Source: Cladopsammia gracilis
Lineage: Eukaryota; Cnidaria; Anthozoa; Scleractinia; Dendrophylliidae
Assembly (NCBI GenBank): GCA_022457155.1
Contig: JAJGOT010000708.1
Location: 62,001-126,000 of the forward strand
Direction: 5' to 3'
Length of the DNA: 64,000 nucleotides
In this document: piece after piece, positions 1 through 64,000 of the stretch
How positions within the stretch are numbered: the stretch's first letter is position 1
Layout: every line of letters starts with the position of its first letter
Notes under the pieces: model-generated
What the model was told of the DNA's origin: nothing
The model's database searches: none
What the model saw: only the letters and a program-made list of their open reading frames with translations
Program-made: the position numbers and the translations under genes

Positions 1-774
1 GTGCGAATGGCGTCGCCGGCGAGTTCTCAACCTAAACCGGTGGCTCAGGCGATGGAGATTAACGAAGTTACCGAAGTTCTTCCTCCAAACGAAGACGATA
101 GCCTAGAATTTGATGTGGATGAACTGAAGGAGCAACTCGGCATTGACCGAATCCTCGATAAACTTAATAGTCTCGCAGACAGATTTAGCGAGCGGACTGA
201 GTACCCTGGTTCAGGGGCTCAAAACACAAAGTCCTTTTCTGAGGCTGCCGAGGAGGTTTTTGACCCGACAGCTCCTTTTGTTGTGCCTGAAGATTCTTCT
301 GCACAAGATTCGAAAGATGAGGAGTTAACGCTCCCTTCTGTGTTTGAGGAGATTGAGAGCTTTGGGCCCGACGTGGCTGATGTCATTGCTCAACGAATCA
401 ATGATGCATGCTCTAAGAAAGCAATGGACTCTAAGCTCAAAGAGCTCTATGAGAAATACAAGACGCCTGGAAACTGTAAATTACTATGTGTGAGCAAAGT
501 CAATATGGAACTATGGCACGATTTGTCCAAAGAGTCCAAGAACAAGGACCTTGGTCTTCAGAAGGTCCAGAAAGGGATTGTTAAAGCAGCCCAGCCTATT
601 ATACAGCTTTTTGATGCGGCCTTGAAAGTTTGGAAAGATAAGTCGACGATCGATTCTGGCACTTTATTGCCTATGTTAGCAGATGCAGTGACCTTTATCG
701 GTCACGCCTCCTTTCTCACCTCCTTGAAGAGGAGAGACTTGCTTAGGCCTGACATAGCAAAACCTTATCAGTCT
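1..774 (+). pseudogene. DIRS-like retrotransposon gag, 5' part, interrupted by Polinton
   Basis: The frame is open from the window edge and stops just inside the Polinton, so the N-terminus lies outside or at the edge. It encodes an acidic N-terminal half and a helical central region (roughly residues 110-250) ending in a basic RRDLLRPD stretch, as in DIRS-group Gag proteins. Its continuation, in the same frame, is at 18249-18534 beyond the inserted Polinton. The RT, RNase H and tyrosine recombinase of the same element follow there. Gag of this group is thought to form the nucleoprotein particle. The DIRS assignment rests mainly on the downstream genes. Confidence 0.7.
769..774. repeat. Left target-site copy of the Polinton insertion
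   Basis: CAGTCT here and AAGTCT at 18243-18248 flank the Polinton. The six bases match at five positions. Six bp is the usual Polinton duplication length, and removing the element with one copy leaves the gag frame open. Confidence 0.7.
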
Positions 775-1125
775 GTTTGAGTAGTAGGTAGGGAGTCAGT
801 CAAACACCGTTTTCTGAAGGCCCAAAATAAGCCGCCAAACGCCCGAGTTACCGCCCCACAGGACCCAAACGCCCGAGTTACCACCCCGCAGGACTCATTT
901 CATTCGCCCTGGTAACTCGGGCGTTTGGGTCCTGTGGGGCGGTAACTCGGGCGTTTGGCGGCTTATTTTGGGCCTTCAGAAAACGGTGTTTGAGCTGACT
1001 CCCTACCTACTACTCCGGGGTCGGGGGCTCTCTTATATTTTTAAGCTGTTACAGACCCTAATAAACCGTTATTTGAACACGGCAAGCTAGACATAACCAA
1101 TTGGAGAAACCCTTCTCCTGGGTAC
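775..1125. repeat. Polinton left terminal inverted repeat, with palindromic end
   Basis: The inner part (about 910-1125) is inverted relative to about 18000-18200 at the other end. Outside it the sequence folds back: 779-883 is the reverse complement of about 910-1017, with a 26-base centre at 884-909. Each arm holds two copies of a 30-bp unit beginning AAACGCCCGAGTTACC. The outer arm lacks one base (AGTCAGTCAAAC against AGTCAGCTCAAAC). Confidence 0.9.
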
Positions 1126-1135
1126 CTAAGCGATT

Positions 1136-1372
1136 ATGGGGAGAGGAAGAAAGAGCGTTCTGACACAATCAAGTAAACGAACGGCCTTTAATCACTCAAG
1201 ACATGGAAGTCTTCTTTGCTATAGATGCAGAAAAGGAAAAAAAGGCGAACTCTGTGAATGCCTTGAAGAAACTCGAGGGCAAACATCTCCTCCATCCATT
1301 GTACCGAAATATATTCTTGAAGCCGCACAAAGACTGACTCCACAACAACTTGTCGCCGTTATCACCAATTGA
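1136..1372 (+). CDS. Small cysteine-containing Polinton protein
   Basis: A 78-residue ORF directly inside the left terminal repeat, first gene of the rightward early cluster. The N-terminus is basic (MGRGRKS) and the middle has CYRCRKGKKGELCEC, a tight cysteine cluster that could bind a metal. I do not recognise the family. It is followed, out of frame and overlapping, by the YqaJ-like nuclease gene, so the two may share a transcript or the short ORF may be a decayed 5' piece of it. Confidence 0.4.
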   Translation: MGRGRKSVLTQSSKRTAFNHSRHGSLLCYRCRKGKKGELCECLEETRGQTSPPSIVPKYILEAAQRLTPQQLVAVITN

Positions 1373-1397
1373 AAAAACACTTACCCCCCGTATATCA

Positions 1398-2556
1398 ATG
1401 ATGACGACAACACAATTGTTCTTGAACTTTCTCAAATCGAGGAACACTGGTCTGAAACAAAAGAGCGCGGACTGGGTGAGCTATCGGCAAAATACTATTG
1501 GCGCGTCCGAAATTGCAGCCTTGACAGGCGATTCGCCATTTGAAACACCACAGAGCTTGCTCTTAAAGAAAATACAGCCAGCTGACATGCACAATAATAC
1601 GGCCTGTACCTGGGGCAATCTGTTCGAACCGCTCGCTCGTAAATACTTTGAGCAGAAGCATTGTGTTAAAGTTTTTGCTCATTCTATATCCCTCAATCTA
1701 GCAACAGACCACCCATTATATCGAAAGGTAACATGTAGCCCTGATGGCTATTACCTTGACAAAGAAAACAATGTAATTCTTTTGGAGTTTAAGTGCCCTT
1801 TCAAGCGGAAAATAGCTGTCTCGAGTGCATAGTTATTATGCAACCCAGCTACAAACGGGTCTTTGTTTTAGCGGATCTATGGTCAACAAAGGCCTTTTCG
1901 TTGATTCTTACTTCAGAATGTGCTCTCTACAACAGATAGAGCCAAGTTTGAATCATAATAATCTTTTAAACGGCGGAAATATTTACGAGACAAAAGGGCA
2001 CACAGCGCTCGCTTGGGGCATCTGTTATTTGTTTTCAAAACACAAGCTAACACGCAATCAAGCCGAACTTATTGATATTGGCGCTCTTAAACAAAGTCAA
2101 ACGTTTGAGCAAATAATGACTTCAATAGCCGAGAAAGACCTATGGTGTTCTTACGGTGCGGTTAGAATGTCGTTCAGCAAACAGTACGGAGACGAGGAGT
2201 TTTTGCGGTACAATAAAATGAAAAAGGCTCTCCTTGCTCCAGACGAGGGCCCGAAGTCGGTTGCATTGTTGGCATGGAAATTGCTGGATTCAACAGAGCT
2301 TCAAATTGTCAAGCACGAGGGGTTCTTGAACAGTATTCAACCGAAGGTCGAGTGCTTTCACGAGAACTTGGCAAGGCTTCGCAAAAAAATACATGAAAAT
2401 TTATCAAACCAAAGACAACTTAACAAAACCATACCTGGTGAAACTTTTGAAGACAACATCGGCGATGACAGTGCCCTGTTGGAAGCCTTTCTAATTGAGA
2501 AAGCGGCAACGCTAACTCCAGATCTCGGAAAGCAAAGTTCCTCGACAGACATCTAA
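1398..2556 (+). pseudogene. YqaJ-type (lambda-exonuclease fold) viral recombinase, frameshifted
   Basis: Two overlapping frames (to 1832, then from 1825) together cover a YqaJ-like domain. In order are an IGASEIAALTG segment, a WGNLFEP segment (acidic residue of the PD-(D/E)XK core), SPDGYY (catalytic Asp) and LLEFKCP (E-X-K), then in the second frame YYATQLQTGL, the usual QxQ helix. The remaining 200 residues are a less familiar C-terminal region. Known relatives resect dsDNA ends 5'-to-3' for single-strand annealing recombination and replication. The start is chosen at a Met near 1398; an upstream in-frame ATG lies at 1350. The frameshift is at about 1825-1832, between the nuclease core and the QxQ helix. 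Confidence 0.75.
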
Positions 2557-2609
2557 GTTCAAATTCGCAAGATCAGTGCGTGACGACACTTCTCAAGTTG
2601 AGGTACTCC

Positions 2610-3395
2610 TTATGAATAAATTGGCGGAGCGATTTCTTCAGCCTGAATTGCTGCCTGCCAATACGGCTCGTATTTTAGACACATAGATTGCCTCGGAAGT
2701 CGTATGTAAGATAAAAGTTTCTGTTTTCTTGGGCCCTCTGGCAGAATTAGGGCCAAGATTTTATGAATTGCGAAATTATATGACGTGTTGTTAGGTAGAT
2801 GAGGTTTCACGTTTGTGTAAACATAGACAGTTTGTTTAATTTCGTCATCGGTTAATCTCGGAGATTTATTTCTGAATAGCTGATTAAGCCGATATTTGAA
2901 ATTATAATTTTTTGTGCCTAGATCTTTTCCTCTGTTGTAAAGGTCTACACGAGAAAAGGCAACGTCGTGTGGTAGTTCAATTCGGCTGCAGTTATTGCAG
3001 ACAACTTCTATGGATTCAGACATGAGTGTAAAATATCCTCCACAGCTTTGACATGATTTTATATTTTTGTTTGTTCTGTTTAAAATGAACACAAAACTGT
3101 TTTCTCGATACCGCTGGATTTGTTCTTGTCTAGCGGTCAAAGAAAGAGATTCAAAGATGCTTTGGAGCTTCTCTTGTAGTTGTGCGCGTAAAAACTCAGG
3201 TCTGTAATCACTGCCATAGAAGCCTTGCAGCCGGATGAATTTGTGCTTTAGATCCAAGCGCTCTAGTTAAGTCTTGTATTTATTATTTTCATCCATACAT
3301 CTGACGGCAGAGATTTGTTCGTTGAAGCGTTTATAAAGTTCAGCCTCGTAGAAGGCTTCAGAACCGTTGAAGCGTTTGTGAAGTTTAGCATTCAT
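2610..3395 (-). pseudogene. VLTF3-like zinc-ribbon protein (putative late transcription factor)
   Basis: The main frame (2610 to about 3257) has no ATG near its 5' end. A second frame starting at ATG 3395 reads into it with a shift near 3265. The protein has a zinc ribbon CQSC-x16-CNNC, then a basic helical region and a C-terminal stretch ending near CLKYEPYWQAA. Order and length resemble the poxvirus-type late transcription factor 3 family found in several large DNA viruses and virus-like transposons. That assignment is a pattern judgement without a search. If right, the product would help drive the TATATATA-type promoters ahead of the structural genes. The N-terminal piece holds a short internal duplication (KRFN twice). 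Confidence 0.45.
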
Positions 3396-3529
3396 GTTTA
3401 TAAGTAGAAATTACAAATATTCAATTGGCCACACATCAATTTGCGCATGCGTAGTTCTTTATGAGTTACCACATGTGAAAGCACGGCAACTTGCTCGAAT
3501 ATAAAAGACCTTTTCGCACCATATATTAT

Positions 3530-3860
3530 GTTAAGTCTGTAATTCGGTATAGCTCAGGGAGGTGTGGTTGGCCGCCACTGAATCCTGCTTACGGCTAATG
3601 CGATGTCTCAGACCAGGGGTAGTGGGGTTGCTGAGTCAGAAAGTGACCCCCTGGTGAACCAGCCAACTGATACAGGGGGTGCTCAAACAGAGATCACCTA
3701 GGAGAACTCGCCCTCGCTCCCAGAGGCTAAATGGGCAACGACAACTCCCTTGTCCGGAGTTAAAGTCCTCACTTCGGTGAGGCGAAAGTCCTAGCCTAGG
3801 CTAGGCAAACAGAAACAGCCACCAGAGCACCCCCTGACTAGGGTTTTGTCCCTTTTCGTT
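3530..3860 (+). ncRNA. Candidate small structured RNA locus
   Basis: A TATAAAAG box at about 3500 precedes roughly 330 bases with no convincing ORF and dense pairing. An 8-bp stem joins 3612-3619 to 3648-3655. A 12-bp perfect stem joins 3673-3684 to 3825-3836. Inside it lie three consecutive hairpins: 3743-3761 (6-bp stem), 3767-3782 (CCTCAC-TTCG-GTGAGG, a cUUCGg tetraloop) and the 16-base palindrome 3790-3805. The last two are each preceded by AAAGT. Oligo-T runs at about 3841 and 3851 could end a pol III transcript. An in-frame reading from ATG 3603 hits TAG stops, so a decayed ORF is the alternative. Confidence 0.45.
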
Positions 3861-3935
3861 ATGTGTCACGCAATGTCACGCGTGACAGTCACGCACAATG
3901 TCACGTCATGTGTCACGCTTTGTCACACAATTGCG
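3861..3935. repeat. Cluster of TGTCACG repeats
   Basis: Seven or so copies of TGTCACG or GTCACGC occur within 75 bases, mostly direct, with one inverted pair around CACGCGTGAC. The cluster lies between the candidate RNA locus and the leftward structural gene cluster. It could be a protein-binding array such as an origin or enhancer; nothing in the sequence proves this. Confidence 0.6.
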
Positions 3936-3967
3936 TTCTTTTGTTATAGAAAGCGAGAAACCCGAGT

Positions 3968-4640
3968 TTACTCTTTCAAATCTGACTTGGACACAGCGGT
4001 AAGACGATTTATCTTTTTTTGAAATTCTTCTTTTACTTCTTTGTGAAGCTCGCCTCTGAGTTTTTCAAGATCTGGAGTTTGAGTTTCCTTGTTTACTTTG
4101 GTAGTCTTTGCTTTACCAGACCGTATTTCGTTCTTTAGTTCATAATATCTTTCGACTTCACGGAGGATCATTTGAACTCTGAATCGCTGATACGCTTGTC
4201 AGTTAGAGCCTTTGAAACCAGCTCAAAGACAGAGTTTCGTTTAGCAAGGGCGAGTGTGTATAATTTCTCGTGTTTAGTAATTTTTCTCTCGAGCCGCCTG
4301 CTAAACATAGTGAGGCCGGACATGAAAAACTTGTAATAACAGCAACACCCCCAATAACAGGGCTGGCGACGAGCCCGGCTCCGGTCAGAGCTGTGACGAT
4401 TGTGGCTGAAGACAAGCCTGTAGAAATGAAACCAAAGCTTACTGCGGTTCCGTGAACAATGGTGTGTGTTCGCTTGTATTTCTTAGCAACTTGCCTGTAA
4501 TGATTAGCCTCCGACTCAAGCTCCTTTTGCAAGTCAGAGATTTTCTTGAGTCTAAAGTCTTCACCGTTGGATAAGACTGGGTAAAGTGATTGAGTCTCGC
4601 TGTATTCAGGAGCTGATGGCAACGCGTTAGCCGAGCTCAT
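3968..4640 (-). pseudogene. Polinton membrane protein with hydrophobic core, multiply frameshifted
   Basis: The N-terminal frame starts at ATG 4640, just downstream of a TATATATA tract. It has an amphipathic N-terminal region rich in charged residues, then a Gly/Ala/Val-rich hydrophobic stretch (about residues 62-105) likely to cross or insert into a membrane. Reading shifts near 4310 into a lysine-rich frame and again near 4170 into the C-terminal frame (3968-4171), a charged coiled-coil-like tail. The three pieces are collinear, so this was one gene of about 220 codons. I recognise the type only as a recurrent protein of cnidarian Polintons; its role is unknown, probably virion or membrane related. 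Confidence 0.6.
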
Positions 4641-4662
4641 GGGTTTGTATATATATTATATT

Positions 4663-5346
4663 TTAATTTATCTCAATTACAAATTCAAGAGGCATGTTAT
4701 TGAAGTCAAAAAGGTCATTGCTCTCATTCCTCACAGACAGAGTTATGCTGTTTACATAATCGTCAGAGGAGGTGTCACGCAAGATGTTTTGCTATGTTGA
4801 TTCATAGAAAACTTTCTCATATGGCTTTCCGCGAAGATCAAATTTAGCCAAAACAGTCGAAGGCTTCCCGTTGAACAGGTTCTGTTCTTTATCAACCAGA
4901 TCACAGTGTATAAAATAAGTGCTTGGAGCTTCGAATCTTCGAATCTTCGAATCTTCGATCGAGTGTTTTTGATGACTCGCAAAGAAATGTTACAAAACCT
5001 GGTGAAAGGGCTATTTCATGTTTCTCTCCTGGATTCAAAATCACCATAGCACCACGAGCTGAATACAATTCAGCTTTAAGATTTATACCATAGTCTGCAA
5101 AATTATCAATTATAACTTTTGCTAAACTGCTGGGAGTGTAAAAACCAGGAATAACGCCAATCTTAGTGTATTTACCTTCTGAGCCAAATGGTCTTTAATT
5201 ATGTATATTTCCTGATTTTGTTTCAAATTGTGCCACGAGTTGTAGATCGAACACTAAGTGAGTCGGATGAAACTTGGTTTCTGAAGCGGGTGATCGAAGT
5301 AGATGATGCGAGGGTTCGAAGGTGCGACGATTGTTGGCACCACCAT
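4663..5346 (-). pseudogene. Broken tandem copy of the penton-like gene
   Basis: Start at ATG 5346 beside a TATATATAG tract and stop at 4663-4665. The N-terminal piece (IVAPSNPR, then FDH and KPSFIRL) and the C-terminal piece (LFDFNNMPLEF) match the neighbouring intact gene at 5362-6048 position by position, so this is a tandem duplicate. The middle is scattered over several frames with stops, and 4929-4960 holds a short expanded repeat of CGAATCTT. The duplicate is diverged throughout, so the duplication is not recent or the copy was long under selection before breaking. Confidence 0.75.
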
Positions 5347-5361
5347 TGTGTATATATAGTT

Positions 5362-6048
5362 TTATATTATTTCTATTTCAAAAAATAAAGGTAAGCCATT
5401 AAAATCAAAAAGCTCTCCGTGTTCGCCCTTGACTGAAATTGTTAAACTGTTTACAAATTCACCAGACGATGTTTTAAGATATGCAGCATGTTCTCTGATC
5501 TCAGCGTACGCAAACGTATTGAAGCTGCCCCAAGTGCTTCCGTCTATAATTTTCGCCATCCCCAAAACATCTGAAGGCTTTCCATTGAGTAAGGTTTGTT
5601 CTTCATCGATAAGATCACAGTGAACGTAATACATCGTTGGTGATGTAAGTTTTTTAATGTATGTATCACTCTGTAATTTAGTACTTATACCGAACAATTT
5701 AGCCAAATTAGGACTAAGTTCTACATCATTAGGAAAATGTTTTTTCACATGCATTCTCGCATAGGGTTCATCGGTTACGATATATACTTTTACTGGTTGA
5801 CCCTTAAATAACTCCCCTACCCAATTCCTCAGACTGCCTGGAGTGTAATGTCCTTCGGATATTTTCAAGACAGTTCCTTTTTTATTTTCGCCAGTTGTAT
5901 ACCATGTTATTGTTGCGTCTCCTTTCAAATTATACCACGAATTATAAAGCCAGAAAGCGATAAGGCGGATGAAACTCGGTTTCGGAAGCCGCCGATCGAA
6001 GTAGATTGTGTGAGGGTTCGAAGGTGCGACGATTCTTAGCATAACCAT
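5362..6048 (-). CDS. Penton-like minor capsid protein candidate (PX-type)
   Basis: About 228 residues from ATG 6048. A longer in-frame ATG at 6069 lies upstream of the TATATATA tract and is less likely. The protein is mostly beta-strand-like with alternating hydrophobic residues. It has an N-terminal IVAPSNPHTIYFDRRL segment, a central TMYYVHCDLIDEEQ segment and a C-terminal SLTISVKGEHGELFDFNGLP segment. Size and strand pattern fit the single-jelly-roll minor capsid (penton) of Polintons, but fibre or another structural protein is possible. It is read leftward, divergent from the large structural gene at 6088. Confidence 0.55.
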   Translation of the reverse strand: MVMLRIVAPSNPHTIYFDRRLPKPSFIRLIAFWLYNSWYNLKGDATITWYTTGENKKGTVLKISEGHYTPGSLRNWVGELFKGQPVKVYIVTDEPYARMHVKKHFPNDVELSPNLAKLFGISTKLQSDTYIKKLTSPTMYYVHCDLIDEEQTLLNGKPSDVLGMAKIIDGSTWGSFNTFAYAEIREHAAYLKTSSGEFVNSLTISVKGEHGELFDFNGLPLFFEIEII

Positions 6049-6087
6049 GATTGTATATATATAATTCATAAATATATTTATATAATC
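6049..6087. promoter_or_regulatory. Divergent TATA-rich promoter between penton-like and large structural gene
   Basis: The 39 bases between the two start codons consist almost wholly of A and T (TTGTATATATATAATTC then AAATATATTTATATAATC). Both genes must use it, leaving 5' leaders of only a few bases to about 25 bases. Confidence 0.6.
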
Positions 6088-7916
6088 ATGTTTGGCAGAC
6101 GCCCTGGTGGTTTTAATCCTGGTTCAAATCTCGGTCTAGAGATTGGCGGCCACGATTACGGGCCCCCACCCCGTTTTATAGTCCCCCTAATATCTATCAA
6201 CATCCTAGAACAAAACAACCCACAGTAAATCCGCAACTGGCTTGGATGAGTTCTCCGGAGGCTGCAAAACTCTCTACAGCCGCCAAAGCGAAGGCAATCT
6301 CAGACTTCAAAAGGCGTTTCCCGCACGCTGATATGTCAAGATTTACAACAGAAGTTTCTTTCGACGAAAAGCACAAAGCCTCAGCAGTAGTGCTTTTCCC
6401 AGAGGGGCAAGGCTCCTGGGCTATGCCCTCAGACATACCGCACAAGAATTGGACACAAGCCCTGAAAGACGCGCTTGGCTTAGAGTATATTGGCGGTTTC
6501 CCCTATCAGTTGACGTTAAACCGAAACACACAAAAACCAATCCCTGCTGTTGAATTCTCCACCTCAATCGATAAAGACATGATGATTGGCTCTGTCTTGA
6601 ACGATGAAGCGCAAAAGATCTATGTCACGCCAACTGATTATTTTACAACGAAATACAGAAACATTTTCAGAGACACACAAATTTCGTTCAAAACCGCAAA
6701 ATACGGCCGAAAGTGGCTCGGCGGTCCGCATATGAGTTTCTGGCCACAACAACTGAATTTCGCTCTGTGGTGTGCAACAACCGGCTGCGGGGTCTCGCGT
6801 GACCTTCTGTTTGATAAGAACTCCAGCCTCTCCCTAACCCCACAGCTACGGTCATTTTACAGGTTTCACGTATATTTCACAACAAGGCGAATCCTCTACA
6901 AACTGGGTGGGGAACAGAGCGTGAGTGCTTTGCCAGACGACCCTACATTCAACCAGAAAGACAACAAGTTCAACATCGACGCTTATAAGAGGGTTTGCCA
7001 AGAGTTCGGTGTCGACCCAAATTATGACTTCCGTTTCATATACGGCAAAAACCACGGTCTTGGCAATGTGTACATTTGGGTTCCTGGTGAGGGCCCCTAC
7101 TCTACTGTTTACAACTATCCTGATCCCGATCCAGCCCTGTTTGATGACGAGCGCGTCACAGACAGAAAAGACCCAAACTATCGAGCAAACGGTATCTACT
7201 TCGTTCGTAACGACCAGGGCGCTGTTAGTCAGTTCGAGCACTTTGTGCCGAATTATGCACAAGGGCTAACACAGCTAGGGCTCGCTCGTATGAATCAGTC
7301 AATCGAGGCCTTTGTGTACTGCATTCTGGGTGCACAAGCAAACACACGCAGCAGCATTCTTGGGAGTGGAGGCCGAGCATTCGAAACGCAGAGAGTCTTC
7401 CTCACGCTCTTAGAGGACGCCATAAGACTGAACGACATATCTAAGAGCGTACAGCATTATCAGCAGGCCATCCAAGCAACGAAAGTGTGGCTAAACTTTG
7501 TAGTTGCCCCTGGGAGCTGGCTGATGCCGTCACGCATGGTTATCAACACAGAGAGCGTGGTGGGGTACAATAATAATCTTATGCAGGCAACGCAAGGGAT
7601 AAAGCTTGGTGTTAACAATGATGTCAATCTTGCCACAAAAAAAGCATCCATGCGCCCCATGGACGGTGGTCCGACAAAGTTTAATCCATCAAACAGCCAC
7701 CCATCGAACCCGATTCACCAACAGGCGACACAGGCACAGGAAGCCCACAACGGCAAGGATCAGCAGCCAGGCGTGCTCGCCAAGGAAGGAGATAACCTGA
7801 CCGGCTGTTTTGAAGATAAAGTTCACGATCGAGCCGATCAAGCCTGCCAGGATGGAAGCAACCTTATTTCCTGTTTCTTTAAGCCCATTGCCAATAGCCT
7901 TGGTGCCGGCCTTTAA
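6088..7916 (+). pseudogene. Large conserved Polinton structural protein, frameshifted near its start
   Basis: ATG 6088 follows the AT-rich promoter and opens a Gly/Pro-rich N-terminus. Reading moves to a second frame near 6166-6176, inside CCCCACCCC and TTTT runs, and is then open to 7916. The body has landmarks such as FWPQQLNFALWCATTGCGVS and FVPNYAQGLTQLGLARMNQS. I recognise it as a recurrent protein of cnidarian Polintons but not its function; virion structural is the likeliest role. The last 75 or so codons overlap the antisense gene at 7689-9089 and look non-native. A TAA in another frame at 7682-7684 suggests the original gene ended there and a late frameshift extended it. Confidence 0.6.
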
Positions 7917-9089
7917 ACTATTCATTGCAGCAATCATCACAGCGCCTATGACTAGACCTGCAGCCAGAACAACTGCTTGAAGGGTCCCGCCATATTTCTT
8001 GAAGATATTTTTGACCCGCTCTCGAAGAGGTAAGGCTTCTTCTCTTTCCTGAACTTGTGTTCTTAGTCTTCCCAGCTCTTCTTCTCGCTCAGCAACCCGG
8101 GCTTCCGCGGCTTCTCTGTCAGAGGGAGAAGTGTTCTCATCCTCTATCACGCGCCTGTCTTCCTCGTTTTGTCGTATAAGATCGGCCTCTTGTTCGTTTA
8201 ACTCATCCAGCGGCTTGGTGGAGTTCAGTCTTGCTTCGACAGCATTTCTTTCTCTTGTTTTCGCAGAAAGTTGTGTTCTGAGTTTGTCAACCATTGCCTT
8301 CTCTTGGTCTCGTTGTTTTTGTATTTTTTGAACGGCACCTAATTCTTTTTCCTGGTTTTTAAGATCTGCTTTAAGATTCTTTTCCAGCAGTTTTAACCGA
8401 TCTATCTCGGCTTGATTCTCAAGGCTTGAACCGTGTTCCTGCTCTAGAGCTTCACGCCTCGCTTGAGTTTGTTCTAATTTGTCCCTGAGATTTTGAACCT
8501 CACTTGCTGCTTGTTGCCGCGCTACAGCAATTCTTTCCGCCTCCTTCAGTTGTTTTTCTGCCTCCTTCAATCTTTGTCTATCTTCTCTTATTGATGTTCT
8601 GTCTTCAACGATGATCTCTTCAGCGCTTGGTCCAAGAGCCGATCTGAACTTGTCTGTAAATGATTTAAGAAGCCCTGAACCATCCTGCTTGAAAACGGGA
8701 GTTTCACCGCCTCTTGCCCCAAAGGAGACTATTTTGCTTTCGTTTCCTAGTTTTTTACCGAAACCAATAGGCCCTAATCTACGAAAATCCACTCTCGGAC
8801 GGAGACTTTTGATCAAGTCCCTAGCTAAAGCAACCATTCCTTCTCTGTCCTCAGGATGTGTGAAGTCAGTAAGCAGAGGGATGTCTTCAGAATCAAAGCC
8901 ACCCTGTTCGCGAGGCAGTGTATGCATTTCGTGCTCTTCACCACCATGATATGGGGTGGATGTGCCACCCGGTTGAAAGGGGGTTGTTGCGTCAACTTCT
9001 TCTTCGTCGTCGTCATCATCGTGGTCTATGTCCCAGTCAAGCCCGGTGTTTTCGTTCTCGCCAGGTATATCATATCCACCTTCTGCCAT
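7689..9089 (-). CDS. Acidic coiled-coil protein with C-terminal membrane segments
   Basis: 466 residues. The N-terminal 40 residues include a DDDDDEEEVD run. A long coiled coil rich in Glu, Gln, Lys and Arg spans about residues 165-360. The tail has three hydrophobic segments near 375-392, 415-430 and 443-457 after an LPLRERVKNIFKKYG hinge. A second copy, lacking the hydrophobic tail, lies at 40147-41349. In both copies the gene is divergent from the major capsid gene with about 40 AT-rich bases between starts, so the two are probably co-expressed late. The role is unknown; a membrane-anchored virion or assembly protein fits. It appears intact here. Confidence 0.7.
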   Translation of the reverse strand: MAEGGYDIPGENENTGLDWDIDHDDDDDEEEVDATTPFQPGGTSTPYHGGEEHEMHTLPREQGGFDSEDIPLLTDFTHPEDREGMVALARDLIKSLRPRVDFRRLGPIGFGKKLGNESKIVSFGARGGETPVFKQDGSGLLKSFTDKFRSALGPSAEEIIVEDRTSIREDRQRLKEAEKQLKEAERIAVARQQAASEVQNLRDKLEQTQARREALEQEHGSSLENQAEIDRLKLLEKNLKADLKNQEKELGAVQKIQKQRDQEKAMVDKLRTQLSAKTRERNAVEARLNSTKPLDELNEQEADLIRQNEEDRRVIEDENTSPSDREAAEARVAEREEELGRLRTQVQEREEALPLRERVKNIFKKYGGTLQAVVLAAGLVIGAVMIAAMNSLKAGTKAIGNGLKETGNKVASILAGLIGSIVNFIFKTAGQVISFLGEHAWLLILAVVGFLCLCRLLVNRVRWVAV

Positions 9090-9127
9090 GATGTATATAA
9101 ATATAAATTTATATATATACTCTGGCT
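9090..9127. promoter_or_regulatory. Divergent promoter between coiled-coil and major capsid genes
   Basis: Start codons are 38 bases apart. The gap is AT-rich (ATGTATATAAATATAAATT followed by TATATATATAC). The same arrangement recurs at 40105-40146. Confidence 0.65.
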
Positions 9128-10378
9128 ATGGCCGTGCAACCAAACCTCCTCCCAACGAACGCAGAGAAGATTCTTGGTGCTATGAAAGCAGAGCGCACCG
9201 TAAAGCGCATCACCTTTGAACGCACTACAGCCAAGCCCGGCGAGACCCTGTACGTTACGGTGCCCAAGCTCAACGAACATGAGGTTATCGTGTCGGGCTC
9301 GCTTGCCTTGCTCTTTAACATCGACCTTGCCGGCGGGCACGCAAACAACTATCTCGTACAAAATGTCTCCAGAGCACTAGTTGACAGGCTCGTTGTCAAG
9401 TTTGCCGCCACCACTGTCCAGGACACCGTTGGGTACGATATTTACAAAATCTTTGAGGACCTTTTCCTTTCTGTTGACAAGAGAGACAACATGCTCCCCG
9501 AGGGCATCCAGAGTGCAGACTTGAGCAAGATTCGCTCTAGTGCCGGCGACAAGAAGACCTCTGGCGTGGATGCGGAAAACAAGCTGGAGGCCATTTACAA
9601 AAACAAATATCGCATCAACCTTGACCACCAGATTATAACAGACCACGGTGTAATGTACCCACAAGCACTCTACAACGATTTGACATTCGAGATAACGGTC
9701 GCCCAGGCTTCTCAAGTTGTCAAGGGTTCGGATACAAGCAAGCTTGTCTACAAGTTGACAAATATCCAGCTTGAGTACGAGACAATCCGAAGTAAGCAGC
9801 TGGCTGACGAGGCAGCAAGTGTATACTCTAGCGGAAAGGAGTTTGCCTACGACCATATCATGCGAGAGGAAGTGGTCCCCTTCTCGAAGGGTTCAGACGC
9901 GCGGCTGAATCTCAGGGTGAACCCTCAGCGCAGGTCACTGAAAGCCATACTTCTGCTATTCATCGAACCCTACACAGCAGGAGCCAGGGACTCAGAAAAA
10001 TACTTCAACCCAGACATCACCAAAGTTAATGTCACCATAAACGGCTCCCCCAACAGGATTTATAACGAAAGCATCAACGGGACCGACATGTGGCGTGAGG
10101 TCAGTCGCCTCTTCAAAAAGAGGGGTGATGGCAGGCCCAACATGAATCTAACCAAATATCTCACGGGCAACAAGTTCGGGCTCCTTATCGATCTTAGATC
10201 AATGGCTGATACAACCCTACATGGCAACGGTCAACGCCTCGTCAACACAAAGGACGGCGTACATCTTGAGATCGAAAGGACAACATCCGGCTCGGGAAAC
10301 GTGCACTGCCACATCTACACGATCTGCGACTCACAGATGAACATCATGGACAGACAGCTGCAGGCTGTTCAGTACTAA
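9128..10378 (+). CDS. Major capsid protein (double jelly-roll type)
   Basis: 416 residues, apparently intact. It opens with a PGETLYVTVPKL strand, then VSRALVDRLVVKF, a YDIYKIFEDLFLS helix and a DNMLPEGIQS loop. Mid-protein is NKYRINLDHQ, then a LVYKLTNIQLEYETI strand and QRRSLKAILLLF. The C-terminus carries MDRQLQAVQY. The order of strands and the IQLEYETI and SLKAILLLF signatures match Polinton and adintovirus double-jelly-roll capsid proteins as I know them; length is at the short end. It would form the trimeric capsomers of the icosahedral shell. A homologue at about four-fifths identity is at 38851-40104. The packaging ATPase follows 17 bases downstream. Confidence 0.8.
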   Translation: MAVQPNLLPTNAEKILGAMKAERTVKRITFERTTAKPGETLYVTVPKLNEHEVIVSGSLALLFNIDLAGGHANNYLVQNVSRALVDRLVVKFAATTVQDTVGYDIYKIFEDLFLSVDKRDNMLPEGIQSADLSKIRSSAGDKKTSGVDAENKLEAIYKNKYRINLDHQIITDHGVMYPQALYNDLTFEITVAQASQVVKGSDTSKLVYKLTNIQLEYETIRSKQLADEAASVYSSGKEFAYDHIMREEVVPFSKGSDARLNLRVNPQRRSLKAILLLFIEPYTAGARDSEKYFNPDITKVNVTINGSPNRIYNESINGTDMWREVSRLFKKRGDGRPNMNLTKYLTGNKFGLLIDLRSMADTTLHGNGQRLVNTKDGVHLEIERTTSGSGNVHCHIYTICDSQMNIMDRQLQAVQY

Positions 10379-10395
10379 ACACACGTATATAGAGA
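10379..10395 (+). promoter_or_regulatory. Short AT-rich spacer before the ATPase start
   Basis: ACGTATATAGAGA lies between the capsid stop and ATPase ATG 10396, a weak version of the TATATATA tract seen before other genes. Confidence 0.4.
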
Positions 10396-10994
10396 ATGGA
10401 TCCACGAAAGCTGCCATTCAATGCCCTAATTATCGGGCCGACTAACTCTGGCAAACACAATATCTTCTGAATCAGCTGCGCGGTCCCGTCAGGGGCAAGT
10501 TTGACTATATTGTTCTCTTCTGCCCAACATTTGTCCACAACAAGACATATAATGGCTTCGTGGACAAGGAGCCACGCATTTTCGTGATAGACTGTCAGCA
10601 GCATGAGATTGAAGCATGGTTAACTTTAGCCAGTTATTACTTCGACGGGACAAACACGCTCTTTGTGCTCGATGATTGTGCTGCTTCGAAGGATGTGAAA
10701 GGCCGCACGAGTCAACTTGTGAAACTAGGGTTCAGTGCTCGCCACAACGGCTTGTCAGTGTGGGTGCTAACCCCACAGTTAACTAGCATTGCAAAACCCT
10801 TTAGGGAAAACGTTGCAGCGATTGTGCTTTTTTACACCCCATCAAGCAAAACAACGAAGGCCATCTTCGACGACTATGCCGGTGAGCTTGAACATCAAGA
10901 GTACAAAGAGTTGATTGCAAAATTAAAGGGACACAAGTTTTCTCACCTAGTCTTCTCTCTGCGGCACCCATATGGGATTGAAGTGAAAATGTGA
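10396..10994 (+). pseudogene. DNA-packaging ATPase (FtsK/HerA superfamily), one-base frameshift
   Basis: Start ATG 10396 encodes MDPRKLPFNALIIGPTNSGK, a Walker A P-loop. Immediately after it the frame hits TGA at 10466-10468. A frame two bases over is open from before 10461 to 10994, consistent with one base lost at about 10454-10460. That part has the Walker B strand NTLFVLDDCA, then VKLGFSARHNGLSVWVLTPQ (sensor region) and a C-terminal helical end. About 199 codons in total, the usual size. In relatives this ATPase pumps the genome into the preformed capsid. A 5' fragment of a second copy is at 38774-38830. Confidence 0.85.
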
Positions 10995-11016
10995 AAACAT
11001 ATATATACGCTGTGCC
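10995..11016 (+). promoter_or_regulatory. TATATATAC tract before small gene
   Basis: ACATATATATACGCTGTGCC ends at the ATG of 11017. It is the same motif and spacing as before neighbouring genes. Confidence 0.5.
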
Positions 11017-11257
11017 ATGAACACCTCAACCAGTATCCACAAGCTCACGGTCTTTTCACAACTTCTGGGTGAATTGCAGAGTCATGCGGAGGAGATGCAA
11101 ATACAGATAATAAAAAACCGCTGACGCGGACGATCTGCGTATCATGCTTCTTAACCGCTATCCTTTGAAACTCACTGTGTGCCCAGCCACCATGACGGCG
11201 CTTATACGTGAGGTTGAAAGTCTTTTGCCTGACATCAAGAGAATAATTGAAAAATAA
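11017..11257 (+). pseudogene. Small helical Polinton protein, frameshifted
   Basis: ATG 11017 opens MNTSTSIHKLTVFSQLLGEL and stops at a TGA near 11122. The next frame continues collinearly with DDLRIMLLNRYPLKLTV and ends at TAA 11255-11257 after a helical REVESLLPDIKRIIEK tail. One indel near 11118-11125 explains the break. About 80 codons. It is followed after 18 bases by the next gene's ATG. I do not recognise the function. Confidence 0.55.
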
Positions 11258-11275
11258 ATACATAATATATACGCA
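11258..11275 (+). promoter_or_regulatory. AT-rich promoter tract before gene at 11276
   Basis: ATACATAATATATACGCA lies directly before the ATG. Confidence 0.5.
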
Positions 11276-11893
11276 ATGGCAACAAACCACCCAGACGACG
11301 TGGCCTTCCACCCAGACGACGTGGCCTTAATGAATGACCTCATGCAGCAGCTAGAAACAGTCCCTGATAGCTCCTTGCCATCAGCGATTCCTGAAGTCGT
11401 AACAGGTAATGACACTCCAGCTCAACGCGAGAAACTGGCAGTCCTTGTTTCAACCGGCAAATCAAAAGAAGCCATAGGTGTCCAGCTCACACACGAGTAG
11501 GTGAAGCGCCTGACGGATAAAGAGGTTGAAAAGTACTACAAAAGGTATGAAGCATATGTCGGCAACAAGACGACCGAGTCTCTGATTGACAGCGTTATAA
11601 TGTTCGCAACCAAAGGCGCCGGCATGGTTGTTAAGATTGACGATGTAGAGGCACTGCAGAAAGAACTCAAAAATGACTACATGATTCACCATGAACTTTC
11701 ATCTCTTGCTGGAAACCTTGCACTGCGATGTGGGCGATTCTTGGCCTTGGCCAATGCTGTTTTGATCACTACAAAACACATCGACTTCAAAAAGGAGCCA
11801 GAAGAGTTGCCCCCTGAACCTTCTCCACCTGTACACCCAAGCAGAGATGGGGAAGGTTACCCACTCGAGGGTTTTGATGAAGTTGACAAATAA
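11276..11893 (+). pseudogene. Conserved Polinton protein with internal amber stop
   Basis: One frame of 205 codons interrupted only by TAG at 11498-11500. The N-terminal part has a duplicated HPDDVA motif. After the stop the frame continues VKRLTDKEVEKYYKRYEAYV, then a hydrophobic DSVIMFATKGAGMVV segment and ALRCGRFLALANAVLI, and a Pro-rich acidic tail. The type recurs in cnidarian Polintons in my memory; two hydrophobic helices suggest membrane association. A single point mutation could explain the stop. Readthrough is possible but unsupported. Confidence 0.6.
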
Positions 11894-11898
11894 TCTGA

Positions 11899-11953
11899 AA
11901 GGAACCACGAAGGAACCTGACAGGAACCTGACAGGAACCTGACAGGAACCACT
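11899..11953. repeat. 11-bp tandem repeat
   Basis: AGGAACCTGAC repeated about three to four times, with partial units on each side, just after the stop of the preceding gene. Confidence 0.8.
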
Positions 11954-11965
11954 AAGGTTTGAAAT

Positions 11966-11989
11966 AAAAAAATATACATATATACACAC
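11966..11989 (+). promoter_or_regulatory. AT-rich promoter tract before gene at 11990
   Basis: AAAAATATACATATATACACAC ends at the ATG pair. Confidence 0.5.
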
Positions 11990-12427
11990 ATGATGGCACA
12001 ACCACTCGAGACGGTGCCTGAAGAAACAGTCGCGCCAGCAGCACCCACAACCAACACGCACGTTACCTCTGATACCCCAAAGACTGCTCCAGCCAAAAAC
12101 CCTGGTCGTGTTGCTTCTGGCAAAAGGCTTGCTGAACGCAATCGTCTGGCAAGAGAGGCAAAAAAACAAGCACAAGCTGCTAAAGCAACAAACGAGCCTA
12201 CCCCAAACTCGGCACCCCAAAACTCGACAAATGAAGAAGCTAGCAGCAACACAGCATTTCTCATTCTTGGTGTTGTTGGGGTTATTGTATCCGCTTGGGG
12301 CGTCTATTACCAACGCGAGGCCATTATGAATACACTTGGGCGCAAAGCCCCGACCCCTGCGCCTGTAGAGGTGAATGAAGTTCAAACTCCCCCACCACCG
12401 AGACGGAGAATTCGCGAGATGGAGTAA
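11990..12427 (+). CDS. Basic/Ala-rich protein with one membrane segment
   Basis: 145 residues. The first third is Pro/Thr/Ala-rich. A basic segment around residues 38-60 contains GKRLAERNRLAREAKKQ. A hydrophobic helix AFLILGVVGVIVSAWGVYY lies near 89-107, and the tail is Pro-rich and basic (PPPPRRRIREME). The layout suits a small single-pass membrane or virion protein with a nucleic-acid-binding stretch. The frame is intact. It is part of a run of small rightward genes between ATPase and integrase. The start is a double ATG, either of which may be used. Confidence 0.6.
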   Translation: MMAQPLETVPEETVAPAAPTTNTHVTSDTPKTAPAKNPGRVASGKRLAERNRLAREAKKQAQAAKATNEPTPNSAPQNSTNEEASSNTAFLILGVVGVIVSAWGVYYQREAIMNTLGRKAPTPAPVEVNEVQTPPPPRRRIREME

Positions 12428-12446
12428 AAAATCTTATATATACACC
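12428..12446 (+). promoter_or_regulatory. TATATATAC tract before gene at 12447
   Basis: AATCTTATATATACACC directly precedes the ATG. Confidence 0.55.
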
Positions 12447-12668
12447 ATGGCTGACAAAAAGCTCGTGAAATCTGTTCTCGATGCAGCCACAATCACTGGC
12501 CTTGTCGCAAGTATTGGCTGGGTTGGCAAAAAGATCATCAAAGAAAATCTCACGGCCGACCCCAGCTCGAATCTCATGAACTATGTGAAATTCACTGCCG
12601 TCATGGCTGGGAGCATAGCTCTCAAGAAATATCTCGAGGACCAGAAGATCCTCCCTGCCTCAATGTAA
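12447..12668 (+). CDS. Small Polinton membrane-associated protein
   Basis: 73 residues starting MADKKLVKSVLDA. Two hydrophobic stretches (ITGLVASIGWVG and FTAVMAGSIALKKYL) flank a basic KKIIKEN turn. It is intact, with the TATATATAC tract directly upstream and only 18 bases before the next ATG. The small size and two short helices recall minor virion membrane or vertex proteins, but no function can be assigned. Confidence 0.6.
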   Translation: MADKKLVKSVLDAATITGLVASIGWVGKKIIKENLTADPSSNLMNYVKFTAVMAGSIALKKYLEDQKILPASM

Positions 12669-12686
12669 ATCATATATATATAGCAA
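12669..12686 (+). promoter_or_regulatory. TATATATATA tract before gene at 12687
   Basis: ATCATATATATATAGCA directly precedes the ATG. Confidence 0.55.
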
Positions 12687-13168
12687 TGGCCTCGATCGCT
12701 ATTATGGTTGGTGGAGCAATTTTGAATGCCGCTGCTTTTACTGGTGGCAACTAACTGGCAAAATGGAAAAGCTGCTCTGGAAGAGAAGACCAGACACGAC
12801 AAGGCGTTAGAGGTAACTCTCAAATAAAGCAAGGACCACTTGGACAAACAGCACGGCGAAGTGAAGCCGGATCTTGGTGTAGATCAGGATCAGCAGTATT
12901 GAATAAAACTTAAAACTAAATGCAAGGCTGATCGGACAGCTATAAAGGGTATGATCGGGTCAAAGATGAAGCGAAACACAACTTTCAATACACTGACCAA
13001 GCTCTGGTGCTCTACAACCAAACACATCGGGAGCAGCAAATAACACTTTCCAAAGAGCCCGAGTTCTCTGACTTCTATAAACCAGGCCCACAGCAGAAAC
13101 AAGGCGAACTCTTGTTTATCGGCACTGGCGCACTTGCCCTTGGATATGCAGCATTTTGCTTTCTGTAA
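12687..13168 (+). pseudogene. Small Polinton protein, broken by several stops and indels
   Basis: ATG 12687 gives a hydrophobic MASIAIMVGGAILNAAAFTG start and then a TAA within 25 codons. Collinear pieces in other frames include an LEEKTRHDKALE segment near 12776 and, at 13005-13168, LYNQTHREQQITLSKEPEF followed by a second hydrophobic segment (GTGALALGYAAF) ending at TAA 13166-13168. Hydrophobic ends with a charged middle suggest a two-pass membrane protein of about 150 residues. This is the most decayed gene of the rightward cluster. Confidence 0.55.
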
Positions 13169-13181
13169 AACACATATGTAT

Positions 13182-14170
13182 ATGGAGGCTAAACTCTCAA
13201 AGATCTATTACAGCCCCAAAGGCTACTGGAAAGGCCTTGCTGCTGTCAAAAAGCTAGCTACAGCAGCCAAGGTCTCTGAAGATGTGGCTAAAAAGTGGCT
13301 CGTCAAACAAGCCCTTTGGCAAGTATATCTCCCTACACCACGACATATTCCTCGGCCTAAGTTTGATGTTCAAACTCCTAATGCAGTGCATCAAGCAGAT
13401 CTACTTTTTTTGCCACACGACAAACTGCCTCATGGGCGAAAGATTTACAAATATGCTTTGACAGTTGTTGATGTAGCAAGCCGCTATAAAGCAGCAGAGC
13501 CATTGACTTCGAAAGAGTCTGATGAACTTTCGAAGGCGTTGGCCCGGGTATATAGACGCGGGCCTTTGAAATGGCCACAACTGTTGCAAGTCGATCCGGG
13601 GACAGAGTTTATGGGGGCTGTGACTAAAGAGACTGGGGCTCATAAAACAACCATTCGTCGTGGGCGTGTTGATATCCACAGAGACCAAGGGATTGTTGAA
13701 AGATTCAACAGAACCCTGGCTGAACGATTGTTTGGTTACCAGTACGCAGTTGAAATGAATCTGCCCTCTGGCCGTTCGACTGCTTGGGTTAAAAGATTGC
13801 CAGATGTTATCTCGGCCTTGAACAATGAAGTAACCCGGCTGACTGGCAAGAAGCCTGCGCAAGCGGTCAAAGAGAAAGCAACCTCAGCCAAGCCCGCAAC
13901 CCCATATGCTAGACCTGTGGGGTGAATGAAAAGAAGCTCCCACCTCGGGTTAATTTGCGATATCTATATTACCCCGGTGAGCTTGAGGGTGGTAGTCGAC
14001 GAGCGACGGATCCGATCTGGTCTTTGAAGGTCTACAACATCGAGAAGGTTGTCACCAATCCAAACGAGCCGGTTGTGTATTATCTGTACGACGGCCCCAA
14101 GCGCGGGTTCGTTCGTGAGGAGTTGATGGTTGTGCCGCCGGGCACTCAGTTGCCACCAGCTGGGTTGTGA
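13182..14170 (+). pseudogene. Polinton RVE (retroviral-type) integrase, frameshift before C-terminal domain
   Basis: ATG 13182 follows ACATATGTATA. An N-terminal helical region (no HHCC zinc finger visible) is followed by the RNase H-fold core. Catalytic residues are Asp in NAVHQADLLFLP, Asp in LLQVDPGTEFMG and Glu in RDQGIVERFNRTLAERL. The first frame ends at TGA 13923-13925. The C-terminal part lies in the overlapping frame to 14170, with a YYPGELEGGSRR and VYYLYDGPKRGFVREEL pattern suggesting an SH3- or chromo-like fold. Integrase cuts target DNA with the 6-bp stagger seen around this element. Its 3' end overlaps the antisense polymerase gene by 25 bases. Confidence 0.9.
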
Positions 14171-17100
14171 AACTCGATTGGTTCTGTGTGGATGCCGTCG
14201 GGCAGCACCCAGCGCTTGTCGTAGCAGGCGCTGAAGCCTAGCTTGCGCTGTTCGTACGTGTACATGGCCCCTTCATGCATTCGAAAGCCTCTGTTTGTTG
14301 CCATGTCCTTGTAGCCTTCAAGGGCCCGCTCGTATCTTTCCCACCGAAGCTCATTTTGCCGCTTGTTGACGCCCTTGGAGGACATCTTGGCCTCGCCGCT
14401 TTCCTCGTCTTCTACGTAATAGCACTTGCTGCACAGAGCGATGGCTCGAGTGCCTTCCTTTTCAAGCTTGAACAAGCCGGGTTCTCTGCTGCTCCACTGG
14501 TCCCAGGAGAGCCAGGTCTTTTTCTCCCTTTCGAACTGAGCGCGAAGTTCTGGTCGAACTGCTTCTTCGAGAGTGTCGTATGAAAGGGCGAAGTACATAC
14601 TGTCCGTGTCCATCTGGATAAGCTCGAAGTCGCGCCTGTCGAGATAGTGATCGAGGAACTCGTAGTAGAACTGCAGCATGCGCAACTTAGCAAGTTGATA
14701 GACAACGATACCGACTTGAAAGGGGCGGTTTATGGTGACCTTGTTTTTGCGCAACTCGATCTTGTATGAGCCCCCGATGTCTTCGAGATCTTCAAACCAG
14801 GCTGAGCGCAGGTGTTTGTCGACAGTGTCTTCGTCGTTGGTGTACACAACTCTTGTCTGTCGCTCAACAGCTTCGATGAACTTGCCGTAAGCGCTGTTGC
14901 CCAAAAGCTTGAACACTTCTGGAGCAAGGCTTTTTCCTTGTCAGCGTCGCCTTTCCTTCGAGCGTTGGCATCCTCCCGGACGAACCAGTCGAAGATCTTG
15001 ATGGGTGTGTAGTCGATCGTGCGGTAAACAGCGGTTATGTGGAGTCCGTGGTTGTGAAGCCACTCTAGCACTGGGGCGTAAAGCAGAATCTTTTTTGCTT
15101 GAAGCACGCCAAGTAGCTTCTTTTGGTCTGGCAAGTGGGTTCTATTGCTTTTCACGAGGTAATCCTTCATGTGCTGAGGGACGTCCTCTTCGCCCACGCT
15201 GCGGTTTACAAAGAGCGGAGGAAACTCTTCGAAGTGCTCCCACAAGTCCTGAGGGACTTCGATGTCGACCTCGGCAAAGCCAAACCACTGCTTCGTAATC
15301 AACTTGAACCAGAAGTCTCTTGATTGCGGCTTCTACTGGATCTTCGTAATAGACGACTTTCTCTTTACCACAGGGCATTTCCTGCAACATGGTGCTAGGG
15401 TAAAGGGAGTTCGCATCGAAGCCTAGAATACGCTTGACGATGCGAGCTAAGTCGTATTTGTGTGAGCGGATGCGGGTTTCGCCACGCACTTGTTTACGTG
15501 TGAACACCAAGCTAGGACCTCCAACCACAGCCTCTTTAAGCATTGCATAGGCTTCAGCGCTTGGGGCAAATAGTTGGGGTCGGTTACGGCCTCTCAGGGT
15601 TCCTCTCAGGATGTATTGCATCGAAACCCCAGGCAACGAAACAGCGTCTTTGAAAATGTCAACCCCGAGCTTGGTGTAAAACGCTTTCATTTTCTCGAGG
15701 GTTTCGAGAAAGGGAGTAACATCGAGGTTGTTGTAATACTCCAGCCAGTCTCCGAAGGTCTTCATGCCGCGCTCTTTGAAAACCCGCTCGCATTGTTTGT
15801 ACTCCTCTGGAGAAAGAACAAAGGAGTTTCGGAGTTGTGAGTACCAGCACCAATATGGCGGAAGCCCCTTGTAGTCAAGTTTGTCAGCACTATCAAACCA
15901 TTCGTATGGGAGCCAGGACTTTGTCTGTTTCGCCCCATACGTCTTTACCCATTTGTCGTAGTTGATGCCTGGGGACAGATAGTTTGTGACGTCGAGGAAC
16001 TTGAAGGGGGGCGTGTTGATGAACATGATTTGTCTCTGTTTCTCCCCTGCAAAGACGCCGTGTTCTTGTCCGAGATAAGAAACACAGTGTTTTCTGATAA
16101 GGTGCAGATCGTATCGACCTGAATTGAAGCCGACCACTGGGACCTGTTCACACCATTGCTTGATGAGTTTTTGTTGGTCTTCCGTTAACCCCTCAAGATC
16201 CGGCGGCATGTATTTTTGAGCTATATCATCTCGGATCGCGTTGCCACGGCGCTCCAGAGATTGATAAAACAGTCGGATAAGCTCTTGGCCGGGGAATCTT
16301 TAGAGCAAATGTACTCTGGCTCAGGCTCCAACGTGTCTGCAATGGAGACTGAGATAGGCACGTGCTCGCTTTCGTAAGAGAGATCCCTGGTCGGCTGACT
16401 TGCCTTGGTCATGTCTTGATAGGCTTCGAAGTCGTAGACGATAGCGTTTGGATACGTTTCGTTTCTTTTAGGGGGGATTCGATCGTGCCACCAGGGTCGG
16501 GGCATCTCGTGCTCCCACCTTTCAACCAAGTTGTAGCCAAGTGTCGTGAAGATCTGATTGATTTGCACAGTTCTTACGAAGGCTTGCTCCCTTGTGATTG
16601 TGTTGCCTTGACGGTCAGTCGTGATCACTTCGTTTTTTTGTTCAGGGGCCGGAAAGCACTCTCGACAACCGTGCCAGTGGCAGCCGTGATACTGAAACAC
16701 GGTTTTGCTTTCTGGGTGATAGCCATCAACTTTGTAGCGCCAAATGGTGCGCTCGCCTCCATGGCCACATCTGTGGTGGTGGATGTGGATGCCCCGCTGT
16801 CGAGCCTCATACTCTAGCCAGCAAGTTGCTCGAATGCCGAAACTGCCTTCTGGATAAAACGCCTTTTCAAAAGCTGACTCAGGAGCAAGGATCTGATTTC
16901 CCGGACAGGCAATATTAGTTTGCCCGCGAGTGCACGTCTTGGCGTGGCGCGCTAGGTTACAGGCTTTTGTGAACCTTGCCAAACAATCGCCACAAGTGTA
17001 GTTGTTTGTGACTTTGTTTATGTCAGTGATCAAGAAGGCATGAGCGTTGTAGATACCGATAGTCATCGTAGGGGTGCCGACTTTGTCGTAGCGCGAAGGT

Positions 17101-17972
17101 GTGTAACTCAAAACAAAGTTGCCGTCATCTGTAACAGTGTAAGCGGCAATCCCTTGTCTAAAGTGCCTTTCAAGCAAGTGAAACTTTTGTAAAGTAACAA
17201 CATTGCCATTAGGTCCACCTCTACGGTGAAGAGCAAAGAAGCTTTGCGCTAATGCTCTGGCTCTGCGAGTACTCCTGTCTATACGGGCGCCTTGATGAAC
17301 CGCCAAACACCGAAAGAGGCAAAGATCGTCGTTGTAGTTGTCAAGAGAGATGACTTCTCTTTTGTTACGAAGCCAGTCGGGCAACTCGCCAAGGCCGATT
17401 TGCAAAGGTTGTCGATCTAAAATCGCTTTGGCCTCAACAAAGACAGCGCTTTCGAAAACCCATTTCGTATCAGGCCTGTTGATTTTTTCACCTTGAAGAC
17501 GAAGCTCTTCTTGTTGTTGCAACCATCGCTTCGTTTGCGATAGTTTAGAAAACCAAGGGCTGCTGGTGTTTGTATAGTAAACGATGGGTTCACCGGTTTC
17601 GATGTTTCGCAGCTTGTAGGCCCAGGTAAGTTTAACTTTATGCCTTGTGCGAACCGATTGTTTGATTTTGTTCATCATTTGGGGTACAAGAGGTCTTGTT
17701 AGCCCCTGAGTAAAGCGCCAGTTTATTGTTCTCTGTCTTCGCCCCGGTCTGCCTTGTTCGCCATGTTCGCCACGGTCATATAGTTCAACAATCCGATTAG
17801 GCATCAGAAAGTTCCCCATACGCTCTCGATCTAAAGGGTCAAACCCTGCGAGGTCCTCGTTGCGAGGAGCCCTCAAAAGTGGGTTTCTTTCTTGAGCATC
17901 GAGCCAAGCGATAAGCTCGCGCTGAGGGATATTATCGAAAACGTCACGCTCGTTGTTCATGGGTCTCGCCAT
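14146..17972 (-). pseudogene. Protein-primed family B DNA polymerase, three frameshifts
   Basis: Starts at ATG 17972 after a TATATATATA tract. Frame changes lie near 16240, 15307 and 14917. An OTU-like stretch DDLCLFRCLAVH with a later YNAHAFLI, a C2H2 finger (CGDCLARFTKACNLARHAKTC type) and YHGCHWHGCREC precede the catalytic parts. Exonuclease motifs are IVYDFEAYQD, VVGFNSGRYDLHLI and YYNNLDVTPF. Polymerase motifs are FDANSLYPS (A, near 15400), KLLGNSAYGKF (B, near 14900) and MDTDSMYF (C, near 14600). In relatives it replicates the element from a protein primer at the termini. Combined length is about 1270 codons. Confidence 0.92.
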
Positions 17973-17992
17973 ATATATATATGGGTTTTATA
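17973..17992 (-). promoter_or_regulatory. TATATATATA promoter tract of the polymerase gene
   Basis: On the minus strand TATAAAACCCATATATATAT runs up to the polymerase start, the same motif class as the rest of the element. Confidence 0.55.
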
Positions 17993-17999
17993 TACACGG

Positions 18000-18242
18000 G
18001 GTACCCCTTTCTCCAAATTGGTAATCACGCGGCACCAGTTGTTCAAATAACGGTTTATTAGGGTCTGTAACAGCTTAAAAATATAAAGACCCCGGAGTAG
18101 TAGGTAGGGAGTCAGCTCAAACACCGTTTTCTGAAGGCCCAAAATAAGCCGCCAAACGCCCGAGTTACCGCCCCACAGGACCCAAACGCCCGAATTACCA
18201 CCCCGCAGGGCGAATGAAATGAGTCCTGCGGGGTGGTAAGTC
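18000..18242. repeat. Polinton right terminal inverted repeat with hairpin tip
   Basis: Inverted match to 910-1125. The outermost 45 bases form a perfect 15-bp stem (18195-18209 with 18225-18239) around a 15-base loop GCGAATGAAATGAGT. The loop also occurs at the centre of the left palindrome in the same outward orientation. Confidence 0.9.
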
Positions 18243-18248
18243 AAGTCT
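18243..18248. repeat. Right target-site copy of the Polinton insertion
   Basis: AAGTCT, matching CAGTCT at 769-774 except for the first base. Confidence 0.7.
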
Positions 18249-18534
18249 AATCCCATTACGACTTGCCTGTTTGGGGATGAGTTGCCTAAACACATAAAAG
18301 AAATTGGAGAGGTGAACAAAATCTCCAAGAGGGTGTCTGGTCGCCCAAGTTTGATTAAACATACAGTTAATACATACAAGAGTGGTGCAGATAACAGGCA
18401 TTACCAGCAGAGATCTGGAAGAAGAACCACTTTTTTAGGGTACCGAGGTCGTGGAGGACATTTTCCCAACCGACAACACGTACCAATGCGCTCTACAATG
18501 TCGAGCAGCACCAACACACAGAAAGACAAGGCAT
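18249..18534 (+). pseudogene. DIRS gag, 3' part
   Basis: Same frame as 1-774 after removal of the Polinton. It encodes LFGDELPKHIKEI, a typical DIRS Gag block, then a basic Arg/Gly-rich C-terminus (GYRGRGGHFPNRQH) likely to bind RNA. It ends at TAG 18532-18534, 16 bases before the RT ORF. Confidence 0.75.
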
Positions 18535-18550
18535 AGACAAGGTATGTCCT

Positions 18551-20574
18551 TTGTCTTTTACACAAGCTGGTAATTTGCTCAATAATTTACCAAATTGGAG
18601 GGAAATCACTGGTGATCCTTGGGTATTAGAAACTGTCTCTGGGTATCACCTCGAATTTGAATCCCTCCCTTACCAACGTAAGCTTCCAAAGCTACCGACT
18701 TTTAATGAGAAGGAGGCTGAGCTGATTGAGTTGGAGATAAACAAACTTGTTTCAAAAAGGGCCATTTCTGAGGTTTGCCCTTGCCAGGATGAATTTATTT
18801 CAAATGTATTCTTGGTACCCAAGAAAACTGGTGATTTGCGCCCAGTTATTAACTTAAAGCCATTAAATCAATTCGTTGAAAAGATCCACTTCAAAATGGA
18901 AAACATTCATATGGCTCTAAATTCTATTTCCCCTGGGGATTATATGGTCTCTGTGGACCTCAAGGATGCTTATTTCAGCATACCTATTTTTCAAACCCAT
19001 AGAAAATATCTGCGTTTTCTGTGGAATTCTAAGCGTTTTGAGTTTACTTGTTTACCCTTTGGCTATAGTCTTGCTCCACGGTATTCACCAAAATTTTCAA
19101 ACCTGTTATGGCTTTTTTCAGATTTCTTGGCTTTAGAGTTACTATTTTCATTGATGATATATTGCTTGTTGCAAGTTCCTATCAAGAATGCTTGGAACAA
19201 CTGTCCATAATAAGGCAAACCTTGGAAGGTTTGGGTTTTACCATCAATGTGGAAAAATCTCAGTTGATACCAGTCACTGAGATCCATTATTTGGGTTTTA
19301 TCATAAACTCTTTTTCAATGAAATTACACTTACCAACAGAAAAGCTACAGAAAATCATTTTGGCCTGTTCACAGCATCTAGCCAAAGACAGACCTTCCCT
19401 TCGGGATGTAGCCAGAGTTACAGGGCTGATAGTTTCTGCCCTCTCAGCAGTAAATTTCCTTTAACTCCATTATCGTTCTTTAGAGTTATGCAAAACTCAT
19501 GTTTTGTCCACTAGCTCAGATTATGATTCATTACTCTCACTTACTTCCCAGGCTCGGTCAGACTTGCACTGGGTAGTGGACAATATTTCTAGGTTTAATG
19601 GCAAATCTTTTAAAGCACCTAAAATTGATGTTTATATTGAGAGTGATGCCAGTTTAACTGGCTGGGGAGCTTTGTGTGATGGCTAATCCACCAATGGGAG
19701 ATGGTCACCAGGTGAATTGGAATACCATATTAATTATCTAGAACTTTTGGCAGGTTTTCATGCCCTCCAATTTTTTGTTGCTTGTCAGAGGTCCATTCAT
19801 GTTAGACTGGCACTCGATAATTCTACTGCTGTGGCCTATGTTAACAATATGGGTGGTAAAAAATCCCCTTCATTGGACACTTTATCTAAATCGTTATGGG
19901 AATGGTGCATTGCTAGGGACATTTTAGTTTCTGCTCAGCATATCCCAGGCAGGGCAAATGTCAGGGCAGATGCGTTATCAAGAGAAATATCCTCTAATTT
20001 AGAGTGGTCCTTGGATAGTAAGGTGTTTTGTGGAATTATTTCCCAGACATTTGTTCCTGAAGTTGATTTATTTGCGTCCAGGCTGAATGCTAAGACTGAT
20101 CAGTTTATTTCTTGGCATCCAGAACCGGGTGCTATGGCTGTGGATGCTTTTAGTCTACATTGGGCTAATATGAAATGTTATGCCTTCCCTCCGTTTAGCC
20201 TATTACCTCGAGTGCTTTCCAAGATTCGCAACGACGAAGCCTTAGTCCTATTAATTGCCCCAGTGTGGCCTACCCAGAGTTGGTATCCACTTCTGCTTCA
20301 ACTATTAATCAATCAGCCAATCAGGCTACCTCGTCTGGACAATCTCCTGACACTTCCTCACAGTCTGGAACAACACCCGCTAAGAAATAAACTGGACTTG
20401 GCCGCTTGGATGCTATCCGGAAAGCTCTCTCAGACAAGGGACTTTCGAAGGAATCTATTGAGATCATCTGTACCTCGTGGACAGCTGGCACTGAAAAACA
20501 GTACCAAGGAGTGTGGAACAAGTGGACTAGCTGGTGTCATCGAAGACAGATTAATCTATTTCAAACCTCTGTAG
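18551..20574 (+). pseudogene. DIRS reverse transcriptase - RNase H polyprotein
   Basis: RT blocks are visible in order: VFLVPKKTGDLRPVINLKPL, VSVDLKDAYFSIPI (motif A with Asp), FTCLPFGYSLAPR, then FIDDILL (motif C) in a second frame and LGFTINVEKSQLIP. RNase H follows with IESDASLTGWGA, an ELLAGFHAL segment, DNSTAVAYVNN and NVRADALSR. The frame shifts near 19085, and TAA stops lie at 19462 and 19684. The C-terminal part has the DIRS-typical FVPEVDLFASRLNAKTDQF block. It copies the element RNA; in this family there is no aspartic protease. The 3' end overlaps the recombinase ORF by 169 bases. Confidence 0.9.
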
Positions 20575-21362
20575 ACCACGTTGCAAATTTTTTAACTGAA
20601 TGTTATCATGAAGGCAAGGGGTACAGCACTATCAACACTTACCGTTCAGCACTTTCTACAACTCTTGGTTCTGTTGGTGATGATAAACAATCCATTGGTT
20701 CACACCCTCTGATTGCAAGATTGCTCAAGGGAATTTATTTGCTGAGACCACCGATTCCAAGGTATTCGTCCACATGGAACGTTTCCACGGTGACTGGTTA
20801 TTTAAAGACATTAGCTCCCTTAAATGAGCTAAGTTTAAAGTTATTAACTCTAAAGACGGTCATGCTCTGTGCCCTGGCTTCTGCCCAGATAGAGCAGACT
20901 TTATGTGCATTGGACCTTAATTTTAAGAAAGAGTCTCAGAGTTCAGTTAGTTTTGTTGTGACTCAACATGTAAAGACTTCTAGACCAGGGAAATCCCTCG
21001 AGGTTTCTTTTGAATCCTCAGACAATGCCTCAGTTTGTCCCGTTGCTGCATTGAAAGAGTACATTTCACGTACAGAGGTGCTTAGGTCTAAAAATGGCAC
21101 GTTTGAGTCAAAATTGTTTTTGTCATTTATTAAACCGAACAAACCTGTTTCTACGGCAACTATTGCCAGATGGATCAAATCGGTTTTAGATTCTGCAGGG
21201 GTTGATACCTCTATTTTCAAAGCTCACAGTGTAAGGGGGGCTGCCACTACTCATGCCTATGTAACAGGTGTTCCAGTCTCTCAGATCCTTAAGATGGCAG
21301 ATTGGTCTAGCGAACGCAGTTTTCGCAAACATTATCTGAGAGTTCCTGAAGAAAATGTGTAG
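20406..21362 (+). CDS. DIRS tyrosine recombinase
   Basis: 318 codons in a frame overlapping the end of RT. The N-terminal helical core-binding region (TAGTEKQYQGVWNKWTSWC) is followed by a catalytic domain with HSVRGAATTHAYV (H-x-x-R) and a C-terminal SERSFRKHYLR holding the likely nucleophile Tyr. An arginine in the SAQIEQTL region would normally be the first catalytic Arg; here the local sequence is ASAQIEQTLCAL where relatives have an R, so this position may be mutated. The frame is otherwise open. It integrates a circular DNA intermediate without a target-site duplication. Confidence 0.85.
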   Translation: MDAIRKALSDKGLSKESIEIICTSWTAGTEKQYQGVWNKWTSWCHRRQINLFQTSVDHVANFLTECYHEGKGYSTINTYRSALSTTLGSVGDDKQSIGSHPLIARLLKGIYLLRPPIPRYSSTWNVSTVTGYLKTLAPLNELSLKLLTLKTVMLCALASAQIEQTLCALDLNFKKESQSSVSFVVTQHVKTSRPGKSLEVSFESSDNASVCPVAALKEYISRTEVLRSKNGTFESKLFLSFIKPNKPVSTATIARWIKSVLDSAGVDTSIFKAHSVRGAATTHAYVTGVPVSQILKMADWSSERSFRKHYLRVPEENV

Positions 21363-21455
21363 GGCCATTTTGAGCCTCTTAATAAATGCTTTGTTGGTGT
21401 TTATACACTTGTTTATGCTTGCTATTTTTTGCTGGCCGCGGTTCTTTGAAATCGC

Positions 21456-21850
21456 ACAATTATCCCATAATGTGGAGCATATCGAAAGAGAAATGAAAAT
21501 TAGACGAGAGGTATACTTACCTTGAAGTGTAATTGTAGTTCTCTGAGATATGCGTAGCATTATGGGATAATGCTTCCAACCCTATTTTTGTTTTTTGTTT
21601 TTGTTTTCTCCCACCCCGTTTTGTTATGGACCTTGGCCAGTATTGGCACTTCAGGAAGAACTGGTTGCCAGGCCTGGTTCTGGGGTTTATATTGTTACTA
21701 ATTTGCATTTGAATAGCTTTTTTGAAATGTGACCGCTGATTAGTAGGTATGCAGGAAGTATGCACAATTATCCCATAATGCTACGCATATCTCAGAGAAC
21801 TACAATTACACTTCAAGGTAAGTATACCTTTCGTCTAATTTTCATTTTTC
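21456..21850. repeat. DIRS terminal and internal complementary repeats
   Basis: 21478-21562 and 21763-21848 are inverted copies sharing ATTATCCCATAATG, TACAATTACACTTCAAGG and TCTAATTTTCATTT. A further direct copy of the first motif is at 21456. This inverted terminal repeat plus internal complementary region is what DIRS elements use to make circles. Confidence 0.75.
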
Positions 21851-21856
21851 TAAGAC

Positions 21857-21999
21857 GGTTAGACAATGAACGCTCGTGTCCTATGGGATATAGCGCCTCT
21901 CGCATTAGATAGAAGTGCCACTCGGGCTACGCCCTCGTGGCCTTCTATCTATGCTCGAGGCACTATATCCCATAGAACACTCGCGTTCATTGTCTAACC
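21857..21999. repeat. 143-bp palindromic MITE
   Basis: Arms starting GGTTAGACAATGAACGC fold back nearly perfectly on 21983-21999 and inward, through GATAGAAG and CTTCTATC, to a small loop. There is no coding content. Confidence 0.8.
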
Positions 22000-24060
22000 C
22001 TTACTTAACGATAAGATGGGTTTAAAATCTATTTTTGTTTGTTTGAACGGTTCGTTTACATCGAGCTGTGCTGTGCGCGCGCTAATCACGCCATCATAAT
22101 TTGATAAACCTTTTGGGCTAAAAACTCGGCAAGTTTGCGTTATTTACTCATTCTTTTAGACGTTTGTAACTTGGAAAAACTTTAAAAAAGATGTTCTATC
22201 GAATTTGTTTTGTTTCAACGAGCAATTTATGGCGTGAAAAGTCGGCGTTTTCGAAAATTGTTTAAATTATATGAAAATAGAACTAAAATCTGCAAAGGAC
22301 CGCAAACGATAATGCTGTAAACGATACGTAGGATCTACGAAAGACCTTATCAGCCAAAAAATGAACAAATATAAACGACAAACTGCAAGGCTGATTTGAC
22401 TACGTAAAAAGGAGACATCAATGTGACAGAAACCGATAAAGCAGGGTAGCAACCGCGGACAGCTGTTTCGCCCTTGTATTGGGGCTCGTCAGCGCGGTGT
22501 AATTTAAATTAAATTATACTCGCTTAAACGCAGCAGTTGCGTGGATGAGTGCCTGCGTGAGAGGCTAAACAAGTTTACCGGTTCAAAGTTAATTTATTCG
22601 TCCATGGCGCTGGACGGCGGCTCGATCAAAGGAACTAACGGATGCTCGCAGACGTGGTTTCTCTCTCGTTCGGCGTAGCTCGGCGTAGGAGAATCCACTG
22701 CTCGCAGGGTAAATTTAAGTGCATGCTCAATGCATTTTGGCCTTAGCTACAATTCTCATTGATTCCCTTTATTTTCTAGATTAGGTCATCTAAGTTTTTG
22801 ACGTCGCATACAGTGTCAGCCAAACTTTCTGATCTTTTGTCTGACAAAGGGGAGGCCCGTGATTTATATAGCTTAAGCTTAAGCTTTTTATACTAAAAAG
22901 AAATGGTGGCCTTTTATCACAAAGTTCAATAAATTAATTAAGGTAACATTAGAAAAGTGTGTTTCATTTATTCGCTTTTTAAAAATAAAATAATACATGT
23001 CTACTGGATTTTTTCGAAGTCAATAATCCAGGTATAGATGAAAACTAACTACGCAAGAATTAAGCTTAAGCTTAAACTTAACACGCGGCCCATCGAAAAA
23101 AGAAAATTCAATCATTTTTTCAGAAATTATACTTACACTTTGGCTCTCTAACCTGTCAGTATAGAGTTTCTTGGTAGCTGACCTCAACAGAAGTGATATC
23201 CATTTTCCATGGAAAGAAGTTGCACCTGACAAAGTCCTTCCAAACGTATAAAAGCTTATGGAAAACAAACGTCCATGCATGCGTGCATGCGAGCCGGTTT
23301 TAGCATTTTTAACTCCTTGCCGTGTTGAAATCCCTAAAAAGTGATTTTCTCAGAATAGCATCCTTCTATCCTTCAGCGACCGAAAACATAACAACTTTGA
23401 ATTCTACAGTATGCAACTATTTCATGTCTGAAAAGTTTGGATGGACTGGCCATCGATCGAGCAAAGCGACTTCAAACTTTTAGAAACAACGCTTACAAGA
23501 GATTGGAGTGGATGGTTGATTGGCATCTGTCCGGTAAGTTGAATTGTCCAGCCCCCTTTTTACCGCTTCAGTTGCAACAGTTTGTGTTTTAAGACAGATG
23601 GAGATCTATGTATCCAGCCGCTGTGGTAATATATAACGTTCTTTGCTCAAACAGGACCATTTTACTTTCTTTTTCACATGCGAAATTACCACCGCGATGG
23701 TCGCCATTTTTTTAATTTGTTGACTCCTCCTCGATTTGACGCGCTGATTCAAGAAAGTCTTCCGGAAGTCAATCAGCTCACCGGAAAATGTTTCCGCATT
23801 GGTCCGCATTGTTACTAAAAATAACTTTTTTGCAATTAAGATATCCCAAACCCATTACTGGGAGACTCCCTCTCTGTCCAATTATTTTCTCTTGATTGAA
23901 CTTATTCATTTTTGATAAAACGTGACGTTTCGTATGCTACTACATACATTTTGAAAAGTGGCCGTTACAGTGTTGAAAATTATACTTTTATAGTAGTAAA
24001 AAGGGACTGGGACCGAGATTAAGTACAAAACTTAACAGTTGATCTATAAAAAGAAACAGC
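22000..24060. other. About 2 kb with no gene recognised
   Basis: AT-rich sequence with stops in all frames and a few short unconvincing ORFs. It contains an alternating ATGCATGCATGCGTGCATGC run near 23275 and short repeats of AAGCTTAAGC at about 22872 and 23062, which are inverted to each other. It is probably old transposon sequence and host intergenic DNA. Confidence 0.5.
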
Positions 24061-24063
24061 TAA

Positions 24064-24255
24064 TTAATAAAGCATCAGCTTCTCGCTACTGACGTTAGCA
24101 TTAAAAGCTAGCTTCAGTTCTTGTATAAACAATGTTTCTTTGATTTTACAGTGGAAATCAGTTTTGCCCGACGCTAAGATATCAAAATAATCCCACTTGA
24201 TGTTGTGTCCAGTGGTGTTGACATGGTCAGCAATGGCTGATGTGCGGTCATCCAT
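24064..24255 (-). pseudogene. Penelope-like element C-terminal fragment
   Basis: 63 codons with TSAIADHVNTTGHNIKWDYF, a KTDFHCKIKETLFIQELK helix and a terminal LAFNANVSSEKL. This H-x-x-x-TGH followed by K-I-K-E-x-x-x-I pattern matches the GIY-YIG endonuclease tail of Penelope-like retroelements. The upstream part is replaced by the minisatellite at 24303. It is a dead remnant. Confidence 0.6.
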
Positions 24256-24302
24256 AGCGAGGGCCTTATGACGGGTCGATATAGTTGGTAGGTCACCGAC
24301 AC

Positions 24303-24478
24303 TTCACCGATACCTGATCGATAGTTCACCGATAGTTTATCGATACTCCGCCGATACTTCACCGATAGTTCACCGATACTCCGCCGATACATCACCGATA
24401 CATCACCGATACATCACCGATACTTCACCGATACTCCACTGATACTCCACCGATAGTACACCGATACACCACCGAGTA
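24303..24478. repeat. 11-bp minisatellite
   Basis: About 15 tandem units of consensus TTCACCGATAC, with variants such as ATCACCGATAC and TCCGCCGATAC, keeping the 11-bp period throughout. Confidence 0.92.
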
Positions 24479-25103
24479 TCGGTCAACACTATATAATTGT
24501 GCGAAGGAAGCGCGAAAAAACCCACCTTAAGGTGGCTCCACTGGATTTTTTGGGGACGATACCTTTCAAGTTTGAGCATTAACTACGACGCCATTAACAA
24601 TGCTATGGACAAATGGTCACCACAGCTGTAATAGATAAAGATGAAAGTTTGTTAAGACCAGTGTGAAATTAACATCGGAGTTTCCATAGCAACGTAATGA
24701 CGCCATGACGTTTTTTCTTTCCGTCGTATTTCTCGGCACCAGGAGGTTTTTGAGAAATGCAATAACATTACGCACTCGATGTCACGCTATTACTGCTCTG
24801 TTGTTCTATGGAATAATACCTTTTTGTTTTCTGGACATAGAGACGATCGGCATGGCTGTATTACAGCGTAATGTTGGGTAATTTCGCGGGTGCGTAATGT
24901 TGTAACAATTCTCATGCCAGTTATTAGCATATTTCGGAAAATTCTTCGGAAGGCAATCGAGCGTTCTGTTCGATGCAAATGAAGTTTTTGCTAAAGTTGT
25001 GCACGTGCATATGGAACTAGAAAACAATACCCGTGAATAATGAGGACGCTCACTTGTAAACACGAAATCCGCGGGAAAAAATTGGTACATTGGAGGCCCT
25101 ATT

Positions 25104-28013
25104 TGTTTGTAATATTGTCACCCTCCTTACCGCATATAACTCCCGTTATTCCGTATGAACAAAGATAACATAATAGTGGAGTCTACTTCGTGCGGTGGCG
25201 GTGTTTATATTGTTACCGTCCTTATCGCATATAACTCCGTTATTCAGTGTTCATTTCAGGATTTTAAACCCTCAGACTTATAGTCATTTGGAGAGATAAA
25301 TTATCCTGTCGTTAACTTTAATCTCTCGGACTAGAAAGTCGTTTGGAGAGATTATTGACCTTCCGGTAAGCAACAACCTGAGCGCTAGGAAATGAGCGAG
25401 GCCCCGTGATGGGGTTTCCTTGTAGGGCTGTGTGGTGCCAGCTATAGGTAAGAATCAGTTCAGGAGATTCAGGATGGTTGGCTGGCCGTTTTTATTTCTG
25501 CATGAATGGCTGTGCGTGGCCACTTTCTTGACAGAACTTTATTAGCAAGACCGGTTTCGGAAACTTAAGTGGTTTCCTTCGTCAGTTGCGTTCAGTGTTC
25601 ATTAAGTGAGAGCGAAGCAGTTGTTCTTTTTGGTTGCAGTATGGCTGTTTATATAGCCGTAGTGCTTGCGTCATCGTTGGCGGACAACCAATGGGAAGCA
25701 TTATGATTCTAACCCGTCACGCATTACCTCACGTGGTGTGATTGTTTCTGGCCGGAAACAAATTACACGCTTGGTCGTATGCAAATTCGGGTCAGATTGA
25801 AGTTGCTTCAGAAACTAAGGTGCCACTGTTACATGACGGGCGTAACCCTAAAACAAAACGACCGATGAGAAGCAGTTGCTCTTATGGCAATATTAAGTCT
25901 AATACACAATAAAGGATTAGATCGGGTTACTTCAATAAGTCGTAAGAATCGCATGACCATCTAGCGCTTGTCGCAGGGAAGGATTGTGATCACAGATAAC
26001 GTAATAGTGGAGTCTACTTCGTGCGGTGGCGGTGTAGTTTTGTCAGTAAATGTTTGTAATATTGTCACCCTCCTTACCGCATATAACTCCCGTTATTCCG
26101 TATGAACAAAGATAACATAATAGTGGAGTCTACTTCGTGCAGTGGCGGTGTTTATATTGTCACCGTCCTTATCGCATATAACTCCGTTATTCAGTGTTCA
26201 TTTCAGGATTTTAAACCCTCAGACTTATAGTCATTTGGAGAGATAAATTATCCTGTCGTTAACTTTAATCTCTCGGACTAGAAAGTCGTTTGGAGAGATT
26301 ATTGACCTTCCGGTAAGCAACAACCTGAGCGCTAGGAAATGAGCGAGGCCCCGTGATGGGGTTTCCTTGTAGGGTTGTGTGGTGCCAGCTATAGGTAAGA
26401 ATCAGTTAAGGAGATTCAGGATGGTTGGCTGGCCGTTTTTATTTCTGCATGAATGGCTGTGCGTGGCCACTTTCTTGACAGAACTTTATTAGCAAGACCG
26501 GTTTCGGAAACTTAAGTGGACTCCACTATTACGTTATCTATTACGTTATCTGTGATCACAATCCTTCCCTGCGACAAGCGCTAGATGGTCATGCGATTCT
26601 TACGACTTATTGAAGTAACCCGATCTAATCCTTTATTGTGTATTAGACTTAATATTGCCATAAGAGCAACTGCTTCTCATCGGTCGTTTTGTTTTAGGGT
26701 TACGCCCGTCATGTAACAGTGGCACCTTAGTTTCTGAAGCAACTTCAATCTGACCCGAATTTGCATACGACCAAGCGTGTAATTTGTTTCCGGCCAGAAA
26801 CAATCACACCACGTGAGGTAATGCGTGACGGGTTAGAATCATAATGCTTCCCATTGGTTGTCCGCCTACGATGACGCAAGCACTACGGCTATATAAACAG
26901 CCATACTGCAACCAAAAAGAACAACTGCTTCGCTCTCACTTAATGAACACTGAACGCAACTGACGAAGGAAACCACTTAAGTTTCCGAAACCGGTCTTGC
27001 TAATAAAGTTCTGTCAAGAAAGTGGCCACGCACAGCCATTCATGCAGAAATAAAAACGGCCAGCCAACCATCCTGAATCTCCTTTAAGCCCGGTTTCCAT
27101 ATGATCGCTACGATCGCTACGATCGTTGCGATCGCTGCGATCGCTGCGATCGCTGAAAAAAATAGTTCAGCGATCGCAGCGATTGATGGTTTCCATATGA
27201 TCGCTGCGATCGCTACGATCGCTGAGAAAGTAAATGAAGATCGAGGGGACCTGGGTCTGACAATATCGTTTCGCCTCATTCTTGAAATTCAACACAGCGG
27301 CTGTGAATTGTTTTTAAAATTTGATATAAAGACAGTCGTATCTTTGCACTTCTTCCATAAAAAGTGCCAAATCACACCCTTTGAGTGGGCGTACGCAGTG
27401 CATCTTGGTATTTTTGCTGTCGCTGCGATCGCTGCGATCGCTGCGATCGCTGGAGAGTGGTTTCCATATGATCGCTACGATCGCTACGATCGCTGAGATA
27501 GAATCACAGCGATCGCAGCGATCGTTGTCGCTGCGATCGCTGTGATCGCTACGATCGCTGGAGAGTGGTTTCCATATGATCGCTACGATCGCTGAACTTT
27601 TTTTTCAGCGATCGCAGCGATCGCAGCGATCGTAGCGATCATATGGAAACCGGGCTTAACTGATTCTTACCTATAGCTGGCACCACACAACCCTACAAGG
27701 AAACCCCATCACGGGGCCTCGCTCATTTCCTAGCGCTCAGGTTGTTGCTTACCGGAAGGTCAATAATCTCTCCAAACGACTTTCTAGTCCGAGAGATTAA
27801 AGTTAACGACAGGATAATTTATCTCTCCAAATGACTATAAGTCTGAGGGTTTAAAATCCTGAAATGAACACTGAATAACGGAGTTATATGCGATAAGGAC
27901 GGTGACAATATAAACACCGCCACTGCACGAAGTAGACTCCACTATTATGTTATCTTTGTTCATACGGAATAACGGGAGTTATATGCGGTAAGGAGGGTGA
28001 CAATATTACATAC
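25104..28013. mobile_element. Composite fold-back element L-M-L-M'-L'
   Basis: A 469-bp unit L occurs at 25104-25572, again directly at 26051-26519, and inverted at about 26986-28013 (interrupted by a MITE). A unit M of about 450 bp (25573-26020) recurs inverted at about 26525-26985. Outer ends read GTAATATTGTCACCC and its complement. L copies differ by only a few bases, so the structure is young. I see no coding sequence. Confidence 0.85.
27088..27655. mobile_element. TTAA-flanked CGATCG-rich MITE
   Basis: 568 bp flanked by TTAA (27084-27087, 27656-27659) with termini GCCCGGTTTCCATATGATCG and its complement, pointing to piggyBac-type transposition. The sister L unit at 26406-26409 shows the empty site with a single TTAA. 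The interior is a 9-bp-period array of GATCGCTAC or GATCGCTGC, with internal repeats of the end sequence at 27458 and 27563. Confidence 0.9.
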
Positions 28014-28334
28014 ATATTTTCAATGTTTATTGAAACTTGCAGGCCATATAAATTGATGATTAATTTCGAGATTGTCAAATTTTAAAAAAAAATTATCAAG
28101 CGGTTTCCAAATTATCATCACATTTGTAGGCTTAGACCAAATTACATACAAAAATGGCAACAAGAGCATCTGAACGCACACCAATCAAATATTTCTTTCT
28201 CGCAATCGGCCAAAGCAATCCCCCTCACTTTTTCACACACGATCTCAGATGGAATCAAAATACTATGTGAAGAAACTGCATTCCCAAAGCGCATCGTTTT
28301 CTTTAGATATTAGCCAATTATGTCGATTTAGCAA

Positions 28335-28509
28335 ATTTCCACCGGTTTTCCGTGGTGTGGACTCTTATTTACTACGATTTACGTCATCACATGGTCAAAA
28401 TGTTGTGGACTCACGAGGCGCAGCCGAGTGAGTCAGCAACAAATTTTGACCATGTGATGACGTAAATCGTGGTAAATAAGAGTCCACACCACGGAAAACC
28501 GGTGGAAAT
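28335..28509. repeat. 175-bp palindromic MITE
   Basis: Arms of about 80 bp, from ATTTCCACCGGTTTTCCGTG to its complement, fold around a GGACTCACGAGGCGCAGCC centre. Part of the 24530-29112 element or inserted in it. Confidence 0.85.
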
Positions 28510-29114
28510 CTGTTTTTTACCACAATATTTAAAAAAAAAATACAGAGAAAAATCGAAGTTTCGTTACAAAACGCGACTGCTAAGAAAGCGCAAGCGTTGT
28601 CTATAACTTCCTCGCAATCTGATTGGTTTATTTTTCTCAAGCGCGCGCTTTTGTAGGCATTGCGTGATGTTAGCGTCAGCACCGTTGTCTGTACTCTCAT
28701 TTACCACCCGCATCGACCAATCAGATTGCGAGATTACTGGCAACTGTGGTAAAAAGTATGTTTTTTACTGTATTCATAATCCCCTAAACTTCATCCCCAA
28801 AAATTTCAAAAACGCTCTCATAGAATTTGTTCAATCTTTGCCATATTCGAGGCGGCTATGGGAAGTACAAGCTCCCTTAAGCGATTGCCGAAAAAACCTC
28901 CTGGTGCCGAGAAATACGACGGCAAGTAAAAAACGTCAAGGCGTCATTACGTTGCTATGGCAACTCCGATGTTAATTTCACACTGGTCTTAACAAATTTT
29001 CATCTTATCTATTGTAGCTGTGGTGACCGTTTTTCCATAACATTGTTATGGAGTCGTAGTTAATGCTCAAACTTGGGGGGTATCGCCCCCCAAAAATCCA
29101 GGCGAGCCACCTTA

Positions 29115-30123
29115 AGCCGGCGAAATACGAGCAACAAATTTACCAAACTAGTCTCGCAACATTGTTGCGAAACAAGTTTGCAAACGATGTTGCTCGTTTT
29201 ACATCCCGCTTGTCAAACTTGTCACGCAACAAAATCATTTGTTGCAGGTTTGGACTTTAACAGAGAATTCTGCACGCTGATTGGCTAGTTACAGTAACAA
29301 GATGGCGGCCGCTGCTGCACAACGGAAGCGCGCTGCAGCTCTTGTTTTTCTAAACTTACTCCTCGACGAAGAACTTGCAGAAAATACAAAACGCAAAAAA
29401 ATAAGGGGTGGACGAGAGAGTGGATCATGAGGAGAAAGCAGAAAGGCGCTTACCACCAGCTTGTGCAGCAAATCGCGGAGAAAGATGAGAGCGGGTACAA
29501 AAATTTTTTTCGTCTTAGGAAAGATCAATTTATTTATGTAGCCAACAAGATGAGGCCATAATTACAGCGGAAATCCCAACCCTATCCCTTAAACTTGCTT
29601 GGAAATGACATATCAGTTGAAGAAAGGCTGGCAGTCGCGTTGAGGTTCCTAGCCACCGGTGACAAGTTCCAAAGTCTCGAGTATTTGTTTCGTATTACAC
29701 GTCAACTCCAACTTCTTTTCGTCAGGGAGTTTTTGTCTAATGACATTTCAGCGAGCTCTTCTTCAACTTTGTCGGACTTTGCTGGCGAAATTGTGCTATC
29801 CGCCATGTTTGTTTTCCTTTTCGCGGGGTATTTTACGTCATTTTCACGAACCAATCAGAAGCGTTGTTTTTCTACATTTGTGTCATTTGTTGCGAGACAA
29901 GTTTGATGCGAGGTGTAAAACGTGCAGCAAATCAGAATTTTGTTGCAGAAAGTTGGCTCGACCTCTACTCGTTGCGACAACTTTTTTCAACCTGCAACAA
30001 GAATTTTTTGTTGCGCGACGAGTTGGAGAAGGGGGTGTAAAACGCGCAACATCGACCGCAAACTTGTTCCACAACAATGTTGCGAGACAAGTTTGGTAAA
30101 TTTGTTGCTCTATTTCGCCGGCT
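29115..30123 (+). mobile_element. PIF/Harbinger element, internally deleted
   Basis: Termini AGCCGGCGAAATACGAGCAA and its complement (one difference in the last bases), flanked by TTA (29112-29114, 30124-30126), the Harbinger 3-bp target. It carries only the N-terminal part of a transposase. Confidence 0.85.
29409..29700 (+). pseudogene. Harbinger transposase N-terminal fragment
   Basis: One frame reads WTREWIMRRKQKGAYHQLVQ, then a FFRLRKDQFIYVANKMRP segment, a TAA stop near 29561, and further ISVEERLAVALRFLATGDKF and SLEYLFRI. That succession is the conserved start of Harbinger DDE transposases. The catalytic part is missing, so the element can only be moved in trans. Confidence 0.75.
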
Positions 30124-30126
30124 TTA

Positions 30127-30958
30127 CAAAAGGCATGATTCGTTTATTTTCCTCGTGTTTTTGTTGCAGGGCTAGTTTTCGGTCTTAAGATAAAGTTCTG
30201 CAACGCAGACGTAAGAATTTGTTTAAATAGTCTTTAAGCCTCTCCCTTGATAAAACCTCTTTTCATACCTGGCGGATGATACGATGAAAAATGCCAGTAT
30301 ACGTACTGATTGTATTGAAATGTTACGCAGGAACAACTACTGATTCTACTTTGAATCTTTCGCCTTTGTATCCAATAATGTTGTTTTTGTTTCTGATATT
30401 TCAGCCGTAAATTTGATTGCCTATGAAACATTTCTAAACGAATGATTTTATTGCGCTTTAGTTAACCCTCTGTGATTAAAGGATACACGCAGTGTTGAAA
30501 TCAATTTTCCACTTGTTTGTAGCAGTTTGTGATAGCTTTTTTAGCCTGCTATAGCGATTTTAATCACGTCGTAAAAAGGTTAATGACAGCTTCGAATGAC
30601 TGTTGTCGTTGTTTAGTAGAGTTTTATTAGTTTCTTCTAAATAGAACTACTTCTGTGCTGGATAATTGCGACGTATTTTCGGCAAAGCGATTATTTTTCT
30701 CAAGTGTTTTTGATTTCTGCAAAAATCGTTTTCGTCGTGTGGCAAGGCCAAAATGTTATTTCTGACTAATGAGCTTACGAAGAAGGCTAAAATAAATATT
30801 TTGTCGGCATGAGAGAGATTCAGGCCAGTGCATCAGGGAACAACAGACTTCGAGACCCATAAAACAGCTTGCAGAGTCTCCGAACAAGACACACCTAATT
30901 TGTCTTCCTGCTTATAACTTTACACGTTTTGTTTCGCTCGTCTTACTGTCATTTTGCA
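30127..30958. other. No gene recognised
   Basis: AT-rich, short ORFs only. It resembles intron or intergenic sequence and ends in a pyrimidine tract and CAG at 30958. Confidence 0.5.
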
Positions 30959-31245
30959 GCCCGCTTTCTGAGGCATATTTAGAACGCCATATTAGTCATT
31001 TCACCACATCTTTGTGTACCCATTGCGACATGACTCATACTACTCAGCGATTTTGCCATCCCCATGATTATTCTCCTGCTGAATTAACCTTTTTATTGGA
31101 TTTTCTTGAGCGCACTCCACAGGCTATATTTTCGCCAACACTATTTCTTTCGCTCATTCGCTTATGCGATTTTATGTTGATAAAGCATCATGTTGAAGTC
31201 ACGCAACATGGTGAACTGAAAGGGCGAAAAGAGCTCTGCGACTAA
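30959..31245 (+). CDS. Possible terminal exon or ORF of unknown gene
   Basis: An acceptor-like TTACTGTCATTTTGCAG is followed by an open frame of about 94 codons to TAA 31243-31245. The peptide has SLCTHCDMTHTTQRFCHPHD, with Cys and His that could bind zinc, then a hydrophobic IFSPTLFLSLIRLCDFMLI helix. No family recognised. It abuts the LINE at 31250, so it may instead be LINE 5' sequence. Confidence 0.3.
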
Positions 31246-31297
31246 ACGCGCATTTGAGAGTGTTAACTCCTCTCCAAGAAGGACAAATCAGAGTCCA

Positions 31298-31850
31298 ATG
31301 AAAAAACAAGTGAAAACTACACCTGACGAGGAAATCGTCCCAATTGGTGACCTTAAAACAGAAATCACGAATGCCATCAATGCCGTACTTGATTCGAAAC
31401 TCAACCAGATGACTGCAAACTTAGAAGCTGTTATTACTTCCAAGATAAACGAATTGGAGACAAAATTGGAGGCAAAATTTAAGAACATCGTGGAGAGGGA
31501 AATAGAGAAGCTTAAAGACGAATTCAACGACAGCATCAACCACGTGGAAGATGTCCTTAAACAGGACATCGATTGTACTTGGGAGTATGCAGTGCGCAAT
31601 GAACAATACTCGCGAAAAAACAATCTAAGAATTCTTAGGCTAAAGGAACACCCACATGAAAATCTCGAGGAAGATTTAAATAAAATTTGCAAAGGAACAT
31701 CTTCACGAGGATATCCGACCTGACGAGGTGGAAATTATTCATGGGATAGGCCAACCTAAGACAACAGATGCTAAGGAACAAAGCAGTATTGACCAAAGGT
31801 CAACACCTCCGACCAAACCAAGACCGATAATTGTGTAAATCATTACCTAA
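31298..31850 (+). pseudogene. LINE ORF1 5' part (coiled-coil RNA-binding protein)
   Basis: A Lys/Glu-rich coiled coil (about residues 15-90) is followed by YAVRNEQYSRKNNLRILRLK, the boundary between coiled coil and RRM-like domain in LINE ORF1 proteins. The frame shifts near 31700 and continues DEVEIIHGIGQPK until the insertion. The 3' part, from about 32571 to 32763 (MRLLHKRRELKGKKLVIQED type), completes the domain. Confidence 0.65.
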
Positions 31851-32575
31851 GTGATGGTTGAAAGGTTGTAACACCGCGTTTATAATCTAGTCATCATCAG
31901 GCTTATATTTCAGTCGTAATCTCTAGTCGATCCGTTCGAATCGCTTTTGGTTCACTATCCGACAACGCATGGCTCACCCATCTACTTCCCCGGTTCTTCC
32001 GCGACGTACCAGCAGGAAAGTAAAACCCAATATCGACCCCGACTTTGAGTACGACTATGTACAAAGGCGTATCGACCAACTTGATCGCGAGCTCGCCGCA
32101 TCAGGACTGTCGCCACACCGCGTTCCTCATGTTCCTTCGCCGCCTACTCACGTTCCCATTCCTCCAAGGCAGATCACCGAGTCTCCTGTGACCTCTCAGG
32201 CTCCAGTAACAGCTCAAACAATTTCTACTGAGCTTCAGCTGGCCCAGCTTCAGCGCGGTAAGTTGGCCTTGGAACTCGAGGTTCTCAAGCTCCGTGCCGC
32301 CGCCGCGGAAATCAAGGTCGCTGACGGCGCAGAGTCTTCAAAATCTGGCACGGCGAGGAAAAAAACGCACAATCGACTGGCCCCACGAGTTTTGTCCAGG
32401 TGCGCCAACATTGGACTTCGACAAGTTGGAGCTGGCCGACTTTGTTGCGGGTTTCCTCAAAATGATTAAGCCTTATGAGGCTACACACAAAGAGGTCATG
32501 CTTCAGCTTCTCGAATTATTAATGCTAAAAGCTTCCAGCTACCTCTGGAAGAACGTACGAGGTTTTTAATTGTAA
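31825..32575 (+). mobile_element. Insertion inside LINE ORF1 carrying a gag-like ORF
   Basis: LINE ORF1 breaks at ATAATTGTGTAAATCATTAC and resumes at TTAATTGTAAAATTCATATC, a likely imperfect target duplication. Inside, 31969-32469 and the overlapping frame 32294-32569 encode a Pro-rich N-terminus, a coiled coil (ELQLAQLQRGKLALELEVLK) and RTIDWPHEFCPGAPTLDFDK, then FVAGFLKMIKPYEATHKEVM. It looks like the gag-type protein of some retroelement, frameshifted, with no pol. Confidence 0.45.
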
Positions 32576-32861
32576 AATTCATATCTAACAAAACGAAAAT
32601 GCGACTCCTTCACAAACGACGGGAGCTTAAAGGTAAAAAGCTGGTCATACAAGAAGATATGGCGCCAGACCTAGCCAAAAGATTAACTAAAGTTAAAAGA
32701 GAAGAGATCCGTGGAATCGGCTTGGTTTACAAACGGAAAGATAAAGTTCAAGCTGAAGAATGATTCAAGAATCTTAGAGCTTAAAGGTTGGATGGACTTA
32801 CAAAACATTCATGATTAGCTTAATTTAAATGAAGTAGCTTAATAATCGTAAATAATATTCC

Positions 32862-34743
32862 ATGATTTGTCAAATTTGCTTAAAGGAAATCAATGTAAAG
32901 AAAACAAATTCCCCAAAAATACTGTGTGACATCTGCCACATGGCATACCACTACATTGCGTAAATAACTCAGACAATGAAACTCCCCACTGTGGTGTGAC
33001 AGATGTCCTATGGTATTGCGCAAAATGTCTCTCTTTACCATTTAGTCGCCTAAAAGGTCCTGAATTCTACGATGTAGTTAATGTTGATGGCAACCTTCAT
33101 GACCTGATAAAATTATATAGCCTCAAATCTAACCCTCTCTTTTCAAACGATATTTGCAACGTCGACATATACAATCTGATCACGACATCGATCCAGACAA
33201 TAATTTTTTAGTTAAACACATATCCGGCGACAAATGCCATTATTACACAGAAGAGAATTTAATCAATCTTTTAAAATAAAACAAAAATATAAAAAATGAA
33301 CTTTCTTTGTTCCACTTAAATGTAAGAAGCATTAAAAACAAGTTCGATGATTTCTATACCTATTTACACTCACTTAAGATAGACTTCTCTCTCATCGGTA
33401 TATCAGAGACATGGATAACTGATAATAGCGCAGATCTGTATGATATACCTGGATACGTATTTTTAAATGCTAATCGTAAATTCAAAATTGGAGGAGGTGT
33501 GGGTTATACATCAAAGACCATATAGACTTTAAAATCAGAGAGGATCTTTCAACGGAAAAGGAGGACATTTTAGAATCTCTGTTTGTGGAAATTTACCGCC
33601 CTCTAAATGGCAATCTACGAGAATTTGAAGAATTAGTTGAAAAATTACTTGATAAGATTAACAAGGAAAGGAAAGAATGTTATATAATGGGAGACTTTAA
33701 CATAGATTTGCTAAAAATCAACCAGAATACGTTAATACATAATATTTTAAATCAATTTACCTCATCATTTTTTTTTACCCGTTAATAACTAAACCAACAA
33801 GAATAACCTACAAAAGTGCAACATTGATAGACAACATCTTTATGAACAGGCTAAATAATGATGACTTAAAAGGGATACTCTGCACTGACTTATCAGATCA
33901 CTTGCCTGTCTTTGCTATTAAACAAGATACAAAATTAAAAAAGAATAAGACAGAGGTTAACAGAAGACAAATCACGCCTGCAAACATAGAAAAAATGATA
34001 TGTGAACTGAGCAAAGAAAACTGGACTGAGTTATACACACTTAATGACACTAATGAATCATACAATTTATTTCAAGAAAAACTCACTCGACTTTATGATA
34101 GGGCCTTTCCGCTGAAAGTATCTAAAATTAAGGAGAATAAGCTGCAAAATAAACCTTGGCTATCAAAGGGACTGCTCAAATCTCTAAAAACAAAAGACAA
34201 ACTGTACAAAAAATCAATCAAGTCTCCAACAGCTGAGAATAAATGTAAATTTAAACGATATAGAAATAAACTTCATCACCTGCTAAAGGATAACGAAAAA
34301 ATATATATTACAAAACAAAATTTGAAAAAATAAGGAACAACTCACGCCAAACATGGGCTCTTATTAACGAAGTTATAAACAAAAAGAAATCAATGAGCAC
34401 TTTACCTGACGCTTTCAGTCATAATAATAAAGAAATAACCGACACAGTTGAAATAGCAAATACATTTAATGACTATTTCACAAATGTAGGACCAAATCTT
34501 GCAAGTAAAATACCACCAGTAGCTACATCATTTAATGTCTTTATGAGCAATACACAACATCGTGAAAGCTTCTTTGTTGACCCTGTTACAGGGTCAACAA
34601 AGAATCCAAAATCCAAGCAAATCGGTGGTTCTGATGAATTCAGTCCAAAAGTAATACGAGAATTAGCACCCGTAATCAAACAGCCATTTGTTGTGTTCTC
34701 AAAGACTCTCTTTATTACTCATGCGCGAAGCGGCATGAGTTAA
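32862..34743 (+). pseudogene. LINE ORF2: PHD-like finger and APE endonuclease, RT truncated
   Basis: ATG 32862 opens a Cys/His finger (CQICLKE, then CDICHMAYHY, then WYCAKC). The APE endonuclease starts at about 33300 with FHLNVRSIKNKFDD (Asn), then GISETWI (Glu), MGDFNIDLL (Asp, Asn), ATLIDNIFMN and LSDHLPVF (Asp-His). The RT linker runs to about 34700 with FNDYFTNVGPNLAS. At least four stops or shifts (near 32960, 33515, 33785 and 34330) kill it. Confidence 0.75.
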
Positions 34744-35038
34744 AATTCGCCCTCCGTTTTTCTTCGTGTCACGATTTTGCATGAAAATTTATGCACGCAT
34801 ATTTTAAATTGTGCACTTCCGGTTCATAGACTTCCTGTTTAGTGACTTCCGGTAAAACAGCGTTACTGAAGTGTCGCGACAGCATCTCCTACAACCCTAC
34901 TTACATTACAAATGTTCACGTTAGGTATATATCAGACTTAGAAGAATCACTGCTGGCTTCATTGTGGTACAGCCTTCCTTTACAAAACATTCAACAGTAA
35001 TTAACGTGGTTTGCAGGAACGATGACTGAATGAAAGGA
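34744..35038. other. No gene; possible distal part of Gypsy LTR
   Basis: Mixed sequence with ACTTCCGGT repeats. Its part nearest the G-tract element may belong to the Gypsy 3' LTR that begins at 35730 on the minus strand. Confidence 0.35.
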
Positions 35039-35048
35039 GTAACTCTTC

Positions 35049-35544
35049 CCGGGGGGGGGGGGGGTACTTGGGTTAACTTTTGCAGGGTATGTGCCGCTGG
35101 CCTCTCAGAGCCCCTACCCCATTAAAGTCTGTTCTGTGGCCAATTATAGGCCCCATCTTAGTCACTTTTGAGTAAATGTAAATTTCGCAATCCCAACTTA
35201 GTCACTTTCTGTTTAGCCATCTACCTTGAGTTCGGAACCCTTTTAACTAGGTCATCCTCAAATGAATTGGCACATTTATTAAATGTAGAGAAGACTTTAC
35301 TCTTCACCTACAAACCTTCTGATACATTTGTTAACCGAAAATATTTACAAGCTTAAACTACCCAAACAATACTTGCCAGAATTTTCTTACCCCAAAAAAT
35401 CCCGACAATTTGCCACCCCATTCTAGTAACTCTATTAAAAATGCAACCCCATTATAGTCAATCCAGTCGTGAAAATGCGACCCCATCCAGCGACACATCC
35501 CCATTAGCCTATTACTAGGAAGTAAACCCCCCCCCCCCCCCCGG
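35049..35544. mobile_element. hAT-like MITE with G-tract termini
   Basis: Termini CCGGGGGGG and CCCCCCCGG flanked by direct copies of GTAACTCTTC (35039-35048, 35545-35554). The interior has repeated CCCCAT and TTAGTCAC motifs. Related sequence recurs near 44580 and 45280. Confidence 0.7.
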
Positions 35545-35903
35545 GTAACTCTTCTCCATGTCGGACATCTTCTTATCATGTTTAAAATATATCATAAAAC
35601 TTTCTTACGCATGCGCATGAGTATAGGCTGCTTGCAGTCTCTTGTTCTGAACAATAATCAAGGTATTACATTTCAAGTAATCGATATCTGATGATCTAAT
35701 TTAGTACCTTAATATTCTAGTCACGTAACATCCCCCTTCCTTGGGATACACAGAAATCACAATGCTCCTCACATCAAAGTTCATTTATCAGTGTTCAGTG
35801 TTTTAGATGGTAGTGACTCAGAGATAATCAATCTAAAAAAAAACAAAGAAAATTAAATGTCAAATCCGGTTGCTAACGTCTAACGAACGAAAGTCTCTAG
35901 CTC

Positions 35904-37353
35904 CTAGCGAGCATAATCTTTTAGGTACGCAGGCTCTCTGATGGTTCTCTTGGGACGCTGTGGGACAGGAACGGCAGCAGGTGTGGGTTGCTGCTCCTTG
36001 GGTTGTTGGACAGTTTGTTTGCTGGTCCTATCTAGGTTCTGGCTCCGTTCTTTGTTCTGGGTCACTGCCTGGTTATCCTGTGGATGTTGTTCAGTTGACT
36101 TCGGTGAGGTGGGGGTGGGCTGTTGTTTCAGGTCTACTCTATTGCGACGGTAGGTCCCACTCGCAGACTCTACTTCGTAGGATCTTTCGTCATGTCGTTT
36201 CGTTACTGTCCCTTTTTCCCATTCTTTCCGTCCGAGTCTGAATGGTCTCATCCTTACTTCATCTCCTTTTTCCAAGGGGGGGAGGGGGGGAAGGTCTCGG
36301 GTGCTCTTGTTGTAATACTCGGCTTGTCGTGCTTGTCTTGCCCGAGTCTCCTTCTTAACTGTTTCAGCACGTACCACTTGTGGCCTCAACAACTCTTTGG
36401 TGGTAGGGAGTTGCGTTTTGCATCGTCGGCCTAACAGTCGTTGGGCGGGGCTGGTATCCATTGATTCGGTTGGAGTGTTTCGTAGTGCTAGGACTGCAAG
36501 GTATATGTCTCCTTTGGTATCTTTCGCCTTACGAAAGAGTCGTTTTGCGTCCTTCACAGCTGCTTCTGCTTTGTCGTTGGTCTGTTGGTGTCCCGGGCTC
36601 CCTGTGCGGTGCTCGAAACCCCACTCGCTTGCAAAGCTGGCAAACTTCTCGCTGGCAAATTGCGGGCCATTGTCACTGATAACAATGTCTGGAATTCCCT
36701 GCCTTGCAAAATAGCACTTCAACTTCTTTACGACGGTGCTCGCTTTTGTGTCAGGTAAATTGTCTATTTCCCAGAAGTTTGAGAAATAATCAACGATGAT
36801 TAGATAATCTTTGCCATCAATAGTGTACAAATCCGCACCGATCTTCTCCCAGGGGCGTTCCGCAACTTCGTGACTCATCAGGGTCTCTCTCTGCTGCTTT
36901 ACTTCATATTTGCTACATGTTTCGCACTGGGCGACATACTCCTTCAGTTCTGCAGTCATACCAGGCCAGTACATGCACTCTCTGGCTCTTCTTAAACAGC
37001 CATTCACGCCAATGTGTGAACTGTGAATACGCTCCTTCATCTTTGCTCGCATTGGTTTTGGAACGAGAAGGCGCTCGCCTTTGAAGACAAGACCATCATA
37101 GACACTCATTTCGTCGCTGAAATTAAAGTATGGAGCTAACACGGCTGGGAGCTGCTGCTTTTCTTCTGGCCATCCAGCATGTATCACCTGCTTTAGCTGC
37201 AGCAAAACTTCATCATCATGGGTGCTGGTTCTCATCTCCTCGAGTCTTTCCTCAGTCATCAGTAGCAGTTTAACAGCATTGAAACGCTCAAACTCTCCTT
37301 GGGTGTTCTGCGTGGTGGGTAGAAATGCCCTGCTCAAGGTGTCAGCAAGGTAC
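35904..37353 (-). pseudogene. Ty3/Gypsy integrase
   Basis: Zinc-binding HHCC region (HIGVNGCLRRARECMYWPGM then QCETC) followed by the DDE core: Asp in EKIGADLYTIDG, Asp in IVISDNGPQFAS, and Glu in TNDKAEAAVKDAKR. The C-terminal domain has PLEKGDEVRMRPFRLGRKEW, then a Gln/Pro-rich tail ending KRTIREPAYLKDYA. The frame itself is open; its junction to RNase H is broken by the MITE at 37354. It inserts the cDNA of this element. Confidence 0.88.
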
Positions 37354-37784
37354 CGTATTCATGTCTTCGAATAATAGCCGGGGGCGATTATTAACTTTTT
37401 CACTTCAAAAGGGGGCGATTATTCGAGGGAAGGCGATTAATCGAGAGGGGCGATTATTTCAAATATTGCTCGCTGGAGGTTCTAACGTGCTAATGTGCTA
37501 ATTTGAGAGCCCCTAGAAATATAGTAAAGAGTCAAATACACGAACGTCACTATAAAAAAAACTACATGAAACCTGTGCTTTTATAACTTTTCTGTAATTG
37601 TAACGATTGTTTCCTTTGCAAAAAGTGAACTTTTAACTTGACTGGGACGATTTGCAAGAAAAGAGAGGGGATGGGGCGATTAATCGAGGGAGGCGATTAT
37701 TTCAAATATTTCCACCAAAGGGGGGGGGGCGATTATTCGAGAGGGGCGATTAATCGAGGGACGGCTATTATTCGAGGAAATACG
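37354..37784. mobile_element. MITE inserted between Gypsy RNase H and integrase
   Basis: 431 bp with termini CGTATT and AATACG, duplicated GTAC on each side (37350-37353, 37785-37788). The interior has repeated GGGGCGATTATTCGAG and GGCGATTAATCGAG units in both orientations. Taking it out leaves the pol frame continuous. Confidence 0.85.
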
Positions 37785-37788
37785 GTAC

Positions 37789-38771
37789 ATTTCTGGCCCA
37801 GGTTTGTAGACGATCGTGACGTCATATTTCTGTGTCTTCAATAGCATCCCTTGAAGTCTCTTGGGTGCAGTTCGTAGTGGTTTGTTGGCAATCGCCGCTA
37901 GTGGCTTGTGGTCACTCTGGACTGTTACAGGGCGGCCATACACATACTGATCGAACTTCTGTAGCGCGATAACTACTGCCAGCATCTCCTTCTCTATCTG
38001 GGCATAACGCGTTTCAGGGTCTGTAAGGGCGCGACTGGCAAATGCCACAGGTTGCCCAAATTTTGCATGAGGGCTGCCCCGAGTCCCTTGTCGCTTGCAT
38101 CACATTGGACTGTGAGCTCTTCGTCAGGGTTGTAGTATTTCAGCAAGGGTGCGTGTGTCACAAGCTCTCTGACTTTCTCAAAGGCTGAGTCATGCTCAGG
38201 TTGCCACTGCCACAATGCTTCTTTGTGCGTTAACTGCTGTATGGGCTCTAGCACTTCCGCTAGTCGGGGCAGGAACTTGGCGAGGTAGTTCACAAAACCA
38301 CAAAATCTTCTCACAGCATTCATATTGCCGGGCTTGGGCATATTGCGTACTGCTTCGATCTTCTCTGGATCCGGTTTAAGACCATCTGCTGTGACCAGAT
38401 GTCCCATGTAGGGTATCTCCTTACATAGCAACTTCAGCTTCTTCTTATTCAGCTTTATCCCTCTTTGTCTACATCGCAGGAGGAACTGCTGTAACTTTCT
38501 GTTGTGGTCAGCTACTGCCTCTTTTTCGGTATCTCCAGTTCCATATATGACCATGTCATCATGGACTGTGAGCAAACCATCAAGTCGGTCAAGTGCCTGG
38601 TTAAGCCTCTTTTGGAACATTTCACTGGCTACACTGACTCCAAATGGAAGTCGTCTCCATCGGTACCTCCCATAAGGAGTGTCAAAGGTTGTCAGCTTGC
38701 TCGACGCCTCATCCAGTTGGACATGCCAGTAGCCATTTCTTGCGTCTACTTTGGTGAAGACTTTTGCTCGT
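37789..38771 (-). pseudogene. Ty3/Gypsy reverse transcriptase (from motif A) and RNase H
   Basis: Starts abruptly at FTKVDARNGYWHVQLDE (motif A), then RWRRLPFGVSVASEMFQ, LTVHDDMVIYG (motif C, HDD where YxDD is usual), KKLKLLCKEIPYMGH and RRFCGFVNYLAKFLP. RNase H follows with LTVQCDASDKGLGAAL and, after a shift near 38050, FASRALTDPETRYAQIEKEM and TVQSDHKPLAAI. The fingers of RT are missing. Confidence 0.85.
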
Positions 38772-38773
38772 AA

Positions 38774-38830
38774 GTTAGTCGGCCCAACAATTAGGGCGTT
38801 GAATGGTAGCTTTCTTGGGTCTGAGTGCAT
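38774..38830 (-). pseudogene. Packaging ATPase, N-terminal stub
   Basis: Nineteen codons (MHSDPRKLPFNALIVGPTN) equal to the start of the gene at 10396, cut inside the Walker A loop where Gypsy RT sequence begins in the same frame. Confidence 0.8.
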
Positions 38831-38850
38831 CTATACCTGTATTTTTTAAC

Positions 38851-40104
38851 TTAATACTGAACCGCCTGCAGCTGCCTGTCCATGATGTTCATCTGTGAGT
38901 CACTGATGGTGTAGATGTGCCGGCAAGGTACGTTTCCCTATCCAGTAGGCTTTCTTTCAATCTTAAGGTGTACGCCGTCTTTTTTGTCGACGAGACGTAT
39001 GCCACTACCGTGCATGGTTGTGTCAGCCATTGATCTCAGATCGATAAGGAGGCCGAACTTGTTGCCCGTGAGAAATTTGGTCAGATTCATGTTAGGTCTA
39101 CCACCACTCTTTTTTCCGAAGAATCGGTTGATTTCAGTCCACATGTCCTTGTCATCGATGCCATTGTTGGAAATCCTGTTGGGCGAACCGTTTATTGTGA
39201 CATTCACTTTGGTGATGTCGGGGTTGAAGTATCTTTCGGAGTCCCTGGCGCCTGCCGTGTAGGGCTCGATAAAGAGCAGAAGAATGGCCTTGAGTGATCT
39301 GCGCTGAGGGTTGATCCGAAGGTTCAGCCTAGCGTCGGTGCCTTTCGCAAATGGAACCACCTCTTCTCGCATCACATGGTCGTAGGCGAACTCCTTTCCG
39401 CCAGAGTAAATGCTCTCCGCCTCGTCAGCCAGTGATTTGCTGCGGATCGTCTCGTACTCAAGCTTGATATTTGTCAACTTGTAGACAAACTTACTTGTAT
39501 CCGAGCCCCTTACAACCTGAGATGCCGATGCAAGCGTTAGTTCAAAGATAAGATCGTTGTAGAGAGCCTGTGGGTATGAAACGCCGTGGTCGGTCAGGAT
39601 CTGGTGGTCCAGATTGATGCGGTATTTGTTTTTGTAAACGCTCTCCAGCTTATTTTCTGCATGCACACCAGAGGTCTTCTTATTGCTGACATTAGAGCGG
39701 ATCTTACACAAATCAGCACTCTGGATGCCCTCCAGTAGCATGTTATCGCGCTCATCCACTGAGAGAAACAGGTCCTCAAATATTTTGTAAATGTCATATC
39801 CAACAGTATCCTGGACAGTGGTGGCAGCAAATTTCACAACGAGTTTGTCAACCAGCGCCCGAGAAACATTCTGGACTAGAAAGTTGTCTGCGTGGCCGCC
39901 GGCAAGCTTGATGTTAAAAAGCAGGGCCAGCGAGCCCGACACGATAACTTCATGTTCATTCAGCTTAGGCACCGAAACGTATAGGGTCTCGCCAGGCTTC
40001 GCCTCAGTGCGGTCAAATGTGATGCGCTTTACGGTGCGCTCTGCTTTCATTGCACCAAGATTCTTCTCGTAATGCCTGGGTCGGAGGTTTGGTTGTTCAG
40101 CCAT
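38851..40104 (-). pseudogene. Major capsid protein, second copy, frameshift near C-terminus
   Basis: Starts at ATG 40104 beside the AT-rich divergent promoter; an in-frame upstream extension exists but overlaps the promoter. The body matches 9128-10378 along its length (PGETLYVSVPKLNEHEVIVS, DNMLLEGIQSADL, QRRSLKAILLLF). The frame stops at 38938; the last 25 or so codons, ending MDRQLQAVQY at 38851-38853, lie in the next frame. One indel near 38935 explains this. Confidence 0.85.
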
Positions 40105-40146
40105 GGTATATTTATATGTTTGTTTAAAATTTATATAATATACATC
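40105..40146. promoter_or_regulatory. Divergent promoter of capsid and coiled-coil genes, second copy
   Basis: 42 AT-rich bases (GTATATTTATATG, then AATTTATATAATATACATC) between the two ATGs, same layout as 9090-9127 although the sequence has diverged. Confidence 0.65.
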
Positions 40147-41349
40147 ATGGCTGAAGGCGGCTTTGATCCAACAACTGAAAATGAGGATGCATGGCTTGAC
40201 GATCTGCTTGATGAAGATGACGATGATGATGACGAAGATGAAGAAGTTGACACAACACGGCCCTTTCAACCAGGCGCTGCTTCCACCCCATATCATAACG
40301 GTGAAGAGCATGAAATGCACACATTACCTCGCGATCAGAGCGGACTGCCAGACACCCCTCTGCTTGGAGACTTCTTAGATTTAACTGATAAAACACAGAA
40401 GGTTAATAAAGCCAAGGACATCATCAAAACGTTATACCCAAAAGCGGCTATGGACAAATTAGGCCCAATTAAGTTCGGTAGAAAAAGAGGAAATGAAAAC
40501 AAAATCGTTTCCTTCGGGCCACAGGGTGGAGAGTCTGACATTTTTAAGAAAGATGGTTCAGGCCTTCTTAAATCGTTCACAGATAGGTTTAAAGAGGCTC
40601 TTGGTCCAAGCGCTGAAGAGATTGTCTCTGAAGACAATACGGTAATAAGGGAAGAAAAACAAAGGGTAAAAGAAGCAGAAAAACAACTGAAACAGACGGA
40701 AAGAATTGCTGTAAAACGACTACAAGCAGCAGATGAGGTGCAAAGCCTTAGGGACAGAATCGGTCAAACTCAATCGAGGATTGACGCTCTGGAACAGGAA
40801 CAAGGTTCAAGCGTCGAGAGTCAAAACGAGTTGGAAAGACTGAAACAACTGAAAGAGAATCTTCAAGGCGATCTGGAAAACCAGAAAAAAGAATTAGGCG
40901 CCCTTCAAAAAATACAAAAACAAAAAGACAAAGAACAGGCAAAAGTAGACAAACTCAGAACACAACTTTCGGCCAAAGAAAAAGAAAGAAATGCTGTCAA
41001 AGCAAGACTGCACAGCACTAAACCCCTTGAAGATCTAAGAGAACGAGAAGCCGAGCTTGAACGTCAAAACGAGGAAGACAAGCACGTGATAGAGGATGAG
41101 AACACGTCACCTTCTGACAGAGAAGCCGCGGAAGTGAGAGTTGCAAAGCGTGAAGAAGAGCTGGCAAGGTTAAGAACACAGGTTCAAGAAAGGGATTTAC
41201 CTTTGAGAGAAAGGATCAAAAATCGTTTTATCTCCTCGAAAACACGAAACAATTTGCATATAACGCCATGCACGAACCTGACAACCGAGAAAGGCAGAAG
41301 AAAATTATTTCACACTTTCACTGAAGATGTAAAACGGTACATTTTGTGA
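40147..41349 (+). pseudogene. Coiled-coil protein, second copy, membrane tail replaced
   Basis: Starts MAEGGFDPTTENEDAWLDDL with a longer acidic run than copy one, then the same HTLPRDQ, KFGRKRGNENKIVSFG and coiled-coil blocks, up to LPLRERIKN. At about 41222 the homology ends, and the three hydrophobic segments of copy one are replaced by unrelated residues to TGA 41347-41349. It would lack its membrane anchor if made. Confidence 0.85.
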
Positions 41350-42235
41350 ACAAATGTGATAATAAACTTTAGTTTTTGTTTCCGAGTTCAGTTCTTAATG
41401 AAGTGATTTAGGTAAGGGAACTGAAAGCAAAAGATATGATATTTCGCATTCGATGTTTATATTTATATGCTGCAATAAGAAAAACAAAATGACCGTTGGC
41501 AACGATTTTTTTTATTCAATCGCACATTTATCACAATTCTTTGTCACAACAGACCATTATTGCCATTACAGATGCCACTTCGTATAACGTTCACTCTATA
41601 TTAGGGGATATCAATTCATTAATTGATAATTTTCGAGCAACATTGAGCCGATATTTGTCTAAATTCTAATACGAAAAATGGCTATACCGCACCACGATCT
41701 ATCAAACGTTTCCCTGCTCTGTTACATTTGCCCCATTTTTTTATTTATGAAATTGATTTATATAAAAGCAATCTACGTTTAGGCAAAGGGGCTAGTTCTA
41801 AATCGAAATGGCAAGGAACAATATCGGCTTGTGAATTTGTGGTAATTTTAAGAACCTTCAAAATGCGGAAAGTATACCGTCGGACTTTTTAGTTGTTCGT
41901 GGCTCAAACTCTTCCTTTTTCGGATTAATTTAAATAAATGCAATAAGGAAGGATAGTTCTTTGCATCAGTATCTGCAATGATCAATTTACTTCGATAACA
42001 GGCTAAGAGTCGAAGTCTCAAGAACACCTTCGATCTACCAATATGGCGGCCCGCCGAGGTCACCCCAAAACGGCCTTGTTAATATTTTCCAAAATAAAAA
42101 GAATTGAAACCTAAAACTATCCATTCCGTATTCAGGACCCTCAACTAAGTCTACATGTTTAATTTCAGCCAAATCGGTGAGGTGCGGTGGCCGGGCAAAG
42201 TTCGAGTTTTACAGAGTATTGCTCTTAATTTGCGG
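41350..42235. other. No gene recognised
   Basis: AT-rich sequence with short ORFs only. No obvious repeat structure. Confidence 0.5.
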
Positions 42236-42500
42236 TGACCAGAGCAGAAAGTTAACCTTTCGGGCCGCTCAAAATAAAACACAAGCATATGCAGTCAACA
42301 AAACGAATTGTAACGAGAAAACAAAATGTCAATTAACTCGTGACCAAAGCAGAAACCTTTTGGGTCCGCTAAAATTCTAAATGCACGCATGTGCAACGTA
42401 ACAACAAAAACAACAAAAAAGTTTCCACGAGAATAGAACAAAATGCCACTTAACTCGATCGTAACCAGAGCAGAAGTCTTTTGGGTCCACTAAAAAGCAT
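42236..42500. repeat. Degenerate tandem repeat, unit about 120 bp
   Basis: Three diverged copies each contain GACCAGAGCAGAAAG-like sequence, CTTTTGGGTCC or CTTTCGGGCC, an AACAACAAAA-type stretch and AAAATGYCAMTTAACTCG, at about 42236, 42340 and 42460. A GGCCATGAGGTAAC motif recurs at about 42602 and 42695. Confidence 0.65.
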
Positions 42501-43854
42501 ATGCAACAACAACAAAACAAATTTAAACAAGAACGAAAGTAAGCGACATACCGGAAGGCAATTGGAAAAAATGCACCACGATTGGTGCACACAATAACAT
42601 CGGCCATGAGGTAACAAGACAAGCGCTTCTAACGCCGGCAAGAGCGAAGGAAATTAATGTAAGAATGCACTAATGAAGCAAACAATAGCGTCGGCCATGA
42701 GGTAACCAAACAACAAGCAACGTGAAAAGCGAGAAAAGCGGTTGGGAAGGAAAATAACATTTGAAGGCCTAACAAATATACGAACTAAACGGCGGCCTCG
42801 CTGTAACGAAAACATAAAGTAAAGTAATAACGTGGGGAAGTAAAATATTAAGATAAGAACCCACAGAAACCCACGCCGTGAAGAATACTCCTGTCGTCCT
42901 CTGAGCCAGCTATGGAAAACGTAGAGGCTGAATTATCGCACTTGTGAACCAAAACGACGAGTCCTGTAGAGGAGACTATAATCTGGAAAACAAATATGTG
43001 CGTAAATACAAAGACAGCAAAAACGTGGCTCAGGGGATGACAGAAGCGCGCCAGTCCGACAGGTCCGACAAGGAGTAAGACTCCTTTGCAAACTATCATC
43101 CCAGAAGCGGTAGCAAATAAGCAAAAGATTAAACAAACTGGAAGGACAACACCAATAAAAACACTAGTGAAGCTAAAGCACAGAACGAAGCTTGGAAAGC
43201 AAATACTAACCTCGAAATACGGAGCGGTTTATAAACTTAGTATCGTCCACGTGGAAACCTTCGCTGCGACGAACATACTTACCGGTTCCATAGCTGAAAA
43301 TAAATTCCTGGACATATCGGAAAAAATATGTAGGAAACAAAAACGGTGCAATAAAGTAATAAACCAAGGGATGGGCGAGGGAAGAGCTGGGATGGGCGAG
43401 CTGTTAAATAAAGCCATGTAGTGTCGGACGTGTCTTCTATCGAAATGATAACGAGCTTCATCTGCCTGTTTCCTTTATAGTCGCTTGGGTGAGACCGCTG
43501 AGAATAGTTCATTTATACCATTAGTTTATAACTTCATCACTGAAAATGATCATAATGTAAGTCTTGGAGTCAATGGATTGATTTTTAATTTACGTATCTA
43601 GCCGAGTTCAGCAGGACTAGTTTAAATGGGGCTGTGCAAGTTACATTACATAAAAAGTCTCCCTTCGAAAAGCATGTGTCTACTGCTTTTTTCATTTACA
43701 GTCAATCTGTCTTATTTTGAAATTTTGCTATCAACCCGTTGAAAGCCAACTCTACTAGGTCGGCTGTTGGGTAGCAATGATATTCCTAACCCATGCGGCT
43801 GTCACACGTGGCCTTTCTTATTGTTTTTATTGATCTTGTTTGGCCAATTTTCCA
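42501..43854. other. No gene recognised
   Basis: Short ORFs on both strands, none convincing. A 62-codon minus ORF at 43229-43417 has some low-complexity character but no family I know. Confidence 0.45.
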
Positions 43855-44085
43855 TCAATGTCAAGTCCTAAAAGTGGATTACATGGGCATTGTTAAAGTC
43901 AATAGAGTGGCCGTTCAACCATGCATGATGAGTGGCAATGTTTGAACCTTTTTCATAGGTTTTTGTGTTTCTAATATGATCGAGTTGAGGGTGTCACGAT
44001 CGAATGAGATGCAGTGTTTTTTCATAATGACGAAACTGTCATCAGCATAGCGTTTCCAAGTTTTTGGTGGAGTTGTGGAAGCAGT
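43855..44085 (-). pseudogene. Penelope-like reverse transcriptase fragment
   Basis: The minus frame reads TWKRYADDSFVIMKKHCISF followed by DRDTLNSI, the RY-x-DD-x-F block (RT motif C) of Penelope-like elements. Stops follow after the IMHG segment. It is a remnant of the same class as 24064-24255. Confidence 0.6.
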
Positions 44086-44229
44086 AATGTTTGATTGTTT
44101 GATTATCTCATGCAGACTGCCTCCACCTCCTTGTTTCAGTGCTTACACATTCACTCTGTGCTAATTAATATTTAATTAATGTCCTAATTAATGTCCTTAT
44201 TTTCGTATTTATTGTTATCTGTCAATTAT

Positions 44230-44370
44230 TTTATAGTGAGCTCTTGTAATTGTTTAGTGTGCAGCAACCCGCCACGATTAACTTTGAATTAGTTATTTGC
44301 GGGTTGCTAATATAATTTGTTTTATTATTTGTAAATAAATTGTTGTTGTTGTTTGTTGTTGTTGTTGACC
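44230..44370 (+). repeat. Non-LTR type 3' tail with TTG repeats
   Basis: GTGCAGCAACCCGCCACGA and GCGGGTTGCTAATATAA form an inverted pair, followed by TAAATAAATTGTTGTTGTTG, a typical retroposon 3' end with a short microsatellite. Confidence 0.5.
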
Positions 44371-45274
44371 CTAAAATAAAGCAGACCAATTTAATTGCAA
44401 CACTAAATCTCAGAATGCTCTGGTCATCTGTTGTTTTTGGTTTGCAAGTTATTTTTCTTTGTCTTGTCTATTTAGCCCGCAATTTGTACATACCACGGGA
44501 AATAAAGAAAATGAAAATCAAACTAAAGAAATACACCCACCGCGGGCGGTGCGGGTGATATGTCAAACTCCAAAGGATATGGTTTTTGTTTCAAAATTAA
44601 ATGGGTATAGAATTTATTAATTTTGGTCTGAAAACTGGTATGTTGTGTCCCAAGAATGAAAACGGGTATAGATTTTTGCTTGAAAAGGGGAATTTTTTTT
44701 TAAAGGTAAATAGATCTAAAAATGAGGGGCAGCGAATGGAGAGAGGTATGAATAAAAGAGACATATTTTGGTCTAAAAATGGGCCAAAATGTCGGTCATT
44801 CAATAAGAATCGCGAAGGCGAGTTTGCATCACTGCCCTCATTGAGGTAACTATACATTTGATAAATTTCTATCACATAACTACCACTTAGCGGGATTGGG
44901 ATTCCTCGGTACTACGCTCCTCCCCAGGGCCATCCCATTTCACCGTCAAATTAATACTATCACGCGTTGATTCCCTGATTCCCCTGCTATAAAACAGCTG
45001 CTGGTTATACCATAATTGACCTTTCACGCACAAAAAATAAATCAACCTTGTCTCCAGGGTCTCCTTTCTTCCCGTCCCCTGGAACGAAGAGAGACCCTAC
45101 GAACGGGGTTGACACACGATTTGAATGGTTCAAGAATTGAAGACTTTGCATGTTCGTGGTTAACATTTAAACCTTTGTTACGTTTTATCTCGTGAATACG
45201 CGAAGCGTGAACGAGATATAGTATACGGGTACAAATATGCAAATTAGACACTCCATGTCCCTCAGTCGTAATCT
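44371..45274. repeat. GGGTATRG-rich repeat and unannotated sequence
   Basis: 44580-44780 has spaced GGGTATAG, TTTTGGTCTGAAA and similar words, the interior of the G-tract MITE family. The rest shows no gene. Confidence 0.5.
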
Positions 45275-45625
45275 TGTTAACCCGGGGGGAGGAGGAGTAC
45301 TTCCTTATATGTCTTATATAAGCTATATAGGAATGTGCGGCGCCAAAGGGTATGGGTTTTGAGCCATTTTGGTCTGAAATAGGATGTCGATTTTGACAAT
45401 TTTTGGTCTGAAATAAGGTATGTTTGTGCACTGTGGTCTGGAATTGGGTATGGTTTTTAGAAGAAGCTACGTTTTTATCATTATTCATTGCTTAAGAAGT
45501 GCGGTTGATCAACATCGGCAATTTCCCTTAGCCCTTTTCAAATGTTTTTACGGAAGCCGCAGCAGTTCCTGGGTCTCGGGTCAGCTGCGATCATGTATCT
45601 TCTGGTCTGAATAGGGTATCACATT
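45275..45625. repeat. Second copy of the G-tract MITE family
   Basis: Starts CCCGGGGGGAGGAGGAGTAC and holds repeated TTTTGGTCTGAAATAGG, GGTCTGGAATTGGGTATGG and TGGTCTGAATAGGGTATC. Confidence 0.6.
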
Positions 45626-46105
45626 TAAGGTCACATAGCCGTACTTTATGTGCCTTTATTCAACCTTTCCATACATTTATTCATGAGTGTAAAATGTCTA
45701 GTTTATCATTTTCTTAACAAATGTTTGCTATAAGCCGAGATTATCATACTGATAGTAAAATGTTCCCTCAAGGTGGTAACGAAGAGCTACCATGGCTGGC
45801 AAATGGCGAAAGTTTACATGTCATCTACAGGACAAAGAGTTTTGTTTTGACAAATGGGGGAAAAATTGGAACAACTGTCAGTTAAAATAAAAAAAAGCTA
45901 GCTGAATTTTATCAACTTATATTCAGAGCACACTCAGTAGCACGATTATTTAATAAAAGATATAAAGTTTCTTACAAATGGAGCTAAATGGCCATTTTAA
46001 GTGCAAACTTGGTAAATGAATGTTTTATACACCCCTAATCGTACGTACGAAACAAACAAACCTTTCACGCGCGCTCATGAGCGCAATGCAAGGCTCATAC
46101 TACTG
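45626..46105. other. Likely 3' flank of the GT-death gene
   Basis: Lies downstream of the stop codon at 46106 on the minus strand. No ORF. It may include the 3' UTR; forward TTTATT near 45655 would read AATAAA on the gene strand. Confidence 0.35.
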
Positions 46106-46392
46106 TCACTTTTTTTTGTTGCAAAACTTCTCTGCTAAATCCTTACGATTTACAAATTTATGACACAAGGCATTGTGCAAGACTCTGTATGTGGCTCCTG
46201 AGCCAAACTTCTTTTTCCACTGAAACAACATTGCTAATGTTTGTTTAGCATATTCGTCATTATTCTTTCGAAATGCAGTTATTTCTGCGTCGGTGAATTT
46301 CAGGCGCCGAGCAACAGCTTCCCAAGAATCCCCAAGCTCCATTGACAGCTCTTCTAATTTATCTTTACTAGGGGTGTCATCTTTGATCATGG
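46106..46392 (-). CDS. Exon 7 of GT-death gene: death domain
   Basis: Acceptor TAATTATTGCAG, then 95 codons and stop. The domain reads KLEELSMELGDSWEAVARRL, a KFTDAEITAFRKN helix, TLAMLFQWKKKFGSGATYRV and LHNALCHKFVNRKDLAEKF, the six-helix death-domain pattern with the conserved LG-x-x-W near its start and L-x-x-W mid-domain. It ends with a lysine tail. It probably binds other death-domain adaptors in the cytosol. A lone reading of this exon has an ATG in the preceding intron, which I reject in favour of splicing. Confidence 0.88.
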
Positions 46393-46432
46393 CTGCAATA
46401 ATTAGTAGCAAGTCAATTTTATAAAAGGACTA

Positions 46433-46498
46433 CACATGTTCATCAGACTATTGCACGTGTTCATCAGACTATTGCACGTGTTCATCAGACTATTGCAC
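46433..46498. repeat. 21-bp tandem repeat in the last intron
   Basis: Three units of GTTCATCAGACTATTGCAC(GT), just upstream of the death-domain exon. Confidence 0.92.
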
Positions 46499-46607
46499 GA
46501 GGTTCAAGGTGAGAGAGTGCATAACCAAGCAAGGCTCAGATCAATGGTAATTCAATCGTCTTCATTTATTTTTTAGAATAACAAGAATCGGGTTTATATA
46601 CAGTATA

Positions 46608-47077
46608 ACCCCGCCAACTCCCAAGCGAAACAAAAAATAGTTCTAGTTAGCGGGGTTGGTGCTGAATTTCAAGCATCCTGTTTATAACTAATAAGGTATT
46701 GTGGTTTTCAACTGTTTATAAGAGGATGGCTATTCCAAAATACTAGTACTGTAAATGTTCAATAAACGTTTGGCTCATGTCGATAAAGCTGTACATGTAA
46801 CACACACAACAAAACGGAAACTGAAACATTTTCAATTTTCAACGTTCTTATAAAACGAAAATAGTTAACTCTTTGAGTTAGAGTTATTAGGGTAAATTTG
46901 AGCCAAGGGAAAGTAAAATTAGTTCGAGTTAGCGGGGAGTTCGAGTAAACCGAGTCCGAGTTATCTGATGGTAAATGCGTGAAAAAATGGGGTCAAATCC
47001 AGAGGAAATCAGATTCGGTTCGAGTTTAAGCGGGATTTCGAGTTAACCGAGTTTGAGTTAGCGGGGTTCTAGAGTAT
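46608..47077. mobile_element. Pogo/mariner-like MITE in the last intron
   Basis: Ends ACAGTATAACCCCGCCAACT and GAGTTAGCGGGGTTCTAGAG form imperfect terminal inverted repeats. Further GAGTTAACCGAGT-type repeats lie near the right end. No coding sequence. Confidence 0.6.
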
Positions 47078-47237
47078 GTTCGTCAAACAAGTATTACTAT
47101 GCTTACAGTAAAAGATTCTCATCTGAAAGGTAACACTATTGGATGCCATCTGCAAACTTACAGAAATTTCCGAGGTCAGAGGCACATTTAATGAACACAA
47201 TATTGATTCTAGAGTAAAAAAGAAAACATAACACAAC

Positions 47238-47324
47238 CTGCAATCCGCGCAGTCGGGGCCACGGGTTGTTCAGACTTGACACTACCAGCTCGTAAAGGTG
47301 TCTTTCGTTTTGTAGCTGACTCTC
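47238..47324 (-). CDS. Exon 6 of GT-death gene (linker)
   Basis: 87 bases, acceptor TTTTTTTTCATAG, donor GTTGTG, phase 1 on both sides. Encodes GESATKRKTPLRAGSVKSEQ and then PVAPTARIA. It resembles the exon at 52439-52504 in its last 25 bases, pointing to exon duplication. Confidence 0.75.
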
Positions 47325-48702
47325 CTATGAAAAAAAATAAAAGTAAACTCAATCTGTCGTGCCATTCAGCCTTACTATGTGTCATTGCTTAAAAATATAG
47401 GAAAAAGGATTCAAATTTTGAATTATCAATTCCAAAGATGTGATGTGTACTCCTCACACCAGCTCATAACTCATTAAAACGTTTGTTTGGTTATGTGTTC
47501 CAGTGGCGGACCAAGGGAGGGCCCGCCCCGCCCCCACACCTAAAAAAATAAGGCCCGAACACTCGAAATGCTTTTTCAGTCTCTAACATTTTCACTCTCC
47601 TATTCACTCGCCCATGCCCTTGTAATGAAATCAATGTGGTTTCAAGCTTAACCCTCAGTTTTGGTGACAAAAACCAACCAAACACGGTTTATGTTAGAAG
47701 ACTACTAACAAATCCATTAACTAAACCAACCAAACACAGCTGATCCAGTAAACACCTGCCTGGCGACACGCAGAGATGTTAACAGTGCGTGTTCGTCTGT
47801 TCTTGTCTGATTCCAGTAAGTTTAAGCCATTCAGGTTGAAACAACAACCAGAAGAACAAAAGAACAATAGAACTGTTTGGAGTGACTGGAGCGAACTATC
47901 AATTAGCCTAGGAATGTCTCGAACACAGTTGTGGAACAACGGGTATGATTATCTTTAGTGAAATCTGAAGGCCAAAACGGATGCAAAGGCCTGGTGTAAG
48001 TACCTCTTTCTTTCGAGATCTCTATGATCCATTAATGAGCAGAACTAGAGCTTAAGAAACTCTCGGGGAAAACCCAATGAGCCATGGCTGTATTTTGGTA
48101 CCAGCAGTTGAGACCATGTTACCACCTCGGTTACTGGAAAAGTGAGAGTTGAGGCTTGCAGAAACTCCATAAAATGAAACTGGTCTTAATTTGTTCTTTC
48201 ATTTGTTAATCGACAAGTTGTATATCCAAAAAGACTGGCCTGAGAGCGGCCTTCACGTAAATACTTAACATCAAGCAATCGTAGTTCTAATAAAGGTAAA
48301 CATTAAAGAAGGAAGCCTTTGGTTCTTTGGTCACCCATACAAGTGACGAAGACGAATGTCCACTGCTTCTGCTCTGTTCGGTGAGGTACGACCACTAACA
48401 AGTTCAAGTTACAGTTTTGTAAAGCAGATCATGGGTCACCAAACTGCATAATGTTTGCAGGAAAGCAGTAGACGACAGGTGGAAACTAGTCCAAGAGGCC
48501 AAGCTAAGTTTCAATTGTTTAAAGCCTAGTAACCACAAGCATTTTTACAAAATCTGTCGCCATCCTAAGTATGCCGTTGCGGATTGTGGTCGCCGAGATC
48601 ACAAGTTACTTCAAGGTCAGCCCCCGGTGACTACACCCAACAACCAACACTACAGCTGAGTATTCAACTAGTACTACACCCAGTAACCAACCAATACTGA
48701 TT

Positions 48703-48840
48703 TTAGTGGACTGGCCGCTACAAAACCTGCATCGCTTGTAAAGGAGACATTTCAGTAAACAGCATTAGCCAGGTCGTCAGTGAATGGTCAAGAAATGACA
48801 GTTCATTGGGTGTTGTACTAGATTCTGAGAGTCAGCGTTC
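48703..48840. repeat. Intron segment duplicated at 51945-52078
   Basis: Both contain GTGGAYTG-CYGCTACAA, CATCGCYTGTAAAGGAGAC, CAGTGAATGGTCAAGAA and CTAGATTCTGAGAGTCAGCG in the same order. A third trace is at about 49430-49460. The copies flank linker exons. Confidence 0.8.
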
Positions 48841-49685
48841 CGCCTCTCGGTGGAGGCGCGTGCTGAAACGGTCGGCGGTGCGTACCCGTAGTGGGGGAGA
48901 AAATCTTCTCGCGGGATCGAGGTTGTAGCCACTTTCCGTCCTCACGGCTAATGGCTGCCATCGTCGAGCGAGATGGTGAAGTTCGGCGTTGGACTGCGTC
49001 TCGGAAATGTGAGTTCTTGGCAATAAAATTACGGAAAAAGTTGGCACAACTATCGATCTTGTTTAATACGAGGATAGAGGGACAATGTGTGTTTTTCTTC
49101 ATTTTAATCAACCGCGTTTTCTTGCGCGGCCTCGTCGACTCGACCAAAATACTTTCCAACCTTGTCTTATATTTATCCATGATGGTGCGCATGGAGGAAA
49201 ATACTCAAATACAGGCCACGGAGGGACCCAATGAACAAACAAAGACACTAGGTTACATGTTAACACTTTATTTCGAACTTCATTTGTACTTTTTAAGAGA
49301 AAAGTTATTAATTTCGTGCAGAAATTTTCGCAAATGTTGCAAAGCAAAATAAACCTAAACAAAGCTCAATTCTAGTACCCAGTTTCCGTACTCGCATATT
49401 GTGCTTGGTTCACCTGTGGTTTCACAGTGGATTGGCCGCTACAAAACCCGAGTTGGACCAAACCGACAGAAAATGATGGGCCCACTAAACCTAGGAAACA
49501 CTTTCGTCTTCATCATCACTAACGCACATTGGTACTGAATTTGAGGGACCCTTATATGTCAAAGAGGGATCAGGTGTCACCTGTGCGTCATCTCGTATAG
49601 GTCACTTGAAACTAACAAAAAGGACCAACGGGCAGATGAATTTTTACAAGCATCTTTGCGACACACTAACAGTATGGTCAGACAA

Positions 49686-49871
49686 TAGGCCATTTGCACG
49701 ATGGCGTCATTTGACTACAACTACCAGAATTCATTTCGTTTTTCCTTTCTTGTTTAAATTTTGTAATCCCAGTGCGGTTTAAATAACAATAGCCCTAATT
49801 TGCACTACAAAACAAAAAACTGAAGGATTCTGGTAGTTGTAGTCATATGACGTCATCGTGCAAATGGCCTA
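49686..49871. mobile_element. 186-bp palindromic MITE in intron 5
   Basis: AGGCCATTTGCACGATGGCG and its complement at the other end (CGTCATCGTGCAAATGGCCT), with TA-type flanks. Arms of about 45 bp. Confidence 0.85.
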
Positions 49872-50533
49872 TAGATGAACCGAAGTAAGAAGTTGTACGC
49901 CCAGTCCAAGACTGGGTCAGTATGGGACACGTTTAAACAAGATGGTATCTATCAGGTCAGGGTGATCAAGTGGAGAGTCATCACAGGAGAGGTGGTTGGT
50001 GGGAACAATTTTGCAGAGCGAAAGAGCACTTCTCACCTCACTGAGCTTAACACAGTACATTATTTATCAAAATCGAAGTTGTCATTAACTCAAAACCATG
50101 AACTGCAGTAAGTGACGATCACAGAGGTGCGTTGCCTATCACACCTGCTCATCTCGCCATTGGTAGATCACTTTACTATTGGTCTCATGCTTACGAAGAT
50201 AGCTTGAAAGATTACTCAATCACTACTGAAAGCGTTGTAAGTCGATTTACAGCTGCGTCGAGTGGGAATAAGGTACGTTGTATAATTGAAAAGAAGGCTG
50301 TTTGTATTTCTTTGCGTTTCGATCCACAACCCCTTCCATATGATGTAAAATTCTCGACTCCTAAATCAACCACTGGTGCCAATTTTCCGAGTCCTACAGC
50401 TGAACCTCTGATATCAAATTCCCACTACCCTAGCTATGGCAACTAATGAAATGCATGGGGGTTGCCTGGGTTGGCCGAGGGATGTTGAAATTTTTATTTG
50501 CTTGGTACAATACTAATGGATAACGATGATTAC

Positions 50534-50629
50534 CAGAAGCTTCAGGTTGTTTTTTTCCTTTTGAGGAGGTGGTGCTAGAACTTGTTCCCTTTTTCTTTAA
50601 AGTTAAACGCTGCTTTTTTGCAGACGGAC
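50534..50629 (-). CDS. Exon 5 of GT-death gene (linker)
   Basis: 96 bases, acceptor TTTTCATTGCACAG, donor GTAATC, phase 1 both sides. Encodes GPSAKKQRLTLKKKGTSSST and then TSSKGKKQPEAS, strongly basic with a possible nuclear-localisation stretch KKQRLTLKKK. Confidence 0.8.
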
Positions 50630-50839
50630 CTGTGCAATGAAAAGGATAGTTAAGTGATTTTCTAGGAAATGGATATTACAAAAAGAGATGTTAAGTGGCG
50701 ACTCAATTAACTGCAATTAGCATTTATTACATGGGTCCAATCAAGAGAACATAAAGCTTTATGTTCTCTTGGTCCAATATAGAACTGAAGATCTTGAGTG
50801 AGCTTTAACAGCTGTAATAAACGTTTAGAAGATCTGTAT

Positions 50840-51448
50840 AGTTAAACCTCTCTAATACGGACACCGAAAGAACAGAGCAAAGTGTCCGTATTAGAGATGT
50901 GTCCGTATTATAGAGGTCACCACGATGACGTCACTATTAAGGCTTCACTGACAGTTTTAAGTCTTCATTAACTAAACAGGCCCACACACGTCTTTTAACT
51001 GCATCTAAATTGATTAATGTACAGTATTGAGACACTGTCTATCAGTAGCGTACTGCATTGTGGCTCAGTTACATACTGTATGCGAATCACTGTTTTGAAA
51101 CGAAACAAACTACAACACAATGCTGCTTGTAAAAAAGTAATACAGTATAAAGTACAATTCTGAAAACGTCTTTTGATATTTTCCCTGTAACCACAAACAG
51201 GGAATTGTATTACATACACAAACTATCATTGCCTGATCACCGGAGTGTCCGTAATGAAGAGTTAAGTTTATATGAATTTGATCCCTGGAGCCGAGATTTA
51301 GTGTCAGTTGTCCGTATTAGAGAGGGTCCGTATTATACGGTATTTTTTAAAGAAAATATGCGTGAATTTTGTCGGAACATAGGAAACTCTCCGTAATAGA
51401 AAGGGTGTCCGTATTAGAGAGGTGTCCGTAAGGAGAGGTTCGACTGTA
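50840..51448. mobile_element. Tc1/mariner (pogo-like) MITE in intron 4
   Basis: Ends GTTAAACCTCTCTAATACGG and its near complement (GGAGAGGTTCGAC), TA on each side, with several internal GTGTCCGTATTAGAGA repeats. Confidence 0.75.
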
Positions 51449-51638
51449 GTTGCAAAGAACCTGTTCAAATTGCCAAATAAAATACTGAGGTCATCGGTCA
51501 AGACTTTAAGTGAGAGACATGCAGTCAGGCATACACATAGACAGAACCAAAAAAATGGATGAATAGGTCTCCGACTATTTTACTGATATAGATAAAACAA
51601 TCATTTTTACCAGTTTGTATTTATATCATTTTGATTAC

Positions 51639-51698
51639 CTGCAAATGAGGATTCTCCCTTTCGCTTTTCGGTAGTGGAAGATGAACTTGCCGAAGGTC
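51639..51698 (-). CDS. Exon 4 of GT-death gene (linker)
   Basis: 60 bases, acceptor TTTATTACACAG, donor GTAATC, phase 1 both sides. Encodes GPSASSSSTTEKRKGESSFA. It starts with the same GPSA as exon 5. Confidence 0.8.
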
Positions 51699-51944
51699 CT
51701 GTGTAATAAAGTGAGAAAAGTTCAATGCTGTGATTTGCAAAGCGTTGAATGTAGCAATTATGATATTAAGTAGGTAGTTAATACAAGCCCACTAGTATTG
51801 TACATATAAATTATAGACAGACATATGGCATGAATGACCGATCTCGAAAGCTGTGTTTAGTTGCGCGTTCTATAGATATGTAATGATATTAATATACGTC
51901 GTGTTCTCAGTATAGTTTCAAGCCAAACCGTTTTTCGGTCGATT

Positions 51945-52078
51945 TTTAAGTGGATTGACTGCTACAATATCAGCATCGCCTGTAAAGGAGACGTAGACAC
52001 TTCAACAAGCAGCGTAATAGGCAGTGAATGGTCAAGAATGGCAGTTCGTGTCGTACTAGATTCTGAGAGTCAGCGTTC
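51945..52078. repeat. Intron segment duplicated from 48703-48840
   Basis: See 48703-48840. Same orientation and word order, with scattered substitutions. Confidence 0.8.
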
Positions 52079-52438
52079 GTCAGGGTTCACACAGAAACTA
52101 AGAAACAAAATTCCATAACTTTCCAATGACTTTTCCAGCTGGATTTTAAATCCAATTCCATGGCCTACTTAAAATAGGCCCACGTAGCTGCACGTTTTGA
52201 TGGTTGACACAAAATTTCCTAAATGTTTTTTTTTTTAACCACCACCTAAAAACAACTTTTACAAAAGTATGAAATGTCATGAATTTTTCTTAACCAAAAC
52301 TATTTCTTCAAATCCATAGCTTTTCCAGGCCTGGAATGCAATTTTAAAAAGTCTGAGCTTTGCCTTTTCTTCAATAAATATAAGTCGATGTTTCAATTTT
52401 GGACTGTACAAATTGAATTAAAGATATCATTAAATCAC

Positions 52439-52504
52439 CTGCAATCTGCACAGCCGCAGTATGAGAACTGGTTGACTTCCACTTTAGTTTTGAAACTGGT
52501 TGAT
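52439..52504 (-). CDS. Exon 3 of GT-death gene (linker)
   Basis: 66 bases, acceptor TTTTGTTTCTTTCAG, donor GTGATT, phase 1 both sides. Encodes DQPVSKLKWKSTSSHTAAVQ and IA. Its 3' end parallels exon 6. Confidence 0.75.
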
Positions 52505-52943
52505 CTGAAAGAAACAAAATAAAAATATATATTTAATAAAAACTTGTCTTGCAATAATCTCATCTCAACGTGTTACTTTAGTTTCGATCGGTTTTCTACG
52601 CGTTGTTTTATTTCATACATGCCTCGTCAATTTTACTATACCAAGGCACCCTGGGTCTTGAAGACAGTATCTTTGTCCTCATTGCAGTGGTGCATGATGA
52701 TTAATAATATTAGATAGAGTTGTATTATAGTCATCAAACAGCATTTCCAGTTCGTACGGAGTGTGCAACCCACTACAGTCTCTGGATATAGATCGGAAGT
52801 AGCTAGGTCAGATCGAATGCTATCCAAGTTAACACCACCAACTTTCCTGTAGGTTACTTTTCTGGCATTGATCACAGGCCTACTTATGTGAAAAGTGGCC
52901 TACTTATCATTTGAAGAAGCGCTATATAAATAATTATTTTCAA

Positions 52944-52950
<7 letters not shown>

Positions 52951-52981
<31 letters not shown>
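52951..52981. repeat. ATT microsatellite
   Basis: About ten uninterrupted ATT triplets in intron 2. Confidence 0.97.
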
Positions 52982-53320
52982 GTTGGATTCATAGTTGAAT
53001 TTCTTAGCTGTGTTATAAATATATTTATTCCTTCATGAATGTTTGGAACATTTTTTTCGTTTTCCTTCATGAGCAGTATGAGGTAGCATTTTTATTCAGT
53101 ATATTTCGAAACACTTTTGTTTCTCGCTGTTATATCGATTTCATCAAATCCCTTTCTGCAATTTGCTTCCTCTTTTAAGTTGTCAGATACGTACAGAGCC
53201 AAAAATTGGGAAAACAAACCTTTGACTTAGGTGGTATGATTTCATTTAAAATTCAAAGCTATATGGGATAAAATTTTAAATGTGAGTTACATGATCGTTG
53301 CAAAAATAGAAAAAGCATAC

Positions 53321-54494
53321 CATTGCGAATGGCCCTCATCTTTTCTAGGAGACCTCTAGATTGTTCCTCCCAGTTGTACATCTTGGCATAGTTCTCAAGA
53401 ATAAATTTTGATTCTTGTAGGCGAACTGCTCTATCTTTTTCCCAGACCTTACCAATTTCGTCAGCCCACACTTCAACATCCTCAGAGGAAATTACACATC
53501 CCTGACCAAAAGGAACGTTGCTCAGGGCTTCTCCAAAACCCGAATTGGCACCGACGAGAACAGGCAGTCCTGCTGACAGGGCTTCCAGTGCGGCAAGTCC
53601 GAAACCCTCGGTTCTCGATGGCATGATGACCAGATCCACCTCAGAGAACAGCTGTATTAAATCTTCCCGGATCTCTTTATAAGCCCTCACTCTTAGTCGA
53701 CTTGGAGGTAGACTGCATTCCTTTAAACGAACTGCTACTTCTTCTTGTTGCTTGTTCGGTGCGCCAACAAAGACGAGATGTGCATAATTTAGCTTAGCTA
53801 CGGCTTTAGCTGCAATGTCAAATCCCTTCAAATGAAAATCTTCAGCATCACCACGACCAAACGCTAAAACTCGACACTTCTTTCCTTCTTGCAGGCTCTG
53901 TACTACATTAGAAAATTCGCTGAAAATACCTGGTGTAAGTTCAACGACATTTTCATCTTTCTTGCAAAATCGAAGGTAAGAACGAAAAGCCTCAGCCAGC
54001 TTAGGCCCCACTGCCACAACAAAGTCAGCCATAGAACAGAGTTTCACTTCCTCTTGATGCTTCTTTTCCCCCTTGGATACTGCATCTGGGTAATCCTTGG
54101 ACATTCCGAGCTCCTCTGGGTCGGTATGTACGAATTGTATCCACTTGCACTGACGATTTCGTTTTATTAATTGCGCTGGGCGACCAAGCACTACACCATG
54201 TCCTATTATAAAGTCGATTTGGAGGTCGTCTGGTGGCGAGCAAAGCCAGTAGATTTCATCATAACCGGGCATTTCTGTTGCCTGAACCAGGGTGATGTTG
54301 TTGTTTCGAGCTGCTTCCTTTTCTTCCTGGTTGAACCGTGGGAGTAAGATAGAAACCTGCACTTCTGGATGTTTAGCTAATTGTATAGCTAGCTCTCTGT
54401 TCAAAGTGGACAATCCACCAAACTTTGATCCCCACTCCGAAGCCAGTAGTACTATTCTCATTTTAGCGGATGATTCCATTGTACCTGGATGCAG
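53321..54494 (-). CDS. Exon 2 of GT-death gene: glycosyltransferase domain
   Basis: Start ATG 54479, 386 codons, donor GTATGC at 53320. The N-terminal Rossmann half begins MRIVLLASEWGSKFGGLSTL with the GG-x-S-x-x-x-x-x-LA pattern of GT-B acceptor lobes, and continues with FIIGHGVVLGRPAQLI and WIQFVHTDPEELG. The C-terminal half has RVLAFGRGDAEDFHLKGFD, a YAHLVFVGAP strand, DLVIMPSRTEGFGLAALEA (E-x7-E motif binding the nucleotide sugar) and LPVLVGANSGFGEAL. This is a complete GT4-type fold that should transfer a sugar from an NDP-sugar; the acceptor is unknown. No signal peptide is visible, so it is probably cytosolic. Reading past the donor ends in an intronic stop. Confidence 0.92.
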
Positions 54495-55380
54495 CTGAAA
54501 ATTAAAAACACTCTTTAATAAGAGAACATTCCCTTTAAATAACTGGAAAAATGATCGCTATACAATACAATATCTTTTATTTAAACACGATAAAAATTAA
54601 AGCTGACGCTTGTGACGCTATGTCAGCGGCGAAACTGTAAGACTGCGAGGATTAGTATTTTCGATGTTGTGAGATAACTAACGTAAACAAGTTATCAGTG
54701 GCAAGCAACCAACCAACCATATTCGCGGAGCACCTTTGTCTGACCATGGGCTATAGGAAAAGTGCATGCATTTCGACTAGATAAAGTTTTATTTATCTCT
54801 GGTCGCATCGTGGAAGTAAGATAGAAACCAATACTTCCGCGCCCGCGCCTCGACTTCGAATAAAAGCTCTTGGTTACCACGACTTTACGAATGCTGGCAC
54901 AATTTCTGAATCGAATGGAGTGTTTTGCAACCTATGTCCACGAAATATATGGAGAGAAACGACCAGAAAAGAAACAGGACTACTTAATATGAACAATATA
55001 AGCTTTTGCGAGATAATTAGTCGAAATGCAGTTTTCCTATAGCCCATGGTCTGACTACAAATAATTAACAAGACAAAGGTATTACAAAAAAAATTCCCTT
55101 GTTTTCAGTTTGTATAGTGCACGTCGTCTGCTATTCATTTGCCAAATAACACTCAGAAGGCGGACGGTGGAGAAGACAAAATGTCGTAGCATTTATGTAT
55201 AATGTTTATATTAAACAATGACAAAACTGTGAGTTCTTTCAATTAAAGTGTCTCAAGAATTTCAATCCAGGATTGTAGAAACTGACCTTAGCACTATCCC
55301 GGCTTAGTGAAAGAATAAACATGGTACAGAACCTCTTAAGTTGCTCTTAATTTTTGTTTGCAACATTATCCCGCCGAAAT
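54495..55380. other. 5' region of the GT-death gene with a MITE
   Basis: Intron 1 and possibly promoter. 54738-55055 is a MITE with ends GTCTGACCATGGGCTATAGG and its complement. The 5' untranslated exon is not located. Confidence 0.6.
54738..55055. mobile_element. 318-bp MITE
   Basis: Terminal inverted repeats of about 40 bp (GTCTGACCATGGGCTATAGG, then GCATTTCGACTA) around AT-rich sequence. Confidence 0.85.
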
Positions 55381-56230
55381 ACAGTCAACTCTCTCTAAGA
55401 TGGACACCGTCTTAGAGAGGTGTCCGGTTTATAGAGAGTCGAGGTAACGTGACACCAGTTATTCTGAGATACATGTAATAAAGCTGAACCTATGCATAAT
55501 GAATACACGTCTATAAGGCAAAATAAGGCAAAATTTCATAATTTCATAATTTCAAAAGTTCATAAGGCAAAATTTTGGCAGGGGTGCCACTTTGAAAAAC
55601 GTTATATCGTGAAGGTTTGAAAGCCGATTTCGCTAAAATTTAACAGAGATATTGGCGAATAATGGAAGTGCGTAAGGATTGTTTTTTATTGAAGGGATCG
55701 CGCTTTGCGGAAATGCTGTAAGCCACTAAAGTTATCTTTTCTTAAAACGTGGTTTTGTGTCCAAGTTTGCTCCTCGTGAAGAACACAAAGCAAGTTGATT
55801 TCCCCACTCACTGATCCGTCAAAACGTCTATTGTGTCATATCTGACTCCGATTTTTTGATTTCAACTTTAATTAAAAGTTATTAGCTTTTAAAGGAGTAA
55901 AATTGTCCATGTTAGAATATGAAGCCTCATATCTTCCCTTTGAAAGCCTATTAAAAAATTTTGAGTCAGATATGACAATCTACAATACACCTAGTTTACC
56001 TCCCTGCAGTGTCAACTCATGAAATTCTCTATCCGCGCTGAATTCTTGGACACAAATTTGCTTGTTTTTACGCTTCCGAAGGCTTCCCGAGCAAACACGA
56101 ATGCAAAATATATAATTTATGGTAATTTTGCTAATTTTAATTCACGGGCTATTGTCAACACTTCATGCGGAAGGAACAATGCGCTGAAAAAAAGTGTATT
56201 TTACCAGAAAGCGCTTTGCACGTGCAATTA

Positions 56231-56393
56231 TAGACAAATTCGGCTAACGCATTGTTGTACCCAATTCAAACCTTTTGGGATTAGAACTCTTTGTTCGTCA
56301 TATTTCCATAACAATGAAGCATATTGTGAACAAAGAATCTTATTCCCAAAAGGTTTGAATTGGGTACAACAATGCGTTAGCCGAATTTGTCTA
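56231..56393. repeat. Long hairpin 1, about 65-bp arms
   Basis: TAGACAAATTCGGCTAACGC to GAACAAAGA-type centre and back, with almost perfect complementarity. Confidence 0.93.
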
Positions 56394-56430
56394 TTGATGC
56401 AGAAACATCGCAGAGCCTGTTCGTGAATTC

Positions 56431-56603
56431 TCTATTTTCGAATTGCCCATAATACACTTTGTTTGCCCCCCAAATTTTGCATAAACTATTGTTTTGAAAT
56501 GCTCTTGGGAATATGCAGTCCTCCCAAGAGCATTTCAAAACAATAGTTTATGCAAAATCTGGGGGGCAAACAAAGTGTATTATGGGCAATTCGAAAATAG
56601 AGA
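56431..56603. repeat. Long hairpin 2, about 80-bp arms
   Basis: TCTATTTTCGAATTGCCCAT pairs with its complement ending at 56603; one or two mismatches and a short AATATGCAGTCC centre. Confidence 0.93.
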
Positions 56604-56711
56604 ATATTTCGGCATTTTCGGTATCAGCCGTCGCACTTCGTGCATACTCTTTTCATAAATGCATACTGATGAGCGGAACCTGTCCCCCGCGACCTTAAAG
56701 TAGTTTACTCA

Positions 56712-57371
56712 AGGTGGCTCAGTTGTTATTTCGGGCGCACTCGTCTACTTTGGGTCATCGACTTTTTCGGCTCTACAGCGATGCCTATAGAACTTTCGCG
56801 AAAGCTTACATTAAAAATTTAGCCCTAAAATTCTCTTGAAATTTTAAATGCTTAGTGCTCTTTAACAAAACAATCCACGAACGCAAATTTCTGGAGAAGC
56901 CTTCCCAATGCTTGCTAAATCTGAATTCTAAGCCGATTGCAAATCGTGCGAACCGTTAAAAAGTATTCTCTAGTCCTGTAAATATTATAAAATCTTCAAT
57001 GCTGCGTTTTCCATCATTTTTCGAAATTTATCCAGCAGTTTGGTGTCACAGCTTTGTTTATGAATACGAAATGAAGAATTCGCACCTTTATGAGGGGGGC
57101 CAACATGATATGCGTGCCAACTACCTCAGGAGAGGAGGGAGCATGTATGAGCTTATAGGCGGGAACTACAATGACTATACATGTATATGTTCATTTAGGC
57201 TTGACTATCACTTAAAATATTTTTCCAGTTAAATCGAATTCTATCATATTATTGCTAAATAATAGCTGTTACTTTTTGCAAAGTTTTATAGGCATCGCTT
57301 TAGAGCCGAAAAAGTTATAACCTAAAGTTTGTCATAGACGAGTGCGCCCGAAATAACAACGGAGCCAACTT
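56712..57371. mobile_element. 660-bp fold-back element
   Basis: Left AGGTGGCTCAGTTGTTATTT and right AAATAACAACGGAGCCAACT arms match over about 85 bases (GGGCGCACTCGTC and TTTTTCGGCTCTA inside). Same outer word as the element at 24530. Confidence 0.8.
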
Positions 57372-57650
57372 AAGCAAAACCTACAAACTGAATCAAACAA
57401 GGAGTCACGTATTTGGTTATGTAATATGAATTTTGCTTCCCCAAATCGTAATTTGCCATCATATTTCATGTTTCCGTTTCGAAGTATTTTCCACTAAACA
57501 AAAGCACTTCTCAGGCGTCCCGTTGACGGTATCAGTGTCTGTCTTATGGAGAGTTAAGTTGCAGTAAAATGACTGAAAAACGGCAGGGACTATTAAACAC
57601 CAGGTGTCCGTCTTAAAAGAGACCGTGTCCATTAACAGAGAGTTGACTGT

Positions 57651-58679
57651 AACAATGAAAATTTCGCTTTTCTTATTTTCATATTATATTCAGGAGTACC
57701 CAACGAAGCCGCTCCACAAAAAAAGCCGCTCTGCAGGCTGTTATGGAGCTGGCTGGGAAATTCAACGCTAGAGAGTGATCTAGCTGGGATTTGACTCTGA
57801 CCGTGTGTGGCTTGCTGAGAATATGATTAAGACATTGTTCCTGCCTGAATAAAAAAGCTCAGATTGTATTTTCCTGGCTATCAATGACATAAACTGTGTC
57901 AGATGACATTAAAAAAAAACAGCTTTTAGTGCATCTTGGAATCACACAATGAATTGGATAGAAAGAGTCACACCAACTTTGCTTTTAGCCAGTGTTTCTG
58001 GCTTCTATCAAACTTCTACGACGCTCGCGTCACGAAACTGGTAAAAGCTGACATAAAACAATAGTTCAATTCAATTCAGTTTAACTTCAGTTTGTAGACA
58101 CAGCGCGCGGGCCGGAATGGTTCGTTTTAAAATGATCCAGGCCAGCCACGAACTTTGCTGTTTCAGTCATACATGGAGTTTTCATCCAGTTCAGAGCCAT
58201 GGAAAATTCACATAAGAGTAAGTGCGACTTTGAACTGTGACTCTCTTATCAGTTGCTTTTTTGAATTTCGTAGTTTAGAGATGGAGAAACAAGAACTGAA
58301 TCGAACAAGGGTTTACAAATGCCGCTGTTTGGTCTTTTGTGCAAGCTTATGTTTTTCATTTCTCGTTTCAGTTTTTTTTACGGAAAGTACGACTAAACTC
58401 GCCTGGCCGAATTTGTTAGAAAGCTGAAGAAAATCCAGAACTGAAATCCACTTTTAGAACGGACAGTTGTCAGCCATGGGTCGCGATCGTGGTAACAGGT
58501 AAGTGCCGCTAATAAAATATATGTAACTACATATTAAGTAGCACAAACCCTTATTTCAACTGTCTCAATTTCACATTTCAAACATTCGCAGAATCATGAT
58601 TATTTTATATGATGCCGTTGAAATAGGAACTTTCCGCCAAAACTTTCATGCCGCGGCGTCCGTACCAAATATCTTTTTT
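57651..58679. other. No confirmed gene; two weak exon-like signals
   Basis: 57693-57780 follows an acceptor-like TTTTCATATTATATTCAG and has two alternative short open readings. At 58475, GTCAGCCATGGGTCGCGATC with a good Kozak context runs into AACAG-GTAAGTG, a consensus donor, and could be a first coding exon of about 23 bases. Neither is supported by a partner exon in this window. Confidence 0.25.
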
Positions 58680-59078
58680 CAGAGGTGGATCCAGGAATTT
58701 TTGATTGGGGGGTCAAACTTTGATTCGAAAACACTCAACCCCAGTCGCAGTTACGTTTAATGGCAAAACGCAACGCGCGTTTCATTGAAAACAAAATCAA
58801 CGAGTTGAATAGTGATATGCGACCCTGTCAATGCAAGAATTTCTGTGTCAAACAAGCAGGTCTTTTCTTTAATAGTTAGCTATATTTTTAAATTATAGAA
58901 GATTAATTCATACATAGTTTCGTATTAAGTTGTAGTTTTATATTAAATTGTTAATGCCTGATGTATGTACCGTGTTTTTAAATAAAGATCATGATGTTGA
59001 TGATCATGTCTGATGAGAAGGGGGGGGGGGGGGGGGGGTGTCTGGACTTCCCGGCCCCTCCCCCTGGATCCGCCACTG
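58680..59078. mobile_element. hAT-like MITE
   Basis: Ends CAGAGGTGGATCCAGG and CCTGGATCCGCCACTG, with G-rich runs just inside each end (GGGGGG near 58710 and a G18-type run at 59020). Confidence 0.8.
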
Positions 59079-59502
59079 TTTTGTGTGTGTGTGCATCTCA
59101 AACCAGACCAAAATATAAGCATGTTTCCAATAAAACCGATCATTTTATTTGTGACATATCGGTACAGTTTTGCGTTTTTATTTGAGTGGTAAAGCGTTTT
59201 AAACCGACGACATGAATCGCCTTTGTCACGCATTCCATGCGTTATCAGCTCGCTTGCAGCGGAAATCGGTACATGAGCTGTCTGTCATTTTAAAACTAAT
59301 TTCCATTTTCTTTTAAAGTGTCTATGAAATGTAATTTATTTTTTGATGTATCGAAAGTTTCACTTTTTTTGGACCTTGGAATAAAAGGTTTAAAGTGTTA
59401 AAAACGATGCGCAACGCTTTTTTTATGGTCGCAAAGTTAGGTTGTTGGCGCTAAAAAGTGGCTCCAATTTGTGCGCGGCCAAAACCAGTGTCATATTACA
59501 CT
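59079..59502. other. No gene recognised
   Basis: AT-rich sequence with no long ORF. Confidence 0.5.
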
Positions 59503-59885
59503 GGCCGTGTTTTCACGAGCGATTTTTCAAGTCGCTGAGCGAGTGACAGTCGGAAATCTCGTGAAAACAGTTGCTTGTCCAACTCGCTTAAAGTTAAGCG
59601 AGTCGGCAAACTACAATAGAATTCTCATTAAATTTAAGCCACCAAACCAGGTAGCTTAAGCTTGTCGGCAATTAAACAACAAAGAAGGGCATTGTATTGT
59701 CGTTCTTTTGTGTTCTAATTTTCTATTGTTTTAACAAAAGAAAATATATCGCGCATGGTATAATAAAAATGAATAAAGTTCTGTCCGTGAAAACGCATAA
59801 TTTTTTTAAGCGGCTTAACGTGGTCAGTAAACAAATTACCTACAGGAATGTTAAGCGAGAAAAACCGCCTCGTGAAAACACAGCC
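59503..59885. mobile_element. 383-bp MITE, copy 1
   Basis: Ends GGCCGTGTTTTCACGAG and CTCGTGAAAACACAGCC. Nearly identical to 61393-61775. Confidence 0.9.
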
Positions 59886-60494
59886 ACTGTGACGTAAATA
59901 GTTGTACAAACTGCTGCGAGAATATAGAGAACAAGAGAGCTGACAAAAGTCGTCTCTAGAGGTGGACAATATTATGTGGCGAGCGGCCTCAAACATACGA
60001 GATATTAGAATTCTTCGATTACAGAGGGTGCAACAAAGCTTTATTTTGCTCCAGAGGAAAATAGGCCGGCGAAATTCACGAAATTTGTTCGGCGACATCT
60101 ATTGTTAAGATTAATATTATTTTACAGAAAAACATTCCGGCCGGTGAGACCATTTAATCAAGCATAATTTTCCAATCCATATCCTGTTTAGAAGTTCCTT
60201 CAAGCCTCAGCTTGACAGGAGAGCCGTCGAAGTCAGTGAGGCCTACAAAAATATACTGACTCGATCGGCACCGACTGGCGAGTAATATAAATGTTTATAC
60301 GGTATTGCGAATTATAAAATCAGAGGTGTTCACTAGCAGGCTTCTATTCTACGGAACATCTATCAAAACTATGTCAACATGTACAAATGCGTAAGACTAT
60401 TCGTAACAAAATACATCGCTGAATCATTGCGTGTTCGACCAGTTCAATTTTGATACAAAAAAATATAAATCAGACATATAAATGTAAACACTAA
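59886..60494. other. No gene recognised
   Basis: Unique-looking AT-rich sequence between repeats. Confidence 0.45.
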
Positions 60495-61133
60495 AGCACA
60501 GGAAACCCAAGCGTAATGTTTGCATATTAATGATATTTGAAAATATAAGACATTGTATGGAATTTCGAATTCAACGTTTTAAGCAATATATAAAATCAAA
60601 ATTACTGAATAACATGAAAATCGTTGAAACATTTACTGGTGTTGTATTCTATCTTTATACAGTGTTTCTACGCTATTTGAACGATGTTTGGTCCATTTAT
60701 CTTACCTTGTATAGTGTAATGGAAAGGAAGGAGAGTTCGGTCGCTTTCGGCGTTCGACACGTGTCCACAAATGGCTCATTTTTCGCACAAAGATAGGTGC
60801 TGCTCCCATTCTGACTGGTCGTCCTCACAGTAGAGTAACGTTACATTGCATTCCTTCGAACAACTTGAACCAAGCCGCTCCACAAAATCACATAGCACTG
60901 CAAAATAGGCACCAGAGAGCGTGAAGAACGGAAGAGACCACGGATGCGCGGTCAACATTGGGTACCAGAGTAAAATCAAACCCCACAGGGAAGGGAACAT
61001 TCAATTTTGTCAACCTGTCATTTTTGTTGCGCCTACTACCCGTTGAGGACCAAGTTGTCACTCTGCTTATCATGCTTTCGACATTAAAACGGCCTCCTGA
61101 AGAGGAGGAGACAAGGAAGAAGCGACGGAAAAC
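60495..61133 (+). repeat. Left arm of 640-bp inverted duplication
   Basis: Reverse complement of 62187-62834 with few differences; each arm carries small private indels. It spans a putative promoter and, at its inner end, the first codons of the exon-like ORF at 61072. Confidence 0.92.
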
Positions 61134-61175
61134 GGACCGTGTATCTGTTTCCTTCTTTAAGTCTATTAAAAATTG
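61072..61175 (+). CDS. Possible first coding exon of unknown gene
   Basis: ATG 61072 encodes MLSTLKRPPEEEETRKKRRK followed by TDRVSVSFFKSIKN and a consensus donor TTG-GTAAGT. A bipartite basic stretch suggests a nuclear protein. The first 60 bases have an inverted copy near 62187-62245 lacking the rest. No downstream exon found, so confidence is low. Confidence 0.3.
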
Positions 61176-61392
61176 GTAAGTAAAACACTTACCAACATTT
61201 ACAACTACATTGAGCTCGGTTCAGCTCTTCCCGCAGCTCTTTCGCTTTTGCAAGACATTACAATTTTTCTTTATGTAATTAAGGGTCTGGTCGCACTACA
61301 GTCAAAAACAAAAATTACCCCATGCAAAACTCGAGGAAAACAAAAGAAACCGTTCCGGTGGGACACGCTTTTTGTAGAATGTGTTTGTTTTT

Positions 61393-61775
61393 GGCCGTGT
61401 TTTCAAGAGCGATTTTTCAAGTCGCTGAGCGAGTGACAGTCGGAAATCTCGTGAAAACAGTTGCTTGTCCAACTCGCTTAAAGTTAAGCGAGTCGGCGAA
61501 CTACAATAGAATTCTCATTAAATTTAAGCCACCAAACCAGGTCGCTTAAGCTTGTCGACAATTAAACAACAAAGAAGGGCATTGTATTGTCGTTCTTTTG
61601 TGTTCTAATTTTCTATTGTTTTAACAAAAGAAAATATATCGCGCATGGTATAAGAAAAATGAATAAAGTTCTGTCCGTGAAAACGCATAAATTTTTTAAG
61701 CTGCTTAACGCGGTCAGTAAACAAATTACCTACAGGAATGTTAAGCGAGAAAAACCGCCTCGTGAAAACACAGCC
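61393..61775. mobile_element. 383-bp MITE, copy 2
   Basis: Same ends and interior as 59503-59885; a handful of substitutions. It lies in the spacer of the inverted duplication. Confidence 0.9.
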
Positions 61776-62186
61776 TTTATGTCATAACACGCAAATATAA
61801 TCTGCCAAATTAATTTCAGGCACCCACGTGCAAATGTTTTTTTGTTTTACTGATATAGCATTTTAATTACCGATATAAAATTCCATTAATTTTTGTAAAG
61901 AAAAAGCTTGCTTTTACCTCGAATAGGTGGTTTTCATGTTACGTCATCGCCGCCATGCTGGTGGACATAAACAATAGTTCTCTCATTAGCTCCTTTTGTT
62001 CGTCCACCAGCATTTGTTCGTTTCACTATTGTTATCTATGTCTCTAGGGATTGATTGCAAACCACCTATAGCGTATGGCGTGTTTCACAACAGTGACAAA
62101 GCACAATTCAGTTGCACGGTTTACGTTTTCACAAAAAAGTAAAAACAGTAAAATGTCAATTGACATTTTACCGTTTTTACTTTTTC

Positions 62187-62834
62187 CATCTTTTCTTCCT
62201 TGTCTCCTCCACTTCAAGAGGCCGTTTTAAAGTCGAAAGCATGATAAGCAGAGTGACAACTTGGTCCTCACCGGGTGGTAGGCGCAACAAAAATGACAGG
62301 TTGACAAAATTGAACGTTCCCTTCCCTGTGGGGTTTGATTTTACTCTGGTACCCAATGTTGATCGCGCATCCGTGGTCTCTTCCGTTATTCACGCTCTCT
62401 GGTGCCTATTTTGCAGTGCTATGTGATTTTGTGGAGCGGCTTGTTCGTCATAATCAACAAGAGATGTTCAAGTTGTTCGAAGAAATGCAATGTAACGTTA
62501 TTCTACTGTGAGGACGACCAGTCAGAATGGGAGCAGCTCCTATTTTTGTGCGAAAAATGAGCCATTTTTGGACACGTGTCGAACGCCGAAAGCGACCGAA
62601 CTCTCCTTCCTTTCCATTACATTATACAAGGTAAGATAAATGGACCAAACATCGTTCAAATAGCGTAGAAACACTGTATAAAGATAGAATACAACACCAG
62701 TAAATGTTTCAACGATTTTATTCAGCAATTTTGATTTTATATATTGCTTAAAACGTTGAATTCGAAATTCCATACAATGTCTTATATTTTCAAATATCAT
62801 TAATATGCAAACATTACGCTTGGGTTTCCTGTGA
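62187..62834 (-). repeat. Right arm of 640-bp inverted duplication
   Basis: See 60495-61133. It has a short extra segment near 62445-62465 relative to the left arm. Confidence 0.92.
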
Positions 62835-63267
62835 CTAAAGCACGATACTTTGAACTCACTTACAAGCCGCCAAGTGGTTAGAATTTCCGAAACGTTCAAT
62901 CGCTGGCAAGACACTGAACTGAGAAGCTTAATTATTACGTATATACTTGAGTTCAAACAATTTGAATAAATAAATAAATACGCTATCAAGGCGCCTTGCC
63001 GCTAAATAAAAACCATTCACATTGAATTCAGCAAGCCGCCTGAAAAACACCACCTTGGATATGCATAACATATCAGTATAATTTAGAAACTTTCAACTAG
63101 CAAGCCGCCAAGAAGCTAAGACATATACCCTTCGCATTGAAAAAAGAACTTTAAATAGACGAGCGTACTGCCATGCCGATAAAATAAGCTCATAACCTCC
63201 ACGCGCGATCAATGAACTTCAGAGAAGACCGGCCGAGTCGCTAATGCGCTAATACCATGTAATTAAC
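62835..63267. other. No gene recognised
   Basis: AT-rich with repeated AGCAAGCCGCC and CAAGCCGCCAAG words at about 62865, 63030 and 63100. Confidence 0.5.
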
Positions 63268-63411
63268 AATTATTGGATGAGGTTGAGCATGATAGCGATA
63301 CTTATCAAGGCCAAAGTTTGTGTTATCTGCCGAAGCCGAAGGCTGAGGCGGATAACACAAACTGAGGCCTTGATAATTATCGCTATCATGCGAAAACCGA
63401 ATCCAATAATT
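63268..63411. repeat. 144-bp palindromic MITE
   Basis: ATTATTGGAT arms continue through GCATGATAGCGATA and GTTTGTGTTATC to a CCGAAGCCGAAGGC centre. Confidence 0.88.
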
Positions 63412-64000
63412 GTTTTATTATGCATATTCCTGAGCTGCACTTGTAAAGACAAGAGCGCGCACAAAAAAGTGATCAATGCACAGCAGTCAACTTGTAAGTA
63501 AACAACTTACGTCACTTCTGCATGCATAAAACTATTGTCTGTAGGTATAACGTCACTTCTGCATGCATAAAACTATTGTCTGTAGGTATGACGTAACAGA
63601 AACAGCAAACAATGTATAATAATATACATTGTTTGTACTACAAATATATCGTTCGCATTCGATAAACGCTAGTCAACGAGCCACTAAAAAGAAATAACAA
63701 AAAAGCCTCTGCGTTCAATAAGCTTACAACTCAAATGGCGAACCACTGAGACGCTGTGCTACTGAAATGTATACTTTTCACGTTCAATAATCTAAATCAT
63801 AGTCCGTCTTCTTCATGTTCACTTCCTTCGCTCAAGTGGCACAGTCGGTTCGCTTCGCGACGGCAAACTACAGTAGACACGATCATTTCATTTGATCAAG
63901 AATGATCCGAAACTGATCCTCTTCACCTTCAGAGGACTGAAAAGAAACATATTAGGCGTTGTCTGGCGTTTTGTACAGCCAAAAACGTTGGCAAAATGAC
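63412..64000. other. No gene recognised; 41-bp tandem duplication
   Basis: 63509-63549 and 63550-63590 are two copies of a 41-bp unit starting ACGTCACTTCTGCATGCATA. The rest is AT-rich without ORFs. Confidence 0.6.

Follow-up and report, generated by a model that had tools for sequence, protein, structure and literature searches.

The window is a 64,000-nucleotide stretch of DNA from the stony coral Cladopsammia gracilis. On its minus strand a gene running from 54494 to 46106 is predicted to be spliced from six exons: one for a GT4 glycosyltransferase, then four short linkers, and finally one for a death domain. The joined frame begins with an ATG at 54479 and consists of 584 codons plus TGA, the internal borders are AG/GT throughout, and each exon junction is in phase 1. 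The six exons, with these borders, phases, and codon count, had been described in an earlier note on this DNA; all of them were found again in the same places, and no stop precedes the terminal TGA. The features are as follows:

53321..54494, minus strand: GT4 exon; 15 bases 5' of the ATG (54479), then 386 codons and one base; splice borders, frame, PF20706 match
52439..52504, minus strand: linker exon 1; 66 bases, phase 1-1; AG/GT borders, open frame; both its start and its end are repeated at paralogous loci
51639..51698, minus strand: linker exon 2; 60 bases, phase 1-1; AG/GT borders, open frame; repeated with its acceptor at three paralogous loci
50534..50629, minus strand: linker exon 3 (less secure); 96 bases, phase 1-1; AG/GT borders, open frame; splice rank 4/113; no paralogous match
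47238..47324, minus strand: linker exon 4 (least secure); 87 bases, phase 1-1; AG/GT borders, open frame; splice rank 48/113; 3' end alone matched elsewhere
46106..46392, minus strand: death-domain exon, including the stop codon; AG acceptor, phase 1; PF00531 match

The linker exons, as predicted, are less secure than the GT4 and death-domain exons. Their borders and frames stand, and linker exons 1 and 2 recur at the DNA level in three paralogous loci. Exon 3 gave no such match, and exon 4 matched elsewhere with its 3' end alone, a piece similar to the 3' end of exon 1. The same intron space fits 113 open phase-1 candidate exons, among which a crude, ad hoc splice score places linkers 1 to 4 at ranks 2, 7, 4, and 48. 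Because all of the borders are in phase 1, skipping of any linker would leave the frame intact. Together the linkers encode 103 residues with 21 Lys/Arg versus 6 Asp/Glu. They were also compared with the linkers of Oculina proteins and of P0121, a protein of metagenome source (15 comparisons, 1000 shuffles each), and the lowest number of shuffles reaching the observed score was 22 (exon 4 against P0006). Homology to these linkers was dropped, and the likeness is taken to be mostly compositional since even the best of the 15 comparisons was reached by 22 of 1000 shuffles.

The identification of both domains in the earlier note was borne out by Pfam, as PF20706 and PF00531 each score above their cut-offs. 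PF20706 (GT4-conflict) matches the joined protein with an E-value of 3.7e-88 (296.6 bits, positions 2-385 of the 385-position profile) and the GT4 exon alone with an E-value of 3.4e-88. The cut-off of this profile, 26 bits, is lax and is passed by 14 of 14 control genomes; two generic cyanobacterial GT4 proteins gave no PF20706 match at E 1e-3. The E-x7-E motif named in the earlier note is the pair E291/E299, which we take to be the GT-B motif, and R209 and K218, presumably the basic donor-site residues, are present as well. The catalytic signature is thus intact in the window's gene, and it was followed through a hand-chosen set of 37 coral GT4 sequences: H118, K218, and E299 are each found in all 37 and R209 in 34, while residue 291 is Glu in 32 with Asp in the other 5. 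In the same set the acceptor half is conserved as much as the donor half. We infer that the GT4 domain is a catalytically active enzyme that uses a nucleotide sugar.

The death domain matches PF00531 in the joined protein with 49.7 bits against a curated cut-off of 22.6 (E 4e-13), and with an E-value of 1.5e-14 when the exon is searched alone. Death domains are marked by a tryptophan in helix 2, another in helix 4, and an R-x-D motif at helix 6 (PMC8195603). Both tryptophans are present in the window's domain along with R-K-D as the R-x-D motif; among six aligned death-domain sequences both tryptophans occur in 6/6 and R-x-D in 4/6. The domain probably makes homotypic contacts. Its best profile match is THOC1, its profile is also close to RIPK1, CRADD, and FADD, and ankyrins match too. 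THOC1 is an mRNA-export protein rather than a death-receptor adaptor. The protein could have a housekeeping or nuclear role, with a death domain that serves simply for docking, like those of THOC1 and ankyrins, and with the basic linker noted above guiding the enzyme into the nucleus or onto nucleic acid. We consider this improbable: the many varied GT4 genes and the immune-type partners of the relatives described below are unlike a housekeeping enzyme.

The GT4 and Death pairing is found elsewhere in corals. Annotated proteins of Oculina and Montipora (predicted gene models) carry GT4 and Death together; database proteins with the pair include P0006, P0018, and P0115, and the named close relatives of the window protein are stony corals. 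One death-domain search returned a single protein and missed three GT4-Death proteins that were found otherwise, so that search is no census. Within the own genome, the GT4 family is expanded: 60 of 186 candidates were scored and all 60 matched. For eight of these 60 exons, a Death match from a list of the 150 best-scoring ones lies at most 16 kb downstream in the same orientation, versus 0.08 expected under uniform placement, a comparison in which the two lists were matched by eye, the 16 kb limit was chosen after viewing, and clustering was ignored. In all eight loci the GT exon finishes at a phase-1 donor, and the death exon starts from a phase-1 acceptor. From the other 52 scored GT4 exons, 12 were checked (the last part of a split list, not a random draw): one leads to NACHT-LRR, one to a TRADD-N-like domain, and one to an LRR-like domain, while for the other nine none of 13 query pieces matched within 10 kb.

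These loci bear on whether the death-domain exon could belong to a gene of its own, with the join an artefact. An ATG does sit right behind the acceptor of the window's death exon, and the other models with both domains are likewise predictions. However, such an ATG occurs in only the window's locus of the eight, donor and acceptor phases are kept in 8/8, both domains stand together in the Oculina and Montipora models, and no death exon lies within 10 kb of any of the 12 other GT4 exons checked. The separate-gene reading was rejected on the conserved phases and on the relatives carrying both domains, and we regard it as extremely unlikely.

The single gene predicted here encodes GT4 and Death without NACHT. 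The earlier note had likewise seen no NACHT module. A tblastn search with two coral NACHT pieces found nothing in the window at E 1e-3 and nothing in the eight GT4-Death loci at E 1e-5, nor did the joined protein match NACHT or NB-ARC in Pfam. TRADD-N is missing from the Pfam matches of the joined protein, tblastn did not find it in the window or the eight loci, and no LRR match was found in the gene or the window. The C-terminal partners of the GT4 relatives vary and include TRADD-N, ZU5, NACHT, polyubiquitin, and Roc plus Death. P0121 has PNP_UDP_1, another predicted effector enzyme of the nucleoside-phosphorylase type, where the window gene has GT4, followed by the same kind of death domain (54% identical to the window's).

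Coral NACHT proteins with a glycosyl transferase group 1 domain were reported by Hamada et al. 2013 (as cited in PMC4083563 and PMC12314368); the earlier note, too, mentions glycosyltransferase domains in unusual coral NLR-type proteins. The NACHT proteins share the kind of glycosyltransferase domain and the coral immune-type setting with the window gene but carry NACHT, whereas in the window gene neither NACHT nor LRR was matched. Kaur et al. 2021 (PMC8195603) described metazoan conflict-type GT4 proteins, including GT4-TRADD-N-LRR, and their coral expansion; in the same text lateral transfer from bacteria is put forward, and an effector role of GT4, predicted from sequence, and effector recruitment through adaptor domains are argued. 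The family, the taxa, and an apoptosis-toolkit adaptor behind the enzyme are common to those proteins and the window gene, but theirs are fusions to TRADD-N, LRR, and other domains, and the window gene has Death and no TRADD-N. GT4 plus Death alone is absent from the text of PMC8195603 that was consulted, Figure 6 and the source data aside. Because coral immune-type GT4 and their bacterial conflict-system relatives are in print there, the GT4-Death gene is a variant within the known coral and bacterial GT4 conflict-type genes, set apart by GT4 with Death and without NACHT. The account in the earlier note did not include the family name GT4-conflict, the published coral expansion, or the bacterial relatives (PMC8195603).

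Two bacterial proteins, L002 and L003, are P-loop proteins that end in a GT4-conflict domain. They share the GT4 family and acceptor-side motifs with the window protein, but their enzyme is C-terminal and in one chain with the P-loop part, and they have no death domain. One of the two genes has a SIR2 and HerA gene pair immediately downstream; the second, L002, is surrounded by genes for integrase, recombinase, dfrB, and Tn3 transposase rather than by defense genes. None of the PADLOC models hits the GT4-Death protein or these two proteins. When genome contigs were scanned for bacterial relatives with just two peptide patterns, the one relative to emerge was a cyanobacterial GT4 of generic type, which served as a control.

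The earlier note left the GT4 half as sensor or effector. As a sensor it would bind a microbial sugar or nucleotide sugar, and the death domain would relay the signal to caspases or NF-kB; C-terminal death domains are outputs in receptors (PMC8195603), and the family is expanded in the own genome. Sensors of varied invaders would be expected to diversify, whereas the 37 chosen sequences retain the catalytic signature and show no less conservation in the acceptor half than in the donor half, which places the sensor reading below the effector one and makes it unlikely. The effector is better supported, since the GT4 half is conserved, acceptor side included, and bacterial GT4 of the same family end P-loop proteins. 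We give about an even chance to the proposal that the gene encodes a GT4 effector enzyme docked through its C-terminal death domain onto death-domain complexes of other proteins.

For this effector, the GT, linker, and death exons would be spliced together in life, and the death domain would likely dock the enzyme onto complexes built by other proteins. Docking would concentrate the enzyme and put it to work where a threat is sensed, and the enzyme would there modify a molecule of the host or of the invader, in defense or cell death. Corals may then use one enzyme in two modes: in cis, where it is joined to a sensor or switch of its own, as in GT4-NACHT-LRR and GT4-Roc-Death, and in trans. In the second mode, which would be that of the window gene, the sensor would be another protein and the death domain the plug. 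Docking would also set the enzyme beside partner death domains, and it could glycosylate these and shut the signal off. An injected bacterial glycosyltransferase does modify host death domains, but it belongs to a different glycosyltransferase family, and a brake of this kind is highly improbable. RIPK1 has an N-terminal enzyme, a middle stretch, and a C-terminal death domain, the same layout as the window protein, with a kinase rather than a glycosyltransferase. If the docked effector is real, an animal lineage took an enzyme family that bacterial conflict systems use and connected it to the usual plug of apoptosis, yielding a glycosyltransferase counterpart of RIPK1. The GT4-Death gene would then offer a testable route to the role of GT4 in immunity and a concrete coral effector candidate.

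Against five paralogues with unsaturated dS, the GT exon has dN/dS values of 0.24-0.45, pointing to purifying selection, and the death domain has higher values of 0.46-0.76 against the same five, for which relaxed constraint could be an alternative cause. As a tendency, the catalytic exon remains constant across copies and divergence falls in the death-domain exon. A tentative and rather doubtful extension is a cassette system, in which gene conversion would hold one GT4 exon near-constant while phase-1 death exons are swapped and diverge, making one enzyme callable by many death-domain sensors; a constant enzyme with exchangeable adaptors, if true, would be a further case of modular diversification in immune genes. 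Two copies (C306b and C261a) have identical GT exons within a 14.6-kb stretch at 99.9% identity, and beyond it their death domains are just 65% identical in protein. This abrupt switch may instead mark a join made in assembly, as C306b is close to the end of its contig and the C261 and C1368 loci resemble haplotype copies of each other, so the eight copies may be four or five loci. The GT and death-domain dS values are 0.011 versus 0.019 for C261a/C1368a, a small contrast, 0.082 versus 0.142 for C70/C22, and 0.044 versus 0.184 for C261b/C1368b.

The predicted GT4-Death gene structure is real and conserved. The earlier note had joined six exons, all in phase 1, and this join held up: the AG/GT borders are present and the joined frame runs for 584 codons followed by TGA.

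Exons of the window gene (all with AG/GT borders, phase 1)
54494-53321, minus strand, GT4 exon
52504-52439, minus strand, linker exon 1
51698-51639, minus strand, linker exon 2
50629-50534, minus strand, linker exon 3
47324-47238, minus strand, linker exon 4
46392-46106, minus strand, death-domain exon

The two outer exons, GT and death, are secure, with Pfam placing GT4-conflict (PF20706, E 3.7e-88) at residues 11-377 of the protein and Death (PF00531, E 4e-13) at residues 500-578. Linker exons 1 and 2 were found again in three other GT4-Death loci of the same genome (C306b, C261a and C1368a, named by contig); exons 3 and 4 did not recur there, although exons 4 and 1 are alike at their 3' ends. 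Out of 113 phase-1 candidates with an open frame in 6928 bases, a rough splice score puts linkers 1-4 at ranks 2, 7, 4 and 48, and their likeness to other proteins appears to be mostly one of composition. Because the phase is symmetric, the frame is preserved whichever linkers are used.

The window occupies positions 62001-126000 of contig C306 in an assembly of 877.8 Mb. In the coral's own genome, scores were obtained for 60 of 186 GT4-conflict candidates (all 60 above the cut-off, 59 without a stop) and for 150 of 346 Death candidates. At least eight GT4 exons in these lists, read by eye and including the window's, have a Death match no more than 16 kb downstream on their own strand, versus 0.08 expected by chance under uniform placement; this expectation takes no account of clustering, and the 16-kb limit was set after the lists were seen. 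In all eight loci the GT exon ends, at the homologous point, on a phase-1 donor, and a phase-1 acceptor precedes the death exon; the acceptor AG lies at the window's position in six and three bases further on in C261b and C1368b, with phase 1 kept. The other seven GT exons share about 87, 70 or 51% identity with that of the window, and since the arrangement is intact down to ~51%, it has outlived much divergence. For 12 other GT4 exons, taken from the end of the list, three death-domain queries gave no match within 10 kb (0/12).

Among database proteins the pairing occurs in 3 of the 120 matches listed, all gene models: Oculina patagonica P0006 (551 aa) and P0018 (552 aa), and Montipora capricornis P0115 (827 aa). 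A profile search adds P0178, in which Roc sits between GT4 and Death (4/120 among the matches listed). With P0006, P0018 and P0115 the window protein shares an identity of 66.0, 66.5 and 54.9% in the GT part, 27.0, 30.7 and 24.3% in the linker and 58.7, 46.6 and 51.6% in the death domain. The named close relatives (8/120 among the matches listed) belong to Oculina, Montipora, Acropora and Porites, the last two of which we take to be stony corals; by taxonomy records, O. patagonica and M. capricornis represent two suborders of Scleractinia. A stony coral is thus the most likely host by these relatives. Of the 120 matches listed, 112 are 370-470 aa long and are read as single-exon GT frames.

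The part behind GT4 is what differs among relatives. Pfam identified a TRADD-N-like domain (above the cut-off in P0122; below it in P0003, P0125, P0126 and P0134), ZU5, NACHT, polyubiquitin, Roc plus Death (COR-A there below the cut-off) and, in precomputed matches, NACHT with LRR (P0205). Downstream of the 12 GT4 exons lie one NACHT-LRR, one TRADD-N-like piece and one LRR-like piece; the other nine stretches matched none of 13 query pieces. Judged from sequence, the death domain moves between enzymes (GT4, PNP_UDP_1): P0121 is PNP_UDP_1 plus Death, its death domain is 54% identical to the window's, and its enzyme half matches a PN-superfamily effector model (PADLOC). A bacterial parallel, a phosphorylase fused to a death-like domain, is described in a passage of PMC8195603.

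The GT exons of C306b and C261a are identical (dN and dS 0), and their death domains share 64.8% identity (dN 0.198, dS 0.289). The DNA is 97-98% identical upstream, then 99.88% along 14,617 bases that run through the gene, and drops to 77.6-80.1% from the death exon onward. Such a switch is what ectopic exchange or gene conversion would produce, and an assembly join near a contig end would produce it too. GT versus death-domain dS is 0.044 versus 0.184 for C261b/C1368b, 0.082 versus 0.142 for C70/C22, and 0.011 versus 0.019, with little contrast, for C261a/C1368a. Between the window and C306b, identity at the GT exon is 90.8% over 1357 bases and at the death exon 73% over 472, with one 441-base piece (69%) between them. 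O. patagonica P0097 (817 aa) shares its GT4 part with P0018 and continues into other sequence with a weak GDSL-lipase match; either this is one more ending attached to nearly the same GT4 part, or the gene model is chimeric.

In profile searches against solved structures, the death domain matched THOC1 (1.3e-13), RIPK1 (1.9e-11), CRADD (5.4e-10), ankyrin-2 (1.5e-9) and FADD (7.3e-8); a single-sequence search placed CRADD at the top (2.5e-7). Two tryptophans, named as a death-domain feature in a passage of PMC8195603, are present in 6/6 aligned sequences and R-x-D in 4/6. The genome holds at least 150 Death matches (PF00531) above the cut-off among the 150 of 346 candidates scored, with many apiece on contigs C1292, C224, C1004, C409 and C261.

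Across 37 aligned coral-type GT4 sequences, hand-chosen from the matches, H118, K218 and E299 never change, R209 is present in 34, and position 291 holds Glu in 32 sequences and Asp in the other 5; these five residues presumably have sugar-nucleotide binding roles. Relative to the window's exon, GT dN/dS is 0.41, 0.41 and 0.45 for paralogues ~87% identical and 0.24 and 0.26 for those ~70% identical, with dS saturated for the two at ~51%; death-domain dN/dS in the five unsaturated paralogues is 0.46-0.76. Mean GT4 identity is 0.665 in the acceptor half (residues 7-190) versus 0.661 in the donor half (196-360) over 666 pairs. A domain reading varied invaders would be expected to diversify, which the acceptor half does not do in this sample.

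With tblastn, the GT exon matched 6 of 72,556 plasmid records (five Rhizobium, one Sinorhizobium); among phage records there was no match at E 1e-5. The proteins of two rhizobial plasmid loci, L002 (1637 aa) and L003 (1645 aa), carry a C-terminal GT4-conflict domain (E 8.9e-113 and 2.9e-109) and, close to the N-terminus, a GMGK[ST] P-loop; because neither has a STAND domain above the Pfam cut-off, they are called STAND-like from their motifs. In L003 (Sinorhizobium medicae pSymA, 1257-9594), this gene lies directly upstream of two genes on the same strand, SIR2 (PADLOC E 2.2e-81) and HerA (5.1e-172), a pair we take to be a phage-defence system, and is a candidate defence gene. The neighbours of L002 are mobile-element genes, and neither GT4 protein matches a PADLOC model. 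The window's GT exon is 29% identical to L003 over 329 columns. PF20706 at its bare cut-off matches in 14/14 control genomes, so the family argument rests on the height of the score. At E 1e-3, PF20706 matches neither of two generic cyanobacterial GT4 proteins, and both lack acceptor-side motifs common to the coral and rhizobial GT4; this sharing suggests that the GT4 target may be constant, perhaps cellular.

From the families involved, the protein most likely works by recruitment: upon a threat, a sensor whose death domain is compatible would assemble, the GT4-Death protein would join through its own death domain, and the crowded enzyme would transfer sugar to a nearby target. In the bacterial P-loop plus GT4 proteins and in coral GT4-NACHT-LRR, by contrast, the enzyme is proposed to be driven within the same chain, in the former by the P-loop part.

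GT4 in coral immune-type genes is already known, and GT4 joined to Death is a variant thereof. Passages of PMC8195603 report more than 500 GT4 paralogues of variable architecture in Acropora digitifera and GT4-TRADD-N-LRR in cnidarians, cephalochordates and hemichordates, together with lateral transfer and a predicted effector role for GT4. In Acropora, a passage of PMC12314368 describes expanded glycosyl transferase group 1 genes with TPR, LRR plus NACHT, or ankyrin repeats. Glycosyltransferase is mentioned alongside NACHT or NLR in passages of PMC4083563, PMC5013795, PMC8260672 and PMC13133943, and the legend of a figure showing NLR domains includes GT (PMC11508797). In the text passages covered, no statement of GT4-Death without NACHT was found, and we make no claim of priority.

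Elsewhere in the window, frames at 5362-17987 resemble a Polinton or adintovirus-like element. Frame by frame, Pfam matched a DNA polymerase B (PF03175, E 6.4e-8), an integrase (rve, 4.4e-6, below the cut-off) and a packaging-ATPase-like frame (PF04665, 3e-5), and none of the other large frames. By eye, two frames at 38938-41349 look like inverted versions of the frames at 9107-10378 and 7689-9125 and may be part of a second copy of this element. At 35907-38830 on the minus strand lie remains of an LTR-type retroelement, in which an integrase frame bearing both an H2C2 zinc-binding and an rve domain adjoins a frame that is reverse-transcriptase-like by eye.
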